From Burkholderia mayonis (lineage in GTDB: Bacteria > Pseudomonadota > Gammaproteobacteria > Burkholderiales > Burkholderiaceae): 64,000 nucleotides of DNA. Below the pieces are notes generated by a model. That model searched no databases and was not told the DNA's origin. It saw only the letters and a program-made list of their open reading frames with translations. Of the stretch, positions 1-64,000 are shown piece after piece. The DNA lies in contig NZ_CP013387.1 in NCBI RefSeq assembly GCF_001523745.2, positions 620,001-684,000 on the forward strand, written 5' to 3'. Position 1 is the stretch's first letter, and each line of letters opens with the position of its first letter. A program made the translations under genes and the position numbers.

Positions 1-886
1 GTCGTCGCGCACCGAGGAGCAGGCGGCATCGCTGCAGGAAACCGCATCGAGCATGGAGGAGCTCACGTCGACTGTCCGGCAGAACGCGGAGAACGCGCAG
101 CAGGCGAGCGGGCTCGCGTCCAATGCGTCGGACGTCGCGCTGCGCGGCAGTACGGTCGTTGGCCAGGTCGTCGACACGATGACCGACATCAGTGAGCGTT
201 CGTCGAAGATCGCGGAGATCATCGGCATCATCGAAGGAATCGCGTTCCAGACCAACATCCTCGCGCTCAATGCGGCCGTCGAGGCGGCGCGCGCGGGCGA
301 GCAGGGGCGCGGCTTCGCGGTCGTCGCGGGCGAGGTGCGCGGCCTCGCGCAGCGCTCGTCGAGCGCGGCGAAGGAGATCAAGGAACTGATCAGCGCGTCG
401 GTGCAGAAGATTCGCGACGGCTCCGCGCTTGCCGACGAAGCGGGCAAGACGATGGCCGAGGTCACGCAAGCGGTCGCGCGCGTGACCGACATCATGGGCG
501 AGATCGCGGCCGCGTCGGCAGAACAGAGCCGCGGCATCGACCAAGTCAATCTCGCGATCACGCAGATGGATCAGGTCACGCAGCAGAATGCCGCATTGGT
601 CGAAGAAGCGGCGGCCGCGTCGCAATCGCTCGAAGACCAGGGGCGCGAGCTGAAGCAGGCGGTCGCGTTCTTCCGGGTCGAGGGTGTGACGATGGAGCCG
701 GCGATGCAGCATCGTCGGAAGGCGTCGCCGACATCGGCGCCGCGCGCCGTGCACGCGACGCGCGCCGCCGACACCATGAAGCCGGCTGTTCGCGCGGCTG
801 CGGCGCCCGTGGCGCCTGTGGCAACCGCTTCAGTCGCGCGTGCGGCAGCTGTGTCCGACGCGAACGCGGACTGGGAAACGTTCTGA
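1..886 (+). CDS. Methyl-accepting chemotaxis protein, C-terminal part (5' end outside window)
   Basis: This is the cytoplasmic signalling domain of a chemoreceptor, which passes ligand state to the CheA/CheW array. The reading frame is open from base 2, so the gene begins upstream of the window; sensor and membrane segments are missing. Visible landmarks are the methylation-helix motif [17 protein letters not shown] and the hairpin tip [32 protein letters not shown], given here only as the family signature. The C-terminal methylation helix is followed by an Ala/Pro-rich linker. The protein ends in DWETF, the tether pentapeptide type that recruits CheR/CheB in Tar/Tsr-class receptors. The ligand cannot be inferred. 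Identification of the family is certain. Confidence 0.95.
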
Positions 887-1505
887 TCGCCGGGTGACGG
901 CGCGGGCGGTCGGCTGCGCGCCGCGGCATCGTGCTGCCGCAGTCACACGGCGGCTGGCATGCCGTCGCGTTGTGCACCGTATCGCTCATTCGTTGTGCGC
1001 GCAAGCAACGCGGCTTGCGATACATGCACGTGTATCGCGCATCGGCTCGACGCGGATTCAGCATTCGCGCCGATGGATAAAGCGCTACCCGTGCGCGATA
1101 TGAGGTTGCGCCATCGCCGCGCGCAATGCGTCGCCGTGCGGCGCGCCACGTTGCAGCTCGATTGAAATGGCGAATGTCGACATCGGCAATCGCGCACGCG
1201 CGCGACATTCGAGCGATTCTCGCGTCATGGGAAGGGGGCGCATTCACGCAATCGCGGCATGCGCATCGCTTGGCCCGCTGGAGCCGGCCTTCGTGCCACG
1301 TCATGGCAAGCGCGATCTGGCGCCGTTGCATCGCGAGCGATGCGGCGATCCGCATTCAACATGTGTTCCGATCGACGCTTGCATTGCGTCGCAGCGTCGC
1401 GCGCGATCCGGCGTGACGAATTATTTTGCACTCCGCAATCGTGCGTCTTCACGCTACACTCACGTGCGGATTCACGCGATGGAACGACAAGGAGGAGATA
1501 GCGGC
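887..1505. other. Intergenic region upstream of the amino-acid transporter
   Basis: No convincing gene is seen here. Short open frames on both strands have arginine-rich, frame-shadow composition. A strong Shine-Dalgarno (AAGGAGGAG, 1489-1497) lies nine bases before the ATG at 1506 and decides the start of the next gene. No clear operator was recognised. Confidence 0.6.
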
Positions 1506-2360
1506 ATGCCAGCAAACACCCATCAGCAAGTGCTTGTCCGGTTCGTCCGTGCAGCGGTTCTGTTCACGCTTGCATCGGCTGCATTTCACGCGCGGGCCGA
1601 CCAGCTCGCCGACATCAAGGCGAAAGGCGAGCTCGTCTGCGGCGTGCTCGGCACCGACGAACCGTTCAGCTACATGAAGGATCCGATGAGCCGCGAGATC
1701 GTCGGCTACGACGTCGACATGTGCAACGCGGTCGCGAAGAGCCTCGGCGTGAAGCCGGTGCTCAAGCAGCTCGCGGTCGCCGCGCGGATTCCCGAGCTGC
1801 AGCAGGGCCGCGTCGATCTGCTCGCCGCGTCGCTCACGCACAACAAGGAGCGCGAGTCGCAAATCGACTTCTCGATGTCGACGTTCATCACAGGGCAGAA
1901 GGCGATGGTCCGCAAGGACAGCGGCATCGCGACGCTCGCGCAGCTATCGAGCAAGAAGATCCTGACCGTCAAGGGCTCGACGATGGAAACCAACATCGCC
2001 GCGACGATCAAGGGGGCGGACGTCGTGTCGTTCGACACGAGCCCGCAGGCGCTGCTCGCGCTGCAGCAGGGCAAGGGAGCCGCTTACGTCAACGACGAGA
2101 CGACGCTCGTCGGCAATCTCGCGAAGCTCGGCCCGGCGGGCAAGGACTACACGCTCGTTCCGCAGAACATCTCGACCGAGCACATCGCGCTCGGCATCCG
2201 CAAGAACGAGCCCGCGTTCCGTGCGCGGGTGAACAAGGTGCTGCTTGGAATGGAAGCGAGCGGCGAAGCGCAGAAGGAATTCGACAAGTGGTTCGGACCG
2301 GGCACGAAGATGAATTTTCCGCCGCGCTCGTTCAAGATCTCCACCGACCGGATCGATTGA
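1506..2360 (+). CDS. Periplasmic polar amino-acid binding protein (SBP family 3)
   Basis: This 284-aa solute receptor belongs to a polar amino-acid ABC importer. The N-terminal 28 residues form a Sec signal peptide ending near FHARA-DQL. The mature part has the family-3 pattern: KGELVCGV, then the ligand-clamp region GYDVDMCNAVAKSLGVK, and the hinge stretch GSTMETNI. Glutamate/aspartate or a basic amino acid are possible ligands; the sequence alone does not settle which. The ATG at 1506 is preferred over the in-frame ATG at 1479 because it has a strong ribosome site and directly precedes the signal peptide. It is followed by two permease genes on the same strand. Confidence 0.88.
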   Translation: MPANTHQQVLVRFVRAAVLFTLASAAFHARADQLADIKAKGELVCGVLGTDEPFSYMKDPMSREIVGYDVDMCNAVAKSLGVKPVLKQLAVAARIPELQQGRVDLLAASLTHNKERESQIDFSMSTFITGQKAMVRKDSGIATLAQLSSKKILTVKGSTMETNIAATIKGADVVSFDTSPQALLALQQGKGAAYVNDETTLVGNLAKLGPAGKDYTLVPQNISTEHIALGIRKNEPAFRARVNKVLLGMEASGEAQKEFDKWFGPGTKMNFPPRSFKISTDRID

Positions 2361-2416
2361 GCGCCGATCCGTTTCTTCGAGGCGCTACCCGGCCGCGCGC
2401 CGGGTAGCGGCGTCCG

Positions 2417-3112
2417 ATGACCCAATTCAATTTGTCGATGCTGCTGTCCGGGCAGTATCACGCATGGCTCGTCAGCGGCTTCGCGATGTCGCTCAAGCTG
2501 TCGGCGCTCGCGTTCGTGTTCTCGCTGCCGCTCGCGATCGGCATCGCGCTGTTGCGGCTCGCGCCTGCGGCGCCGCTGCGCGCGCTCGGCCAGGTTTACG
2601 TCGAGAGCATCCGCAACGTGCCGCTGCTCGCGCACATGCTGTTCTGGTATTTCGGCGCGCCGCAACTGCTGCCGCAAGCGGTGAAGACGTGGCTCTACGA
2701 GCGCAACTACGAAGCGGCGAGCGCGCTGATCGCGCTCGTGCTGTATACGGTCGCGTACATGGCCGAGGACATCCGCAGCGGCATCCGCTCGATTCCGAAA
2801 GGACAGCTCGAGGCGAGCCGCGCGCTCGGCTTCGGCTTCGTCGCGTCGATGCGGCTCGTGATCCTGCCGCAATCGTTGCGCGTGACGGTGCCGCCGCTCG
2901 TCAACCAGACGCTCAATCTGTGGAAGAACTCGAGCATCGCGATGGTGATCGGCGTCGCCGAGCTGATGTATCAGGCGCAGCAGGTCGAGAGCGCGACGTT
3001 CCGGGGCTTCGAATCGTTTGCGTTCGCGACGGCCGCGTATCTGACGGTGTCGATCGCGATCACCGTGTTTTCCGTGTGGTATCAGCGCCGCTTTCCGGTG
3101 CGGAGCGTGTAG
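2417..3112 (+). CDS. Amino-acid ABC transporter permease (HisM/GltJ family)
   Basis: This 231-aa inner-membrane permease subunit belongs to the His/Glu/Gln/Arg/opine family. Several hydrophobic helices are visible, starting with a helix around residues 16-40. The EAA cytoplasmic loop that contacts the ATPase reads EASRALGFG, followed by PQSLRVTVPPLVNQ. It lies 56 bp after the binding-protein gene and 3 bp before a second permease, so the two permeases probably form a heterodimer. No ATP-binding subunit gene is adjacent within the window, which is unusual for this family; a shared or unlinked ATPase would be needed. Confidence 0.87.
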   Translation: MTQFNLSMLLSGQYHAWLVSGFAMSLKLSALAFVFSLPLAIGIALLRLAPAAPLRALGQVYVESIRNVPLLAHMLFWYFGAPQLLPQAVKTWLYERNYEAASALIALVLYTVAYMAEDIRSGIRSIPKGQLEASRALGFGFVASMRLVILPQSLRVTVPPLVNQTLNLWKNSSIAMVIGVAELMYQAQQVESATFRGFESFAFATAAYLTVSIAITVFSVWYQRRFPVRSV

Positions 3113-3115
3113 CCG

Positions 3116-3808
3116 ATGCTCGACATCCTGCAAACCTACGGCCTCTACTACCTCGTCGGCCAATATCCGAACGGACCGCTCGGCGGGCTCGCGCTCACGC
3201 TGCTGCTCGCGTCGTCGGGCCTCGTGTTCGCGCTGCCCGCCGGCATCGCGCTCGGGCTGTGCCGCGTCAGTCCGTTCCGCGCGCTTCGCTGGCCGGCGAC
3301 CGTGCTCGTCTACGTCGTGCGCGGCACGCCGCTCCTGATGGTCGTGTTCTGGGCGTACTTCCTGCTGCCATCGGTGACGGGGCACCGTACGGACCAGTTC
3401 GGCACGATGCTCACTGCGCTCGTGATCTTCGACGGCGCGTATCTCGCCGAGATCGTGCGCGCGGGTATCCAGGGGCTGCCGCGCGGGCAGATGGAAAGCG
3501 CGCGGGCGCTGGGCTTGTCGTATCTGCAGGCGATGACGCTCGTGATCTTGCCGCAGGCGCTGCGCAACATGCTGCCGTCGCTCGTCAGTCAGCTCGTGTC
3601 GACGATCAAGGAGACGTCGCTCGGCTACATCATCAGCCTGCCCGAAGTATCGTGGGTCGCCGGGCAGATCAGCACGCAGGCGATCACGCAGTCCGCGCAG
3701 GTCTATCTGCTGCTCGGCTTCAGCTACTTCGTGATGTGCTTCGGCCTGACTCGCTGCGCGTTCCTGCTCGAGCGGCGGCTCGCGTCGCGTGCTCCGGTGA
3801 AGGCGTGA
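3116..3808 (+). CDS. Amino-acid ABC transporter permease (GltK-type partner)
   Basis: This is the second permease of the amino-acid importer, 230 aa. It carries helices of the HisM family and an EAA loop (ESARALGLSYLQAMTLVILPQ) about 120 residues in. It starts 3 bp after the first permease stop, indicating translational coupling in a three-gene operon with the binding protein. The next gene (3998-5290) is convergent, so the operon ends here without an ATPase. The substrate is not determined. The neighbouring putrescine-type oxidase gives only weak context, because it is on the other strand. Confidence 0.86.
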   Translation: MLDILQTYGLYYLVGQYPNGPLGGLALTLLLASSGLVFALPAGIALGLCRVSPFRALRWPATVLVYVVRGTPLLMVVFWAYFLLPSVTGHRTDQFGTMLTALVIFDGAYLAEIVRAGIQGLPRGQMESARALGLSYLQAMTLVILPQALRNMLPSLVSQLVSTIKETSLGYIISLPEVSWVAGQISTQAITQSAQVYLLLGFSYFVMCFGLTRCAFLLERRLASRAPVKA

Positions 3809-3997
3809 GCGGCGGTCAAGATCGAAAGCGCGGGCGGCGTGCTCGGGCTGCGCCCTCGGTTCGATGCGCTCTTCATGTCGACCGGGCATCCGCGTGCATG
3901 GCGCCTCACGCCGGACGTCCGCACGTCGCGAGCGCATGTCGCCGGATCGCAGCGTGCGACGTGCCGGTGCGTCCGCACGCGCGCACGCCGAGCATCG

Positions 3998-5290
3998 TCA
4001 CAGCAGATCCCGCAACCGATACCACGCCATCGCAAGCACGAGCGCAGGTGTCCTGAGCGCCGTACCGCCGGGGAAGTCGCGGTGCCGGATCTTGCCGAAT
4101 ACGTCGAAGCGCGCGGCCTGCCCGTCGATCGCGTCGGCGATCAGCTTGCCCGCGAGCCCCGTCGTGTTGACGCCGTGCCCCGAGAACCCCTGCGCGAAAT
4201 AGACGGTCGGCGACACGCGGCCGAAATGCGGCGCGCGATTCATCGTGATGTCGACGAAGCCGCCCCACGCATAGTCGACCTTCACGTCGGCGAGCTGCGG
4301 GAACGTCTTCAGCATGTCGCGGCGCATCGCTTCGGCGAGATTGCGCGGCTCGCGCGTCGAATAGCTGACCTTGCCGCCCCACAGAACGCGCGTGTCGGGC
4401 GCGGGACGGAAGTAGTCGAGCGCGAAGCGGCTGTCGCAGATCGCCGCCCGCGCGGGCATCAGCGCTTGCGCGCGCGTTTCGCCGAGCGGCTCGGTCGCGA
4501 TCACGTAGGTGCCGACCGGCATGATCTTGCGCGATAGCGCGGGCGCGAGCGCGCCGAGAAACGTGTTGCACGCGAGCACGACGAATTTCGCGCGGACCGC
4601 GCCGCGCGCGGTCGACACGACGTGGCCGCCGGCTTCGTTCGAAATGCGCGTCGCGGCGCTGTCTTCGTAGAGGCGCGCGCCGCTCTCGACGGCCGCGCGC
4701 GCGAGCCCGAGCGTGTAGTTGAGCGGATGCAGATGGCCGCTGTCCGGATCGAAGAGGCCGCCGAGATAGCGGGTCGATTGCACGTATTGTGCGAGCGCGT
4801 CGCGCTCGACGTAGCGAAAGCGATCGTAGCCGAAGCGGCGCGCCGCGTCGTCGCGCCAGCGGCGCAGCGCGTCGATGTCGCGCGGCTTGTTCGCGGCAGT
4901 CAGATAGCCGGGCATCAGCGCGCAGTCGATCGCGTGCTTCGCGATGCGCTCTTTGACGATCGCGAGCGTTTCGAGCCCCATGTCCCAGATCTGCCGGACT
5001 TCGCCGGCATTCAGGTACGGCTCGAACGTGTCGATGCCGCACGCGAAGCCGCCGATCATCTGGCCGCCGTTGCGTCCGCTCGCCGCCCATCCGACCTTCG
5101 ACGCCTCGATGATCGCGACCGAATGGCCGCGCTCGGCGAGATTGAGCGCCGCCGATACGCCGGTGAGGCCTGCGCCGATCACGCAGACATCGGCGTCGAT
5201 CGTGCCTTCCAGCGACGGGTGGCGGGTGGTGTCGTTGACGGTTGCCGCGTAGTACGACGCGGCGTGCGGTTGATTGATGAACTGGAGCAT
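3998..5290 (-). CDS. puuB: FAD-dependent amine oxidase, PuuB/OrdL type
   Basis: This 430-aa DAO-fold flavoprotein probably oxidises gamma-glutamylputrescine or a related amine to the aldehyde. The ADP-binding motif GAGLTGVSAALNLAERG lies near residues 40-56, and the PuuB hallmark GWAASGRNGGQM near 68-79. The C-terminal FAD contact is FAQGFSGHGVNTTGLAGKL. The start ATG lies at 5290 before an AT-rich promoter-like stretch. A paralogue with the same domain order and a matching C-terminal end lies at 10580-11887, downstream of the putrescine uptake operon, so either could serve the puu pathway. It could instead act on another amino acid brought in by the adjacent transporter. Confidence 0.82.
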   Translation of the reverse strand: MLQFINQPHAASYYAATVNDTTRHPSLEGTIDADVCVIGAGLTGVSAALNLAERGHSVAIIEASKVGWAASGRNGGQMIGGFACGIDTFEPYLNAGEVRQIWDMGLETLAIVKERIAKHAIDCALMPGYLTAANKPRDIDALRRWRDDAARRFGYDRFRYVERDALAQYVQSTRYLGGLFDPDSGHLHPLNYTLGLARAAVESGARLYEDSAATRISNEAGGHVVSTARGAVRAKFVVLACNTFLGALAPALSRKIMPVGTYVIATEPLGETRAQALMPARAAICDSRFALDYFRPAPDTRVLWGGKVSYSTREPRNLAEAMRRDMLKTFPQLADVKVDYAWGGFVDITMNRAPHFGRVSPTVYFAQGFSGHGVNTTGLAGKLIADAIDGQAARFDVFGKIRHRDFPGGTALRTPALVLAMAWYRLRDLL

Positions 5291-5689
5291 GACGTGTTGG
5301 ACGATACGTGAGTGTCGGGCGGTACCTCGTCGCGATGATGGTACACAAAAAAGTCCATATCAAAATACGTCGCAGGCCGGCGACCAACGGGCAGATCGAT
5401 GGACGCGGCGACGCTGTGTTGGGCCGGCGGCGGCCGGGCGAGTTGCACGCCGAGAACTCGACCATGCCGGCGGCGCGGGGCGAGCCGAGCGTTCGGATGC
5501 CGGCGCGTACCGTGAGAAAGGGCGGTGCCGCTTCGTGCCGCGACGACATGTTTCTCTTCGTATTCCGATTCAATGCGGTGCGCCGACGGATTACGTCTTG
5601 CGCTCCGACCACGGGCTCCGAGCCGCCGCCCCGCAAGGAAGCCGATCTTCCATGCAGGCGCGGCGAGACGGGCATCGCTCTGGCGATTC
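5291..5689. other. Intergenic region between PuuB-type oxidase and amine-oxidase pseudogene
   Basis: No gene is supported here. The part next to 5290 contains an A/T run around 5340-5370 that could be the promoter of the leftward oxidase gene. The rest is GC-rich without recognisable motifs and runs into the 3' end of the degenerate amine-oxidase copy. Confidence 0.5.
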
Positions 5690-6329
5690 AACGAATCGAA
5701 CAGCCCATCGCGCGCGGGCGAGAAGATTTCCAGGTCGCTTTGATAGCGGGAATGACCGTCGACGGCCAGCTCGACCAGTACGCGACCGAACAGCGGGGCG
5801 TACTTGAAGGCCCGGCCGGATTCCATGACGCATATGGCGGCGCGGGCGTGGTGCGACTTGCCGCCCAGCTCCATCGGAATCCGGCCGATGACGAGCTTGC
5901 CGTCCGGACTCATCGAGTAGAGGCATGTGCCTGCATGTTGATAATGACCGGCATCGATGACATCGGGATCGATGAGCCGCCCGAGATGTTCGGTGAGCTC
6001 GCGCATCAGCCGATTGCTCACGGTGGATCGGATGGCCGAGGGTTCGTCGAAGACGTCGTAGTGTAATTCGCGCTCATCTTCGCCAGGTTGTGCATGGCCG
6101 GCGAGAAATCCAACGAAGGAAATCCGTAGAACGTTCCCCGGTCGCTCGCATCGATGTTGCCGAACTCGAACCAGATGGGCATCCTGGGATGATCTGCTTT
6201 GAGTTCCCAGTACGCATCGTTCATCCGCCAGACTTCCCAGCGGGGACTCTGTTTGAGCCCAAGGCCGCGCAGCACTGAATCTGCCCATACGCCGGGGCAC
6301 GCGATCAGGTGCCGTCCGTGCACCATCAT
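5690..6329 (-). pseudogene. Truncated, frameshifted SolA/sarcosine-oxidase-like gene
   Basis: This is a remnant of a monomeric sarcosine oxidase/N-methyltryptophan oxidase-type flavoenzyme. Its N-terminal half (about 205 residues, including the dinucleotide-binding motif) is missing. The first surviving segment starts at VHGRHLIACPGVW and runs to about 6063. A frameshift there moves the homology into the next frame (YDVFDEPSAIRS onward) until about 5690. The covalent-flavin cysteine motif GTCLYSMSPDGK is still readable. It is a paralogue of the intact enzyme at 51433-52716: in the first 88 aligned residues I count 65 identities. The break lies directly against the downstream end of the TetR gene, suggesting a deletion or recombination joint. 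Confidence 0.85.
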
Positions 6330-6370
6330 CGACGCGCGTCATGGCTGCTATGCCGTTCGCACGAACGCAA

Positions 6371-7033
6371 TCATCGCGACCGACGGCGCGGCTTGGGTGC
6401 TTCGACCTCGTCCGCAATGCCGACCACGCGCAGACAAACGGCGGTGACGGCTCGAGCGAATGCGGAATAATCTGTTTCCTGCACTGCGATAACATCGTCC
6501 GTGGCGCCGTGAACGCCCGAATAGATCAACAGTGCCGTAATGCGCGGTTGCGTCAACTGCCACACGCCGGCTTGTTCGCCGCCGCTGAGAATGCCCTGGA
6601 GCTGATCGAGAATGGCGTTCTTCTCGCGATTGTTTCGCTCGTGATGGTGATGCTTGATGTAAACGATGTCGTGCGTGCGATACGTTTCTACATAGGCTTC
6701 GATGCTCGTCCGAATCCATGCACGTAGCTGACCTAACCAGTCGTCCGCCGCGCAAGCGTCAACGGCCTCTTTCAAGCGGCTGAGGTATTGCGCGGTGTAG
6801 CGCTGCCCCATGGCCTCCAGGAGTTCGTTCTTCGAGGCGAAGTAATGGTAGAAGGTGCCCTTGGCTACTTCGGCCAACTCAACAATTTCATTGATCGTGG
6901 TGGCCTCAACGCCTTGCACCAACAATAGCTTCTCGGCTGCCGCCATCAATTCTTCCAGACGTACTTCGGCTGGCTTGGTGCGGGGCGTTTTGGGCGCTCC
7001 CTGTTCCCGCTGGCTTGTCTTGTATCTCATCAT
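6371..7033 (-). CDS. TetR/AcrR-family transcriptional regulator
   Basis: This 220-aa repressor-type regulator has an N-terminal TetR helix-turn-helix at about residues 45-70 (TTINEIVELAEVAKGTFYHYFASK). An all-helical ligand-binding domain follows, with a histidine-rich stretch IKHHHHERNNREKN near 125-138 that could reflect a metal or anionic ligand; that is speculation. It is read away from the MFS exporter gene and preceded 75 bp upstream by a 19-bp palindrome (7108-7126), a good candidate autoregulatory operator. Similar palindromes occur before the exporter (9039-9057) and twice in the TonB receptor/carrier-protein promoter at 63.1-63.3 kb, so it may control both loci. The DNA is AT-richer than the flanks. 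Confidence 0.9.
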   Translation of the reverse strand: MMRYKTSQREQGAPKTPRTKPAEVRLEELMAAAEKLLLVQGVEATTINEIVELAEVAKGTFYHYFASKNELLEAMGQRYTAQYLSRLKEAVDACAADDWLGQLRAWIRTSIEAYVETYRTHDIVYIKHHHHERNNREKNAILDQLQGILSGGEQAGVWQLTQPRITALLIYSGVHGATDDVIAVQETDYSAFARAVTAVCLRVVGIADEVEAPKPRRRSR

Positions 7034-7426
7034 CGTGCGATTCAGAACTTGCGTACAAAAGTCAGAAGTCTAGGCCACGTCCCCGATGTCGCCGACGTTT
7101 TCTCGAGTTAACCGACCGTCGGTCAATTCAATATGGGAAGACGAAATTCGGCTCCTCCCGATCGTCGCCATGTATCTGCATCGTGCTCATGTTTCGAGCG
7201 CCGACGAAACTCCGGGGTACTACTCTTTGAGGAAAACGCGTCACCAGCATGTGCGTGCGAGGGCGACATCGAGCAAACGTAAAGAATCCGACCCGTTACC
7301 TGTGTGGAAGTGTTCTCCATCAATCGATGGAGAATGTCAGGCGATGTGTTCAGTTGAAGAACTTTATTGAGGCGGATTCTTTGTAATTGTTCAAAGACAT
7401 GCTTGGTCAGCAACTAATGGTTCCGT
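7034..7426. other. Gene-free stretch between MFS stop and TetR start
   Basis: It holds the TetR promoter and the palindromic operator at 7108-7126. A perfect 9-bp inverted repeat with a 4-base loop (arms TTCTCCATC and GATGGAGAA, 7313-7334) lies downstream of the MFS stop. No U-run follows on either strand, so it is not a classical intrinsic terminator. No coding sequence is supported. Confidence 0.6.
7108..7126. promoter_or_regulatory. Putative TetR operator upstream of the tetR gene
   Basis: The sequence TTAACCGACCGTCGGTCAA has 9-bp arms matching at eight of nine positions around one central base. It sits 75 bp upstream of the TetR start, where autorepression would be expected. It shares the core ACCGAC-N-GTCGGT with the sites at 9039-9057, 63143-63161 and 63242-63260. 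Binding is inferred. Confidence 0.7.
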
Positions 7427-8833
7427 TCAAACGTGCTGCGCTTGATTCAACATCTTCCGCAGGATATAGCTGGCGACGACAGCAGCCCCCACGTTGAAAA
7501 ACATGCTGTAGACGAACGCGCTTTGCAGTTGAGAGAATTCCTGCAGGTGAGACATTTTTTTTAAGGTCATCTGCAGGATCGTACTGACCGCCGTTACGCC
7601 AAATGCCGCGCCCACCTGCTGCAAGGTCGAAACGACTCCAGCGGCCATCCCCGCGAAATTTTCTTGGACGTTTGCCAAAACGATATTCAAAAGAGGGGTC
7701 ATGACCATGCCTTGAGTAAAGCCCAGCGTCCACAGTACCGGCATCAGGAGCCACGGCCGTTCGAGGATAGGGAAATATCGCACGGCGAGTATTAGCGCGA
7801 TGAAGCTTGCCGCGTAAGAGACTGCGCCAATGGAAACGACTTGGGGGCCGGATCGGCTGATTAGCCGGGGCATCAATAGCGATGAAATTGCAAATCCGAT
7901 GCTGGTCGAAACATAGGTCATTCCCGCTTCAAACGGGCTTAGCTTCAAACCGGACTGAAGAAAAATCGAAAACACCAACGTGAATGAACCGGCAGTCGCA
8001 TAGATGCACATGACCAACGACGAGCCCTTGATGAATCGTCTTTCCTGGAGAAGCTTCATATTGATGAGAGGGACGTGGCCATTGCGTGCGTACCGGATCT
8101 CGTGACGCATGAATAGATACAAGGTGCCCAGACCGATCAACATCAGGACATAGCTTTTGAAGCTCCATCCCCAGACCGCGCTCATTAGCAGAGGCAGCAG
8201 TGAAACGGAGATTCCCAGACTCGAAAGAGCGACGCCGGCCCAATCCAGGCTTTTTTTTTGCTCGATAGACGTGTTCCGTAAATGACGAGAAAAAGCCAGC
8301 GCCACCAACCCGATGGGGAGGTTGATAAAAAAGATAGCTCGCCACTGCAACTCCAGCAGATTGATCGAGATGATCAGGCCGCCTAGAACTTGCCCCGCGA
8401 TCGCAGCGAGCCCGAGCGTCATTCCCAAGTATCCGAAAGCCCGCCGGGCGCCGGTTTCATCAAAATCTGCCCGGATGCTTGCGTAGATTTGCGGAAAGAG
8501 TATGGCGGCAGACAGCCCTTGTAAAAAGCGCGCGAAGATCAGTACCACCGCGTGAGGCGCGAGTCCGCAAAGAACCGATGACGCCGTGAAGCACAGCATG
8601 CCGATCTGATAGGCTCGACGGCGCCCCCATAGATCGCCCAGCCTTCCTCCGGTGATGAGCAAGAGGCCGAACGATAATTCATAGGCTACGATAATCATCG
8701 TCAGCTCTACATAGCTTGCGTGCAGTGTTTTTTCAATGTTGACGATCGCGATATTGACAACAAATAAATCGAAAATCGTTACGAATCCGGATAGCAAGAG
8801 TGCGAATAAAACATAGCGTTGATGGTTGATCAT
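7427..8833 (-). CDS. MFS drug/metabolite exporter, DHA2 family (14 TMS)
   Basis: This 468-aa inner-membrane proton antiporter of the EmrB/QacA type is hydrophobic throughout. It has the loop 2-3 motif A, GGRLGDLWGRRRAYQIG, near residues 63-79 and the motif C-like segment GLAAIAGQVLGGLI near 140-153. The ATG at 8833 follows an AGGTTCAC ribosome site and is preferred over an upstream in-frame start. It is divergent from the ProC-like gene and upstream of tetR on the same strand, with a palindromic operator in the divergent promoter, the classical layout of a repressor-controlled exporter. It may export the product of the 51-64 kb cluster or give drug tolerance. Codon use is AT-richer than in neighbouring core genes. 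Confidence 0.88.
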   Translation of the reverse strand: MINHQRYVLFALLLSGFVTIFDLFVVNIAIVNIEKTLHASYVELTMIIVAYELSFGLLLITGGRLGDLWGRRRAYQIGMLCFTASSVLCGLAPHAVVLIFARFLQGLSAAILFPQIYASIRADFDETGARRAFGYLGMTLGLAAIAGQVLGGLIISINLLELQWRAIFFINLPIGLVALAFSRHLRNTSIEQKKSLDWAGVALSSLGISVSLLPLLMSAVWGWSFKSYVLMLIGLGTLYLFMRHEIRYARNGHVPLINMKLLQERRFIKGSSLVMCIYATAGSFTLVFSIFLQSGLKLSPFEAGMTYVSTSIGFAISSLLMPRLISRSGPQVVSIGAVSYAASFIALILAVRYFPILERPWLLMPVLWTLGFTQGMVMTPLLNIVLANVQENFAGMAAGVVSTLQQVGAAFGVTAVSTILQMTLKKMSHLQEFSQLQSAFVYSMFFNVGAAVVASYILRKMLNQAQHV

Positions 8834-9289
8834 GTGAACCTCGATTGAATTCAATATGCGGGTGGTGGGCTCCACCTTGAATCTGGACAAATCCTAATCT
8901 CGTTGGCTCGATGCAACGGAAAATCGAAGACCGCTTGCAGTGGAGCGTGTGCGCGTAATCGAACAAGGGTTTGAATACGCGCCCAAATTTGCATTCCTGG
9001 TTGCCTGAGGATGTACCGACACATGCAGCGGCATTCCATTGACCGATGGTCGGTCATGCTCTAGGATAGCAACTCATGCTGACGCTGTCACGTCGCGATG
9101 CCGTGGGGCGCATGGCTCAGTGAACGGCTTGCTCGAGCCGAATGTCGAGTGATCGCGGTTCGTGTTGATCATCGGGCGCGAGGCTTCATGGGCCCTTTTG
9201 CGGCACGGCGACGCCGGCCGTTTTCAGGCTCACCTGCTTGTCCAATGGCAGAACAAATCGAACTTTCGAAGGCTATCGGAGGTGATGGG
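8834..9289. other. Divergent promoter region between MFS and ProC-like genes
   Basis: This region contains the TetR-type operator at 9039-9057 and otherwise no gene I can support. GGAGG at 9278-9282 is the ribosome site for the ATG at 9290; an upstream in-frame ATG at 9247 lacks a comparable site. Confidence 0.6.
9039..9057. promoter_or_regulatory. Putative TetR operator in the MFS/ProC-like divergent promoter
   Basis: The sequence TTGACCGATGGTCGGTCAT has arms that match at seven of nine positions around a single central base. It lies about 205 bp before the MFS start and 233 bp before the ProC-like start. It resembles the tetR-upstream site and both sites at 63.1-63.3 kb. Confidence 0.65.
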
Positions 9290-10132
9290 ATGACGAGTCA
9301 AAGAATCGGAATTGTGGGTGCGGGGCACCTGGGGGTTGCTCTTGCGTCGCGCTTGATCGATGTTGGGTTCGACCGAGGAAATGTTTGGCTCGGACATCGC
9401 GGCTCTCAAAAATCGTATACGACGAGTGCAACATCGGGAGTCGAAGACCGTCTTGTAGACGTGGATGCGGTCATGCAGAATTGCGATGTGATTTTGTATA
9501 CCGTACGACCGATAGATTATGGGATGATATCCAATTACAAATTGAGGGATGGACAGATAATCATCTCGTTTTTGGCTGGTGTTTCGCTTTCCAGATTGTC
9601 AGGCGTTGTGCATGGATCGGGGTCGATCGCTCGGGCGATTATAAGCGCACCGGATACGATTTCCAGCGGGCAGGCACTCGGTGTAACTTGCGGCGACATG
9701 AATGAAAACGCAAGGGATTTGTTCGAATCCATGGTGGCGCACATTTTGAATCTGCAATCCGATAATCATTTTGAGTCGATTACCGTGCTCGGTGCTTGTC
9801 TTCCGTTTATATTAATGTATTGCGATTTTATAGGGGCGGCTGTTAGTGACCGGGAAATATTGAAATGTGCTGAAGAATACGGGCTGGGTGAGTGGGGCGG
9901 GGTTATCGATTGGGCGAGGCGGGTTAGACATGTGAATTTAAAGAAAAATGAAATCGAGGATTATGTAAATCAATGCGCGACGCCAGGCGGTATTGCCGAA
10001 AGCATCATGAATTCGCTTCGTCTTCATGGGGATTTTGCAAGGACCGTTCGAGAAGGGATCGAACATGCTCAAACGATGCTTTGCGTTCAGCTGGAGAAAC
10101 ACGGATCCATCGGGCTTGGCGGGCACGTTTGA
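9290..10132 (+). CDS. Pyrroline-5-carboxylate reductase-like NAD(P)-dependent enzyme
   Basis: This 280-aa enzyme has the ProC fold. An N-terminal Rossmann motif, IGIVGAGHLGVALASRL, at residues 6-22 is followed by the FLAGVSLSRL segment that matches the ISxxAGxxxxxL region of ProC. The C-terminal helical domain contains ATPGGIAESIMNSL where ProC has SPGGTT; the threonine pair usual in proline-forming enzymes is absent, so it may reduce another imine or keto substrate. Codons are much AT-richer (ATA, TTA, AAA common) than in the flanking Burkholderia genes, pointing to transfer. It is divergent from the exporter and shares the palindrome at 9039-9057. A role in tailoring a cyclic imine in the cluster product is inference. 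Confidence 0.75.
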   Translation: MTSQRIGIVGAGHLGVALASRLIDVGFDRGNVWLGHRGSQKSYTTSATSGVEDRLVDVDAVMQNCDVILYTVRPIDYGMISNYKLRDGQIIISFLAGVSLSRLSGVVHGSGSIARAIISAPDTISSGQALGVTCGDMNENARDLFESMVAHILNLQSDNHFESITVLGACLPFILMYCDFIGAAVSDREILKCAEEYGLGEWGGVIDWARRVRHVNLKKNEIEDYVNQCATPGGIAESIMNSLRLHGDFARTVREGIEHAQTMLCVQLEKHGSIGLGGHV

Positions 10133-10579
10133 CGAAACAGAAGGCGTCTTCGAGCGGCGTTCTCGATGGCGACCTGTGAAAGAGAACGAGCATGCAAAAA
10201 TCGAATGCTTGGGCGCAACAAGCGTCCGGACAAAAGGCGGCGCTTTGTGATGGAGAACGTTTCGCCTCCTGGTCACCGTCGTCGGAGGGGCCAATTCGCG
10301 GGGCGCCAAGTGCGAGCTGATTTCGGTCGCAAGTGTATCGTCGTCGAACGCGGGATGTGCGCGAACGAGTGCGATCGAAATCTGACGATGGATATCGTGA
10401 TGTACAGCGGTCGCGATCCTCGATGTCTCGCTTGACGCGATGGCAAATCAGCGTACCGCGGGCATGGTTTGTCTGTCGATCGCATCCCTGTTTTTTTCCC
10501 ATGCGGAGCAGTTGGTTGACCGCGGGATTGTGGCAACCGAGTGACGAATGGATCGAGAGAAAACAGGCGAAATGCGCGT
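10133..10579. other. Gene-free stretch between ProC-like gene and second PuuB-type oxidase
   Basis: The GC content returns to the core level across this stretch, marking the right edge of the AT-rich patch. Only low-quality open frames occur. No integrase, tRNA or repeat that could define an attachment site was found. Confidence 0.5.
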
Positions 10580-11887
10580 TCAGAACAGCAGCTCGCGCAA
10601 GCGTTGATACAGCATCCCGATCTCGAGTGCGGGCCGGCGCCATGCGGGGCCGCCGGGAAAGCGCCGATGCCGCAGGCGCGCAAACAGATCGAATGCATGC
10701 GTGTCGCCCGCGATCGCGTTCGCGACGACGCGGCCCGCGATGCCGGTCAGCGCGACGCCGTGGCCGCTGAAACCCTGAAGGTAGAAGTAGTTCGGATCGA
10801 TCGCGCCGAAATCCGGCGCGCGATTGCGCGTCACGTCGACGAAGCCGCCCCATGCGAATTCGATGCACACATCGGCGAGCTGCGGGAACGCGCCGACCAT
10901 CCGGCGGCGAATCGCATCGACGAGCGCGTCGGGCGATGCGCCCGCCGAGTCCGCGCGGCCTCCGAACAGCATCCGGTGATCGGCGGACAGCCGGAAGTAA
11001 TCGAGAAAGAAGTTGTTGTCGCAGACCGCTTCGCGCTGCGGAATCAGTGCGTTCGCGCGATCAGCGCCGAGCGCTTCGGTCGCGATGATGTACGACGCGA
11101 TCGGCGCGATGCGCGCGGCCGTCGCGGCGGGCAGCACGCCGCCCGGGCCCGCGTTGCAGCACGCGACGACGTGACGGCAGCGCACTTCGCCCGTTGGCGT
11201 GCGCACGACGGGCCGCGCGCCGCGTACGACTTCGAGCGCCGGGGTGTGCGCGAACAGCCGCGCGCCTTCGCGTCGCGCCGCATCGGCGAGGCCGATGCAG
11301 TACTTGAGCGGATGCAGATGACCGGACAGCGGATCGTGAACGCCCGCGAGATAACGCGGCGACGCGATGCGCGCGCGAATCTCATCGGCATCGAGCCATT
11401 CGAGCGACGGATGCCCCCAGTGCGATGCCGCATCGTCCATCCACCGCCGCAATTCTGGCACGCGACGCGGATGCGTCGCGACCGTCAGGTAGCCGCGTGT
11501 GAAGTCGCAGTCGATTCCGTAGCGCGCGATGCGCTCTTCGACGAGCGCGACGGCGTCGAGCGACAGCGCCCATGCTTCGCGGGCGCCTTCGATGCGGAGC
11601 TGGCGCTCGATTTCGCCGTCCTTGGCGAAGCCCGCGATCATCTGTCCGCCGTTCCTGCCCGATGCGCCCCAGCCCGGCCGATACGCGTCGAGCACGGCGA
11701 CCGACAAGCCGCGCGCGCGGCAGTCGAGCGCGGCCGACAGACCGGCGAACCCGGCGCCGATCACGCAGACGTCGACGTCGAGCGCGTCGTCGAGCACCGG
11801 GTCGTCGTCGGCCGGGCGGGTGGCGGTGGCTTCGTAATACGAGCGGCGTGCGAGTTCGTCGGCGCGGCGGGCGAAGGCGTTGATCAT
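10580..11887 (-). CDS. puuB: FAD-dependent gamma-glutamylputrescine oxidase-type enzyme
   Basis: This 435-aa DAO-family flavoprotein is the second PuuB-type oxidase of the window. FAD motifs are GAGFAGLSAALDCRARG near residues 44-60 and WGASGRNGGQMIAGFA just after. The C-terminal contact is LQGFSGHGVALTGIAGRV. It shares domain order and end (FPGG...RPALEIGMLYQRLRELLF) with the enzyme at 3998-5290, but the two are clearly diverged. The ATG at 11887 is chosen; a TTG two codons upstream is also possible. It lies downstream of the DUF3138 gene and the potIHGF-spuC-puuA-puuD run on the same strand, so the most likely reaction is oxidation of gamma-glutamylputrescine to the aldehyde used by PuuC. 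Confidence 0.85.
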   Translation of the reverse strand: MINAFARRADELARRSYYEATATRPADDDPVLDDALDVDVCVIGAGFAGLSAALDCRARGLSVAVLDAYRPGWGASGRNGGQMIAGFAKDGEIERQLRIEGAREAWALSLDAVALVEERIARYGIDCDFTRGYLTVATHPRRVPELRRWMDDAASHWGHPSLEWLDADEIRARIASPRYLAGVHDPLSGHLHPLKYCIGLADAARREGARLFAHTPALEVVRGARPVVRTPTGEVRCRHVVACCNAGPGGVLPAATAARIAPIASYIIATEALGADRANALIPQREAVCDNNFFLDYFRLSADHRMLFGGRADSAGASPDALVDAIRRRMVGAFPQLADVCIEFAWGGFVDVTRNRAPDFGAIDPNYFYLQGFSGHGVALTGIAGRVVANAIAGDTHAFDLFARLRHRRFPGGPAWRRPALEIGMLYQRLRELLF

Positions 11888-12017
11888 AAGCAAATCGTGA
11901 AGGGGTGAGCGGCATCATTGCATCGCGATGCCATGCGGCCGCGATGCGCAATGCGGGAAAACGGGTAGCGGCGCGCATGACGTGCGGCAAGCAGCTGCAC
12001 GTCATGCGCGGTCGACG

Positions 12018-13595
12018 TCAGAACGAGTAGATGAACTGCGTCGCAAGCAGATCGTTGGACTTGCTGTACGAGCCGTCGTTTCGCAGGAACACCTTGTTGT
12101 TCGCCCAGTCGTGCCGGTATTCGACCTTCACGGTAATCTGCTGCGTCGGATAGAACAGCAGATCGAGCGCGACGTCCTGACGGTTCGCGCCCTTGCACTC
12201 GAACCCGAGACCGCCGTTCGCCTTCGACGTCGCGAGGCAGTCCGAATCGACGCCGAAGCCGTTCGCGGTATCCATCCCGTTGCCGTTGAGCGCGATCCCG
12301 CCGCCGCCGCCGCCGTTCTTGCTGTTCGCGAGGAAGTCGTAGCGCAGCGTCGCGCCCATCCGGCCGAGCACCGGCATGTTGAACTTGCGATGCGCGAGGA
12401 GCGACAGGCCGTACCACTGCGCGCGGCCGCCGTTGAACGCCGCGTGCTGCTGCTGGCCGTAGTCGATTTCCGCGTTGTACTGGATGTCCGCGAGCGTGTA
12501 GGCGGCGTCCGCTTCCGCGAAGAAGAACGCGCCGTACGGGCTCGACGACTGGCCGCCCGGACCGTAGACGACCGCGCCCGATTGAGCTGTCGCGCTGCCG
12601 AGCGTCTGCCGCCCGATGTTGAACGAACCGCCGAGATCGAGCGCGCTCGACCACGTGTAGTCGACGCGCGCGGTGAACGTCGGCACCTTGTTGCTCGTCG
12701 TGATCGGATCGCCGAGCGCGTTCGTGCCAGTCTGCGTGACCGAGCCGTACGTCCGGTATTGTTCGTTGCCGAGCAGGAACTTCCACGCCCAGTTGCCCTT
12801 CGTATAGTTCGCGCCGATGCCGATGTAGCTGCCCGGATCGGAGAAGTCGTACAGCAGGTTGTGCGTGAGCGTGAGCATCTGGTTCGACTGCTGCACTTCG
12901 TAGCCGCCGAAGCTCGGCACGAGGCCGGCGACGAGCGTCGTCGTCGCGCTGAGCGGCACGTTGACGACCGCTGTGTTGAGGATGTTGTTGCCGATGTTGC
13001 CGCGCGAGTTCTGCAAGAGCGTGATGCCGTTGCCGCGGTTCGGCATCAGCGTGATCTCGGCCGACGGCGCCATCGGGCCGACGCCGAACGTCTTCTTGAT
13101 GTCGAGATAAAGATCGCCGAACGTGCTGTTGAAGTAGTTGTAGTTGCTCTCGTGGTTCGCGAACAGGAACGACGACGTGCCCGCCGCGCGGTTGAACACG
13201 TAGGTTGGATCGATATAGCCAGTCACCGACAGGCCCGCGATCGGCCCGGTGTTCGCCGCGTCGGTCAGCGAATCGACCTTCAATTGCTGGTTCGCGATTT
13301 CCTGCTTCATCTGCGTGACGTCGTCGTTCGTCAGCACGGCGGGCGCCTTGCCGTAGTCCGGAGACGATTCGTCGATGGGCGCGGCCGCCATCGCGGTCGC
13401 CGCGCCTTTGGCCGCGGCGGCGCCGCTGCCCGCCGCGCCGTGCTGCGACGCGAGCGCGGACTGCAGCTCCTTCACCTGCGCCTGCAGCGCGTTCAACTGC
13501 GCCTGCATTGCCTTGATCTGCGCGCTTGTCGACGCGGCGCCGGCGAAGCCGGGCAGCGACCCGGCCACGAGCAGACAGATTAACTTCTTTCTCAT
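12018..13595 (-). CDS. DUF3138 outer-membrane beta-barrel protein
   Basis: This 525-aa exported protein has a signal peptide MRKKLICLLVAGSLPGFAGA. An N-terminal coiled coil follows (residues about 22-50, repeated KxMQAQLNALQAQVKELQ heptads), then a Gly/Asn/aromatic-rich region typical of a beta-barrel, ending in the terminal phenylalanine of QFIYSF as in porins. I recognise it as the DUF3138 family common in Burkholderia. The gene is last in the leftward polyamine transport run, with a good GGGAGAA ribosome site. A role in letting putrescine or a related amine cross the outer membrane is plausible from context only. Confidence 0.8.
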   Translation of the reverse strand: MRKKLICLLVAGSLPGFAGAASTSAQIKAMQAQLNALQAQVKELQSALASQHGAAGSGAAAAKGAATAMAAAPIDESSPDYGKAPAVLTNDDVTQMKQEIANQQLKVDSLTDAANTGPIAGLSVTGYIDPTYVFNRAAGTSSFLFANHESNYNYFNSTFGDLYLDIKKTFGVGPMAPSAEITLMPNRGNGITLLQNSRGNIGNNILNTAVVNVPLSATTTLVAGLVPSFGGYEVQQSNQMLTLTHNLLYDFSDPGSYIGIGANYTKGNWAWKFLLGNEQYRTYGSVTQTGTNALGDPITTSNKVPTFTARVDYTWSSALDLGGSFNIGRQTLGSATAQSGAVVYGPGGQSSSPYGAFFFAEADAAYTLADIQYNAEIDYGQQQHAAFNGGRAQWYGLSLLAHRKFNMPVLGRMGATLRYDFLANSKNGGGGGGIALNGNGMDTANGFGVDSDCLATSKANGGLGFECKGANRQDVALDLLFYPTQQITVKVEYRHDWANNKVFLRNDGSYSKSNDLLATQFIYSF

Positions 13596-13660
13596 GCAAA
13601 TTCTCCCGGTTGGTCGTATTGCGAAGGACTTGGGGGCTCGTTCGGGCGATCGGGGCGTCG

Positions 13661-14608
13661 TCAGGCCGTGCCGAGCGACTTTCTCGTCGCCGCGGCCTGC
13701 GATGTGCGCGAGACGCTGCCGAATGCGTCGGATGCGTCGGATGCGTCGGATGCGAACGCGTCGGACGGCGCGGGTTGCGCGAACGCCTGGCGCATGTCGC
13801 GTTCGCGCCGACGTTCGCGGCTCAGCATCATCTGGTTGACGACGATCACGCCGATCGTGACGGCGGTGATGAAAAGCGTCGCTAGCGCGTTCATTTCGGG
13901 ATTGAGGCCGAGGCGCACGCGCGAGAACACGACGAGCGGCAGCGTCGTCGAGCCGGGGCCGGACAGGAACGCGGACAGCACGAGATCGTCGATCGACAGC
14001 GTGAACGACAGCAGCCAGCCGGACAGCAGCGCCTGAGAGATCAGCGGCAGCGTGATCACGAAGAACACCTTGAGCGGCGTCGCGCCGAGGTCGAGCGCCG
14101 CTTCTTCGAGCGACTTGTTCAGTTCCTTCACGCGCGACTGCACGATGATCGCGACGTACGACACGCACAGCATCACGTGGCCGATCCAGATCGTCACCAT
14201 CCCGCGGCCCTTCGGCCAGCCGACCATCTGCTCGAGCGCGACGAACAGCAGCAGCAGCGAGATCCCCTGGATCACCTCGGGAATCACGAGCGGCGCGTTG
14301 ATCATTCCGGTGTATAGCGTGAAGCCGCGGAACCGGCCGAAGCGCGCGAGCACGAAGCCCGCCCACGTGCCGATGAACACTGACGCGCATGCGGTCAGCA
14401 GACCGATCTTCAGCGACAGCCATGCGCTCGTCAGCAACTCGTCGTCCTGCAGGAGCGCCGCGTACCACTTCAGCGAGAAGCCGGACCAGACGGTGACGAG
14501 CTTCGATTCGTTGAACGAATAGACGACGAGGCTGATGATCGGGATGTACAGAAACAGGAAGCCGAGCGTCAGCACGCCGGCGGAAAGCGGCTTGTTGGGC
14601 TTGATCAT
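13661..14608 (-). CDS. potI: Putrescine ABC transporter permease PotI
   Basis: This 315-aa second permease of a spermidine/putrescine importer has six predicted helices. The EAA loop reads EEAALDLGATPLKVFFVITLP near residues 170-190, and the SFTLSIDDLVLSAFLSGPG segment is diagnostic for PotC/PotI. The C-terminal tail beyond residue about 275 is extra and contains a run of Ser-Asp-Ala repeats, encoded by a 9-bp tandem repeat at 13724-13750. The start ATG overlaps the potH stop by 4 bp, so the two are translationally coupled. Confidence 0.92.
   Translation of the reverse strand: MIKPNKPLSAGVLTLGFLFLYIPIISLVVYSFNESKLVTVWSGFSLKWYAALLQDDELLTSAWLSLKIGLLTACASVFIGTWAGFVLARFGRFRGFTLYTGMINAPLVIPEVIQGISLLLLFVALEQMVGWPKGRGMVTIWIGHVMLCVSYVAIIVQSRVKELNKSLEEAALDLGATPLKVFFVITLPLISQALLSGWLLSFTLSIDDLVLSAFLSGPGSTTLPLVVFSRVRLGLNPEMNALATLFITAVTIGVIVVNQMMLSRERRRERDMRQAFAQPAPSDAFASDASDASDAFGSVSRTSQAAATRKSLGTA
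13724..13750. repeat. Three 9-bp tandem repeats in the potI tail
   Basis: The unit TGCGTCGGA is repeated three times head to tail, followed by a partial copy. On the coding strand it encodes Ser-Asp-Ala units at the C-terminal tail of PotI. Being in-frame and outside the membrane domain, copy-number change would be tolerated. Confidence 0.8.
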
Positions 14609-15585
14609 TTCGCGTCCCCCAGCTCCTTCACTTGGTAGTACTGGAACACGGCCATCGGCACGAGGAGCAGCAACACCATCGCGACCGTCACCGCGGAGGC
14701 CATCGGCCAGTCCATGTTGTTGAAGAACTCATCCCACATCACGCGGCCGATCATCAGCGTGTCGGCGCCGCCGAGCAGCTCCGGAATCACATACTCGCCG
14801 ACGGCCGGAATGAACACGAGCAGGCTGCCCGCGATGATTCCGTTCTTCGACAGCGGCAGCGTGATCCGCGTGAACGCGACCCACGGCTTCGCGCCGAGGT
14901 CGTACGCGGCTTCGAGCAGCGTCAGGTCCATCTTCACGAGGTGCGCGTAGAGCGGCATCACCATGAACGGCAGATACGAATAGACCATTCCGATGTAGAC
15001 GCCCGCGTCGGTGTGATAGAGGCGCAGCGGGGAATGGATCAGGCCGAGTGCGATCAGCGCGTGGTTGAGGAGCCCGTCGTCTTTCAGGATGCCGATCCAT
15101 GCGTAGACGCGGATCAGGAACGACGTCCAGAACGGCAGCATCACGCCCATCATCAGCAGGTTGCGCGTCGCAGGCGCGGAACGCGCGATGTAGTACGCCA
15201 TCGGATAGCCGATCAGCAGGCACAGCAGCGTCGATACCGCGGCCATCTTCAGCGAGCTGACGTATGTCGCGACATAGAGGCTGTCCTGAAGCAGGAACGC
15301 GTAATGGCCGAACTGCAGCGCGAACTGCACCGCGCCGTCCTTGATGCTCATCAGCGCCGTGTACGGCGGGATGCCCATCACCTGGTCGGCGAAGCTGATC
15401 TTCAGCACGAGCACGAACGGCAGTGCGAAGAACAGCATGAGCCACAGGAACGGCACGCCGATCGCGACGCTGCGGCCGGACGGCGTGAAGCCCGCCGCGA
15501 TGCGGGCGAGGCGCGCGCGCACGGGCGACGCGCTTCGGACGGCGGACGAAGCCGCCGCGAGCGAGGAAGTGGGAGAGGTTCTCAT
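14605..15585 (-). CDS. potH: Putrescine ABC transporter permease PotH
   Basis: This 326-aa inner-membrane permease has an N-terminal 40-residue cytoplasmic extension, then six helices. Characteristic segments are MLPFWTSFLIRVYAWIGIL near residues 148-166 and the EAA loop LEAAYDLGAKPWVAFTRITLP near 225-245, then the PAVGEYVIPELLGG motif seen in PotB/PotH. It is coupled at both ends by ATGA overlaps with potG upstream and potI downstream. It forms the translocation pore with PotI for putrescine delivered by PotF. Confidence 0.93.
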   Translation of the reverse strand: MRTSPTSSLAAASSAVRSASPVRARLARIAAGFTPSGRSVAIGVPFLWLMLFFALPFVLVLKISFADQVMGIPPYTALMSIKDGAVQFALQFGHYAFLLQDSLYVATYVSSLKMAAVSTLLCLLIGYPMAYYIARSAPATRNLLMMGVMLPFWTSFLIRVYAWIGILKDDGLLNHALIALGLIHSPLRLYHTDAGVYIGMVYSYLPFMVMPLYAHLVKMDLTLLEAAYDLGAKPWVAFTRITLPLSKNGIIAGSLLVFIPAVGEYVIPELLGGADTLMIGRVMWDEFFNNMDWPMASAVTVAMVLLLLVPMAVFQYYQVKELGDAK

Positions 15586-16736
15586 TGCGTCAGCACCACG
15601 CCGCTTGCGGGCGACCAGGAGACGAACACGTCGTCGTTGTAGGCGGGCGCACCTTCCTGCATCAGGTGCGAGCTCGAGAGATTCGACACGACGGTCTTGC
15701 CGCTCGGCAGGCGCACGTGGTACAGCGAATAGCTGCCCATGTACGCGACGTCGGTGACGACGCCGCGCGCCCAGTTGTGCGGTGCGCTCGGGCGCTCGCG
15801 CGACACGCGCACGCGCTCCGGCCGAACCGAGATGCCGACCGGCATGCCGAGCGGCCCCGTGACGCCGTGGCTCACGTACATGCGCGCTTCCAGGTCCTCG
15901 CTTTCGACGAAGATGTGATCGGGCTCGTCCTCGACGACGACGCCTTCGAAAAGATTCGTCGAGCCGATGAACTCGGCCGAGAAGCGGCTGTTCGGAAATT
16001 CGTAGACCGCGCTCGGCGTGCCGATCTGCACGATCCGTCCTTCGCTCATCACCGCGAGGCGGCTCGCCATCGTCATCGCTTCCTCCTGGTCGTGCGTGAC
16101 CATCACGCAGGTCACGTCGACCTTCTCGATGATGCTGACGAGCTCGAGCTGCGTCTTCTGGCGGATCTTCTTGTCGAGCGCGGACATCGGCTCGTCGAGC
16201 AGCAGGAGCTTCGGCCGCTTGACGAGCGAGCGCGCGAGCGCGACGCGCTGCTGCTGGCCGCCCGACAACTGATGCGGCTTGCGCTGCGCGTAGCGGCTCA
16301 TTTGCACGAGGTTCAGCGCATCGGCGACGCGCTCGCGGATCTCGTGCTTCGGCGTGCCTTCCTGTTTCAGGCCGAACGCGACGTTCGCTTCCACCGTCAT
16401 GTGCGGGAACAGCGCATACGACTGGAACATCATGTTGACGGGCCGGCGGTACGGCGGCAGCGTCGCGAGATCCTCGCCGTCGACGAAGATGCGGCCGGAC
16501 GTGGCCGTCTCGAGTCCGGCAAGCATTCGCAGCAGCGTGGACTTGCCGCAGCCGGAGCTGCCGAGCAGCGCGAACAGTTCGTTTTTCGCGATCGACAGAT
16601 TGACGTTGTCGACGGCGGTGCTGTCGCCGAATTTCTTCACGACGTTCTCGATGCGGACGAACTCGTCCGTTCTGGCCGGCTTGCCGGCCGAGGGGCGCGC
16701 CAGTTGCGCGGTGTCGATTGAAGGCGTCGATTTCAT
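15582..16736 (-). CDS. potG: Putrescine ABC transporter ATP-binding protein PotG
   Basis: This 384-aa ATPase has Walker A GSSGCGKST (around residue 58), Q-loop MFQSYALFPHM, signature LSGGQQQRVALARS, Walker B LLLLDEPMSALD and switch histidine VTHDQEEAM. A C-terminal TOBE domain follows (residues about 290-380), as in PotA/PotG. The ATG at 16736, preceded by AAGGATGG, fits better than the longer in-frame start at 16781. It energises PotHI. It lies between potF and potH in the same operon. Confidence 0.93.
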   Translation of the reverse strand: MKSTPSIDTAQLARPSAGKPARTDEFVRIENVVKKFGDSTAVDNVNLSIAKNELFALLGSSGCGKSTLLRMLAGLETATSGRIFVDGEDLATLPPYRRPVNMMFQSYALFPHMTVEANVAFGLKQEGTPKHEIRERVADALNLVQMSRYAQRKPHQLSGGQQQRVALARSLVKRPKLLLLDEPMSALDKKIRQKTQLELVSIIEKVDVTCVMVTHDQEEAMTMASRLAVMSEGRIVQIGTPSAVYEFPNSRFSAEFIGSTNLFEGVVVEDEPDHIFVESEDLEARMYVSHGVTGPLGMPVGISVRPERVRVSRERPSAPHNWARGVVTDVAYMGSYSLYHVRLPSGKTVVSNLSSSHLMQEGAPAYNDDVFVSWSPASGVVLTQ

Positions 16737-16924
16737 GAGGTAGCCATCCTTCGTTGGGATCGCAGGCATGAGCGCTCCCACGCGATGCGCACGATGCGAA
16801 TCGCGAAGGAACTGCGACCGGGAATCAAGGCGTCGCGCGCTTCAGGTCGAACGCGCTGACGTCGGACTGCGTGCTTCGGGCGGGCAGCGATCGAGCGACT
16901 GCTGCGCGCGGCTATCGTTCGTGA

Positions 16925-18046
16925 TCAGTGTCCCGTCTTCAACTGCGCCCACAGGCGGTTTTCGAGACGCAGGATGTCGGCGGGCATCGGCCGCATCAGC
17001 GTCATCTTCTTCAGCACGTCTTCGGGCGGATAGACGGTCGGGTCCTGCGCGACGGCCGGCACGACGAACTGGCGCGCCGCGCGGTTCGCGGTCGGATAGA
17101 ACACTTCGTTCGTGATCGCCGCGTTGACCTTCGGATCCTCGATGTAGTTGATCCACTTCAGCGCGGCTTCCGCGTGCGGCGCGTCCTTCGGGATCACCAT
17201 CACGTCGAACCACAGCAGGCCGCCTTCCTTCGGATTCGAGAACTTGATGTCGTACGAGCGCTTCGCTTCGGCCGAGCGGCGGTGCGCGATGCCGACGTCG
17301 CCCGACCAGCCGAGCGCGACGCACACGTCGTTGTTCGCGAGATCGTTGATGTAGCCGGACGAATTGAATTGCGTGATATACGGGCGGACTTTCTTCAGCA
17401 CATCGAAAGCAGCCTGGTAATCGGCCGGGTTCGTACTGTTCGGATTCTTGCCCATGTATTGCAGCGTCGCGGCGAACACGTCGACCGCCTGATCGAGGAA
17501 CGACACGCCGCAGCCCTTCAGCTTCGACAGGTTCGCCGGATCGAGCACGAGCGCCCAGCTGTCGACGGGCGCGTTGTCGCCGAGCGCCTTCTTCACTGCC
17601 TGCACGTTGTAGCCGATGCCGTCGGTGCCGAACGCCCACGGCACGCCGTACTGGTTGCCCGGATCCGCATCGGCGATCATCTTCATCAGCGTCGGATCGA
17701 GATTCGACAGATTCGGGAGCTTCGACTTGTCGAGCTTCTGATAGACGCCCGCCTGAATCTGCTTGGCCATGTAGTTCGACGTCGGCACGACGATGTCGTA
17801 GCCGGAGCTGCCCGCGAGCAGCTTCGCCTGCAGCGTGTCGTCGCTGTCGTAGTTGTCGTATTTGACGTGGACGCCCGTTTGTTTCTCGAAGTTCGGGATC
17901 GTGTCCTTCGCGATGTAGTCGGACCAGTTGTAGACGTTCAGCTCGGCGCCGATAGCCTGCGCAGCCGGAACGGACAGTGCCGAGGCGCCGGCGAGCGCGA
18001 CGAACGCAGCGCGCGCGATCGCATGACGAAGATGGCTCACACTCAT
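16925..18046 (-). CDS. potF: Putrescine-binding periplasmic protein PotF/SpuD
   Basis: This 373-aa polyamine receptor has a signal peptide cleaved near AQAIGA. The mature N-terminus ELNVYNWSDYIAKDTIPNFEK is the PotF/SpuD/SpuE signature. Polyamine pocket residues are recognisable in NWSDY, the PWAFGTDGIGYN segment and VALGWSGDV. The ribosome site AGGGGAACAAC lies directly before the ATG at 18046. Gap to potG is 188 bp, larger than elsewhere in the operon. It delivers putrescine, possibly spermidine, to PotHIG. Confidence 0.93.
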   Translation of the reverse strand: MSVSHLRHAIARAAFVALAGASALSVPAAQAIGAELNVYNWSDYIAKDTIPNFEKQTGVHVKYDNYDSDDTLQAKLLAGSSGYDIVVPTSNYMAKQIQAGVYQKLDKSKLPNLSNLDPTLMKMIADADPGNQYGVPWAFGTDGIGYNVQAVKKALGDNAPVDSWALVLDPANLSKLKGCGVSFLDQAVDVFAATLQYMGKNPNSTNPADYQAAFDVLKKVRPYITQFNSSGYINDLANNDVCVALGWSGDVGIAHRRSAEAKRSYDIKFSNPKEGGLLWFDVMVIPKDAPHAEAALKWINYIEDPKVNAAITNEVFYPTANRAARQFVVPAVAQDPTVYPPEDVLKKMTLMRPMPADILRLENRLWAQLKTGH

Positions 18047-18113
18047 GTTGTTCCCCTGATGATGAAGGTGGGAGAGCGTCGCGCGAGCGCCGCCCGCCCG
18101 ATTGGCAATGCCG

Positions 18114-19550
18114 TTAGGAAAGACCCAGTTGCTGCGCGGTCGCATCGATCGCTTGCTTCGCCTTCTCGACGATCTCGTCGATCTCCGCTTTCGAGATCAC
18201 GAGCGGCGGCGACAGCAGCATCCGGTCGCCCGTCGCGCGCATCACCAGGTTGCCGTTGAAGCAGTAGTCGCGGCAGATCGTGCCGACCTCGCCGCCGTTC
18301 TCGAAGCGCTTGCGCGCGCCGGGTTCGCGCGCGAGCTGAAGGCCCGCGACGAGCCCCGCGCCCGCGATCTCGCCGACGATCGGATGATCGGCGAACGTCT
18401 CGCGCAGCCGCTGCTGGAAGTACGGGCCGGTGTCGGTCTTCACGCGCTCGACGATCTTCTCGTCGCGCAGCACCTTCGGATTCGCGACCGCCACCGCCGC
18501 CGCGACCGGATGCCCCGAATACGTCATCCCGTGATTGAACTCGCCGTGCGCGATCAGCGCATCAGCGATCCGGTCGGACAGCGCGACGGCGCCCATCGGC
18601 ACGTAGCCGCTCGTCAGCCCCTTCGCGAGCGTCATCAGATCGGGCTCGAAGCCGAAGTGCCGATGCGCGAACCATTCGCCGGTGCGCCCGAACCCGCCGA
18701 TCACTTCGTCGGCGACGAGCAGCACGTCGTACTTGCGGCAGATCCGCTCGATCTCGGGCCAGTATGTCGACGGCGGAAAGATCACGCCGCCCGCGCCCTG
18801 GAACGGCTCGCCGATGAACGCGGCGACGTTCTCCGCGCCGAGCTCGAGAATCTTCGCTTCGAGCTGTTGTGCGCGGGCGAGTCCGAATTCTTCCGGCGTC
18901 AGATTGCCCTGCGCTTCGCCGAAGAAGTACGGCTGATCGATATGGACGACGTGCTCGACCTTCGACGGCATCTGCTCGTGCATGTAGCCCATGCCGCCGA
19001 GCGTCGCGCCCGCGATCGTCGAACCGTGATAGCCGTTCCTGCGCGAGATCACGACCTTCTTCTGCGGCTGGTTCTGCGTGCGCCAGTATTGATGGACGAC
19101 GCGCAGCACCGTGTCGTTGCCTTCCGATCCGCTGTTGCAATAGAAGAAGTGATTGAACGACGGCGGCGCGATCTCGGCGAGCAACGCCGACAGCTCGATG
19201 ATCGGCGGGTGCGTCGTCTTGAAGAACGTGTTGTAGAACGGCAGTTCCTGGAGCTGCCGATACGCGGCGTCCGCGAGTTCCTTGCGGCCGTAACCGACGT
19301 TCACGCACCAGAGCCCGGCCATCCCGTCGATGATCTTGTTGCCGTCGGAATCCCACAGATAGACGCCTTCGGCCTTCACGATCACGCGGCTGCCGGCGCG
19401 ATTGAGCGCGCCCATGTCGGAAAACGGATGGATGTGATGCGCGGCGTCGAGCGCGCGGTATGCGGCGGTCGTGCGGCGTTGTTCGGCATGCGCGCCGGCC
19501 GCAGGTGCGGCGGGCTGGACCCATGCCGATTCGTTCAGTCGGTAGCTCAT
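18114..19550 (-). CDS. spuC: Putrescine/polyamine aminotransferase SpuC
   Basis: This 478-aa class III PLP aminotransferase transfers the amino group of putrescine or related amines to pyruvate. Landmarks are NSGSEGNDTVLRVV for PLP phosphate binding, RRNGYHGSTIAG, the PLP-aspartate segment LLVADEVIGGFGRTG, and the Schiff-base lysine in LAKGLTSGYVPMG. It is longer than GABA aminotransferases and matches the SpuC subgroup. GGAGG precedes the start at 19550. It gives a transamination route beside the gamma-glutamyl route encoded by the adjacent puuA-type gene. Confidence 0.92.
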   Translation of the reverse strand: MSYRLNESAWVQPAAPAAGAHAEQRRTTAAYRALDAAHHIHPFSDMGALNRAGSRVIVKAEGVYLWDSDGNKIIDGMAGLWCVNVGYGRKELADAAYRQLQELPFYNTFFKTTHPPIIELSALLAEIAPPSFNHFFYCNSGSEGNDTVLRVVHQYWRTQNQPQKKVVISRRNGYHGSTIAGATLGGMGYMHEQMPSKVEHVVHIDQPYFFGEAQGNLTPEEFGLARAQQLEAKILELGAENVAAFIGEPFQGAGGVIFPPSTYWPEIERICRKYDVLLVADEVIGGFGRTGEWFAHRHFGFEPDLMTLAKGLTSGYVPMGAVALSDRIADALIAHGEFNHGMTYSGHPVAAAVAVANPKVLRDEKIVERVKTDTGPYFQQRLRETFADHPIVGEIAGAGLVAGLQLAREPGARKRFENGGEVGTICRDYCFNGNLVMRATGDRMLLSPPLVISKAEIDEIVEKAKQAIDATAQQLGLS

Positions 19551-19585
19551 CGTTGCCTCCTGTATAGATGCGGCTGCGTTTGCGT

Positions 19586-20920
19586 TCAGACGTGCAGCAG
19601 CAGATGCTTGCGTTCCCACGAGCTGATCACGCGGAAAAATGCTTCGTACTCCGTTTCCTTCAGCGCAAGATAGGCCTTCACGAACTTTTCGCCAAGGATC
19701 CCGGCGAGCGGCTCGCACGCAGACATCAGCGTCAAGCCTTCTTCGAGATTGCGCGGCAACTGGTACGGCAGGCTGTAGCCGTCGCTGACGAGCGGCTCGG
19801 TCGGCGCGAGGCGCTGCGTCATGCCGAGGTAGCCGGCCGCGAGCGTGCCCGCGATCGCGAGATACGGATTGCAGTCGACGCCCGGAATCCGGTTCTCGAC
19901 GCGGCGCGACACCGACGACGAATGCGGAATCCGGAAGCCGACCGTGCGGTTGTCGTAGCCCCACTGCACGTTGATCGGCGCGGCCATGAAGCGAGACAGC
20001 CGGCGATACGAATTGATGTACGGTGCGAAGATCGGCATCAGCGCGGGCGTGTACTTCTGCAGCCCGGCGATGTATCCGTAGAACATGTCGGTCGGGCTGC
20101 CGTCGGCGGCGGTGAAGAGATTCCGTCCGGTCTCTTCGTCGACGATGCTCTGATGCACGTGCATCGCCGAGCCGGGCTCGTTCTCCATCGGCTTTGCCAT
20201 GAACGTCGCGTACATGTGATGCCGCAGCGCCGCTTCGCGCACCGTGCGCTTGAACAGGAACACGCGGTCGGCGAGATTCAGCGGATCGCCGTGCAGGAAA
20301 TTGATCTCCATCTGCGCGGCGCCGACTTCGTGAATCAGCGTGTCGACTTCGAGATCCTGCACTTCGCAGTACTCGTAGATATCTTCGAACAGCGGGTCGA
20401 ACTCGTTGACCGCTTCGATCGAATACGACTGGCGTCCCGTCTCCGGCCGCCCGGTGCGGCCGATCGGCGGCGCGAGCGGGAGATCCGGGTCCTTGTTCAT
20501 GTCGACCAGATAGAACTCGAGCTCCGGCGCGATCACGGGCTTCCAGCCTTTCGCCTTGTAAAGCTCGAGCACGCGGCGCAGCACGCGGCGCGGCGAGATC
20601 TCGACGGGCGTGCCGTCGAAGTGCACGCAATCGTGGATCACTTGCGCGGTCGGATCGATCGCCCACGGAATCAGGCGAATCGTCGACGCGTCGGGCAGAC
20701 ACACCATGTCGGGATCGGTGACGCCCGTCAGTGTGCCGTCTTCCGGATAGTCGCCGGTGACTGTCTGGATCATCACGGCCTGCGGCAGGCGCATCGATTC
20801 GCCGGTTTCGAACTTGCTGCGCGGAATGATCTTGCCGCGCGCGATGCCGGCCATGTCGGGGATGATCGCTTCCACTTCGGTGATCCGATGTTTCTTCAGG
20901 AATTCGTCGATGTCTTGCAT
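19586..20920 (-). CDS. puuA: Gamma-glutamylputrescine synthetase (glutamine-synthetase family)
   Basis: This 444-aa type I glutamine-synthetase homologue probably ligates glutamate to putrescine, with ATP. The catalytic core has APELEFYLV and EVGAAQMEINF for the metal sites, MHVHQSIVDEETG with the ammonia-site histidines, and the NPYLAIAGTLAAGYLG and RVENRIPG segments for ATP and glutamate. The adenylylation-site region of true GlnA is absent. Start at 20920 gives MQDIDEFLKKHRITEVE, normal for PuuA/SpuI proteins. It lies 35 bp upstream of spuC and 26 bp downstream of puuD. Confidence 0.92.
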   Translation of the reverse strand: MQDIDEFLKKHRITEVEAIIPDMAGIARGKIIPRSKFETGESMRLPQAVMIQTVTGDYPEDGTLTGVTDPDMVCLPDASTIRLIPWAIDPTAQVIHDCVHFDGTPVEISPRRVLRRVLELYKAKGWKPVIAPELEFYLVDMNKDPDLPLAPPIGRTGRPETGRQSYSIEAVNEFDPLFEDIYEYCEVQDLEVDTLIHEVGAAQMEINFLHGDPLNLADRVFLFKRTVREAALRHHMYATFMAKPMENEPGSAMHVHQSIVDEETGRNLFTAADGSPTDMFYGYIAGLQKYTPALMPIFAPYINSYRRLSRFMAAPINVQWGYDNRTVGFRIPHSSSVSRRVENRIPGVDCNPYLAIAGTLAAGYLGMTQRLAPTEPLVSDGYSLPYQLPRNLEEGLTLMSACEPLAGILGEKFVKAYLALKETEYEAFFRVISSWERKHLLLHV

Positions 20921-20946
20921 GATCGTTCTCGTTGTAGTGGGCCGTT

Positions 20947-21747
20947 TCACGCGTGAACCGCATGCGCCGGCAGCAGGTCGGCGTCGTTCTGCATTCGGGC
21001 GCGCATCCGGTCGCGGCATGCGTCGCCGAACGCGCGGAAGATCGCGGTGGACAGCGGATCGTCCGCGTGCTTCCACTCCGGATGCCATTGCACGCCGAGC
21101 GCGAATGCGCGTGCGTCCGGCACGCTGACGGCTTCGACGAGCCCGTCGGGCGCGACCGCTTCGATTGCGAGGCCCGCGCCCAATTGCGCGATGCCTTGGC
21201 TGTGCAGCGAATTCACGCGCGCGTCGGCCGCGCCGCCGAGCAGGCGCTGCAGCAGCCCGTCGGGCGCGAGCCGAATTGCGTGCGCCGGCGCGTACTGCGC
21301 GTCGAGCGCGTCGCGCTTGTCTTCGCGGTGATCGTCGAAGCCTTCGACCGCATGCACTTGTTGATGCAGCGTGCCGCCGAACACGACGTTCATCTCCTGG
21401 AAGCCGCGGCAGATCGCGAACACCGGCACGCCGGCGTCGATCGCCGCGCGCAGCAGCGGCAGCGTCGTCGCGTCGCGCGACGGGTCGTGCAGCGTGCCGG
21501 GCGCGCTCGGCTGGCCGCCGTAGCGATGCGGCTCGACGTTCGAATAGCTGCCGGTAAACAGCAGTCCGTCAACGGCGGCGAGCACGTCCGGAGTCGCTTG
21601 CCGCGCGCCGAGCGCGGGCACGAGCATCGCGAGCGCGTTTGCGCCGTCGACGATTGCCGAGACGTATTTCTCGCCGGCGACGTGCGATGGATGCGCGCCG
21701 ATCATCGTTTTATCCGCGATGATTCCGACCAATGGTTTGCTTTGCAT
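20947..21747 (-). CDS. puuD: Gamma-glutamyl-GABA hydrolase (class I amidotransferase-like)
   Basis: This 266-aa peptidase C26 enzyme hydrolyses gamma-glutamyl-GABA to glutamate and GABA. The nucleophile elbow FAICRGFQEMNVVFGG (Cys near residue 117) and the catalytic His-Glu in VQWHPEWKHA are intact; GSYSNVEPHRYGG matches the PuuD oxyanion region. It is the first gene of the leftward polyamine run, so the promoter in the 21748-22682 interval drives at least puuD-puuA-spuC. Confidence 0.92.
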   Translation of the reverse strand: MQSKPLVGIIADKTMIGAHPSHVAGEKYVSAIVDGANALAMLVPALGARQATPDVLAAVDGLLFTGSYSNVEPHRYGGQPSAPGTLHDPSRDATTLPLLRAAIDAGVPVFAICRGFQEMNVVFGGTLHQQVHAVEGFDDHREDKRDALDAQYAPAHAIRLAPDGLLQRLLGGAADARVNSLHSQGIAQLGAGLAIEAVAPDGLVEAVSVPDARAFALGVQWHPEWKHADDPLSTAIFRAFGDACRDRMRARMQNDADLLPAHAVHA

Positions 21748-22682
21748 GAATTTCACGTTCGATGAATGCCGGGATTGCGAATCGCGCATCGAAATCGCAA
21801 TACGGCAGGCGTGACAGGGCCCGTCGGCTTCACGCAATGCGCGAAGCCGCTGAGAGAGAGGCGCGACGGACGAGCGACGGCAGCAAGCGGGCGACCGCAC
21901 GGCACGCAACGAATGGGGATGACGCTCGCTCGAATCGAACGCGCGGCGCAACGTGGATGGTCGAGCGCACGCGCGACGATGCGGCACGCCGCTGCGCCGA
22001 TCAGGCGTCAGGGCATACGCTCGAAGCGAACCGCGTCAGAAGGAGAGGCGCTACGGCAGAAGCGAGGCGACTTCGTCGATGTGCACGGCGATGTAGGCGC
22101 GTGCGGAGACGGCGTTGTGACGTCGTACGGAACGACGGGACAGGATGGTGAAGACGGAAGGAAGCAGGCGAGGAACAAGCGCGCCGCTGCTGCCGTCGGA
22201 GAGGGCGACGTCATGCGGGATGCTTGCCGCATGTCTTCGATCCCACCTTACCAGAGGGCCACGGACTCTCACGATTACACTCGACTGGTGACGTTGAAAG
22301 TTTTGAACACCCCGGTTCATCGAACGCATTCGGCGTTTAATAAATCGAGGCGGCGGTCCGGCGGCAAGATCGCCAACGCGTTACATACTTCGTACACCGT
22401 CGGAACGCGCTGCAACATGACGATGATGTGACGCCGACCTGTGGATCAGCATATACGAGCCAAAAACGGCGTCAAATATTTTTCAAAAATACGGATCACT
22501 GTGTTCTTTCTGTGGCGGGCATCGATCCTGCATAAGCGATTGCATGCCGCGGCGTGCATTATTTCGAACGCCTTGCAGGGTTTTCCCGGACAGAAATCAA
22601 TTGAAAGTGATTAGAATATTCGACACTCGAGCCACGCAATCGTCGGTCGTAGACGCTACCAATCGTGTCGGAATCCCTATCG
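21748..22682. promoter_or_regulatory. Divergent control region between puuD and puuR
   Basis: This 935-bp region separates the leftward polyamine operon from rightward puuR. The half near puuD is GC-rich and shows nothing clear. The last 250 bp are AT-rich and contain the perfect inverted repeat TATTTTTCAAAAATA (22477-22491), a candidate PuuR or RNA polymerase site, and TTGAAA near 22600 as a possible -35. No coding sequence is supported. Confidence 0.5.
22477..22491. promoter_or_regulatory. Perfect 15-bp inverted repeat, candidate PuuR operator
   Basis: The sequence TATTTTTCAAAAATA has perfect 7-bp arms around one base and lies about 190 bp before puuR. E. coli PuuR binds AT-rich sites, so it is a plausible operator, but the match is to composition rather than to a precise consensus. 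Confidence 0.35.
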
Positions 22683-23234
22683 ATGTCCAATGAAGTCGCC
22701 ACCCGCCTGCGTCACGTGCGCGTGAAGTACGGTCTGTCGCAGCGCGAGCTCGCGAAGCGCGCGGGCGTCACGAACGGCACCATCTCGCTGATCGAGCAGA
22801 ACCGCGTCAGTCCATCGGTAGGATCGCTGAAGAAATTGCTCGAATGCATTCCGATGAGTCTCGCGGAGTTCTTCACGTTCGAAGTCGACGAGAACCGTTC
22901 GGTCGTCTCGCGCCGCGGCGAGATGCCGAACCTCGGCAACGACGCGATCGGCTTCTATCTCGCGGGCTCCGGCGTCAAGGACCGCAACATGTGCATCATG
23001 CGCGAGGTCTATCAGCCGCTCGCGGACACCGGTCCGGAAATGCTCGCGCATGCGGGACACGAGGGCGGCGTCGTCGTGTCCGGGCAGATCGAGCTGACCG
23101 TCGACGGCACGACGTGGCTGCTCGATCCCGGAGACAGCTACTACTTCGAGAGCCGCTTGCCGCACCGTTTTCGCAATCCCAGCGCGGAACACGTCTGCGA
23201 GGTCGTGTCGGCGAATTCGCCGCCCACCTTCTGA
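22683..23234 (+). CDS. puuR: PuuR-like XRE/cupin transcriptional regulator
   Basis: This 183-aa regulator has an N-terminal lambda-repressor-like HTH (LSQRELAKRAGVTNGTISLIEQNRVSPSVGSLKKLL, about residues 19-54, shown as the family signature). A C-terminal cupin_2 domain (about 105-175, ending LDPGDSYYFESRLPHRFRN) is the expected ligand-binding barrel for putrescine. An in-frame GTG at 22665 is an alternative start. It is divergent from puuD and 98 bp upstream of the aldehyde dehydrogenase gene, the classical position for a repressor of the puu pathway. Confidence 0.88.
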   Translation: MSNEVATRLRHVRVKYGLSQRELAKRAGVTNGTISLIEQNRVSPSVGSLKKLLECIPMSLAEFFTFEVDENRSVVSRRGEMPNLGNDAIGFYLAGSGVKDRNMCIMREVYQPLADTGPEMLAHAGHEGGVVVSGQIELTVDGTTWLLDPGDSYYFESRLPHRFRNPSAEHVCEVVSANSPPTF

Positions 23235-23332
23235 CGACGCGCCAACGCGATTCGCCGCCGCCGCGCGCCGCAAGCGAGCGGCGTCACGTACGTCGTTACG
23301 CATGGCGAATCAAATCCTACGAGGCAATCCCG

Positions 23333-24823
23333 ATGGACAAGACGACTTTGGCTTACTGGCAGGACAAGGCTGCGACGCTCGCGATCGAAGGGCGCGCATT
23401 CATCGACGGCGCGTATCGCGACGCGCACGGCGGCAAGACGTTCGATTGCGTGAGCCCGATCGACGGCCGCGTGCTCGTGAAGGTCGCCGATTGCGGCGCG
23501 GCCGACGTCGACGCGGCGGTGACCGCCGCGCGGCGCGCGTTCGACGCGCAGGTGTGGGCGGGCCTGAGCCCGCGCAAGCGCAAGGCGATCCTGCTGCGCT
23601 GGGCGGCGCTGATGCGCGAGCGCCTCGACGAGCTGTCGCTGCTCGAGACGCTCGACGCGGGCAAGCCGATCGGCGACACGACGACGGTCGACGTGCCGGG
23701 CGCCGCGTATTGTGTCGAGTGGTTCGCGGAAGCGATCGACAAGGTCGGCGGCGAAGTGGTGCCCGCCGATCATCATCTCGTCGGCTTCGTCACGCGCGAG
23801 CCGCTCGGCGTCGTCGCCGCGGTCGTGCCATGGAATTTCCCGATCCTGATGGCGTCGTGGAAGTTCGGGCCGGCGCTCGCCGCGGGCAACAGCGTCGTGC
23901 TGAAGCCTTCGGAGAAATCGCCGCTCACGGCGATCAAGGTCGCGCAGCTCGCGCACGAGGCGGGCATTCCGGCCGGCGTGTTCAACGTCGTGCCGGGCGG
24001 CGGCGAGCCGGGCAAGCTGCTCGCGCTGCATCGCGACGTCGACTGTCTCGCGTTCACCGGGTCAACGGGCGTCGGCAAGCTGATCATGCAGTACGCGGGG
24101 CAATCGAACCTGAAGCGCGTGTGGCTCGAACTCGGCGGCAAGTCGCCGAACATCGTGCTGCCCGATTGCCCGGATCTCGACCGCGCGGCGAAGGCGGCGG
24201 CGGGCGCGATCTTCTACAACATGGGCGAGATGTGCACGGCGGGCTCGCGTCTCCTCGTGCATCGCGACATCAAGGACGCGTTCGTCGAGAAGCTCGTCGC
24301 CGCGGCGCGCGCGTATACGCCGGGCAATCCGCTCGATCCGAACGTGTCGATGGGCGCGATCGTCGATGAGGTCCAGCTCGAACGCGTGCTCGGCTATATC
24401 GAGTCGGGCCGCGGCGAAGCGAAGCTGCTGCTCGGCGGCGCGCGCGTGAACGAAAAAGGCGGCGGCTTCTACATCGAGCCGACCGTGTTCGATACGACGC
24501 CCGACGCGAAGATCGCGCGCGAGGAAATCTTCGGCCCGGTGTTGTCGGTGATCACGTTCGATTCGGTCGACGAAGCGGTGAGGATCGCGAACGACAGCGA
24601 TTACGGGCTCGGCGCCGCGGTGTGGACCTCGAGTCTGACGACCGCGCACGAAGTCGCGCGTCGGCTGCGCGCGGGCACGGTATGGGTCAACTGCTACGAC
24701 GAAGGGGGCGACATGAATTTCCCGTTCGGCGGCTACAAGCAATCGGGCAACGGCCGCGACAAGTCGTTGCACGCACTGGAGAAGTACACCGAGCTGAAGT
24801 CGACGCTCGTGCGGCTGCGCTAA
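23333..24823 (+). CDS. puuC: Gamma-glutamyl-gamma-aminobutyraldehyde dehydrogenase
   Basis: This 496-aa NAD(P)-dependent aldehyde dehydrogenase oxidises the aldehyde made by PuuB or SpuC. Conserved elements are VVPWNFPILMASWK (Asn for the oxyanion hole), FTGSTGVGKLIMQYA for cofactor, catalytic Glu in LELGGKSPNIV, and nucleophile Cys in NMGEMCTAGSRLLVH. The end FPFGGYKQSGNGRDKSLHALEKYTELK is typical of PuuC/AldH polyamine enzymes. A GAGG ribosome site precedes the ATG at 23333. Confidence 0.92.
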   Translation: MDKTTLAYWQDKAATLAIEGRAFIDGAYRDAHGGKTFDCVSPIDGRVLVKVADCGAADVDAAVTAARRAFDAQVWAGLSPRKRKAILLRWAALMRERLDELSLLETLDAGKPIGDTTTVDVPGAAYCVEWFAEAIDKVGGEVVPADHHLVGFVTREPLGVVAAVVPWNFPILMASWKFGPALAAGNSVVLKPSEKSPLTAIKVAQLAHEAGIPAGVFNVVPGGGEPGKLLALHRDVDCLAFTGSTGVGKLIMQYAGQSNLKRVWLELGGKSPNIVLPDCPDLDRAAKAAAGAIFYNMGEMCTAGSRLLVHRDIKDAFVEKLVAAARAYTPGNPLDPNVSMGAIVDEVQLERVLGYIESGRGEAKLLLGGARVNEKGGGFYIEPTVFDTTPDAKIAREEIFGPVLSVITFDSVDEAVRIANDSDYGLGAAVWTSSLTTAHEVARRLRAGTVWVNCYDEGGDMNFPFGGYKQSGNGRDKSLHALEKYTELKSTLVRLR

Positions 24824-24953
24824 AGGATTCGCAAGCCAGCGCGGCGGCGCGAACGCATCACGCCGCCGCGTTCCCAATGAATCCAACCGCCGGCCCGTTC
24901 GCCTTTTCCCTTGCAGCGCCGCGAACGAGCCGGTCCCTCCAACGGATCATTCG

Positions 24954-25916
24954 ATGAATGAAACGCTCTATGGCGACGGCGCGATCCGCCGTCCATCTCT
25001 CTACGGTTCCTCGATCGAAAACACCTACGCGGGCGTGCTGTCGTTCATGCGACGCAACTACAGTCGCGATCTCGACGGCGTCGACGTCGCCGTGTCCGGC
25101 GTGCCGCTCGATCTCGCGACGACGTTTCGCTCCGGCGCGCGCCTCGGCCCGTCCGCGGTGCGCGCGGCGAGCGTGCAGCTCGCGGAGCTGCATCCCTATC
25201 CATGGGGCTTCGATCCGTTCGACGATCTCGCGGTGATCGACTACGGCGACTGCTGGTTCGACGCGCACAATCCGCCGACGATCAAGGCCGCGATCGTCGA
25301 GCATGCGCAAACGATCCTGCGATCGAACGCGAAGATGCTGACGTTCGGCGGCGATCACTACATCACGTATCCGCTGCTGATTGCGCACGCGCAGAAGTAC
25401 GGCGGGCCGCTGTCGCTGATCCATTTCGACGCGCACTGCGACACATGGGCCGACGACGATCCGGACAGCCTCAATCACGGCACGATGTTCTACAAGGCGG
25501 TCGACGAAGGGCTGATCGATCCGAAGACGTCGGTGCAGATCGGCATCCGCACGTGGAACGACGACTATCTCGGCATCAACGTGCTCGACGCCGCGTGGGT
25601 GCACGAGCACGGTCCGCGCGCGGCGCTCGAACGCATCCGGTCGATCGTCGGCGACCGGCCCGCTTATCTGACATTCGATATCGACTGCCTCGATCCCGCG
25701 TTCGCGCCGGGCACGGGCACGCCGGTCGCGGGCGGGCTGTCGTCCGCGCAGGCGCTGTCGATCGTGCGCGGCCTCGGCGGCGTGAACCTGATCGGCGCGG
25801 ACGTCGTCGAAGTCGCACCCGCGTACGACCAGAGCGAGATCACCGCGATCGCGGCCGCGCACATCGCGTGCGATCTGCTGTGCCTGTGGCGGCAGCGCAA
25901 GGTCGGCGCGCGCTGA
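24954..25916 (+). CDS. speB: Agmatinase/guanidinobutyrase-family ureohydrolase
   Basis: This 320-aa binuclear manganese ureohydrolase releases urea from agmatine or a guanidino acid. All metal-ligand motifs are present: GGDHYITYPLL, HFDAHCDTW and TFDIDCLDPAFAPGTGTP. Length and the N-terminal SFMRRNYSRDLDGVDVAVSGVPLD match the SpeB/GbuA group. In this context it would feed putrescine (from agmatine) into the puu pathway, but guanidinobutyrate as substrate is equally possible because it gives GABA. Confidence 0.9.
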   Translation: MNETLYGDGAIRRPSLYGSSIENTYAGVLSFMRRNYSRDLDGVDVAVSGVPLDLATTFRSGARLGPSAVRAASVQLAELHPYPWGFDPFDDLAVIDYGDCWFDAHNPPTIKAAIVEHAQTILRSNAKMLTFGGDHYITYPLLIAHAQKYGGPLSLIHFDAHCDTWADDDPDSLNHGTMFYKAVDEGLIDPKTSVQIGIRTWNDDYLGINVLDAAWVHEHGPRAALERIRSIVGDRPAYLTFDIDCLDPAFAPGTGTPVAGGLSSAQALSIVRGLGGVNLIGADVVEVAPAYDQSEITAIAAAHIACDLLCLWRQRKVGAR

Positions 25917-26017
25917 CCGACGGTGCCGAATGGCGCTCGCTCCTATTTCGGGAGCGAGCGGCGCGCAAATGGCTGGCTGGGACGACAACGAAATTTGGGC
26001 GCAAACGGAGGCGAAGC

Positions 26018-26431
26018 ATGGCATTTGCGATCAAAGCCGAAGTGAGCGATCCGCAGGCGAAGACGTTCGCGTTCACTGCGCAAAAGACGATGTACGGCGG
26101 CAAGCATATCGCCGAAGGCGACACAATCTTCGTGTTCGCGAGCGAGAACGAGGGGGGGCGCGGCCTCATCGCGCGCGGCGTCGTGACGTTCGTCGAAGCA
26201 ATCGCGAAAATTCCCGGCGCGGCTCGGCAAACGCCGCGCGTGAGCGTCGCCATCGAGCGCGCGGCGCGCGCGAAGCGGCCGCTCGGACGAAACGAACTCG
26301 GAGGCTTCGCGGACTGGCGCGACGGTCAGCCCGCGACCGAGCTCAACTTCAAGTTCTATCGTCAGGCGACCAACAAGATCGTCGGCATCTCGGACGAAGC
26401 GGCGGCGTTCCTCGACACGTTCTTCATCTAG
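26018..26431 (+). CDS. Conserved hypothetical 137-aa protein
   Basis: A small soluble protein with no signal peptide or membrane segment. Typical features are MYGGKHIAEGDTIFVFASENEGGRGLIARGVVTFVE, a pattern resembling a small beta-barrel such as EVE/PUA-like domains, and a C-terminal LNFKFYRQATNKIVGIS. A good ribosome site (ACGGAGG) precedes the ATG at 26018, and codon bias is that of genuine local genes. It stands between the agmatinase gene and groES. I do not recognise a specific function. Confidence 0.7.
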   Translation: MAFAIKAEVSDPQAKTFAFTAQKTMYGGKHIAEGDTIFVFASENEGGRGLIARGVVTFVEAIAKIPGAARQTPRVSVAIERAARAKRPLGRNELGGFADWRDGQPATELNFKFYRQATNKIVGISDEAAAFLDTFFI

Positions 26432-26597
26432 CGCAACCGGCCGCCGGCCGATGGATGCCCGGTCGCACCTTATGCGATTCGCCGATAAGTTTGTGCCAAT
26501 CCGTTATTGGAGCGATCGACTGCACGTTTCTATACTCGACACCGGACTGGCGCTCATCGAACCCGAGTGCCAACGACTTCGATAAGGAAACCTGAGA

Positions 26598-28542
<1,945 letters not shown>

Positions 28543-28882
28543 GGAGCGCGTGGTGCGGCGGTGGATGCGCGCCGTGCTCGACGGGCGCGCGCCTGTACGC
28601 AGCGCGCCTGGGTGCGACGCGGTAACGCAGGCCGGTGCGCGGCATCGGACGTGACGCGTGACGCACGACGCACGGCACGCAAAGCGAAGCGCCGTACACC
28701 GAACCGAATGCCCGCCAAGCGGCAGGCGTCGAACCGAACCGTTCGACGCCTGCCGCGTTGCATTTATTTCCCATGCTCATAAGCGTCCAATGAAACGTTG
28801 GTTTGTCTGCCGGCGCGATGCCGTTAACGTAATGCGATCACCATCGCATTCGACCAACACGACACGATCGGGGGCGCGACGC
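28543..28882. other. Intergenic region after groEL
   Basis: GC-rich, without a supported gene. No strong intrinsic terminator is visible directly after the groEL stop. The sequence becomes less GC-rich shortly before the degenerate AraC gene at 28883. Confidence 0.5.
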
Positions 28883-29852
28883 ATGCGGGCGCATACAGAC
28901 AAGATCATCCACTGGCTGCTGTCGAGCCTCGAGCCCGTCAGCTCGATCTTTCACGTCGGCCAATACTGCGGCGACGGCTGGCGCGCGTCGACGGCCGGCC
29001 GCGCGCGGGCGAGCTTCCACGTCGTGCTGCATGGCGGCTGCGGCTGCATATCTCCGATGGCCGCGCGAGCGTGCCGCTCGCCGAGGGCGACGCGGTGTTC
29101 CTGATGCGCGATCTCCCGCATGCGCTGACGTCCGGCGCGACGCCGTGCGCACGGCGCCCGCCATGCAGCGCTTCGATCCCGGCGCGCCGGGCGCGGTCGG
29201 CCTCGCATGCGGCTTTCTCGCGTTTCGCAACGGCTCGAGCGACTGGATCGCATCGTACTTGCCCGATTGCCTCGTGGTTCGGCGCGACAGCGCGGCGGCC
29301 GAACAGATCCATGCGATCGTCGGGCTGATCCGCACTGAGGCGGCGATGCCCGGCTCGTTCGACGAGCCGTCGCCGCTGATCGCGCGGCTGACCGAACTGC
29401 TGTTCTTCTACGCGGTGCGCGACGCGGTCGACGACGATTCGCTCGCGAGCGGCCTCGCGCCGCTGATGCGCCGCGCCGAATTCGCGAGCCTGATCGCGGC
29501 CGTCATCGACCGGCCGGGCGACCCATGGACGACCGATGTAATGGCGTCGTTCGCGCACATGTCCCGCGCGACGTTCTTCAAGCGCTTCGTCGATGCGTGC
29601 GGCCAGCCGCCCGCGCAATTCGTCACGCTGATCCGGATGAAGATCGCGGCCGAGATGCTGCGGCAGGGCGAGGCGATCGCGCGCGTCGCCGAATGGGTCG
29701 GCTACCAGTCGGAATCGGCGTTCGCGCATGCGTTCAAGCGAACCGTTGGGCTGCAGCCGGGCGCATACCGGCGCGAGCAGGGCGGTGCGCCGCCGCCCCG
29801 CCGCGCGGCCGACGGCCCGCATGCCGCTGGAGCGAACGCCGCATTGCATTGA
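28883..29852 (+). pseudogene. AraC-family regulator with two frameshifts
   Basis: This regulator has a cupin_6 type N-terminal domain and an AraC HTH domain spread over three frames. Frame A starts at the ATG 28883 (DKIIHWLLSSLEPVSSIFHVGQYC...SFHVVLHGG) and runs to about 29040. Frame B (RLHISDGRASVPLAEGDAVFLMRDLPH) covers about 29041-29155. Frame C (MQRFDPGAPGAVGLACGFLAFRN onward) continues to 29852 with an intact double HTH (FAHMSRATFFKRFVDACG and VAEWVGYQSESAFAHAFKR). Unless both shifts are sequencing errors, no full-length protein is made. It precedes the AhpD-like gene and probably once regulated it. Confidence 0.8.
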
Positions 29853-30009
29853 GCGGGTTCCGTCGCTTCGACGTTACGCGGAAGCGTCCGCTTCGTGCTT
29901 TCGTTCGCCGCTTCGCACGCGTGGACGAATTCGCAGCACTCGAAGACCTTCGCGCATTGCCCGCCGTCGGCGAGCTTCGGACAATGGTGCATCCCATCCG
30001 GAGCCTCAC

Positions 30010-30576
30010 ATGAGCGGACTTCCTCTTCTCACGCCGAGCGATGCGCCCGAAGCGAGCGTCTCGTATCTCACCCGGACGCTGAACAACAACGGCTTCCTGC
30101 CGAATCTCGTCGCATCGCTCGCGAACGCGCCGACGGCGCTCGAAACCTATCTGACCGTCGCCGAGATCAACGGTCGCAGCGGCCTCACGCTCGCCGAGCG
30201 CGAAGCCGTGCAGATCACGGCCGCCGCGACGCACGGCTGCGGTTTCTGCGTCGCCGGGCATACCGCGGTCGCGCTGAAGAAGGCGCACGTCCCGAATGCG
30301 GACGTCGATGCGCTGCGCGCGGGCGAGCCGCCCGCCGACGCGCGTCTCGCGGCGATCGCGACGTTCACGCGCGCGGTGATCGCGACGCGCGGCGCGGTCA
30401 TCGACGCACGGTTCGATGCGTTCCTCGCCGCAGGCTTCACGCGCGCGAATGCGCTCGAGATCGTGCTCGGCGTGAGCCTCGCGACGCTCTGCAACTCCGC
30501 GAACAATCTCGCGCAGAACGAATTGAATCCTGAACTGGCCGCCTACCGATGGGAACCGCGCACGCAACCCGCCTGA
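30010..30576 (+). CDS. AhpD-like carboxymuconolactone decarboxylase-family protein
   Basis: This 188-aa all-helical protein has the redox CxxC motif of the AhpD superfamily in THGCGFCVAGHTAVALKKAH (about residues 75-94) with the following histidine. The family reduces peroxides or acts in related redox steps. The ATG at 30010 follows the AraC pseudogene by 157 bp. Its last 28 bases overlap the start of the acyl-CoA-dehydrogenase-like remnant, implying an old operon. Intact, although both neighbours are broken. Confidence 0.85.
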   Translation: MSGLPLLTPSDAPEASVSYLTRTLNNNGFLPNLVASLANAPTALETYLTVAEINGRSGLTLAEREAVQITAAATHGCGFCVAGHTAVALKKAHVPNADVDALRAGEPPADARLAAIATFTRAVIATRGAVIDARFDAFLAAGFTRANALEIVLGVSLATLCNSANNLAQNELNPELAAYRWEPRTQPA

Positions 30577-31526
30577 CCCGGATCGCGCTCGATCCGGCGC
30601 TGACCGGCTGGCTCGATGCGCACGCGGCGTCGCTCGACGCGTCGTCCGCATCGAAACAGCCGCTCGTGCCGCGCCTCGCCGCGGCGGGCGCGTTTCGCGC
30701 GGGCGTGCCCGAGCGCGACGGCGCGGCGGCCGACGTCGTCGAGGCGGTCGCGACGATCGCCGCGCTCGCCCGGCATTCGCTGACGGCCGCGTTCGTGTGC
30801 TGGGCGCGGCGGACCTTCATCGAATATCTGCTGCACAGCGCGAATGCCGAGCTGCGCGCGCGCTGGCTGCCGTCGCTGCTGAACGGCGAAGCGGCCGGCG
30901 CGACCGGCCTGTCGAATGCGATGAAGTATCTACAGGGGATCGAATCGTTACAGCTCGACGCGACACCGGATCCTTCGTCTTCCGAAGCATGGCGTCTGAA
31001 CGGCGCGTTGCCTTGGGTGACGAACGTGCGGCCGGGCGGTGTGCTCGTCGCGGTCGCGGTTGCGCACGAAGGGCGCGCGGCGTCGATCTTCGCGGTGCGC
31101 GGCGATGTGGCCGGTCTCACGAGAAGCGACGACCTCGATCTGATCGCGTTGCGCGGCAGCAATACGGCCGCGCTGCGGTTCGACGACGTCGCGCTCGACG
31201 CGCGCTGGCGGATTCACGACGATGCGCACGCGTTCCTGCCTGTCGTACGCCCCGCGTTTCTCGGGATGCAATGCGCGATGGCGATCGGGCTCGCGAGCCG
31301 CTCGCTCGACGAGGCGCGCTGCTCGGCGGGCGCCGCGCGCCGCGTGCTCGATATGGAAATCGCCGCCGCGAGCGACATGCTCGATGCGACCGTCGAGCGT
31401 CTCGTCGCCGGGCTGCGCGACGGCACGTTCGGCGCGCAGCGCGCACGGCTCTTCGAGATCCGGATCGCGCTCGCCGAGCTCGCGCAAACGGCTGTGCAGC
31501 TCGAATTGCAGGCGAGCGGCGGCCGC
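30549..31526 (+). pseudogene. Acyl-CoA-dehydrogenase-like gene, truncated by deletion fusion
   Basis: The first about 326 codons encode an acyl-CoA dehydrogenase/flavin monooxygenase-like protein of the SfnC/DszC type: ATIAALARHSLTAAFVCWARR, GATGLSNAMKYLQGIESL, then a beta domain and the helical bundle up to LAELAQTAVQLELQASGG. There homology ends abruptly. The same frame then reads arginine- and cysteine-rich nonsense to 31853, because the following DNA belongs to an ABC ATPase gene in another frame. The C-terminal catalytic helices are therefore missing. Such enzymes are commonly linked to sulfonate or sulfone use. Confidence 0.75.
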
Positions 31527-31725
31527 AAGTGCTGCTGCTTGACGAGCCGTTCGGCGCGCTCGACGCCGCGACGCGCACCGACATGCAGGACCCGCTGCTG
31601 CGCGTCGCCGCCGACACGCGGGCGGCAACCGTGCTCGTCACGCACGACATCGACGAGGCGCTGCGCGTCGCGGACCGGATCGTGCTGCTCGACGGGCGCG
31701 GCGGGACGGCCGGCGTGTGGACGAT
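31527..31725 (+). pseudogene. C-terminal fragment of an SsuB/TauB-type ABC ATPase
   Basis: In frame 2, starting right at the end of the dehydrogenase homology, the sequence reads VLLLDEPFGALDAATRTDMQ (Walker B and D-loop), then ATVLVTHDIDEALRVADRIVLLDG (H-loop). These are the last domains of a nitrate/sulfonate/taurine-type ATPase. Walker A and the signature motif are absent. The junction near 31515-31528 marks a deletion that removed the dehydrogenase C-terminus and the first half of the ATPase gene. Confidence 0.75.
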
Positions 31726-31853
31726 TGCCGCGCGTGCGGCGGCGCGCGGAGGCTTCGAGATGCGCTCGGGCGAGGGCGATCGGCGCGATCGGGCTCGCGC
31801 TCGATGCGCTCGGGCGGGCCGCGCTTACCCGCTGGACGAAGGCGCGCGCGTGA

Positions 31854-32237
31854 CGCGACGCGCGGTCGCCTCACGCATCGCCGGCTCGGCGCGTGCATGC
31901 GCCGTGCCCAAGCCCAAGCCCAAGCCCAAGCCCAAGCCCGTGCCCGTGCGGAGCGCGCGTGCGCGCGTGCGCGCCGCACGCATGCTGCGAAGCGGCAAGC
32001 AACTTGCTACCCGTTGCGCGACAATGCGTACCCGGCGCCCCGATTTCCCATCGCTCGTCGGCTTTCCGTTGATCCGGCCGTAGTTTTCCGCGCGGCGGCC
32101 GCGCGCCGCCGATTGCGGCGGAATGGCGGCTGCGGTATGGTCGTCGAATGCGGCGACGCGCCGCTCTCGATCGCCACGTGCCGGTGGCCGGCGTGTCGAG
32201 CCCATGATCCACGCGCAATGCCGTAGAGAGGCTGTCC
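31854..32237. other. Intergenic region upstream of nrdJ with short tandem repeat
   Basis: It contains the CCCAAG repeat tract and a GC-rich remainder. I looked for a cobalamin riboswitch before the B12-dependent reductase and did not recognise the conserved B12 box. The start of nrdJ at 32238 is preceded by AGAGAGG. Confidence 0.5.
31907..31936. repeat. (CCCAAG)5 microsatellite
   Basis: Five perfect hexanucleotide copies, followed by two CCCGTG variants. Tracts of this sort change copy number by slippage in this genus. It lies outside any gene I can support. Confidence 0.9.
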
Positions 32238-34769
32238 ATGGCGACCATCGCATCCGAGCTCCACCTCGCTCCGCAACAATTCTCCACCGACGTGCTGCTG
32301 GAAAAATACGCGAAGGGCGACGAGCGGACGGTCGACGACATCTATCGCCGTGTCGCGCACGGCGTCGCGCAGGCGGAGCCCGCCGCGTTGCGCGACGAAA
32401 TCGAGGCGCGCTTCGTCGAGCATCTGCAGCGCGGCGCGCTCGGCGCGGGCCGGATCATGAGCGCGGCGGGCAGCTCGATCGCGGCGACGCTGATCAACTG
32501 CTTCGTGCAGCCAGTTGGCGACTGCATCCAGGGCGTCGACGAGCGCGGGCTGCCCGGCATCTACGTTGCGCTGCTGCAGGCGGCCGAGACGATGCGACGC
32601 GGCGGCGGGGTCGGCTACAACTTCTCGGCGATTCGCCCGCGCGGCGCGTACGTGCACTCGACGGGCTCTAGCGCGTCCGGGCCGTGCAGCTACATCGACG
32701 TGTTCGACGCGTCGTGCCGCACCGTCGAAAGCGCGGGCGCACGGCGCGGCGCGCAGATGGCGGTGCTCGATTGCGATCATCCGGATCTGCTCGAATTCAT
32801 CGAAGCGAAGCACTCGAAGGGCCGCTGGAACAACTTCAACATCTCGGTCGCGATCACCGATGTGTTCATGGATGCGGTCGAGCAGGACCTGCCCTGGCAG
32901 CTCGTGCATCGTGCGGAGCCGTCGCCCGCACGGCGCGCGGCGGACGACCTGCATCGGCGCGACGACGGGATGTGGGTCTATGCGGAAAAGCGCGCGCGCG
33001 CGATCTGGGACAAGATCATGCGCTCGACGTACGACGTCGCCGAGCCGGGCGTCGTGTTCATCTCGAAGATGAACGACGACAACAACCTGCGCGCGGCGGA
33101 GACGATTCGTGCGACGAATCCGTGCGGCGAGCAGCCGCTGCCCGCATACGGCTGCTGCAATCTCGGGCCGCTCAACCTGACGCGCTTCGTGATCGACCCG
33201 TTCGCGCAACTGCAAGGCGGCGACAGCCTGTTCGACTGGGATGCGCTCGCCGAGCGCACGCGCACGCAGGTGCGCTTTCTCGACGACGTGCTCGACGTGA
33301 CGCTGTGGCCGCTGCCCGAACAGCGCCACGAGGCGGAACAGAAGCGGCGGATCGGCATCGGCTTCACGGGCCTCGGCGACACGCTCGTGATGCTCGGCCT
33401 GCGCTACGACTCGCAGGAAGGCCGCGATTTCGCCGCGCGCGTCGGGCGCGAGATGCGTGACGCGGCGTATGGCGCGTCGGTCGAGCTCGCGCGCGAGCGC
33501 GGCGCGTTTCCGCTTTTCGACGCGGACCGGTATCTCGAAGCGGGCACGTTCGCGTCGCGCCTGCCCGACGACATCCAGAACGCGATCCGGCGCGACGGCA
33601 TTCGCAACAGCCACTTGCTGTCGATCGCGCCGACGGGCACCGTGAGCCTCGCGTTCGCGGACAACGCGTCGAACGGCATCGAGCCCGCGTTCTCGTGGAC
33701 CTATCAGCGCACGAAGATCATGGCGGACGGCGGCCGCCAGACGTTCGCGGTCGAGGATTACGCGTACCGGCTGTATCGCGAGCTGGGCGGCGACGTCGAC
33801 GCGCTGCCCGGTTATTTCGTCAGCGCGCTGCAGATGTCCGCGCACGACCATCTCGCGATGATGGCGGCCGTGCAGCCGTACGTCGACACGTCGATCTCGA
33901 AGACGGTCAACGTGCCCGCCGATTATCCGTTCGACGATTTCGAGAGTCTCTATTTCGACGCGTGGAAGAGCGGCCTGAAGGGACTCGCGACGTATCGGCC
34001 GAACGAGACGCTCGGCGCGGTGCTGCACACGTCCGAGCCGGAGGACACGCTGACGGAGGCGGACCTCGATCCGCTGCGGATCGCGATCGACCACCGGCCG
34101 AAGGGCGAGCTTCCCGCCGTGATCGAGAAGGTCGAATACTTGACGCAGCTAGGCAAGAAATCGCTGTACGTCGCGGTGTCGTTCATGGAAGTGACGGGGC
34201 GCATCGGCGGCGAAGAGGTGACGATCGAGCGGCCGATCGAATTCTTCATCCCGGTCGGCCAGCGCGACGAGTCGCAGCAATGGATCACGGCGACGATGCG
34301 TTCGCTGTCGCTCGCCGCGCGCGGCGGCTTCGTCGCACGCAATCTGCAGGATCTGCGCAAGGTGTCGTGGGACCGCGGGCAGGTGCGGCTCGGCGAGACG
34401 CAGCGGCTCGACGGCCGGCGCATCCCGCTGTGGCACGATTCCGAGGTCGCGGCGCTCAGCTTCGCGATCCAGCAGATCCTGCATCGTCGCGGCTTCCTCG
34501 ATGCGGAAGGCAATCAGGTGCCGTCGCGCCTGCTCGCGACGCTGCCGCGCGGCGGTGCGGATTCGCACGCGGTCGCCGCGATGCTCGCCGCCGAGACGGA
34601 ATCGGCGGGTGGCGAAAGCGCCGACGAGACGGTTGCGGCCACGCGCAACGCCGCCGGACTGCGCACGATGTTCGGGCGCAAATGCAACTCGTGCGGCGCG
34701 AATGCGGTGATCCGCAAGGACGGCTGCGATTTCTGCACCGCGTGCGGCGAGATCGGCGCCTGCGGTTGA
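32238..34769 (+). CDS. nrdJ: Adenosylcobalamin-dependent (class II) ribonucleotide reductase
   Basis: This 843-aa reductase makes deoxyribonucleotides using a B12 radical, without oxygen dependence. The active-site region NPCGEQPLPAYGCCNLGPLN holds the central cysteine and is followed by FLDDVLDVTLWP and SIAPTGTVSLAFADNASNGIEP, all class II hallmarks. The C-terminus ends in a zinc-ribbon-like CNSCGANAVIRKDGCDFCTACG, in the redox-tail region. Monocistronic by position, between the decayed sulfonate-type genes and the hmq operon. It would support growth at low oxygen. Confidence 0.95.
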   Translation: MATIASELHLAPQQFSTDVLLEKYAKGDERTVDDIYRRVAHGVAQAEPAALRDEIEARFVEHLQRGALGAGRIMSAAGSSIAATLINCFVQPVGDCIQGVDERGLPGIYVALLQAAETMRRGGGVGYNFSAIRPRGAYVHSTGSSASGPCSYIDVFDASCRTVESAGARRGAQMAVLDCDHPDLLEFIEAKHSKGRWNNFNISVAITDVFMDAVEQDLPWQLVHRAEPSPARRAADDLHRRDDGMWVYAEKRARAIWDKIMRSTYDVAEPGVVFISKMNDDNNLRAAETIRATNPCGEQPLPAYGCCNLGPLNLTRFVIDPFAQLQGGDSLFDWDALAERTRTQVRFLDDVLDVTLWPLPEQRHEAEQKRRIGIGFTGLGDTLVMLGLRYDSQEGRDFAARVGREMRDAAYGASVELARERGAFPLFDADRYLEAGTFASRLPDDIQNAIRRDGIRNSHLLSIAPTGTVSLAFADNASNGIEPAFSWTYQRTKIMADGGRQTFAVEDYAYRLYRELGGDVDALPGYFVSALQMSAHDHLAMMAAVQPYVDTSISKTVNVPADYPFDDFESLYFDAWKSGLKGLATYRPNETLGAVLHTSEPEDTLTEADLDPLRIAIDHRPKGELPAVIEKVEYLTQLGKKSLYVAVSFMEVTGRIGGEEVTIERPIEFFIPVGQRDESQQWITATMRSLSLAARGGFVARNLQDLRKVSWDRGQVRLGETQRLDGRRIPLWHDSEVAALSFAIQQILHRRGFLDAEGNQVPSRLLATLPRGGADSHAVAAMLAAETESAGGESADETVAATRNAAGLRTMFGRKCNSCGANAVIRKDGCDFCTACGEIGACG

Positions 34770-35986
34770 CTGCTGTTCGAGGCGCGCGCCGGCGCAGTAG
34801 CCGGCGCGCGATTTCCACGAAGCTCGGCCGTGCGGGGCTATCGATCGCGCGCGGCGCTTCGATTCACGATCGCTTCGTCCGATAGGCGCTGTCGCACTGT
34901 CGCGTCGGCGCCCGCGTGCGATGTCCGCACTACGGGACGGCGAGATGGACGAAGCAATCGATTTCGACTCGGCTGCCATTGCGCGCATCGTCCGAGCGCC
35001 GCGCGACGCGCCGATTTTCCACCGAAGCATCACGAGAACGGGATCGGCGTCGGCCCGGCCTCTCCAACTTCCGGTCTGCCCCGTTTCAATTCGATTCAAC
35101 CGGATCGCTCGGCTGCCCGAGCGGCAGCGGCCTATCCGCGCGGCGAATGAACCCGTTTGCGTCCTCGTTCGAACCGAGCGGTGCGGGGGGATCAATGCGT
35201 CGCGTGCGCGCCGATTCGGCCATCGCGTATTGACCGAATGAAGATTCGATCGTGTGGCCGAAATTTTCTGATTGGGTGGTTGAATGGATCAATGCTTGGA
35301 ACACGCCATTCAATTGAATTTTGGTTCAATGGAGCGAATTGAAAAGCGAAGTATAAAAAGATGAAAGTCGTTGTTTCGATATTTGAAACATAAACTTGCT
35401 CAGGCGAATTTTATCTGAAGTATATTGGCTGCCATAAAACGATATTTCCGGATTTTTGACAAGTCAACGAAATGGAGGGGGGCTAGTAATCCCTGGGCCC
35501 CAATGCATTGGGGGGTTGAATAGTCGACTATTTAGGACAGTGTTTTCAGGCAAGGGCTTTATTTTTCTGAAATTTGTTTTTAATATTGCGCGCTCAAGAT
35601 TGGCGGAAAGATATTTTCAGGTCATGAAAATTATTTGAAATGGTTCAGTGGATTGAAATGATCGAATTTCGGGATGTGCCGGCCTGAATTGGATGAATTC
35701 GAAATTTCAGTCCGAGCGCTTCCGATGAATCGCCGGTTGCGGCGGTCATTGTCTTCCGGAATTCGAATGCGATGAGTGGCCGCGACGAGAATGCCGCCGC
35801 CTGCGCCGTCGGGGAAACGGTGAGGCGAGCGTCGGCGGACGCAGGCCCGCGATCGATCGGAGCGCGCTCGATCGACGAAGCCGGCACGCGGCACGCGCGG
35901 CTTCGCCGGCGTCCGGTCCGCGTCGGATGGCGCGCGCGGCGCCGAATCACCCCGGTTTCTCAGTCAACTTCTCGTGAGCACTGACG
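34770..35986. promoter_or_regulatory. 1.2-kb leader between nrdJ and hmqA, AT-rich in part
   Basis: No gene is supported. From about 35240 to 35760 the DNA is markedly AT-richer than its surroundings and contains many T/A runs, as expected for a silenced or strongly regulated promoter. A perfect 16-bp palindrome lies at 35498-35513. The two sides are GC-rich. The hmqA start at 35987 has only a weak ribosome site. Confidence 0.55.
35498..35513. promoter_or_regulatory. Perfect palindrome CCCCAATGCATTGGGG upstream of hmqA
   Basis: A 16-bp perfect dyad with no spacer sits in the AT-rich leader, about 475 bp before hmqA. It may be a protein-binding site; it does not have the spaced T-N11-A form of a typical LysR (MvfR) site nor a lux-box form I recognise. 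Confidence 0.4.
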
Positions 35987-37609
35987 ATGGACAACTTTTG
36001 CCGCATGAATCTGCCTGCAACAACCGATCTGCCGGAGTTCGTCTTCGAGTTGCCGGACCTGCAGTTTCCGGCGCGCATCAATTGCGCGGCGGCGCTCCTC
36101 GATGCCGCCGTGACCGAGCGCGGCTGGGGCGATCGCGTCGCGATCAAGACCGAATTCGGCGTCGCGTGGTCGTATCGCGATCTGTTCGAATACAGCAACC
36201 GGATCGCGAACATGCTGGTGCGCGACGGCGGCCTCGTTCCGGGCAACCGGGTGCTGCTGCACGGAACCAATCATCCGTTCCTCGCCGCCGCGTGGTTCGC
36301 GATCGTCAAGGCGGGCGGCGTCGCCGTGACGACGATGCCGCTGCTGCGCGCGGGCGAGATGTCGAAAGTCATCGCGCAGGCGAAGGTTTCGCATGCGCTC
36401 TGCGAGGCATCGGTGTCGGCGGAATTGCAGGCGGCCATGGCGGCCGCGCCTGGCGTCGAATTCGTCCGCTGCTACGAAGCGGACGAGACTGGCGCGTTCG
36501 AGCGGTTGATGCGCGAGTACCCGGCCACGTTCGAGACGGTCGACACGCGAGCCGACGATCCGTGCATCGTCGCGTTCACGTCCGGCACGACCGGGCGGCC
36601 GAAGGCGACCGTGCATTTCCATCGCGACGTGATGGCGATCTGCCATTGCTTCCCGCAGCACGTGCTGAAGCCCGACGCGGACGACGTGTTCTGCGGCTCG
36701 CCGCCGCTCGCGTTTACGTTCGGCCTCGGCGCGCTGCTGCTGTTTCCGCTGAGCGTCGGCGCGAGCGTCGTGCTGTTGCAGCGGGCGAAGCCGGAGCGGC
36801 TGCTCGCCGCGATCGACGCGCATCGCGTCAGCATCCTCTTCACCGCGCCGGCCGCCTATCGCGCGATGCTCGACGCCGTCGACGATCATGACATCTCGAG
36901 CCTGCGCAAATGCGTGTGCGCGGGCGAGGCGCTGCCGGTGCCGACGCGCAACGCGTGGCTGGCCCGGACGGGCATCCGCATCATCGATGGCATCGGCGCG
37001 ACCGAGATGCTGCACATCTTCGCGTCGGCGGATGAAGCGCGGGCGAAGGAAGGGGCGATCGGAAAGGCGGTGCCCGGCTACCGGCTCGCGATCCTCGACG
37101 AGCACGGCGAGCGTCTGCCGCCTTACCACGTCGGCCGCCTCGCGGTGCAGGGGCCGACCGGCTGCCGCTATCTGAACGACGCGCGGCAGGGCGACTACGT
37201 GCAGCACGGCTGGAACTTGACGGGCGATGCCGCGTATCTCGACGAGGAAGGCTACCTGTTCTACCAGGCGCGCGCCGACGATCTGATCATCAGCCTCGGC
37301 TACACCATTTCGCCCGCCGAAGTCGAGGAAGCGATGCTGCACCACGCGGACGTGCTCGAGTGCGGCGTCGTCGGCGCGCCCGACGAGCGCGGCGGCACGG
37401 TCGTGTGCGCGCACGTCGTGCTGCGCCCCGGCGTGAGCGGCTCCGATGCGTTGACGGCGGCGCTCCAGCAGCACGTGAAGGCGCTGATCGCGCCTTACAA
37501 GTATCCGCGGCGCATCGAGTATCACGCGAGCGGACTGCCGCGCAACGAGTCCGGCAAGCTGCAGCGCTTCAAGCTGCGACAGGCGGCCGAGGACGCGCAA
37601 GCGGCCTGA
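35987..37609 (+). CDS. hmqA: Anthranilate-CoA ligase HmqA (PqsA-type)
   Basis: This 540-aa ANL-superfamily ligase of the benzoate/2-aminobenzoate-CoA ligase group activates anthranilate for alkylquinolone synthesis. The AMP-binding P-loop is FTSGTTGRPKATVHFHRD (about residues 197-214), A5 reads IDGIGATEMLHIF, A7 is LTGDAAY and A10 NESGKLQRFK with the catalytic lysine. First gene of the seven-gene operon. The ATG at 36005 is a possible alternative start. Assignment rests on family plus the following pqsBCDE-like order. Confidence 0.9.
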   Translation: MDNFCRMNLPATTDLPEFVFELPDLQFPARINCAAALLDAAVTERGWGDRVAIKTEFGVAWSYRDLFEYSNRIANMLVRDGGLVPGNRVLLHGTNHPFLAAAWFAIVKAGGVAVTTMPLLRAGEMSKVIAQAKVSHALCEASVSAELQAAMAAAPGVEFVRCYEADETGAFERLMREYPATFETVDTRADDPCIVAFTSGTTGRPKATVHFHRDVMAICHCFPQHVLKPDADDVFCGSPPLAFTFGLGALLLFPLSVGASVVLLQRAKPERLLAAIDAHRVSILFTAPAAYRAMLDAVDDHDISSLRKCVCAGEALPVPTRNAWLARTGIRIIDGIGATEMLHIFASADEARAKEGAIGKAVPGYRLAILDEHGERLPPYHVGRLAVQGPTGCRYLNDARQGDYVQHGWNLTGDAAYLDEEGYLFYQARADDLIISLGYTISPAEVEEAMLHHADVLECGVVGAPDERGGTVVCAHVVLRPGVSGSDALTAALQQHVKALIAPYKYPRRIEYHASGLPRNESGKLQRFKLRQAAEDAQAA

Positions 37610-37688
37610 CGGCCGCGCGGGCCGGCGGCGCCGCGCGCGGCCGGCGATCGGCATCGACAACGCCAAACCCACACAAGATCGAAGCGAC

Positions 37689-38573
37689 ATGAAAATACTA
37701 GGAGCGGGTATTGCGGTATCGGACGGCGCGAAGCACGCGCTTCCGTTTGCGAACGACTATGCGGTCAAGGCGGCGAGGCAGGCGCTCTCGAAAGCGCGCT
37801 GCCTGCCGTCGGAGCTCGATCTCATCGTCAGTTTGTCGGTTTCTCCGAACCGGATGGCGGACGCGGCGCCCATCGCGGGGCCGCGCCTCGCGCATCCGGT
37901 GCAGCGCGATCTGCGCGCGGCCAACGCGGCCGTGTTCGATCTGCTCGACGCGGACTGGACGCTCGCGCTCGATTTCGTGCAGAGCCATTGCCGTCAGCTC
38001 GGCTACCGACGCGCGCTCGTCGTGAAGGCAGAGGCGCTGGCCGACGTCGACGGCGCCGAGTCGAGCGGCTTCACCGACGGCGCGGGCGCAATCGTGCTGA
38101 CGTCCGGACGCGACGATCGCTATCACGCGAGCTACGCGGATCTCGACGCGACGAGCCTCGCGACGCTCGACGCCGTGCCCGCGCGCCACGCGCACGAGAC
38201 CGGCGTCGTCGCGCGCTTCGACAGCGGCTTCGATCCCGCGGCCGGCCGCTTTCGCACGCAGCCGGGCAACGCCGACGCGGCCGTGCGCGCGGTCGTCGGC
38301 GACGTGCGCGGCAAAGTCGATGCGCACGTGTCCGAACTGTTTCGTGAGTCGTGGCTGCGCGGCTGGCTGTCGGACGACGCCGGCTTCGCGAGCGAATCGC
38401 GCGTCGACGTGATCGACGGCGCAGCTGACATCCCCGTCGCATTCCAGCTTCCCGCCTGGCTCGCGACCCGCGCGAGCGGCGCCACGGGCGCGCGCGGCGA
38501 CGCGCAGATCGTCGCCGCGCTGACGCTCGACGTGTTCAAGCCGCGCATCGCATGCATCGCAATGGAGATCTGA
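37689..38573 (+). CDS. hmqB: Alkylquinolone synthase subunit HmqB (PqsB-like)
   Basis: This 294-aa thiolase-fold protein is shorter than active ketoacyl synthases and has no recognisable catalytic Cys-His-Asn set, like Pseudomonas PqsB, which is the catalytically silent partner of PqsC. ANDYAVKAARQALSKARCLPSELDLIVSLSVSP and FTDGAGAIVLTS are remnants of the KAS III fold, given as fold markers. Its stop overlaps the hmqC start (TGATG), as expected for an obligate heterodimer. Confidence 0.88.
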   Translation: MKILGAGIAVSDGAKHALPFANDYAVKAARQALSKARCLPSELDLIVSLSVSPNRMADAAPIAGPRLAHPVQRDLRAANAAVFDLLDADWTLALDFVQSHCRQLGYRRALVVKAEALADVDGAESSGFTDGAGAIVLTSGRDDRYHASYADLDATSLATLDAVPARHAHETGVVARFDSGFDPAAGRFRTQPGNADAAVRAVVGDVRGKVDAHVSELFRESWLRGWLSDDAGFASESRVDVIDGAADIPVAFQLPAWLATRASGATGARGDAQIVAALTLDVFKPRIACIAMEI

Positions 38574-39679
38574 TGTCCTACAACGTTCGTATGGCCAGTT
38601 TGGCGTGCAATCTGCCGTCGCGGTTGCTGCGCAACGACGATCCGGCTTTCGACGAAGTCGAGCCGATCCCTTCCGAGTGGTGGCACTTCTGGGGAATCAA
38701 ATCGCGCTACGTGATCGATCCGCGCGCGGGCGAATCCGAGCTGGCGATGGCGGAGCACACGGCGCGCCAGGCGCTCGCGCGCGCAGACGTCGAGGCGGCC
38801 GATCTCGATCTCGTGCTGTTCAACATCACGTCGCCGTTCGTCACCGCCGAAGGCGGCGCAAGGCGCTTCGCGCCGCGGCTCGCGCGCACGCTGCGCGATC
38901 GGCTCGGTGCGCACCGCGCGCTCGACGCCGACGTCGAAATGGAATGCGCGAGCTTCGTGCTGCAACTGCAGCTCGCGACGAACCTGATCAAGCAAGGGCG
39001 CGTCAAGCGGGCGCTCGTGTGCTCGTCGGAGCGGATGTCGTCGGTCGTCGACTATGCGAGCAAGTCGTCGACGACGTTCGGCGACGGCGCGGCGGCCGCG
39101 GTGCTCGTCGCCGACGCGCACGATCCGCAAGGCGCCGACTGGCTGAACGCGGTCTATCGCAGCGACGCGACGCACTACGATCTCGCGACGATGCAATGGC
39201 GCTACCCGAAGCCCGCGGCGAACCGCGACGAAGCGGAGCGTCAGGCCGAGCGCTTCGGCGCGTATTTCACGCTGAAGCCGGAGGCGCAGGAGCAGATCGC
39301 GCGCTTCATGCCCGAGGCGATTCCCGACATCGTCGACCGGCTGCTGCGCAAGAGCGGCCTGAACACGGACGACATCGACGCGATGGTGTTCCATCAGCCG
39401 TCGGAGATCCTCGTTCGCGCGTGGGCGCAGCGCCTCGGTCTCGCGCCGGACCAATACGTGATTCGTCTTGCCGACTGCGCGTGCCTCGTGTCGGCCGCGG
39501 TGCCGCTCGCGCTTTACGAATCGATCCGCAGCGGCGTCGTCAAGCCGGGCTCGCAGGTGGTGATCGCGGGCGCGGGCGCCGGCTGGGGCTTCGGCGCGCA
39601 GCTATGGCGCTGGGGCGAAACGGTCGTGACCGACGCGGATTCGACCGTCGATGCCGCGGAGGCCGATCATGCCGCGTAA
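38573..39679 (+). CDS. hmqC: Alkylquinolone synthase subunit HmqC (PqsC-like)
   Basis: This 368-aa KAS III-like enzyme has the nucleophile in DVEMECASFVLQLQLA (Cys near residue 125) and the histidine in VFHQPSEILVRAW. In PqsBC this subunit accepts a fatty acyl chain and condenses it with 2-aminobenzoylacetate to give the quinolone ring. In the hmq system the chain is thought to be an unsaturated acyl supplied through HmqF. TGGAGATC ribosome site; overlapped by hmqB upstream and by 11 bp with hmqD downstream. Confidence 0.9.
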   Translation: MSYNVRMASLACNLPSRLLRNDDPAFDEVEPIPSEWWHFWGIKSRYVIDPRAGESELAMAEHTARQALARADVEAADLDLVLFNITSPFVTAEGGARRFAPRLARTLRDRLGAHRALDADVEMECASFVLQLQLATNLIKQGRVKRALVCSSERMSSVVDYASKSSTTFGDGAAAAVLVADAHDPQGADWLNAVYRSDATHYDLATMQWRYPKPAANRDEAERQAERFGAYFTLKPEAQEQIARFMPEAIPDIVDRLLRKSGLNTDDIDAMVFHQPSEILVRAWAQRLGLAPDQYVIRLADCACLVSAAVPLALYESIRSGVVKPGSQVVIAGAGAGWGFGAQLWRWGETVVTDADSTVDAAEADHAA

Positions 39680-40667
39680 CCTCGTCATCGCCGGGCTCGG
39701 GTATGCGCTGCCGGAGCGGATCGTGGACAACGACGAGATCGCGAGCGTCATCGACACGAGCGACGAATTCATCCGCACCCGCACCGGCGTGCTGCATCGC
39801 CGCTACCTCGCGCCCGGCCAGCAACTGGCGGACCTCGCGTGCCCGGCCGCCGGGCGGGCGATGGCCGACGCCGGCGTGACGCCGGCCGACATCGACCTGC
39901 TGATCGTCAACACGCTGTCGCCGGATCATCACGATCCGTCGCAGGCGTGCTACATCCAGCCGCGGCTCGGGCTGCGCGAGGTTCCGTGCTTCGACATCCG
40001 GGCGCAATGCAGCGGCGGGCTGTACGGGATCGAAATCGCGCGGCATTTCCTCGCGAGCGGCCTGTATCGCAACGTGCTGCTGATCTGCGCGGAAGCGCTG
40101 TCGCGGCGGATCGACACGAGCAACGCGGGCCGCAACCTGTCGATCCTGCTGAGCGACGGCGCCGCCGCGATGGTGCTGCAAGGGCAGGCCGACGCGACGC
40201 GCGGCCTCGTCGACCTGTCGCTCGGCGCGGACGGCACGCAGTTCGATCTGCTGCAGACGGAGGCGCCCGGCGCGAAGCGGCCGAACTTCATCGATGCCGA
40301 CGACATCGCGGCGGGCCGCCACTACTTCCGGATGCGCGGCGCGGACATGTTCGAGGACGCGACGCGCCGCATCGTCGACGCATGCCGTCAGATGCTGGAC
40401 AAGCACAAGCTGACGCTCGGCGACATCGGGCTCGTCGTGCCGCACCAGCCGAACCTGCGGATCATCGACGCGGTGATCGAGCAACTCGGCCTGCCGCGCG
40501 AGCGCTGCATGATCTCCGTCGAGCACCTCGGCAACATGGCGAGCGCCGCGTTTCCGGTCGCGCTCGCGCTCGCGCACGAGCAAGGGCGCATGCGAGCCGG
40601 GCAACTGAACCTGCTGGTGACCTACGGCGCGGGCGCTACCTGGGCGTGCGCGCTCTATCGGAGCTGA
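39669..40667 (+). CDS. hmqD: Anthraniloyl-CoA/malonyl condensing enzyme HmqD (PqsD-like)
   Basis: This 332-aa KAS III-type enzyme condenses anthraniloyl-CoA with malonyl-CoA or malonyl-ACP to 2-aminobenzoylacetyl-CoA. The full triad is visible: Cys in IRAQCSGGLYGIEIA near 115, His in VVPHQPNLRIIDAV, Asn in EHLGNMASAAFPVAL. The N-terminus IAGLGYALPERIVDNDEIAS is typical FabH. The start overlaps the 3' end of hmqC, with a GGAGG ribosome site. Confidence 0.92.
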   Translation: MPRNLVIAGLGYALPERIVDNDEIASVIDTSDEFIRTRTGVLHRRYLAPGQQLADLACPAAGRAMADAGVTPADIDLLIVNTLSPDHHDPSQACYIQPRLGLREVPCFDIRAQCSGGLYGIEIARHFLASGLYRNVLLICAEALSRRIDTSNAGRNLSILLSDGAAAMVLQGQADATRGLVDLSLGADGTQFDLLQTEAPGAKRPNFIDADDIAAGRHYFRMRGADMFEDATRRIVDACRQMLDKHKLTLGDIGLVVPHQPNLRIIDAVIEQLGLPRERCMISVEHLGNMASAAFPVALALAHEQGRMRAGQLNLLVTYGAGATWACALYRS

Positions 40668-40672
40668 ACGAC

Positions 40673-41569
40673 ATGCAGCACTGCACCCCTGGCTGGATCG
40701 ACTCGCAGCTCGCCATCGTCGGAAGCGCGGAAGTGCCGCTGTACGTGGTCGTCAACGACGAAGCCGCGACGCTGATCGAAGGCGGGTTGAGCGGCATGAC
40801 CGAACTGGTGTGGCGACAGCTTCACGATCTGCTGAAGGACTACGGCGGCATCCGGCATCTGCGCTACTGGCTGATCACGCATTCGCACTATGACCATTGC
40901 AGCCTGCTCGGGACATTGAAGGCGCGGATGCCGTGGCTGCACGTGGTCGGCTCGCCCGGCACCGCTGACGCGCTGCAGAGCCCGTCCGCGTGCAGGACGA
41001 TCAGAAAGCTCGATGCTCAGGCGTCCGTTGCGTGGGAGCCGGTCGCCGAAGCCGATCTCGCGGACCTGTCCGAAGTCCCGCTGTACCCGGTCAATCCGGG
41101 CACGGCGCTCGACATCGGCGAAGGGATGCGGATGCGCGCGATCGCGCTGCCGGGCCACAGCGTCTGCCTGTTCGGCTATCACTGCCCGCAGCTCGACCTG
41201 CTGTTCGTGTCGGACGCGCTCGGCGAATACCACGGGCCGACGCAGTGGCTGCCCCTCGTGTTCCAGGATCTGTCCGCGTACCGGCAGTCGCTCGCCGTCA
41301 TCGAGCGGCAGCAGGCAGCGCGGATCGCGCTGGGCCATCACGGGATCGTCGGCGGCGACGTCGCGCGGCACGCGGTCCGGCACGCGCGAGCCGGCCTCGC
41401 GGCGCGCGACGACGAAGCGTGCGCGGCGCGCGGCGATGCGGCCGCGACGCGCGCGCTCGCGCAGCAATGGACCGAGCGCTATGCGGCGCGCAGCGCGAAA
41501 GTGGTGCCGCGCACGCTGCATCTGAAGAGCATGGAACGAATGATCGACCTGTTCCAGCGCGCCGCATAG
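40673..41569 (+). CDS. hmqE: Metallo-beta-lactamase-fold thioesterase HmqE (PqsE-like)
   Basis: This 298-aa dinuclear-metal hydrolase has the motif THSHYDHCSLL (HxHxDH) near residues 69-79, distal ligands in LPGHSVCLFGY and VSDALGEY, and a late LGHHGIV. PqsE cleaves 2-aminobenzoylacetyl-CoA and in Pseudomonas also supports quorum-sensing regulation through RhlR. Starts 5 bp after hmqD. The length matches PqsE. Confidence 0.9.
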   Translation: MQHCTPGWIDSQLAIVGSAEVPLYVVVNDEAATLIEGGLSGMTELVWRQLHDLLKDYGGIRHLRYWLITHSHYDHCSLLGTLKARMPWLHVVGSPGTADALQSPSACRTIRKLDAQASVAWEPVAEADLADLSEVPLYPVNPGTALDIGEGMRMRAIALPGHSVCLFGYHCPQLDLLFVSDALGEYHGPTQWLPLVFQDLSAYRQSLAVIERQQAARIALGHHGIVGGDVARHAVRHARAGLAARDDEACAARGDAAATRALAQQWTERYAARSAKVVPRTLHLKSMERMIDLFQRAA

Positions 41570-41698
41570 GCGCGCGAACGCCGACGCGGGCGACGCCCGC
41601 GTCGATTGCCTCACCGGCCGGCTCGCCTCGGATCTTCGGCGCCGGCCGCCGAACGCAACCACCACGACCGTGGATTTCATTTCCTGTCGGATGACGTC

Positions 41699-44600
41699 AT
41701 GACAACCACCAATCTGCCGAAGACGATCAACGAATTGCTGCGTTTCCGTGCGGCGACGAAAGGCGAGAAAGACGCCTATCTGTTCTTGAGCGGTCAGCCC
41801 GACGACGAGCAGCAGCAGTCGATCACGTTCGCGGACCTCGACCGGACGGCGCGCCGCGTCGCGCTGCTGCTTCAGCGGCATTCGGTCGGCATCGGCGAGC
41901 GCGTGCTGCTGCTTTGCCGGCCCGGCCTCGATTACATCGCTGGCTTTCTCGGCTGCCTGTACGCGGGTGCGGTCGCCGTGCCCGTGTATCCGCCGCGCAA
42001 CCGGCAGCACGCGGCCCGCATCGTCGGCATCGTCGAGAGTGCTGGCGCGAAGGCGATCCTGTGCACGGGCGACGATTTCGCGCGCTGCACGAAGCTGCTG
42101 GAAGACACCGCGGCGTCGCACGTCGCGCTGCTCGACCTGGACGCCGCGAAGCCGCTCGACGCGTCACTCGAGCCCGCGGACGTCGCGCCGTCGCACGTCG
42201 CGTTCCTGCAGTACACATCGGGCACGACCGGCAGGCCGAAGGGCGTGATGGTCACGCACGGCAACCTGATGCACAACCTCGCGCTGATCGGCGAATGGAT
42301 GGGGTATCACGAAGAGAGCACGATGGTCAGCTGGCTGCCGCCCTATCACGACATGGGGCTGATCGGCGGCATTCTGACGTCTCTGTTCGGCGGCTTCCGC
42401 TGCGTGCTGATGGCGCCGGAGCGCTTCATCCAGCATCCGTTCCTGTGGCTGCGCGCAATCAGTGACTATCGCGCGGACGTGACGGGCGCGCCCGACTTCG
42501 CGTACCGGATGTGCAGCCGCCGCGTGCCCGACGAGCAACTCGCGACGCTCGACCTGAGCTGTCTGAGGACCGCGTACAGCGGTGCGGAGTCGGTCCGCTA
42601 CGGCACGCTCGCTGAGTTCGCGCAGCGCTTCGCGTCGACGGGCTTCGATCCCGAACGCTTCAAGCCTTGCTACGGCCTTGCCGAATGCACGCTGCTGGTC
42701 GCCGGGCGCAGCGCGCCGCGGCCGCTGCGCACGGTGTGCGTCGACCAGGCGGCGCTCCAGCGTCAGAAGGTCGTGATCAAGCGCGAGCTCGAAGGTCTGT
42801 CGCCGCAGATGCAGGAGCGCGACGGCGAGCGCGTGCTCGTCAGCGTCGGCGTGCCGATCGGCGAGCAGCGGGTCGTCGTGCGCGATCTGAACACGAACGA
42901 GCGCTGCGCGGACGACGTGATCGGCGAAATCTGCGTCGCCGGCCAAAGCGTCGCGCCCGGATACTGGCAGCAGTACGAACAGACGATCGCGACGTTCCAG
43001 CGCGGCATCGGCGGCGAAACGGGGCAGGAATTCGCGGGCACGGGCGATCTCGGCTTCCATCATCGCGGCGATCTGTACATCACTGGCCGCCTGAAGGACA
43101 TGATCATCATCGCGGGGCGCAACTACTACTCGGAAGACGTCGAGTATGCGGTCATCGGCAGTCGGCCCGAGCTGGTGCCGAACGGCTGCGCGGCGTTCAC
43201 GGTCGAGGCGGACGACGAGGAGCGGCTCGTCGTCGTCGCCGAAATCGAGCGCACGCAGCGCAAGGGCGATCTCGACGCGCTGCTCAAGGGCATTCGCGAG
43301 GTGATCTGGCATCGCCACGACATCAGTCCCGGCTCGGTGCTGCTGGTGTCGCCCGGCAGCGTGCCGAAGACGTCGAGCGGCAAGGTGCGGCGCAGTGAAT
43401 GCCGCAACCGGATGCGCGACGGCGAGCTGACGATACTCGCGCGCTGGGACGCCGACGATCGCATGTCCTACGCGACGCAGGGCGCTGTCGCGTCGATCGC
43501 GTCAACCGTGTCGTCCGCCGCGCCGAGCGTGAAGATCGATGCGGCCGACGCGGGCTGCAACGCTTCGCCGAACGCATCGAAGGTCGAGCAGCTCAAGGAC
43601 TGGCTGCGTCACTACGCGCGCACGCGGATCGATTCGCGGACCATCGACGAGCGCCGCACGATTCCGCCGCACATCGTGCTCGATTTCGGCAACGAAGGGC
43701 TGCTCGGCATGCAGATCGACCGCGCATACGGCGGCCTCGGCTTCGCGCATCGCGAGATGCTGGAGGTGGTGTCGCAGCTCGCGACGATCGATTCGACGCT
43801 CGCATTCTTCGTCGGCCTGAACAATACGCTCGGCATCCGCCCGATCATGCTGCATGCGCAGCCGGCACTGCGCGACGAACTGCTGCCGCTGCTCGCGACA
43901 GGGCGAACACTTGCCGCGTTCGCGCTCACCGAGCCGGCCGCGGGCTCCAACGTGCGCGCGATCGGCTCGACCGCGCAGCGCATCGACGGCGATCATTGGC
44001 TCGTCAGCGGCCAGAAGAGCTGGAGCGGATCGTCCGCGTGGGCGGGCGTGATCAACGTGTTCGCGAAGCAGGCCGACGGCGCGGGGATGATCGGGCTCGC
44101 CGTCAGACAAGGCACGCCCGGCCTGCGGATCGGCGCGGAAGACCTGACGATGGGCGTGCGCGGAATGATCCAGAACACGCTGCATCTCGATCGCGCACGC
44201 GTGAGCGACGCGTGCCGGCTCGGCGCGATCGGGCAGGGAATGGCGGTTGCGCAGCAGACGATGAATTTCGCGCGCCTCGGCATCGGTGCGGTCTGCGTCG
44301 GCGGGATGAAGCGTTGCGCGCAACTGATGCATCGCTACGGCGCGCGGCGCCGGATCGGCACGGGGCTGTTGCTCGACAACCCGCTGAGCCGCCAGCGCCT
44401 CGGCGACCTGCGGCATCGCATCGACGGCTTGAACGCGCTGATCGAGCACCTGGCGGCCGATTTCGACGCGGGGCGCGACGCGCCCGAAGACGGCTTGCTG
44501 ATCGCGAAGATCCTCGGCTCCGAATTCTTGTCGCAGTCGTCCGACGAACTGATGCAGATGCTGGGCGGCCGCGGCTACATCGAATCCAATCTCGCGCCGC

Positions 44601-45520
44601 AGATCTTCCGCGATGCGCGCCTGCCGCGCATCTTCGAAGGGCCGACCGAGACACTGCTCGCGCATCTGGGCAGCCGGCTGCTGAACGGCAGCGACGATCT
44701 GCTCGGCTATCTGGGCGCGCGGACGGGCGCCGGCGCGCTCGCCGCGGAACTGCGCGAGCTCGGCGAACGGCTGCTCGACGACGGGCTTGCGAACGCCGGG
44801 CAACTCGGCGGCGCCGCGCATGCGACGAACTGGGTCAACTACTGGCTCGGCGCCGTCGCGCAGTGGGCGCTGCTGCTGGCGGCCGTCGAGCAGGCCGCGA
44901 AGCGACGCGGCGTCGACGGCGCGACGCTCGAATGGGCGCAGAGCCAATACGAACTCGCCGTTGAAGCGGCGCAGCGTCAGGTTGGCCGGCGGCGCGTGCT
45001 GTCGAGCGCCGCGCAGATCGCCGAGTGGGCGCTGCACGTCGAGCGCGAGATCGGACCGATCGAGCAGACGGCGCCGGGCGCGACGCAGCGGCTCGATCCG
45101 CTGCTGCGCGCCGAGCATGACGCGCGCCCGGAGCCGTCCGATGCCGGCGTCGCGCTCGCCGACGACGAACCGCCGCCGACGGCGGACGACGCGCCGACGC
45201 CTGCGCCGGTCGCTCCGGCCGATCCCGAACTGAAGCGGGAGTTCGAGCAATGGCTGCTGACGTGGCTGGGCGAGCGTCTGCGGAATCGCCGGATCGCGCT
45301 GACGGCCGAGACGACTTTCGTCGACATCGGGCTCGATTCGATCCTCGCGGTCGAGCTGACGATGGCGTTCAGCGACGCATTCCGCACGACCATCGACGCA
45401 TCCGCCGTCTGGGATCATTCGTCGATCGACGCATTGGCGGCGCATCTCGCCACCCGAATGGACCGAAGCATGCGCGCACACGCGGGCGCGGCTTCGTCCG
45501 ACACTTCTTCTTCCTTGTGA
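41699..45520 (+). CDS. hmqF: HmqF: fatty acyl-AMP ligase - acyl-CoA dehydrogenase - carrier protein fusion
   Basis: A 1273-aa three-domain protein. Residues 1 to about 590 form a FAAL-type adenylating enzyme (LQYTSGTTGRPKGVMVTHG near 171-189; PPYHDMGLIGG). About 630-1060 is an acyl-CoA dehydrogenase (FALTEPAAGSNV near 741; QMLGGRGYIESN; EGPTETLLAHLG). A carrier protein begins after a Pro/Ala linker, with phosphopantetheine serine 1214 in DIGLDSILAVEL. The published role of HmqF in Burkholderia is to load a fatty acid and introduce the trans-2 double bond of alkenylquinolones; the domain order here fits that. No strong ribosome site; start at 41699 begins the family N-terminus. Confidence 0.9.
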   Translation: MTTTNLPKTINELLRFRAATKGEKDAYLFLSGQPDDEQQQSITFADLDRTARRVALLLQRHSVGIGERVLLLCRPGLDYIAGFLGCLYAGAVAVPVYPPRNRQHAARIVGIVESAGAKAILCTGDDFARCTKLLEDTAASHVALLDLDAAKPLDASLEPADVAPSHVAFLQYTSGTTGRPKGVMVTHGNLMHNLALIGEWMGYHEESTMVSWLPPYHDMGLIGGILTSLFGGFRCVLMAPERFIQHPFLWLRAISDYRADVTGAPDFAYRMCSRRVPDEQLATLDLSCLRTAYSGAESVRYGTLAEFAQRFASTGFDPERFKPCYGLAECTLLVAGRSAPRPLRTVCVDQAALQRQKVVIKRELEGLSPQMQERDGERVLVSVGVPIGEQRVVVRDLNTNERCADDVIGEICVAGQSVAPGYWQQYEQTIATFQRGIGGETGQEFAGTGDLGFHHRGDLYITGRLKDMIIIAGRNYYSEDVEYAVIGSRPELVPNGCAAFTVEADDEERLVVVAEIERTQRKGDLDALLKGIREVIWHRHDISPGSVLLVSPGSVPKTSSGKVRRSECRNRMRDGELTILARWDADDRMSYATQGAVASIASTVSSAAPSVKIDAADAGCNASPNASKVEQLKDWLRHYARTRIDSRTIDERRTIPPHIVLDFGNEGLLGMQIDRAYGGLGFAHREMLEVVSQLATIDSTLAFFVGLNNTLGIRPIMLHAQPALRDELLPLLATGRTLAAFALTEPAAGSNVRAIGSTAQRIDGDHWLVSGQKSWSGSSAWAGVINVFAKQADGAGMIGLAVRQGTPGLRIGAEDLTMGVRGMIQNTLHLDRARVSDACRLGAIGQGMAVAQQTMNFARLGIGAVCVGGMKRCAQLMHRYGARRRIGTGLLLDNPLSRQRLGDLRHRIDGLNALIEHLAADFDAGRDAPEDGLLIAKILGSEFLSQSSDELMQMLGGRGYIESNLAPQIFRDARLPRIFEGPTETLLAHLGSRLLNGSDDLLGYLGARTGAGALAAELRELGERLLDDGLANAGQLGGAAHATNWVNYWLGAVAQWALLLAAVEQAAKRRGVDGATLEWAQSQYELAVEAAQRQVGRRRVLSSAAQIAEWALHVEREIGPIEQTAPGATQRLDPLLRAEHDARPEPSDAGVALADDEPPPTADDAPTPAPVAPADPELKREFEQWLLTWLGERLRNRRIALTAETTFVDIGLDSILAVELTMAFSDAFRTTIDASAVWDHSSIDALAAHLATRMDRSMRAHAGAASSDTSSSL

Positions 45521-45533
45521 GGCGCATCCGATC

Positions 45534-47669
45534 ATGCAGTCGCTTTGTGAACTAGCCACCTCTGCCGGCACTCTGACCGAGCAGCTTGAAAATTACCTCC
45601 GCTCGCACGCCGACGACAGCTGCAAGCTGCTCGGCGTACCGGCAGGCACGCCGTTGCGCGTCGAGATCGTCGACACTGGCGCGCCGATCGAGACTCGCCG
45701 CGATGATCGGGCGGCGACGCTGCGCATCGGCGAAGAGGACGCGCAGCGCGTGATGGCCTATACGCGCAGCTGCAACTGGGCGAACGGCATCGTGCTCGTG
45801 CCGACGCTCACGCGCCTCGTGCTCGCGGGCGCGTTTGACGGTCTGAAGGCCGGCGAGCCGCGCGCGATGCGCGCGTTCGCCGCCGGGCACAAGGCCGATC
45901 CGACGCGCAATCTCGGGCTGCTGTGGGGCGCGCTGAACCTGCTCGCGCTGGCCGGCTGGGTCACGCTGAGCAGCGGCGACGAGCGCGCCGACTATGCGCT
46001 GACGCCCGCCGGCGCGTGCGTGGTCGAGTGCGTGAACGCGCAGCGGCCGCTCTTCACGCGATTGGCCGATGCGACGTCGATGCTGCAGCACCTGCATGCG
46101 CTGTGTCAGCGTCGGCGCGTGAACGACGACGAAAGCGCGCTCTATGCGGAGCTCGTGCGAATCTGCGTCGACGGATGGCCGCTGCCGGCACCGCGGAACG
46201 ACCTCGAGCGGCACGTCCATGCGCAGTTGCGCACAGCAATGGACGGGCTGTTGCTCGGCCCGACGTGGGTCGCGCTCGACATGCCGGTGTTCGAGAAGCA
46301 AGGCAAGCAGCAAGGCAAGGTCGCGGCAAGCGTCTTCGAGGCGTTCGATATGCGACGCGACTGGGTGTCGATCGGCGACGGTTGGCCGCACGCGGATGGC
46401 GTAGCGCTGAGCGCGGCGTGGGCGCTGATGGGCCACGCGGGCGTCGCGGACGTCGATTCCGAGGGCGCGCGCGTGCAGCTCAACGAAGCGGGCCGGATTC
46501 ATCGGCCGATTGCCGCGCCGTACGCGGGGCTCGCCGCATCGTACCTGCGCACTTACGCGTTGCTCGACGAATTGCTGTTCGGCGATCCTGATCCGCTCGA
46601 TGTCGATCGCGACGGACACATCGATCGCGTGATGAACGTGTACGCGTCGAGCGGCGCCGGGTCGGGTCCGGCGTCGAGGGAGATTTCGACGAAGATCATT
46701 CGCCGCCTGTTCGACGAGACGCCGCTCGATCAACAGCCGGCCGGCATTTCCGACATGGGCTGCGGCGACGGCAGCGCGCTGCGGCGCCTCGCGCAGTACG
46801 TCATACAGTCGACGCGGCGCGGCCGGCATCTCGCCGACTATCCGCTCATCGTCATCGGCGCGGACTACAACGAATCGGCGCGCAGTCGCGCGGCCGACAC
46901 GCTGTCGGAGCTGGGCCGCGTGCCGGGCGTGCACGTGCGCGTGATCGACGCCGACATTTCGCAGCCCGATCGTTACGACGAAGCGGTCACCGCGAGCGGC
47001 CTGACCGTGAAGGCGATGGACGGCAGCCGCCGCGCGGCGCGTCTCGGCGATCTGCTGCACACGTTCATGTTCCTGGTCCACAACCGGCGTCTCGACGTGC
47101 GTCGCGGCGACGCCGCCGACGCGATCCTCGAGCGCTACCTGCGGCAGGTCGATCGGACGCATCTGCGCGGTGTCGTCGAGCGTTACTATCCGGGACAACT
47201 GACCGTCTCGGACGATGCGGCGCTGCCGATTCCGCTCGACGAGATCAAGCGTGCGTTCCGCGTCGCGTACAGCGACGCCGAAGGACTCGTGCCCGGCTAC
47301 GTCGCGGCCGCCGATCTGATCGACTTCGTCGCGCGCTGGAAGCCGCACGCGAAGCATGGTTTCCTCGTCGTCGAGGGGCACAGCCCGTGGGCCGCGAGCC
47401 TGCTGGACGACGCGATTGCCGACCCGGGCCGCTGGACCCGCACCGAACAGTTGCCGGCCGTGTTCAATTGGGGGATGCACTTCGTGTCGCGGCAGTTCAT
47501 GGCGCCGTTCGACGAGTTCATGCTCGCGATGTGCCTGGCAGGCTTGAGCCCGCGCGATGCGATTCACGGGCGCATCCACCCGGAGGGGTTTCCCGGGCCC
47601 GACCTGCTGAACGAGTACCGGTTCTTCAGCATCGCCGATTATGTTGCTTTCGACGCGGCGGATGCCTGA
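45534..47669 (+). CDS. hmqG: SAM-dependent methyltransferase HmqG
   Basis: This 711-aa protein has an N-terminal domain of unknown role and a C-terminal methyltransferase with glycine-rich motif I SDMGCGDGSALR starting near residue 406. It also has ADYNESARSRAA (motif II region) and IDADISQP. In Burkholderia hmq systems HmqG adds the 3-methyl group that distinguishes 3-methyl-2-alkenylquinolines from Pseudomonas quinolones. Starts 13 bp after hmqF; last gene of the operon. Confidence 0.88.
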   Translation: MQSLCELATSAGTLTEQLENYLRSHADDSCKLLGVPAGTPLRVEIVDTGAPIETRRDDRAATLRIGEEDAQRVMAYTRSCNWANGIVLVPTLTRLVLAGAFDGLKAGEPRAMRAFAAGHKADPTRNLGLLWGALNLLALAGWVTLSSGDERADYALTPAGACVVECVNAQRPLFTRLADATSMLQHLHALCQRRRVNDDESALYAELVRICVDGWPLPAPRNDLERHVHAQLRTAMDGLLLGPTWVALDMPVFEKQGKQQGKVAASVFEAFDMRRDWVSIGDGWPHADGVALSAAWALMGHAGVADVDSEGARVQLNEAGRIHRPIAAPYAGLAASYLRTYALLDELLFGDPDPLDVDRDGHIDRVMNVYASSGAGSGPASREISTKIIRRLFDETPLDQQPAGISDMGCGDGSALRRLAQYVIQSTRRGRHLADYPLIVIGADYNESARSRAADTLSELGRVPGVHVRVIDADISQPDRYDEAVTASGLTVKAMDGSRRAARLGDLLHTFMFLVHNRRLDVRRGDAADAILERYLRQVDRTHLRGVVERYYPGQLTVSDDAALPIPLDEIKRAFRVAYSDAEGLVPGYVAAADLIDFVARWKPHAKHGFLVVEGHSPWAASLLDDAIADPGRWTRTEQLPAVFNWGMHFVSRQFMAPFDEFMLAMCLAGLSPRDAIHGRIHPEGFPGPDLLNEYRFFSIADYVAFDAADA

Positions 47670-48017
47670 GCCCGTCTGCCGGCGAACTTCGGGGCAGAGG
47701 CGGGACGTTTAGCGCGAGCGCCTTTCGTTTGACGGCGGCGGCCGAGGTCCGGACGTCGCCTGCGGGCGGAAGGCGCTCGCGGCGTTCGCCGCCGCCGATG
47801 CACGCAGCGCGACACCAATTTCCGGCTATGACGTCGCGCGCTCGATTCCGGGATGTCGTCCCCGATATCGGCGCGGACGGGTTCCGTCCACATTCCCTCG
47901 CCGATTCCGCTGTCGCGTCAACCGATGCCGTATAGTTCGGCTGGCGCGGACGGCGTCCGCCGCGCATCGATCAAGATGATCGATCCAGTTCGTAAAAATC
48001 GATAGGGGAGGGGAAAC
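47670..48017. other. Intergenic region between hmqG and MAPEG gene
   Basis: No gene is supported. Just after the hmqG stop there is a weak dyad (TCTGCC / GGGCAGA, 47675-47699) without a U-run. AGGGGAGGGG directly before 48018 is the ribosome site of the next gene. Confidence 0.5.
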
Positions 48018-48389
48018 ATGAACGTGTCGCAAGCTTGCCTGCTAATCGCCGCGCTGATGCCATTCGTCTGGACGATGTGCGCGAAGTCGGGCGCGCACTA
48101 CGACAACCGCGCGCCGCGCCAGTATCTCGCGCAGCTCGAAGGCTGGCGCGCGCGGGCGTTCGCCGCGCATCAGAACTCGTGGGAGGCGCTCGCGCTGTTC
48201 ACCGCCGCGCTCGTCGTTGCGTGGCACAACGGCGCGAACGTGCAGCGCGTCGATCAGCTTGCGATTGTCTTCGTTGCTTCGCGCGTGGTCTATGGGGTGT
48301 TTTATCTGCTGAACTGGGCGACGCTGCGCTCGCTGGTGTGGACCGTCGGTTTCGCTTGCGTGGTCTGGTTGTTCTTCGCCGCGCCCTGA
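48018..48389 (+). CDS. MAPEG-family membrane protein
   Basis: A 123-aa protein with four hydrophobic segments (about residues 4-19, 55-69, 78-98 and 104-122). The conserved loop reads RAPRQYLAQLEGWRARAFAAHQNSWEALALF, with the RAxxAHxNxxE pattern of membrane-associated eicosanoid/glutathione metabolism proteins. Bacterial members are of unknown or glutathione-transferase-like function. Single gene, convergent with ahpF. Confidence 0.85.
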   Translation: MNVSQACLLIAALMPFVWTMCAKSGAHYDNRAPRQYLAQLEGWRARAFAAHQNSWEALALFTAALVVAWHNGANVQRVDQLAIVFVASRVVYGVFYLLNWATLRSLVWTVGFACVVWLFFAAP

Positions 48390-48471
48390 GCGCACGGCAT
48401 GTTCCAAGCCCGTTGCACGACGTTGCGTGCGGCTGGCGCATTGCGCTTCACACCTTTCACTGTGCGATGCG

Positions 48472-48500
48472 GCGGCCGGGCGTTCGACGCGCCCGGCCGC
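48472..48500. terminator. Hairpin between MAPEG gene and ahpF
   Basis: Perfect 11-bp GC stem (GCGGCCGGGCG / CGCCCGGCCGC) with a 7-base loop, followed on the + strand by TTTCTTT-like sequence. Likely intrinsic terminator of the rightward MAPEG transcript. Confidence 0.65.
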
Positions 48501-48526
48501 CGCGGCTTTCTTTGTGTCGCGAACCT

Positions 48527-48571
48527 AAAAAAACGCCCTCGCCGCGATGCTCTCCACATCTCGACGAGGGC
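48527..48571 (-). terminator. Intrinsic terminator of ahpF
   Basis: On the minus strand, GCCCTCG (48571-48565) pairs with CGAGGGC (48541-48535), followed by seven U residues (48533-48527). It lies 34 bp after the ahpF stop and has classic rho-independent form. Confidence 0.75.
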
Positions 48572-48604
48572 CAACGGTAGACAGTTGAGCGGGTATCGCG
48601 CGGA

Positions 48605-50212
48605 TCAGGCAGCGACCCGCTCGTCGCTTTGCGCGGCTTCGGTGGCCGGGGCCGGCGCCGCGTCCGCTTCGCTGCGGATCAGGTAATCGAACGCGCCGAG
48701 CGAAGCCTTCGCGCCTTCACCGACGGCGATCACGATCTGCTTGTACGGCACGGTCGTCACGTCGCCGGCTGCGAACACGCCCGGCACCGACGTTGCGCCG
48801 CGCGCATCGACGGTGATCTCGCCGTGCTTCGACAGAGCGAGCGTTCCCTTCAGCCATTCGGTGTTCGGCACGAGGCCGATCTGGACGAACACGCCTTCCA
48901 GCTCGACGCGCTTCGTCTCGCCGGCGCGCATGTCTTCGTAGACGAGCCCGTTCAGCTTCGCGCCGTCGCCCGTGAGTTCGGTCGTGCGTGCCTGCGTGAT
49001 CACCGTCACGTTCGCGAGACTGTGCAGCTTGCGCTGCAGCACTTCGTCCGCGCGCAGCTGTGTGCCGTATTCGATCAGCGTCACCTCGCGGACGACGCCG
49101 GCGAGATCGATCGCCGCTTCGACACCCGAGTTGCCGCCGCCGACCACCGCGACGCGCTTGCCCTTGAAGAGCGGGCCGTCGCAATGCGGGCAGTACGCGA
49201 CACCGCGATTGCGATACTCGCGCTCGCCGGGCACGCCGATTTCGCGCCAGCGCGCGCCGGTCGCGAGCACGATGGCCTTCGCCTTCAGCACCGCGCCGCT
49301 CGCGAGATGGATCTCGTGAATACGGCCGGGGACGAGCTTGTCGGCGCGCTGCACGTCGATCACGTCGACTTCGTACTGCTTTACGTGTTGTTCGAGCGCG
49401 GTCGCGAACTTCGGCCCCTCGGTTTCCTGGACCGACACGAAGTTCTCGATGGCCATCGTGTCGAGCACCTGCCCGCCGAAGCGCTCGGCGACGACGCCCG
49501 TCGCAATGCCCTTGCGCGCCGCGTAGATCGCAGCCGCCGCGCCCGCGGGGCCGCCGCCGACGATCAGCATGTCGAACACAGGCTTCGCCGCGAGCGCCTC
49601 CGCCGCGCGCCGGCTCGCGCCGGCATCGAGCTTCGCGAGGATTTCCTTCACGCTGCTGCGGCCCTGGCCGAAGGTTTCGCCGTTCAGAAAGAGCGTCGGC
49701 ACGGCCATGATCCGGCGCGCTTCGACCTCGTCCTGGAACAGCGCGCCGTCGATCATCACGTGACGGATGCGCGGGTTGACGAGCGCCATCACATTGAGCG
49801 CCTGTACGACTTCCGGGCAGTTCTGGCAGGTCAGCGAAATGTACGTCTCGAATGCGTAGTCGCCGTCGAGCTGGCGGATCTGCTCGATCACCGCGTCGTC
49901 GAGCTTGAGCGGATGACCGCCCGCTTGCAGCAGTGCGAGCACGAGCGACGTGAATTCATGGCCCATCGGAATGCCGGCGAAACGAATGCCGGTCGCCTTG
50001 CCCCGTTCGCCGACCGAGAACGACGGCTTGCGCTCGGCGTCGTCGCGGCGCTCGACCACGGTGACTTGCGGCGACAGCGACGCGATCTCGTCGAGCAGCG
50101 CGTGCAGCTCGCGCGACTTGTCGCCGTTGTCGAGTGACGCGACGAGCTCGACCGGGCGGGTGATTCGTTCGAGGTACGATTTCAACTGAGTCTTGAGATT
50201 GGTGTCGAGCAT
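48605..50212 (-). CDS. ahpF: Alkyl hydroperoxide reductase subunit F
   Basis: This 535-aa FAD/NADH disulfide reductase recharges AhpC. Two N-terminal thioredoxin-fold halves contain the CxxC of [16 protein letters not shown] (about 126-141). The flavoprotein part has [17 protein letters not shown], active-site [15 protein letters not shown], the NADH motif [15 protein letters not shown] and FAAGDVTT at the end. Start at 50212 gives [15 protein letters not shown], normal for AhpF. Downstream of ahpC on the same strand, 129 bp apart. Confidence 0.96.
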
Positions 50213-50341
50213 GGCGATTCGGATTCCGTAACGAGAGTGGACCGCGCTCGCCGCTCTCGTACGATGCGGTGCGGTGCGGTGAGCGGGCCGCGACGGACGC
50301 GGCCCGCGTGGCGCGCACGGCGGCAATGCCGCCGTGCGGAG

Positions 50342-50905
50342 TTAGATCTTGCCGATCAGGTCGAGCGACGGCGTGAGCGTGTCGGCGCCCGGCGTCCACT
50401 TGGCGGGGCACACTTCGCCCGGATGCGCGGCGATGTATTGCGCGGCCTGGACCTTGCGCAGCAGTTCGCCTGCATCGCGGCCGATGCCGTTGTCGTGGAT
50501 CTCGCACAGCTTGATCTCGCCTTCCGGGTTGATCACGAACGTGCCGCGCAGTGCGAGGCCTTCTTCTTCGATCAGCACGTCGAAGTTGCGCGAGATCGCG
50601 AGCGTCGGATCGCCGATCATCGGATACTTGATCTTCGAGATCGTGTCCGACGTGTCGTGCCATGCCTTGTGCGTGAAGTGCGTGTCGGTCGACACCGCGT
50701 AGATTTCGACGCCGAGCTTCTGGAAGTCGGCGTAGCGGTCGGCCAGATCGCCGAGCTCGGTCGGGCACACGAACGTGAAGTCGGCCGGATAGAACACGAC
50801 GACGGACCACTTGCCCTTCAGGGTTTCGTCGCTGACTTGCACGAAGTCGCCGTTATGGTATGCGGTGGCCTTGAACGGTTTGATCTGGCTGTTGATGATC
50901 GGCAT
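50342..50905 (-). CDS. ahpC: Alkyl hydroperoxide reductase subunit C (peroxiredoxin)
   Basis: This 187-aa typical 2-Cys peroxiredoxin has the peroxidatic cysteine in [17 protein letters not shown] near 47 and the resolving cysteine in [10 protein letters not shown] near 165. The Thr-Cys-Arg pocket is preserved. It removes hydrogen and organic peroxides in the cytoplasm and is reduced by AhpF. Promoter lies between 50906 and 51009; an OxyR site could not be defined by eye. Confidence 0.96.
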
Positions 50906-51009
50906 TTGCGCTTCCTCTTGGGTCGGTGTGTGATCAGGAAGCGCCAGTATGGCGATGTGGCCCGTTTCTGTGAAATTGCTTGTTTCAATGGTCGGAATCG
51001 GTAATGCCT

Positions 51010-51341
51010 ATCCGGCCGCCCGGCCGGGCGGCGGGCAGGCAAAAAAAGGCTCATCGAGGAATTCCGGGGAACGCGGCGCGGATTTTGAGAGGATCTCATG
51101 CTCACGCTTGGCCGTCGTCAGGCCGTCATGTCGCTTGCCGCCGTCGCGATCGGCTTGCGCCACCCAGTTATGGATCGTTTGCGCCGTGGGTTCGAACTCC
51201 CGCGCAAGCTCCTCGGGCGCACGGCCAGCCTTGACCAACTAGACCATCTGCGCCAGAAATTCCGGCGCGTAGGGGTTGTGGTGCTTTCCCATGACGGGCT
51301 CCTCCTGTTCCACAGGATAGGTGTCCAAGAAACCGGGTCAA
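51010..51341 (-). mobile_element. IS3-family insertion-sequence remnant (OrfA pseudogene)
   Basis: The start MGKHHNPYAPEFLAQMV (ATG at 51292) is followed by an in-frame TAG, then LVKAGRAPEELAREFEP and TAQTIHNWVAQADRDGGKR, the HTH of an IS3-type OrfA. After DGLTTAK the sequence jumps to REHEILSKSA, so the leucine-zipper part is deleted; OrfB is missing altogether. The sequence upstream (to about 51341, TGACCCGGTTTCTTGGACAC on the minus strand) resembles an IS3 left end. It lies between ahpC and the start of the accessory cluster. Confidence 0.75.
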
Positions 51342-51432
51342 CTTCAGTCGACCGCCCGAGCGACAAAACAAGAGTCGCGCGGACGGTCACTTCTGTCTGC
51401 GCGGGAGTGACCGTACAGACAGGCTTTTCGCG

Positions 51433-52716
51433 TCAAGGACGCGCCACGTCGAACAGTCCTTCGCGGACGGGCGAAAAAACATCGAGGTCCGCTTGGTAGC
51501 GGGATTGACCTTCGACTGCCAGTTCGACCAGCACGCGCCCGAACAACGGAGCGTATTTGAATGCGCGCCCAGACTCCATGACGCACATTGAAGCGCGTGG
51601 ATAGAACGCGTCGGTGGACGGTTCCGTCGGGATTCGACCGATGACGAGCTTGCCGTCCGGACTCATGGAATAGAGGCATGTGCCGGCGTGATGGTAGCGG
51701 CCGGCATCGATGACACCGGGATCGATGAGCCGGCCGAGATGACCGGTGAGCTCATCCAGCAGGCGCTCGTTCACGCCAGGCCGGATTGCCGCGGGCGAGT
51801 CGAAGACATCGTAGGTGTAGTCCGCGCTCATCTTCACCATGTTGCTCATGGTCGGCGAGAAATCCAGCGGAGGGAAGCCGTAGAACGTGCCATGGTCGCT
51901 CGCATCGATGTTCCCGAACTCGAACCAGATCGGTACCTGGGGACTGCGTTTCTTGAGTTCCCAGTACGCGTAGTTCATCTGCCAGATCTTCCAGCGCGGC
52001 GTTTGCTGCAGGCCGAAGCTCTTCAGCACCGAGTCGGTCCATACGCCCGGACATGCTATCAGATGTTGTCCGTGGACCGAGAGCGACTCGCCGTCGCTCT
52101 CGGTGTGCAGCATGTAGCCGCGGCCCGCGGCCGCCGGATGATGGTCGATGCCGACCACGGCATGCTTGTCCAGCACGTGCAGGTGGCCTGTCTGCTTCGC
52201 CGCCAGAAAGAACGTCTTCGCGGCCGCCTGGACATTGATAGAGGCGCTCGCGGCCTGGACAAGCCCCGCATAATCGTCAGGCAGGGCCGCCCGATTGAAT
52301 ACCGGGAACCGCCGGTGGATCGCATCGGGAGAGTCCAGGTACGCATACGGCATTCCCATGCCGTCCATGGTCGCCCGGACCTGCATGATGTTGCCTTCGG
52401 TCGTCATCGGCGCATCCCGATGTCCAAAGAAAATGAGATCGTTCACCGCAAGCAGTTGCGCGCCCGTTGCGTGCTGGAGTTCCATCCAGAGGGCGAGGGA
52501 CGTTTCGGCCAGACGCGCTTCCGACTTGTTGTCCTGCATCAGGCGGAACATCCGCTCGATGCCCTTGGAGCTATTGACGTCATTGCGGACACCGAACTGA
52601 TCGATGATCAGCGTATCCAGGCCCTTGGCCGTCGCATAGTAGGCGCTTGCGAGACCGAGAATGCCTCCGCCTACGACCAGCACGTCGAAATTCGAACCGG
52701 ATTTGATGGGATGCAT
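51433..52716 (-). CDS. SolA/monomeric sarcosine-oxidase-like covalent flavoenzyme
   Basis: This 427-aa DAO-family oxidase has the FAD motif VVGGGILGLASAYYATAKG near residues 13-31 and ACPGVWTDSVLKSFGL midway. GTCLYSMSPDGKLVIGRIP follows, whose cysteine matches the covalent 8-alpha-S-cysteinyl FAD attachment site of sarcosine oxidase and N-methyltryptophan oxidase. Start ATG 52716 follows a GGAG site; longer in-frame extensions are not credible. It oxidises a secondary amine, N-methyl or cyclic amino acid to an imine; in this cluster it could dehydrogenate an amino-acid unit. Last gene of the leftward cluster, 71 bp after the FecB-like gene. A broken paralogue lies at 5690-6329. Confidence 0.82.
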   Translation of the reverse strand: MHPIKSGSNFDVLVVGGGILGLASAYYATAKGLDTLIIDQFGVRNDVNSSKGIERMFRLMQDNKSEARLAETSLALWMELQHATGAQLLAVNDLIFFGHRDAPMTTEGNIMQVRATMDGMGMPYAYLDSPDAIHRRFPVFNRAALPDDYAGLVQAASASINVQAAAKTFFLAAKQTGHLHVLDKHAVVGIDHHPAAAGRGYMLHTESDGESLSVHGQHLIACPGVWTDSVLKSFGLQQTPRWKIWQMNYAYWELKKRSPQVPIWFEFGNIDASDHGTFYGFPPLDFSPTMSNMVKMSADYTYDVFDSPAAIRPGVNERLLDELTGHLGRLIDPGVIDAGRYHHAGTCLYSMSPDGKLVIGRIPTEPSTDAFYPRASMCVMESGRAFKYAPLFGRVLVELAVEGQSRYQADLDVFSPVREGLFDVARP

Positions 52717-52787
52717 CGTATTCTCCTGATAGCTAGAGCTTGCGTGATGGTGATGATTCGTTGATGCGACCGGCAGCGCAGCGGGTC

Positions 52788-53960
52788 TTAAGCGCGCTCG
52801 GTCCGGAGCCGCGCCGCGCTCAGGCTGACCCAGTACCCGGGTTGATAGGGAACCGGCAGAAATCGCTCGTGCAGCTCGCGAAACGTGGCTTCGGGATCCA
52901 GGTCCGCAAAGGGCTCCGGGTGCAGCCATTTGGCCAGGCGCTGCAGCGCGATGAAGTAATACGGGTTGTCGTAGAACGGATGCCAGATCGCATACACGCG
53001 CCCACTTCTGACTGCGCGCAGGGCCCGGTACCCGGGCCTTGCCATCAGTCGTTGAAGACGAGCCCGCCCTTCGGCGAGGTCGGCGCCCGGCCCGAGATTG
53101 ACCCAATCGCCTGCCGGCGAATACAGCGACCAGTTGGCTCCTGTGACAATCACGACGTCCGGGTCGGATGCGATGACCTGCTCCGGATGCAGTGTTCCAA
53201 AGTCCCCTTGCAGAAATCGGTCGCCGAGGTTGTCGCCGCCCGCGGCTCTGACCAATATGCCGAAGTTGCCATGGCCGTAGCTCAGGCAGCAGTCGTCATA
53301 GAGGCCGGCGGCACGCTCGAGCATGAGCAGCGGCCGCGATGCGACCTTTTGCAAGGTCTCTGTCACACGCCGTGTCTGCGTGTCGCGGAATGCCAGGAAG
53401 CTGCTTGCGCGCGCCTGGCACCCCAGCAACTCGCCCATGATCTCTACGCTGCGCGTCGCGTTGGCAGACATAGGCGTGCGGAAATCCAGGTAGATGACCG
53501 GAATGCCGACTCGCTCCAGATGCGATTCCAGCCCCGACGATTCGGCGGCCGAGCGTGAGCTCAGGTTCAGCAGCACCACGTCGGGCTCCAGCGAGATGAG
53601 CCGTTCTGCGCTCAGCGCGTCCGACGTCGCGCCCGGAAACGTGGGAATGTTGCCGATTTCAGGAAAGCGCCGCTGATACGCGCGATAGCTGTCGAGATCG
53701 GCGGCGCGGAAGTTCTCCCCCCAGCCGACCACGTCGTGGAAAGGCGCGTTCGAACGCAGCAAGGGCAGGACATAGGCTAAGGCGCCGTCACCCAGCAACA
53801 GGCGGCGCGCCGGGCGACGCAGCGGTACGGCGCGGCCTGCGACGTCCTTGATCACCGTCGCTTCGGCGGAGACAGCCCGCGCCGAAGGCAGGGATACCAG
53901 CCACGCCGTGGCGAGCATACCGTGCAGCAGCGCGCGGCGCGGCCGGGAAATGTCAGTCAA
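52788..53960 (-). CDS. FecB/BtuF-like periplasmic metallophore-binding protein
   Basis: This 390-aa ABC-type receptor of the periplasmic-binding-protein 2 class binds ferric siderophores, cobalamin or heme. The N-terminus RPRRALLHGMLATAWLVSLPSARA is a signal peptide with a Tat-like RR. The domains are IKDVAGRAVPLRRPARRLLL, LISLEPDVVLLN, then VASDPDVVIVTG-type IASDPDVVIVTG and the late ALRAVRSGRVYAIWHPFYDNPYYFIALQRLAKWLHP region (family marker). The start used is TTG 53960; an internal ATG at 53918 would cut the signal peptide. No permease or ATPase follows, so it needs partners elsewhere. Confidence 0.8.
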   Translation of the reverse strand: MTDISRPRRALLHGMLATAWLVSLPSARAVSAEATVIKDVAGRAVPLRRPARRLLLGDGALAYVLPLLRSNAPFHDVVGWGENFRAADLDSYRAYQRRFPEIGNIPTFPGATSDALSAERLISLEPDVVLLNLSSRSAAESSGLESHLERVGIPVIYLDFRTPMSANATRSVEIMGELLGCQARASSFLAFRDTQTRRVTETLQKVASRPLLMLERAAGLYDDCCLSYGHGNFGILVRAAGGDNLGDRFLQGDFGTLHPEQVIASDPDVVIVTGANWSLYSPAGDWVNLGPGADLAEGRARLQRLMARPGYRALRAVRSGRVYAIWHPFYDNPYYFIALQRLAKWLHPEPFADLDPEATFRELHERFLPVPYQPGYWVSLSAARLRTERA

Positions 53961-54415
53961 ATTTTCATCTCGCGACGAATGGGCCGCGTCCGGGCGCAGC
54001 CGCTCGATTGCACGGCTGTACGGCAGGGCTGCGCCGGACGCGGCACTTTCTCTCGGTGCCGCTTGCAGCGAACGCGGACCAGGCAGGCTCCTATCGTCTG
54101 GACGCGGGCGCCGAGGCGGCTGATATGACTCCCGCTGTCAATCGGGATCGTTTTTTCGGTTTTCAAATGCATGTTGTTCGAATTTCCTGAGGGCGGCGCA
54201 GCAGTAAATCTCGACGGTGGATCGCGCTGATATCCGCGGATTGGCTGCCGCATTACAGAGGTCCGCCCAATGAGTCTGCCGCTATCTAGTGCCGCAAGTC
54301 GAATCAGATCCGTTGCGTAGCCGCGTCGCGGGTTGCTCGTGTGCCGGGCTACGCCGCCTTCAGGAAACGCCTTCTCGAGTGGTTAGGGTGATTCAAGCGT
54401 TGCTCAGGTGTCGTG
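53961..54415. other. Gene-free stretch between FecB-like gene and IS110 remnant
   Basis: No coding sequence is supported. It holds the promoter or an intercistronic gap of the FecB-like gene and a short AT-rich part at 54140-54200. No Fur-like box was found here. The IS110 remnant follows, so the original spacing to the dehydrogenase gene has probably been altered. Confidence 0.5.
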
Positions 54416-54728
54416 TTACGCCCTGCGTACATCGGGCCGGACGGCGAACGACATCGCGAGCCGGCTGACGTCCCGGATGAAGCCGCTGAGTTCGCGGGCG
54501 ACCGCGACGACCGCGATGTTCTTTTGCTTAACCGCACGGACCCGCCTCGTAGACAATGCGGATGCATCGCGCCTTTGACTGTAGGCGCTTGCACAGCCGA
54601 TCGATATCCGTTTTGGTCGTGCCGATCTTGCCAAGTAGTTCGACCTCGCCCGCGCCGAGCGCATAGGCGATGGTGATCGAGTCCTTATGGACGTCGAGAC
54701 CGACGTACAGCGTGCTACCGTCTTCCAT
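54416..54728 (-). mobile_element. IS110-family transposase remnant
   Basis: The start MEDGSTLYVGLDVHKDS (ATG 54728) is the DEDD N-terminus of an IS110-family transposase, and it stays open through TTKTDIDRLCKRLQSKAR to YEAGPCG. Then a deletion and frameshift join it to VRAVKQKNIAVVAVARELSG, FIRDVSRL, the C-terminal end. The catalytic serine region is lost, so the element is dead. It interrupts the leftward gene run between the dehydrogenase-like and FecB-like genes. Confidence 0.8.
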
Positions 54729-54853
54729 GCTGGCCTCCGCGGTGGAAATCGCCGGGTGTGGCCCCGTCCACACCGTGCGGCTCTGGCAGCGATGCTAACC
54801 CGCGTTTGATTCCTCGCAGCAGGCCAGCCCCTTTCTCACGGGAGCCATACCGA

Positions 54854-55867
54854 CTAGTGGGCGTGCGAAAGCAGCGTGGGAATGTTGCAACCCAGCAGAT
54901 GCGAGCGCTTGAGCAACTCTTCCGTCTTGGCGCCGATCAGCACCCCGGTGTATTCGTTCGCCTGATTTTGCGTCATGATGCGGAAGACATCCGGGAACGA
55001 CCGTTCGACGCTGTCGCAGATCACAGCGCCGGCATTGCTGACGTAATCGGGGAGATACCCGATGCCCCTGCCGATCAGCTTCGCTTCCGCTTCCGGGCTC
55101 TCGAACGGGGAGTTCGAACTGCTGACCACCCAGCGAGTGCGAATGCGATCGACGGTCTTCATGTCGAGAATCCCGGAGAGGGAGGCGACGCATAGTACGT
55201 CGGATGCGCATGACCAGAACTCGTCCTCGCTCAGCATGCGCACGCCGGTGGGGATCTCCGGACTTGGCCGAACGTCGAATCCGACCACCTCGTAGTCGCG
55301 TTCGAGGCATTGCCGGGCCACCTCCCGGCCCACCTTGCCCATGCCGTGAATTGCCACCAGCGGCGCGTCGCTGCTCCGGTGCGTGAACTGCAGCACGGCC
55401 AGCAACGCACTCCAGACTCCGTAGCCCGTGGCGATCGAGGTATTGATCTGGGGGCTGTCCATGGCGTCCAGAATCCACTGCGTCGACTTCCGGAGATAGG
55501 CCATGTGGGTACTGCTGGTGTTGATGTCGCATCCGGTGTACATCGAGCCGGCATACCGGTTGAGCGTCTCGCCGATTGCGTCGAACACGTGCGGCGCGTC
55601 GTCGGGCGCGGCGTTGCTGTTGACGACGATCTTTCCGCCGCTGAAGCCCGTGCGGTATAGGCCGTGCTTCAGGTCCATCGCATGGGCCAGCATGACTGCC
55701 TCGTCCTTTTGCTTGCTCAGCGAGTCATATCGATGCCAGCGGATTCCGCCGTTGCTCGGCAGCGCGTGCCGGCGCGGCGAGCATGCGATGGTGAAGGAAC
55801 TCTGGTCGTCCACGACGATGGTTTCGACTTCGTATTTGCCGTAGCGGGGATGATTGATGATGGCCAT
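54854..55867 (-). CDS. Leucine/phenylalanine-dehydrogenase-like amino-acid dehydrogenase
   Basis: This 337-aa Glu/Leu/Phe/Val dehydrogenase-family protein has the catalytic lysine region HGLYRTGFSGGKIVVNSN near 68-85, DINTSSTHMAYLRKST (equivalent to DVNT in LeuDH), SIATGYGVWSALLA, and the NAD motif IHGMGKVGREVARQC near 180-194 with an acidic FDVRP end. Start ATG 55867, 20 bp after the PKS stop. Normal activity is reversible deamination of an amino acid. Next to the SbnA-like enzyme it might take the place of SbnB, releasing a diamino acid by oxidative cleavage, or it may supply an amino or keto acid precursor. This is inference. Confidence 0.78.
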   Translation of the reverse strand: MAIINHPRYGKYEVETIVVDDQSSFTIACSPRRHALPSNGGIRWHRYDSLSKQKDEAVMLAHAMDLKHGLYRTGFSGGKIVVNSNAAPDDAPHVFDAIGETLNRYAGSMYTGCDINTSSTHMAYLRKSTQWILDAMDSPQINTSIATGYGVWSALLAVLQFTHRSSDAPLVAIHGMGKVGREVARQCLERDYEVVGFDVRPSPEIPTGVRMLSEDEFWSCASDVLCVASLSGILDMKTVDRIRTRWVVSSSNSPFESPEAEAKLIGRGIGYLPDYVSNAGAVICDSVERSFPDVFRIMTQNQANEYTGVLIGAKTEELLKRSHLLGCNIPTLLSHAH

Positions 55868-55887
55868 AGTCAAGCGTACTTTTTTCC

Positions 55888-58770
55888 TTAACGATGTGTG
55901 CGAATAGCTTTGGCGGCACCCGCTTCCACCAGGCAGGCGCGTAAGCCTGTTGGTGTCGGGGCGCGCATGAAGTCCGGCACGCTCACCATGACCCCGAGCT
56001 CGGAGTCGGCAAGTGCGACCAGTTTGATGACCGACAGCGAATCGCCGCCATCGTCGCTGAACTGCCGATGCGGGTCCGACGGCGCCACTCCGGTGGCTTT
56101 CTCCCAAAGGGCTGCGGCTGCGGCGTCGAGCGTTTCATACTCGCGCGACGCCAGACGGCGGACGGGCGCCTCGGGCGGCGGGTTTCCGGCCGCATCCGCA
56201 TCCGCGGCGATGCCATGACGTGTCCTGTCGAACGGATAGTGAGGCAAGGGCGCGACCGTGCCGGCGTTGTCCCATGACGGGCGCCAGTCCAGGTCCACGC
56301 CTGCCGTCCATAGTTTTTGCAGCGCCCCGTGCCAGATTTCGTGCTCTTGGGATTCGTCGCGTTCGGCGCGCATCGTGCGGACGGCGATGTCTTTCCCGCG
56401 CAACGCCATCGTCAGTGCGGTCAGCGTGGTGCCGGGCCCGACCTCGACGAATACCGTTCCTTCCCGGGCCGGTATCGACTGGATCGCGTCCACGAACCGC
56501 ACTGGCTCGCGGGCGTGCCGCGCCCAATAGTCCCGGTCCAGCTGCGCCATTGATGCAAGTTCGGAACCCAGCAAGGTCGAATGGAACCGGATCCCGGCAG
56601 CGTCCGTCGATGGGGCCGGCGCCGCCAGTACCAGTTCGGCCAGAGCAGGGTCCATCATCGAAGAGTGGAACGCGTGGGATACCGACAACGCACGGCAGCG
56701 AATCCCGCGCTTCGACAACGATGCCTGCACGCGTTGAATCGCCGCCGCCGTGCCAGAGAGCACGCACGATTCCTTGCCATTGACGGCGGCGAGTGACACA
56801 TCCTCCGCAAGCCAGTCCTGGCAGGCTTCCTCGCTCATGGATACCGCCAGCATCGAGCCCGGAGGCAGGGCGGACATCAACCGGCCTCGGCGGGCAGCGA
56901 ACAGGAGCGCATGTTCGTCAGTCAATACGCCTGCAATGCACGCTCCCGCGATTTCTCCGAGGCTATGCCCGACGACTGCGTCGGGCACGATGCCATGCTG
57001 CATGAGAAAACGCGCCATCGCGATCTGGACGGCCACCAGAGCCGGCTGAGCCGTCGCGGTGTCGGTGAGTCTGGCGCTGCCGCTGCCATGCAGCAGGAAG
57101 GAGACGTCGACGTTTGCGTTGTCGCGAAGCAGGCCGACTAGTTCACGCAGAACGGTGGCGAAGCGGGCATTGGACTGTGCGAGGCCCGTCGCCATGCCGA
57201 GGAACTGGCTGCCTTGACCGGGGAACTGGAACACGACATGCGGCGCGCGGCGCCCGCTGTCGCGCACCTCTTCGCCCACCTGAAGCATTCCGTCCTTGCC
57301 GGCCAGCAAGGTCGCGCGATATCTGAGCGGCCGCCGCGTCGTTTGGGCGCTCCACGCCAGCGTATCGATAGGCAATGCCGAGAGATCCGAGCGGTAGGTC
57401 TGAATCAGTCGATGGCACGCGGCCTCGCTTTGCCCGGACACCGGAACGGCCGACGGGTAGATAGCCGGAGCCGGAGGCCGCTCGTCGGCGTCCAGGGGCG
57501 GACGGGCGAGCAAGACGTGCGTATTGGTTCCCCCGATGCCGAATGCGCTGACGCCAATCGCGGTTCGCGGATCCGTCGACTCCCAACGCTCGGCGTACGT
57601 TGGAAAGTAGAACGGGCTGCCATCCAGCGCAATGGACGGGTTGACCTCGTCGATATGAATCTGCGGCGCTATCCAGCCGTGCTGAATCTGAAGCACGGCC
57701 TTGATCAGGCCAGCCATCCCGGCGCACGTCTCGAGGTGCCCGACGTTGGCTTTGACGGCGCCCAACGCACAATGGCGGGGGGCGACGTCGCCGGTCGCGA
57801 ACAATTCGTTCAGCGCGTCGAACTCGATCGGATCGCCGGCAATCGTGCCGGTGCCGTGAGCTTCCATGGCCCGCATGGCCGAAGGCGCGAGGTTGGCATC
57901 CTTCATGGCCTGGCTGATCAGCCGGCGTTGCCCGTCGACACTGGTGGTGGTGAAACCCACCTTGCGAGCTCCGTCGTTGTTTACGGCGCAGCCCTTGATC
58001 ACCGCCAGCACGCGATCGCCGTCGACCAGCGCCAACCGCAGCGGCTTCAGCACGACGACAGCCACGCCACTGCCGAACACCGTGCCGCTCGCGTTGCTGG
58101 AGAACGGCATGCAATGGCCATTGCGGGAGTAGACCATGCCCTGCTGGGCCTGGTACGGAACCCGCTGGGGAAAGCGAACCGTACATCCGCCGGCCAGCGC
58201 GGTGCGGCAACGGCCCGCCCGCAGCGCCTCCACGGCCTCGGCGACGGCGACGAGGGACGTGGCGCAGGCGGCCTGCACGCCGAGCACCGGCCCCTCGATG
58301 CCCAGATGCCACGCTGTGCGGCTGACCAGATAGTCCTTGTCGTTGGTGATCTGCAGCTCGAAAGCGGACGGCTGGAATTTCTCCATCAGTTCCGATTGCT
58401 GCAGGTGCGCTAGATACGCCGAACTGCTCCCCCCCGCGAACAGGCCGGTATCCGGCAAGCGCCCGGGGAGAATTCCGCTTTGCTCCAGCGCGTGCCACGC
58501 ACATTCGAGAAACAGGCGGTGCTGCGGGTCCATCAATGCGGCATCCCGATGGCCGACCCCAAAGAAGGCGGCATCGAATGCCAGCACGTCGCCCGTCAGC
58601 GGCGCGGCGAATGGGAGGGTTTGCCGGTCGCTCGGCGCATCGCCGAGTTCCATCACCGATTCGACGCCGTTGACGAGGTTGTGCCAATACTCGTCGGGAT
58701 CGCTTGCGCCTGGGAACCGGCAAGCCATGCCGATTACGGCGATGTCCCGATCAGAGGGCTGGATGTGCAT
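55888..58770 (-). CDS. Type I polyketide synthase module, KS-AT-ACP
   Basis: A 960-aa single module. KS (about 8-425): active Cys169 in VQAACATSLVAVAEA, histidines H305 (EAHGTGT) and H345 (NVGHLETCAG). AT (about 512-810): GHSLGE with Ser603, and HAFHS at 699-703, the signature of malonyl-CoA selectivity. ACP (about 880-945): phosphopantetheine Ser911 in DDGGDSLSVIKL. No ketoreductase, dehydratase or thioesterase domain, so one unreduced malonyl extension is predicted. No N-terminal docking domain. Starts 12 bp after the 193-aa gene. It probably extends the acid loaded by the DhbE-like ligase, or condenses it with an amino-acyl unit. Confidence 0.9.
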   Translation of the reverse strand: MHIQPSDRDIAVIGMACRFPGASDPDEYWHNLVNGVESVMELGDAPSDRQTLPFAAPLTGDVLAFDAAFFGVGHRDAALMDPQHRLFLECAWHALEQSGILPGRLPDTGLFAGGSSSAYLAHLQQSELMEKFQPSAFELQITNDKDYLVSRTAWHLGIEGPVLGVQAACATSLVAVAEAVEALRAGRCRTALAGGCTVRFPQRVPYQAQQGMVYSRNGHCMPFSSNASGTVFGSGVAVVVLKPLRLALVDGDRVLAVIKGCAVNNDGARKVGFTTTSVDGQRRLISQAMKDANLAPSAMRAMEAHGTGTIAGDPIEFDALNELFATGDVAPRHCALGAVKANVGHLETCAGMAGLIKAVLQIQHGWIAPQIHIDEVNPSIALDGSPFYFPTYAERWESTDPRTAIGVSAFGIGGTNTHVLLARPPLDADERPPAPAIYPSAVPVSGQSEAACHRLIQTYRSDLSALPIDTLAWSAQTTRRPLRYRATLLAGKDGMLQVGEEVRDSGRRAPHVVFQFPGQGSQFLGMATGLAQSNARFATVLRELVGLLRDNANVDVSFLLHGSGSARLTDTATAQPALVAVQIAMARFLMQHGIVPDAVVGHSLGEIAGACIAGVLTDEHALLFAARRGRLMSALPPGSMLAVSMSEEACQDWLAEDVSLAAVNGKESCVLSGTAAAIQRVQASLSKRGIRCRALSVSHAFHSSMMDPALAELVLAAPAPSTDAAGIRFHSTLLGSELASMAQLDRDYWARHAREPVRFVDAIQSIPAREGTVFVEVGPGTTLTALTMALRGKDIAVRTMRAERDESQEHEIWHGALQKLWTAGVDLDWRPSWDNAGTVAPLPHYPFDRTRHGIAADADAAGNPPPEAPVRRLASREYETLDAAAAALWEKATGVAPSDPHRQFSDDGGDSLSVIKLVALADSELGVMVSVPDFMRAPTPTGLRACLVEAGAAKAIRTHR

Positions 58771-58782
58771 GGAATCCCCGAT

Positions 58783-59364
58783 TCAGTCGGTCATGTATCC
58801 GCGACGAATGCGCTGTTGCAGGGCGGCGTCGGCGGCGTTGATGGGAATCAGCAGCACAAAGGACCGATAGCGCAGGCGAGGGACTTCCTGATACAACTGC
58901 CGGACTCCGAACATGCCGGCCACTTCGCCGCTGACGCCGGTGGCAAACAGCGATTGCCACCGGCCTTGCCAGATCGCGGACGAATTCCAGATGCCCGCGG
59001 TCTCGATCCTGCCGAACTTCGTCTCCGCCGTTTCCCGATAGTAAGAAACGACGTCGTCGTCCAGGCGCGAGATCTTCCAGCCTTCGCCGCAGATGGTTCC
59101 CAGTTCATCGCCGTCGTCGCCGACCCAACGGTCGTTGTGCGAGTTGACGTCGCCCACGCTGGGCCGGTCGTCGGCCTGGGCCTTGAATTTGATTTCGCAC
59201 AGTTCGACCGCCGGGATGATGACCATGTGGTCATGGCCGATCCGCTCGGCAACGGCCTGCCGCGCCGTTTCGATTCCGTCGGGCTGGCCCAGTTGCGCTC
59301 TTGCCAGATTGGCGAGAGCGACGAGGCTGGACATCATGTCGAGTTCAGGCATTTGTTCACGCAT
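58783..59364 (-). CDS. Unknown 193-aa protein in the biosynthetic cluster
   Basis: I do not recognise the family. It lacks a signal peptide and membrane helices. Conserved-looking stretches are VELCEIKFKAQADDRPSVGD, then WVGDDGDELGTICGEGWKI and GRIETAGIWNSSAIWQGRWQSLFATGVSG. The alternation and the D-G-x-x-x-G-T pattern are reminiscent of small beta-barrels of the allene-oxide-cyclase-like group, which act as cyclases or dirigent-like proteins in some pathways; that is weak. The ATG at 59364 is chosen, although 59352 and 59370 are also in frame. It overlaps the SbnA-like gene end by a few bases and is 12 bp from the PKS, so it must belong to the pathway. Confidence 0.6.
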   Translation of the reverse strand: MREQMPELDMMSSLVALANLARAQLGQPDGIETARQAVAERIGHDHMVIIPAVELCEIKFKAQADDRPSVGDVNSHNDRWVGDDGDELGTICGEGWKISRLDDDVVSYYRETAETKFGRIETAGIWNSSAIWQGRWQSLFATGVSGEVAGMFGVRQLYQEVPRLRYRSFVLLIPINAADAALQQRIRRGYMTD

Positions 59365-60424
59365 TGGCATAGTTGGGGTTCCCGATAGGATTCTTGTCAC
59401 TTTCCATCAGCTGGCGGCCGCGCTCGCGGTCGGCGTCGCTGCCGGCATCGGCGAATACGGTCACGACGGTGGCGTTGCGTCCGAGTTCGGCGGCGACGTT
59501 GCACGCGACGATCCAGTTGGCGGCGGCCGAGCCTCCGATCGGGATGCCCGTTTCCTCGAGGAACCGGTACATCGCCTTGAGCGACTCGGCATGCGTGACC
59601 GTCTGGAATGGCACGGCGAAAGGAATCAGCGAAACGAACGGCTGGCGAAATCCGTAGCCCAAGCCGCCGGCGCCGGCGAAGCGGGCGCTGCCATTTGGCG
59701 GCGCCATGGTGCCGAAGGGCATTTCGTCGGGCGTACACCCGACCACGCGCACATCGGGATTCTGCTGCGCCAGCGCCGCGTAGACACCGGCGAGCGTGCC
59801 GCCGGTGCCGACGGCTGCGACCCAGGCATCGGCGCGACGGCCGTCGAGCTGGCGGCAAATCTCCGTGCCGGTGTGGTGCTGGTGCACCGCCGTGTTCACT
59901 AGATTCAAGTGTTGAGACAGCAGCGTCCAGCCCGGTTCTTCGCGAGCGATCTGCTGGCTCCGGGCGATGATGCCGAGCAGAAAGTGGCTGCGATCCACCT
60001 TCGTGACGATTGCTTTGTTGTCGTTCAGCGATTGCAGCAGCTCGTCCGAAGCAGAATCCGGAATCACCACGTGTACCGGCAGTCCGCACAGGTTGCCCAG
60101 GTGAGCCAGGGCTTTGGCCATGTTGCCGCCTGAGGAATCGAGCAGCTTCAGCGGGCCGCTGCTGAAGTCGTGGGCGTTGATCGCGTCGCAGAAGAGGCCG
60201 AACGCCACGCGATCTTTGATGGAGCCGGACGGATTCTTGGACTCCAGCTTGGCGTACACGCGAGCGCCGTTCGTCGGCCCCGGGACCTCTACCAGCGGGG
60301 TATTGCCCAGCGAATCGCGATAGGCCTTCAGTTGAGGGAACAGCTCCAGCGCTTTTCCGAATGCGGGGGCTGCTGGCTGAGCATTGAACAGTTCAAAATC
60401 CAAGATGAGTCTCCCACTGCGCAT
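59357..60424 (-). CDS. SbnA/cysteine-synthase-family PLP enzyme
   Basis: This 355-aa fold-type II PLP protein has LGNTPLVEVPGP, the PLP lysine in ESKNPSGSIKDRVA (about 70), the phosphate loop AAVGTGGTLAGVYAAL, and DSSGGNMAKALAHLG in the place of the TSGNTG loop of cysteine synthase. That deviation and the N-terminal extension resemble SbnA of staphyloferrin B, which joins O-phosphoserine and glutamate on the way to L-2,3-diaminopropionate. The start is uncertain: TTG at 60400 with GGGAGA in front is possible. It lies 13 bp after the thioesterase gene. Confidence 0.82.
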   Translation of the reverse strand: MRSGRLILDFELFNAQPAAPAFGKALELFPQLKAYRDSLGNTPLVEVPGPTNGARVYAKLESKNPSGSIKDRVAFGLFCDAINAHDFSSGPLKLLDSSGGNMAKALAHLGNLCGLPVHVVIPDSASDELLQSLNDNKAIVTKVDRSHFLLGIIARSQQIAREEPGWTLLSQHLNLVNTAVHQHHTGTEICRQLDGRRADAWVAAVGTGGTLAGVYAALAQQNPDVRVVGCTPDEMPFGTMAPPNGSARFAGAGGLGYGFRQPFVSLIPFAVPFQTVTHAESLKAMYRFLEETGIPIGGSAAANWIVACNVAAELGRNATVVTVFADAGSDADRERGRQLMESDKNPIGNPNYANA

Positions 60425-60437
60425 TTGAGTTGAGTGT

Positions 60438-61199
60438 TTATGAGGCGAGTGCCGAACGATGGGACCTCAGGAGGGCGTCCACCACGGCCGGTACCTGGTC
60501 ACGAAGATAGAAGTGGCCTCCGGGAAATACCTCTGGTGTCAGGTGTTGCGATAGGAATGCAGACCATTCGGCGAGCTTGGGTCGGTCGACCAGCGGGTCT
60601 TCGTCGCCGCCGAATATGCGGGTTGCCGGCAATTCGCCGACGGGTAGCGGCGCCAGCCGTTGCAACAGCGCGAGATCCTGGCGAATGAAGGAAACCAGCA
60701 GGCGTTGCGCGTCTTCCCCGATCCGGCTCAACCCGTCCACTTCGCCGAGCCCCAGCGCCTGTTGCGCGAGGCGATCGATGTCCTGCTCCGTTCGAAGCTC
60801 GGTCTGCAGGGCGGCCGGCGTCATCTGCGACGACAGGACGAGCTGTTCGATTCGAAATCGCAACGGCGCCAGGGCCTGGGCGACATGCAGGGCCAGCAGC
60901 GCGCCCATGCTGTGGCCGAAGACGGTGATGGGCGCGACGCCCAGAAGATTGGCCAGCCCTCGCGTACAACGACGGACCGCGGCGACGGGATCGTCCCAGG
61001 CCGAGGCGGTGCCTGCGCCAAGTTGTGGATACTGCAGGACGATCAGCTCGACATCCGCCGGCAGGTGGTCGCGCCATGGGCGGTAGAATTCCGTACTGCC
61101 GCCGGCATGCGGAAAGATCACCAGTTGGTGCCGCACCGGCGCTGCGCCCGCAAGGCTGAATCTCACGGCTCCTTCGGCTTGGGTTTGCAGGTGTCTCAT
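60438..61199 (-). CDS. Type II thioesterase (GrsT/RifR-like)
   Basis: This 253-aa alpha/beta hydrolase clears misprimed carrier domains. Oxyanion loop IFPHAGGSTEFYRPW, nucleophile Ser97 in VFGHSMGALLALHVA, acid in RIFGGDEDPLVD, histidine in FPGGHFYLRD: all complete. The gene start overlaps the ligase stop (ATGA), so synthesis is coupled. It may alternatively release the final product, as no TE domain is present in the PKS. Confidence 0.88.
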   Translation of the reverse strand: MRHLQTQAEGAVRFSLAGAAPVRHQLVIFPHAGGSTEFYRPWRDHLPADVELIVLQYPQLGAGTASAWDDPVAAVRRCTRGLANLLGVAPITVFGHSMGALLALHVAQALAPLRFRIEQLVLSSQMTPAALQTELRTEQDIDRLAQQALGLGEVDGLSRIGEDAQRLLVSFIRQDLALLQRLAPLPVGELPATRIFGGDEDPLVDRPKLAEWSAFLSQHLTPEVFPGGHFYLRDQVPAVVDALLRSHRSALAS

Positions 61200-62818
61200 A
61201 GCAGTGCCGCCTTTGATGCCTGTCCGGCACTTTCGGCATCGTCGCGAACCCTTGCCCGGAGCAATGCGCGATCGATCTTCCCAATGCCCTTGCGGGGTAT
61301 CTCGTCGACCAGAACGAGCTTCTCCGGCAGCTTGAACGACGCGACGCCAGCCGTCTCCAAATGCTGGCGGATATCCGACAGCAACAACGGTTCGCCTTCA
61401 TGCGCGACGGCGAACAGGCAGGCCACTTCGCCGAAGCGCGGGTCGGCCATGCCGACACAGGCGGCGTCCTTGAGCCGGGCGTGCCCCTTGCTCAATTCTT
61501 CGAGTTCCTCGGGGCTGAATTTCTCGCCGCCGCGGTTGATGGAGTCGGTCACGCGCCCGTCGATATAGACGTTGCCATCGGCATCGAGATGGGCTAGGTC
61601 GCCGGTGCGGTAGTACCCGTCCGGTGTAAAGGCGCGCGAAGAGGCTAGCGGGTCGTTGTAATATGTCTTGATCGTGTACGGACCGCGGGTGATCAGCTCG
61701 CCGGATGCGCCGCAGGGCACTGGCGTACCGCTTTCATCGACGATCAGCACCTGGTCCTGCTCGGACAGCGGACGCCCCTGCGAATGGAAGCGGACTGCAT
61801 CGGTGTCGGTACTGCGGGTGAAGCAAAGCAGCCCTTCGCTCATCCCGTAGCACTGCTGAATGCGGATGCCCAATTTCGATTCGGCGCGAGCGGCGAGGTT
61901 CGGGGACAGGCGCGACCCACCCACCTGGACGTGTTGCAATGTGCCGAGCCTGGCGGGCAGGTCGTCGATTTGCTCGAGCCATTGCGTCAGCAATGCCGGA
62001 ACGAGCGTGGTGTGAGTTACCCCGTGTGCGCTGATGAGCTCCAGGGCCGTTTGAGCCGACGTATCGGATGCCAGGACGACGGTTCCGCCGCAGCTCAGGG
62101 TGCCGAGCATGCCGGGACAGTTGATGACAAAGCCGTGCGAGATCGGCATGACCGCGAGGTAGACGGACTGGCGGCTGAGCTCAAATACCCGACAGGCTTC
62201 CGCGATCATGTAGCTGTAGCCGCCGTTCAGCCTCGCGATGGCTTTCGGCAAGCCCGTCGTGCCGCTGGATAGCAGCATCATCGCCGTATCCTCGGCAAGC
62301 ATTTCGGCAGCGGCGCATTCGCTGACCGCTGTCGCGTCGGCGGGCGCGGAGCAGAAGAGGCCAAGGTCGCGCCAGCCCGCATGTTCATCGCCCGGCGAAC
62401 CGTCGAGCAGCCGAAGCGCGACATCAAGGTTCTCGTCGCGGAGAAAGTCGGTCACGACGCGTGCCGCGCTGAAGCGCCGATTGCCTTTGGTCAACGCAAT
62501 GACGCAGGGACGCGTCGCCCTGAGTACGTGTCGAAGTTCCCGCTCCCGGTATGCGGGGAGCATGGGAACGGGGACGGCTCCCGTCATCAGCGCCGCAAGC
62601 ATCAACACGACGGCGTCGGCGCAATTGGGCAACTGGAACGCGACGCGGTCGCCTTTGCCGATCTCTGCAGTGCGAAGCCGTGCCGCGGTAGCGGCGACCT
62701 GCGCCATCAACTGCCGGTATGAGATCACAGTGCCGGCGGCAACCAGTGCGGGAGCGTCTTCGCCGGTTTGCAGGGCGGCCGCCAGCCGCTGGTTCAGGAG
62801 GGCAGGGTGGCCGTTCAT
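61196..62818 (-). CDS. DhbE/EntE-like aryl-acid adenylating ligase
   Basis: This 540-aa stand-alone adenylation enzyme has the P-loop MMLLSSGTTGLPKAIARL (about 180-197), QVGGSRLSP, IQQCYGMSEGLLCFTR (A5), ITRGPYTIKTYY, RTGDLAHLDADGNVYIDGR (A7/A8), SINRGGEKFSPEELEE, and catalytic K514 in GIGKIDRALL. The motifs track those of 2,3-dihydroxybenzoate ligases. The substrate-pocket AHN motif reads SHGF (228-229): the asparagine that contacts the 2-hydroxyl of catecholate is glycine, so the acid may not be salicylate or DHB. It is coupled to the carrier-protein gene by TGATG. No salicylate or DHB synthesis gene lies in the window. Confidence 0.88.
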   Translation of the reverse strand: MNGHPALLNQRLAAALQTGEDAPALVAAGTVISYRQLMAQVAATAARLRTAEIGKGDRVAFQLPNCADAVVLMLAALMTGAVPVPMLPAYRERELRHVLRATRPCVIALTKGNRRFSAARVVTDFLRDENLDVALRLLDGSPGDEHAGWRDLGLFCSAPADATAVSECAAAEMLAEDTAMMLLSSGTTGLPKAIARLNGGYSYMIAEACRVFELSRQSVYLAVMPISHGFVINCPGMLGTLSCGGTVVLASDTSAQTALELISAHGVTHTTLVPALLTQWLEQIDDLPARLGTLQHVQVGGSRLSPNLAARAESKLGIRIQQCYGMSEGLLCFTRSTDTDAVRFHSQGRPLSEQDQVLIVDESGTPVPCGASGELITRGPYTIKTYYNDPLASSRAFTPDGYYRTGDLAHLDADGNVYIDGRVTDSINRGGEKFSPEELEELSKGHARLKDAACVGMADPRFGEVACLFAVAHEGEPLLLSDIRQHLETAGVASFKLPEKLVLVDEIPRKGIGKIDRALLRARVRDDAESAGQASKAALL

Positions 62819-63099
62819 CAAGCGCCTCTCGCCGTGTCGCCCGCGGCAACGGCAGACGGCCGGGCAAGTGCAGGTGCCGAGTCGATCAGTTGCTCCAGCT
62901 CCTGCAGCGAGTGATCGTGGGTCCCCCAAAGCGAAAAGCCGACGCACCCCAACTGCTCCAGCATCCGTTGCAGCTCGAACGTTTCCGCCGAGCTCAACCC
63001 GAGGTCTGCTCGCAGTTGCCAGTCACTCGCCGCTGTTCGAAGTAGTTCGGGCTGCAGCCCTATTTCGGTCAGTAGGCCGATGATCCGTCCAGATGTCAT
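62818..63099 (-). CDS. Stand-alone acyl/aryl carrier protein
   Basis: This 93-aa four-helix carrier protein has the phosphopantetheine serine in RADLGLSSAETFELQRML (about residues 31-48). It is the first gene of the leftward run and overlaps the ligase start by one base, so it is the probable acceptor of the acid activated by the ligase. It starts 27 bp from the nearest Fur-like box, close to divergent control elements. Confidence 0.82.
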   Translation of the reverse strand: MTSGRIIGLLTEIGLQPELLRTAASDWQLRADLGLSSAETFELQRMLEQLGCVGFSLWGTHDHSLQELEQLIDSAPALARPSAVAAGDTARGA

Positions 63100-63126
63100 T
63101 CCGCACCTCTGTGTTTGTTTTATGAG

Positions 63127-63141
63127 TGAGAATTATTAACA
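63127..63141. promoter_or_regulatory. Fur-like box 1
   Basis: The sequence TGAGAATTATTAACA matches the 7-1-7 Fur consensus TGATAATNATTATCA at 12 of 14 defined positions. It lies 27 bp upstream of the carrier-protein start. Confidence 0.65.
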
Positions 63142-63142
63142 T

Positions 63143-63161
63143 ATGACCGTCGGTCGGTCAA
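63143..63161. promoter_or_regulatory. TetR-type operator in the cluster promoter, copy 1
   Basis: The sequence ATGACCGTCGGTCGGTCAA has 9-bp arms with seven matching positions. It shares the GTCGGTCA half with the operators at 7108-7126 and 9039-9057 and directly adjoins Fur-like box 1. Confidence 0.6.
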
Positions 63162-63221
63162 TTGCAATTGAGGCTCAAATTATTGCTCGCGACGTGGTGC
63201 ATCATTGCTTGACTTGCAAAT

Positions 63222-63240
63222 GAAAATGGTTATTATTAAC
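63222..63240. promoter_or_regulatory. Fur-like box 2
   Basis: The sequence GAAAATGGTTATTATTAAC matches the 19-bp consensus GATAATGATAATCATTATC at 14 positions. It is located about 200 bp upstream of the TonB receptor start. Confidence 0.55.
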
Positions 63241-63241
63241 T

Positions 63242-63260
63242 GCGACTGGCGGTCGGTCAA
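63242..63260. promoter_or_regulatory. TetR-type operator in the cluster promoter, copy 2
   Basis: GCGACTGGCGGTCGGTCAA has a perfect right half (GTCGGTCAA) and a degenerate left half (five of nine positions). Same position relative to Fur-like box 2 as copy 1 has to box 1. Confidence 0.45.
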
Positions 63261-63437
63261 TAGCCCTTTGAGCCGCTTCCTTCCCATTACGGTTATCCGG
63301 ATGGCAAGTACACCCGTTCCCGGCGCGCGCCTGTCAGAAGGTCTTTCGTCAAGGCCGTCGGTTGCAGCGGTGCGCATGCGCTCTCAACCCGGCGCCCATG
63401 GCGAACGACCCTTTGACTCGAGACAGCACGGACAAAC

Positions 63438-64000
63438 ATGCAACGCCATTTTCGAACCAGGCTCCGCCGACCGGATGGGGGGGCTCGGTCCCGCTACTCG
63501 TCTTCGCACCGCCGTTTCGCGCTCTCGCTGATGCTGGCAACTTGCGCTGGCGTTTCCGGCGCGTGGGCGCGGGAGGACGCAGGAAGCAATCCATCGACTA
63601 CCCGTATTCAAGAGGAGGATCCCCCTGCACTGCCGACCGTTACTGTCACCGGCCGGCAGCCCGGCGCAGACAATGGGCCGGAGCGAGGCTATGTGGCCGA
63701 GGCGGCCACTGTGGGGACCAAGGTGCGTACATCCGTACTGGAAACGCCGCAGTCGGTCTCCGTGGTCACCCGCCGGCAGATGGAGGCGCAACAGCCGACC
63801 ACCACGAGCCAGGCGCTGCGCTATGCCGCCGGCGTCAATAGCGAAAGCTACGGCGGCTTTGGAGCGCAACTGGACCTCACGCGCATCCGTGGCATCGATG
63901 CGGACTACTACCTGGACGGGCTGCGCGTGATCAGCAATACGTCGACCTGGACGCCGCAGATCGATCCGTACACGCTGGAGCGTGTGGAAGTGCTGCGCGG
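63438..64000 (+). CDS. TonB-dependent siderophore receptor, N-terminal part (runs off window)
   Basis: The first 187 codons of an outer-membrane receptor, open to the last base of the window. An extended N-region of about 25 residues is followed by a signal peptide (RRFALSLMLATCAGVSGAWA). A TonB-box-like LPTVTVTG follows near residues 70-77, and then the plug domain: ETPQSVSVVTRRQMEAQQPT, TSQALRYAAGVN and LDLTRIRGID, YYLDGLRV, typical of ferric-siderophore receptors (FhuA/FpvA class). ATG 63438; an upstream TetR/Fur element suggests iron control. It probably imports the metal complex of the product made by the divergent cluster. Confidence 0.9.
   Translation, partial: MQRHFRTRLRRPDGGARSRYSSSHRRFALSLMLATCAGVSGAWAREDAGSNPSTTRIQEEDPPALPTVTVTGRQPGADNGPERGYVAEAATVGTKVRTSVLETPQSVSVVTRRQMEAQQPTTTSQALRYAAGVNSESYGGFGAQLDLTRIRGIDADYYLDGLRVISNTSTWTPQIDPYTLERVEVLR

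What the first reader, a model, noticed from the sequence alone, without database searches (positions are those of the whole stretch)
51433..64000. A compact metallophore-type biosynthetic cluster with an unfamiliar enzyme set
Seen: carrier protein, DhbE-like ligase, type II thioesterase, SbnA-like enzyme, unknown 193-aa protein, KS-AT-ACP, Leu/Phe-dehydrogenase-like enzyme, FecB-like binding protein and covalent-flavin amine oxidase on one strand, and a TonB receptor divergently. Known: siderophore operons combine adenylation, carrier, TonB receptor, FecB-like protein and Fur boxes. Inferred: the product is a small aryl/acyl-malonyl-amino-acid chelator, perhaps with a diaminopropionate or cyclic-imine part. 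No salicylate/DHB synthase, NRPS condensation domain or NIS synthetase is present, so it does not fit the pyochelin, catecholate or staphyloferrin types I know. It is the best candidate for an undescribed system.
Basis: partly seen in the sequence, partly recalled or inferred. Interest (0 to 1): 0.9.

Follow-up and report, generated by a model that had tools for sequence, protein, structure and literature searches.

The report
Burkholderia proferrorosamine-type iron(II)-chelator gene cluster
These genes are a Burkholderia version of a known bacterial pathway (the ros genes of Erwinia) that builds a small iron(II)-binding molecule, so the cluster is real and its product predictable rather than a new kind of system.

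Summary
In detail: the nine genes and the divergent TonB receptor are there and intact, and the locus runs about 7 kb past the window. "Undescribed system" does not hold. The SbnA-like enzyme is 65% identical to the protein named RosC of Erwinia rhapontici, and carrier-ligase-thioesterase-RosC-barrel-PKS-dehydrogenase stand in the order of the ros (proferrorosamine A) cluster in 10 other genomes. Best reading: L-lysine becomes picolinate (dehydrogenase, then NikD-like oxidase); ligase and carrier load it; KS-AT-ACP adds malonyl; RosC joins the C2 unit to aminoacrylate from O-acetylserine; closure gives a pyridyl-pyrroline Fe(II) chelator, taken up by TonB/FecB/FecCD. Two fresh points: the unknown 193-aa protein is an AbyU/AbmU/PyrI4-type barrel that follows rosC in 11 of 11 clusters (nine of them found through it), so ring closure printed as spontaneous may be enzymatic; and the Burkholderia/Pseudomonas oxidase is a divergent NikD relative in another place. 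The product is predicted, not measured. New member of a known kind.

The parts
62818..63099 (-). free-standing carrier protein (93 aa), proposed to carry the picolinoyl starter
   Evidence: no Pfam/NCBIfam match; LGLSS motif; 45-97% identity in the 10 related clusters
61196..62818 (-). aryl-acid AMP ligase, RosA equivalent (540 aa)
   Evidence: DHB/salicylate-AMP ligase family, but SHGFVINCPG where the two ligases aligned have HNF; same motif in 9 of 9 ligases examined, own included
60438..61199 (-). type II thioesterase, RosB equivalent by position (253 aa)
   Evidence: PF00975 E 1.5e-26; GHSMG
59357..60424 (-). PLP enzyme, RosC orthologue (355 aa); joins the C2 unit to the aminoacrylate of O-acetylserine
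   Evidence: 65% identity over 330 aa to P0045, named RosC [Erwinia rhapontici] in nr; RosC group 100/100 apart from CysM-like rows
58783..59370 (-). AOC-like beta-barrel, RosD equivalent by position (195 aa); overlaps the end of the rosC equivalent
   Evidence: PF18678; PDB kin AbmU, AbyU, PyrI4; model pLDDT 90.4; 51% to an E. rhapontici protein
55888..58770 (-). type I PKS module KS-AT-ACP, RosF equivalent (960 aa), one malonyl extension
   Evidence: KS ACATSL, AT GHSLG/HAFH (malonyl type, recalled rule), ACP GGDSL; Pfam
54854..55867 (-). Glu/Leu/Phe/Val-dehydrogenase-like enzyme, RosG equivalent by position (337 aa); proposed L-lysine alpha-dehydrogenase
   Evidence: 59% to an E. persicina protein; Lys67, Lys79, Asp114 align with the catalytic residues of leucine dehydrogenase, pocket Leu40 replaced by Asn39 (residue roles recalled)
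54118..54853 (.). 736-bp insertion with an IS110-family transposase remnant, after the dehydrogenase gene
   Evidence: absent from the otherwise collinear G017 cluster; weak PF01548 match below its cut-off
52788..53960 (-). FecB/FhuD-type periplasmic binding protein (390 aa)
   Evidence: PF01497 E 4.9e-19; a relative lies in the fetched stretch of 8 of 10 other clusters, not in G035 or L037
51433..52716 (-). NikD-like covalent-flavin oxidase (427 aa), proposed functional equivalent of RosE; would aromatise piperideine-2-carboxylate to picolinate
   Evidence: best PDB match NikD, 1.2e-34; NikD R53, E101, Y258, D276, C321 kept, W355 replaced by Arg; best NikD candidate in the genome
63438..64000 (+). 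TonB-dependent siderophore receptor, first 187 aa of 755 (continues beyond the window)
   Evidence: PF07715 in the window; full length in L002:539-2806
63222..63240 (.). Fur-box-like site in the divergent promoter region
63151..63162 (+). CGGTCGGTCAAT, first of two direct copies, possible TetR operator
   Evidence: GGTCGGTCAAT also lies twice between the receptor and carrier genes of G017, G024 and G052, and once before the carrier gene of G035
63250..63261 (+). CGGTCGGTCAAT, second copy

Best explanation
This is a ros-type cluster that makes proferrorosamine A (also called pyrimine; a 2-pyridyl group on a pyrroline carboxylic acid, structure recalled) or a very close pyridyl-pyrroline Fe(II) chelator, plus the genes to take its iron complex up. 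Steps: the dehydrogenase deaminates L-lysine at C2 and the keto acid closes to piperideine-2-carboxylate (inferred); the covalent-flavin oxidase aromatises this to picolinate (inferred from NikD kinship); ligase and free carrier load picolinate (inferred); the KS-AT-ACP adds one malonyl unit with no reduction (read from the domains); the thioesterase frees the beta-keto acid (inferred); RosC adds the decarboxylating C2 unit to the aminoacrylate formed from O-acetylserine (proposed in print for Erwinia RosC); the 2-amino-5-oxo acid closes to the pyrroline, perhaps inside the RosD barrel (inferred). MFS export, TonB/FecB/FecCD/ATPase uptake, Fur and TetR control are inferred.
For: PLP enzyme 65% identical to the protein named RosC of E. 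rhapontici and in one group with it, 100/100. The seven genes after its carrier fit rosA-G, with ligase, PLP enzyme and PKS at letters A, C and F as printed. Printed pathway: picolinate + malonyl-CoA + O-acetylserine via RosC. Oxidase best PDB match NikD. Ligase motif identical in the Burkholderia and Serratia types. AT of malonyl type.
Against: No product was measured. Born et al. 2016, the founding paper, is not held, so the pathway is taken from papers that cite it. The oxidase is only about 23% identical to the NikD-type one of the Serratia clusters, sits elsewhere, and lacks the Trp355 that Serratia keeps. A NikD relative in another pathway is proposed to stop at a partly oxidised product (PMC11446937, passage). 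The insertion at 54118-54853 separates the FecB and oxidase genes from the rest and may cut their transcription. A RosC relative alone proves little: 3 of 5 further loci fetched carry one with no other core ros gene. I know of no experiment showing lysine alpha-dehydrogenase activity for RosG.
Confidence: 0.85

Rival explanations
1. Type-2 (Burkholderia/Pseudomonas) clusters make a changed molecule, because their divergent oxidase gives another starter acid, such as a partly oxidised piperidine carboxylate.
For: Oxidase only distantly NikD-like and W355 replaced by Arg in all 5 type-2 oxidases examined (window; four loci). Partial oxidation by a NikD relative is proposed elsewhere (PMC11446937 passage).
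Against: Ligase motif identical in both types; R53, E101, Y258, D276 and C321 of NikD kept; the other core enzymes are relatives in the same order.
Confidence: 0.1
2. A siderochelin-like product built on 3-hydroxypicolinate and methylmalonate.
For: Same biosynthetic logic; RosC- and RosA-like genes are shared with the sid cluster of Amycolatopsis.
Against: No two-component monooxygenase, amidotransferase or cupin among the 16 locus proteins scanned; the AT has the malonyl motif HAFH.
Confidence: 0.04
3. A diaminopropionate-type metallophore, as the first reader suggested for the SbnA-like enzyme.
For: The PLP enzyme is in the cysteine-synthase/SbnA fold group.
Against: 131.7 bits against a cut-off of 349.95 for SbnA; RosC group; no SbnB-like protein among the ten scanned.
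Confidence: 0.02
4. The barrel protein makes the cluster a spirotetronate-like or other Diels-Alder pathway.
For: PDB kin AbmU, AbyU, PyrI4.
Against: One unreduced C2 extension gives no obvious diene and dienophile; no tetronate genes among the proteins scanned.
Confidence: 0.01

Closest known systems
proferrorosamine A (pyrimine) cluster rosA-G of Erwinia rhapontici P45 (Born et al. 2016, seen only through citing papers PMC11481915 and PMC9650351)
   Same: RosC 65% identical; ligase, TE, RosC, barrel, PKS, dehydrogenase in the same order after a carrier gene, as seen in the Erwinia-type locus L037; NikD-family oxidase; TonB receptor alongside
   Different: oxidase divergent and placed after FecB instead of between barrel and PKS; FecCD and ATPase beside the receptor (not seen in the stretches fetched of L037 or L038, apart from a 30% ATPase match in L037); IS remnant inside the locus; product not measured
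siderochelin cluster sid of Amycolatopsis WAC04611 (PMC11481915)
   Same: picolinate-type starter, one extender, O-acetylserine, RosC-like SidD
   Different: sid has discrete PKS domains, 3-hydroxypicolinate and methylmalonate, an amidotransferase and a cupin-type hydroxylase
NikD of nikkomycin biosynthesis (PDB 2oln)
   Same: covalent-FAD cysteine and most active-site residues (roles recalled)
   Different: W355 is Arg; E 1.2e-34 here against 9.6e-123 for the Serratia ros oxidase
AbyU/AbmU/PyrI4 [4+2] cyclases (PF18678)
   Same: AOC-like family; nine strands in the model; invariant Glu54 and Arg155 that may stand for the barrel-head salt bridge (distance not measured)
   Different: no obvious [4+2] substrate in this pathway; two N-terminal helices in the model

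Membership tests
ros (proferrorosamine A) cluster | RosC-type PLP enzyme | tested here: met
   65% over 330 aa to named RosC, group 100/100
ros (proferrorosamine A) cluster | seven genes A-G in order: ligase, TE, RosC, barrel, oxidase, PKS, dehydrogenase | tested here: inconclusive
   six of seven in that order; the oxidase gene lies downstream and is a distant relative. Letters B, D, E, G are assigned by position; A, C, F are printed
ros (proferrorosamine A) cluster | picolinate starter | tested here: inconclusive
   NikD-like oxidase and shared ligase motif fit; substrate not measured
ros (proferrorosamine A) cluster | product proferrorosamine A, Fe(II) chelation | not testable with these tools
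   needs mass spectrometry
SbnA (diaminopropionate) metallophores | SbnA equivalog score and an SbnB partner | tested here: not met
   131.7 of 349.95 bits; no SbnB-type protein among the ten scanned
siderochelin cluster | 3-hydroxypicolinate monooxygenase, amidotransferase, methylmalonyl AT | tested here: not met
   none among the 16 locus proteins scanned; AT HAFH
NikD picolinate synthases | covalent-FAD Cys and active-site residues | tested here: inconclusive
   R53, E101, Y258, D276, C321, K358 kept, W355 to Arg (residue roles recalled)
AbyU/PyrI4 barrel cyclases (PF18678) | family model and sequence kinship | tested here: met
   PF18678 4.4e-33; phmmer to AbmU 2.4e-9
AbyU/PyrI4 barrel cyclases (PF18678) | eight-stranded barrel fold | tested here: inconclusive
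   model pLDDT 90.4 with nine strands, but no fold comparison ran
AbyU/PyrI4 barrel cyclases (PF18678) | [4+2] cycloaddition activity | not testable with these tools
   no plausible diene/dienophile in the inferred pathway

The most novel reading that the evidence does not exclude
The RosD barrel, of the AbyU/AbmU/PyrI4 family known for Diels-Alder reactions, catalyses a non-pericyclic step: it holds the labile beta-keto acid or the 2-amino-5-oxo acid released by RosC and steers decarboxylative C-C bonding or closure to the pyrroline, a step written as spontaneous in print. In the type-2 clusters a separately diverged member of the sarcosine-oxidase family has become the picolinate synthase.
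Probability: 0.3. Interest if true: 0.55.

Novelty: new member of a known kind. Interest (0 to 1): 0.36.

Why it matters
It turns an unassigned Burkholderia cluster into one with a predicted, easily seen product (pink Fe(II) complex, m/z 191.08 by my own calculation), and shows a rare ferrous-iron chelator pathway in Burkholderia and Pseudomonas, with relatives of its genes in Xenorhabdus. It points to a barrel-cyclase protein that the pathway as cited does not explain, and to a diverged candidate picolinate-forming oxidase; both are directly testable in vitro. RosC-type enzymes are also useful models of PLP-dependent C-C bond formation.

Tried and rejected
Diaminopropionate route: rejected on the SbnA cut-off and the tree. 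Siderochelin: rejected on missing genes and AT motif. Other picolinate synthase in the genome: searched with the Serratia NikD-type oxidase; two matches, the cluster oxidase itself (77 bits) and one of 24.4 bits. Plasmid carriage: no tblastn match of the barrel protein in 72,556 plasmid records. Rfam: no match at the gathering score in 50000-64000. Wider class sample with the E. rhapontici barrel protein: 1 of 369 genomes, the own one. A batch of 80 class genomes searched with E. coli DnaA to find an enterobacterial handle gave none useful. Fold comparison of the RosD model: never ran, machine busy. Papers: 24 papers with at least one of four names, 23 listed; proferrorosamine + Burkholderia: one paper, PMC12658088, where the name stands in a figure legend; 5; 13, 11 listed; 238 with three of five terms, 10 listed. 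Under the name proferrorosamine that library gave no report of the cluster in Burkholderia; pyrimine and ferrorosamine were not paired with Burkholderia, and subscription journals are mostly not held. Seen of the papers: PMC11481915 abstract, passages, section 6 and part 1 of 2 of section 10; PMC9650351 passages with Table 6; PMC7117935 and PMC7479056 one reference entry each; PMC10946715, PMC11446937, PMC9854754, PMC12658088 passages; PMC7176366 searched for five words, none found; Born et al. 2016 nothing.
Full report
What is there. The window lies at G000:C2:620001-684000 of a 6.59-Mb, two-contig genome. The genus is Burkholderia: G052, listed as same genus, has a contig of 3,899,588 bases, the length of the longest contig of P0041, named Burkholderia sp. 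FERM BP-3421. The species is not told. From 63099 down to 51433 on the minus strand run a carrier, an aryl-acid ligase, a thioesterase, a cysteine-synthase-fold PLP enzyme, an AOC-like barrel, KS-AT-ACP, a Leu/Phe-dehydrogenase-like enzyme, then, after a 736-bp insertion, a FecB-like protein and a flavin oxidase. Divergently from 63438 run the TonB receptor (755 aa), FecCD permease, ABC ATPase, MmgE/PrpD and MFS genes, the last four beyond the window, and then a TetR gene on the other strand.

What it is. A protein search with the PLP enzyme found P0045, named RosC [Erwinia rhapontici], at 65% identity. Of the 120 best matches listed, those down to P0087 have 41% or more, the next 37% (only the 8000 best candidates were scored). 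A tree of 26 rows that I chose parts the RosC group (18 rows) from eight CysM-like rows with 100/100 support; it is rooted at the midpoint, ten of its 23 inner branches are open, and it warns of long branches. The barrel protein is 51% identical to an E. rhapontici protein and the dehydrogenase 59% to an E. persicina protein. PMC11481915 (section 6 and part 1 of the discussion read) reports the proposed pathway of Born et al. 2016 in E. rhapontici: picolinate, one malonyl-CoA by a type I PKS, O-acetylserine by RosC, spontaneous closure to a dihydropyrrole. PMC9650351 (passages) lists rosA to rosG as AMB18979 down to AMB18973, present in the E. persicina and E. rhapontici strains it studied.

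Gene order elsewhere. The carrier and the six genes ligase, TE, RosC, barrel, PKS and dehydrogenase stand in the same order in 8 of 8 genomes (Pseudomonas WS 5079, three Serratia, four Burkholderia) and in 2 of the 5 further loci. These 8 were found with the barrel protein, the 5 with RosC. In the other 3 of 5 (L039, L040, L041) a RosC relative stands without any other core ros gene in the stretch fetched. L037 is the reference: its barrel protein is 98.4% identical to the E. rhapontici one and its RosC 91% to P0045, the same 91% that PMC9650351 prints for E. persicina and for another E. rhapontici strain. Its genes after the carrier read ligase, thioesterase, RosC, barrel, NikD, PKS, dehydrogenase. 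That puts ligase, PLP enzyme and PKS at A, C and F, as printed; B, D, E and G are my assignment by position.

How it works. The oxidase's best PDB match is NikD (1.2e-34). NikD turns piperideine-2-carboxylate into picolinate (recalled; a lysine-P2C-NikD route is described in a passage of PMC11446937, where a NikD relative is proposed to stop half way). NikD residues R53, E101, Y258, D276, C321 and K358 are kept, W355 is Arg; their roles are recalled. The dehydrogenase keeps the residues aligned with the three catalytic ones of leucine dehydrogenase and has Asn for pocket Leu40 (roles recalled), which fits another substrate; lysine is inferred. The ligase has SHGFVINCPG in 9 of 9 examined, own included and G024 in part, where the two ligases aligned (salicylate and 2,3-DHB) have HNF. 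The AT is of malonyl type (HAFH), and the KS, AT and ACP motifs are there. One unreduced extension of picolinate, release, and RosC addition to aminoacrylate give 2-amino-5-oxo-5-(2-pyridyl)pentanoate, which closes to the pyrroline.

The barrel protein. PF18678; PDB relatives AbmU, AbyU and PyrI4. The AlphaFold2 model from a 26-row alignment has pLDDT 90.4 and nine strands after two helices. [quoted passage not shown] I did not measure their distance. The barrel gene follows rosC in 11 of 11 clusters, own one included, but the own cluster and eight others entered the count through the barrel gene itself, so only L037 and L038, found with RosC, are free of that bias. An enzyme role in ring closure is plausible and untested; for that bias I lowered its odds from 0.35 to 0.3.

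Two types. In Serratia, L037 and L038 the oxidase is a close NikD (Serratia against NikD 413 bits; L037 and L038 79-80% to the Serratia one) between barrel and PKS. In Burkholderia and Pseudomonas it is a distant NikD relative after the dehydrogenase; it was found in 4 of the 5 such genomes beyond the own one, G024's contig ending too early. The own genome holds no better NikD candidate.

Distribution and control. The barrel gene is in 5 of 65 Burkholderia genomes, own included, and in 1 of 369 genomes drawn from the class, the own one. RosC relatives at E 1e-120 or better are in 12 of 392 genomes of the Serratia family, of which I fetched five. Patchy spread with 62-79% identity of the core proteins to Pseudomonas WS 5079 and 70-77% to Xenorhabdus suggests transfer between lineages. 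A Fur-like box (15 of 19; 0 of 200 shuffles) lies in the divergent region; G017, G052 and Pseudomonas have such sites too, while in Serratia L004 the best site (13 of 19) is reached by 7.5% of shuffles. Two CGGTCGGTCAAT repeats beside it recur as GGTCGGTCAAT pairs in three further Burkholderia clusters and singly in G035, not in that place in Serratia L004; stray copies occur elsewhere too. A TetR gene lies in each of these loci.

Against. No product data; the founding paper was not read; the insertion may uncouple the FecB and oxidase genes; G035 has no receptor beside its cluster and only a 36% match in its genome. Verdict: a ros-type cluster, new member of a known kind.

Noticed in passing
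L039:8894-9922, L040:8868-9902, L041:8639-9697: RosC relatives (62-67% to RosC) with no other core ros gene in the stretch fetched; neighbours are an MFS and an epoxide-hydrolase gene, an EamA exporter with iron-type alcohol dehydrogenase genes, and an HTH_18 (AraC-type) regulator. They may make other amino acids.
   Followed up: partly
L002:4762-6141 (G000:C2, beyond the window): An MmgE/PrpD-family gene sits between the uptake ATPase and the MFS gene here and in G017; a relative (57-60%) lies beside the MFS gene in Serratia and L038; none close is held by G024, G035 or G052. No role in the pathway is evident.
   Followed up: partly
window 54118-54853: 736-bp insertion with an IS110-family remnant directly after the dehydrogenase gene, absent from the 97-98% identical G017 cluster.
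   Followed up: yes
L012:6805-9068 (G017): The TonB receptor of G017 matches in two overlapping pieces, which suggests a frameshift or an assembly error there. Described only.
   Followed up: no
L014/L015 (G035): A full biosynthetic set without receptor, FecB or FecCD in the stretch fetched; the best receptor match in that genome is 36%.
   Followed up: partly
window 51008-51499: Short ORFs that look like transposase remnants by eye at the downstream border of the cluster, where collinearity with G017 ends (51239); the two scanned have no Pfam match.
   Followed up: partly
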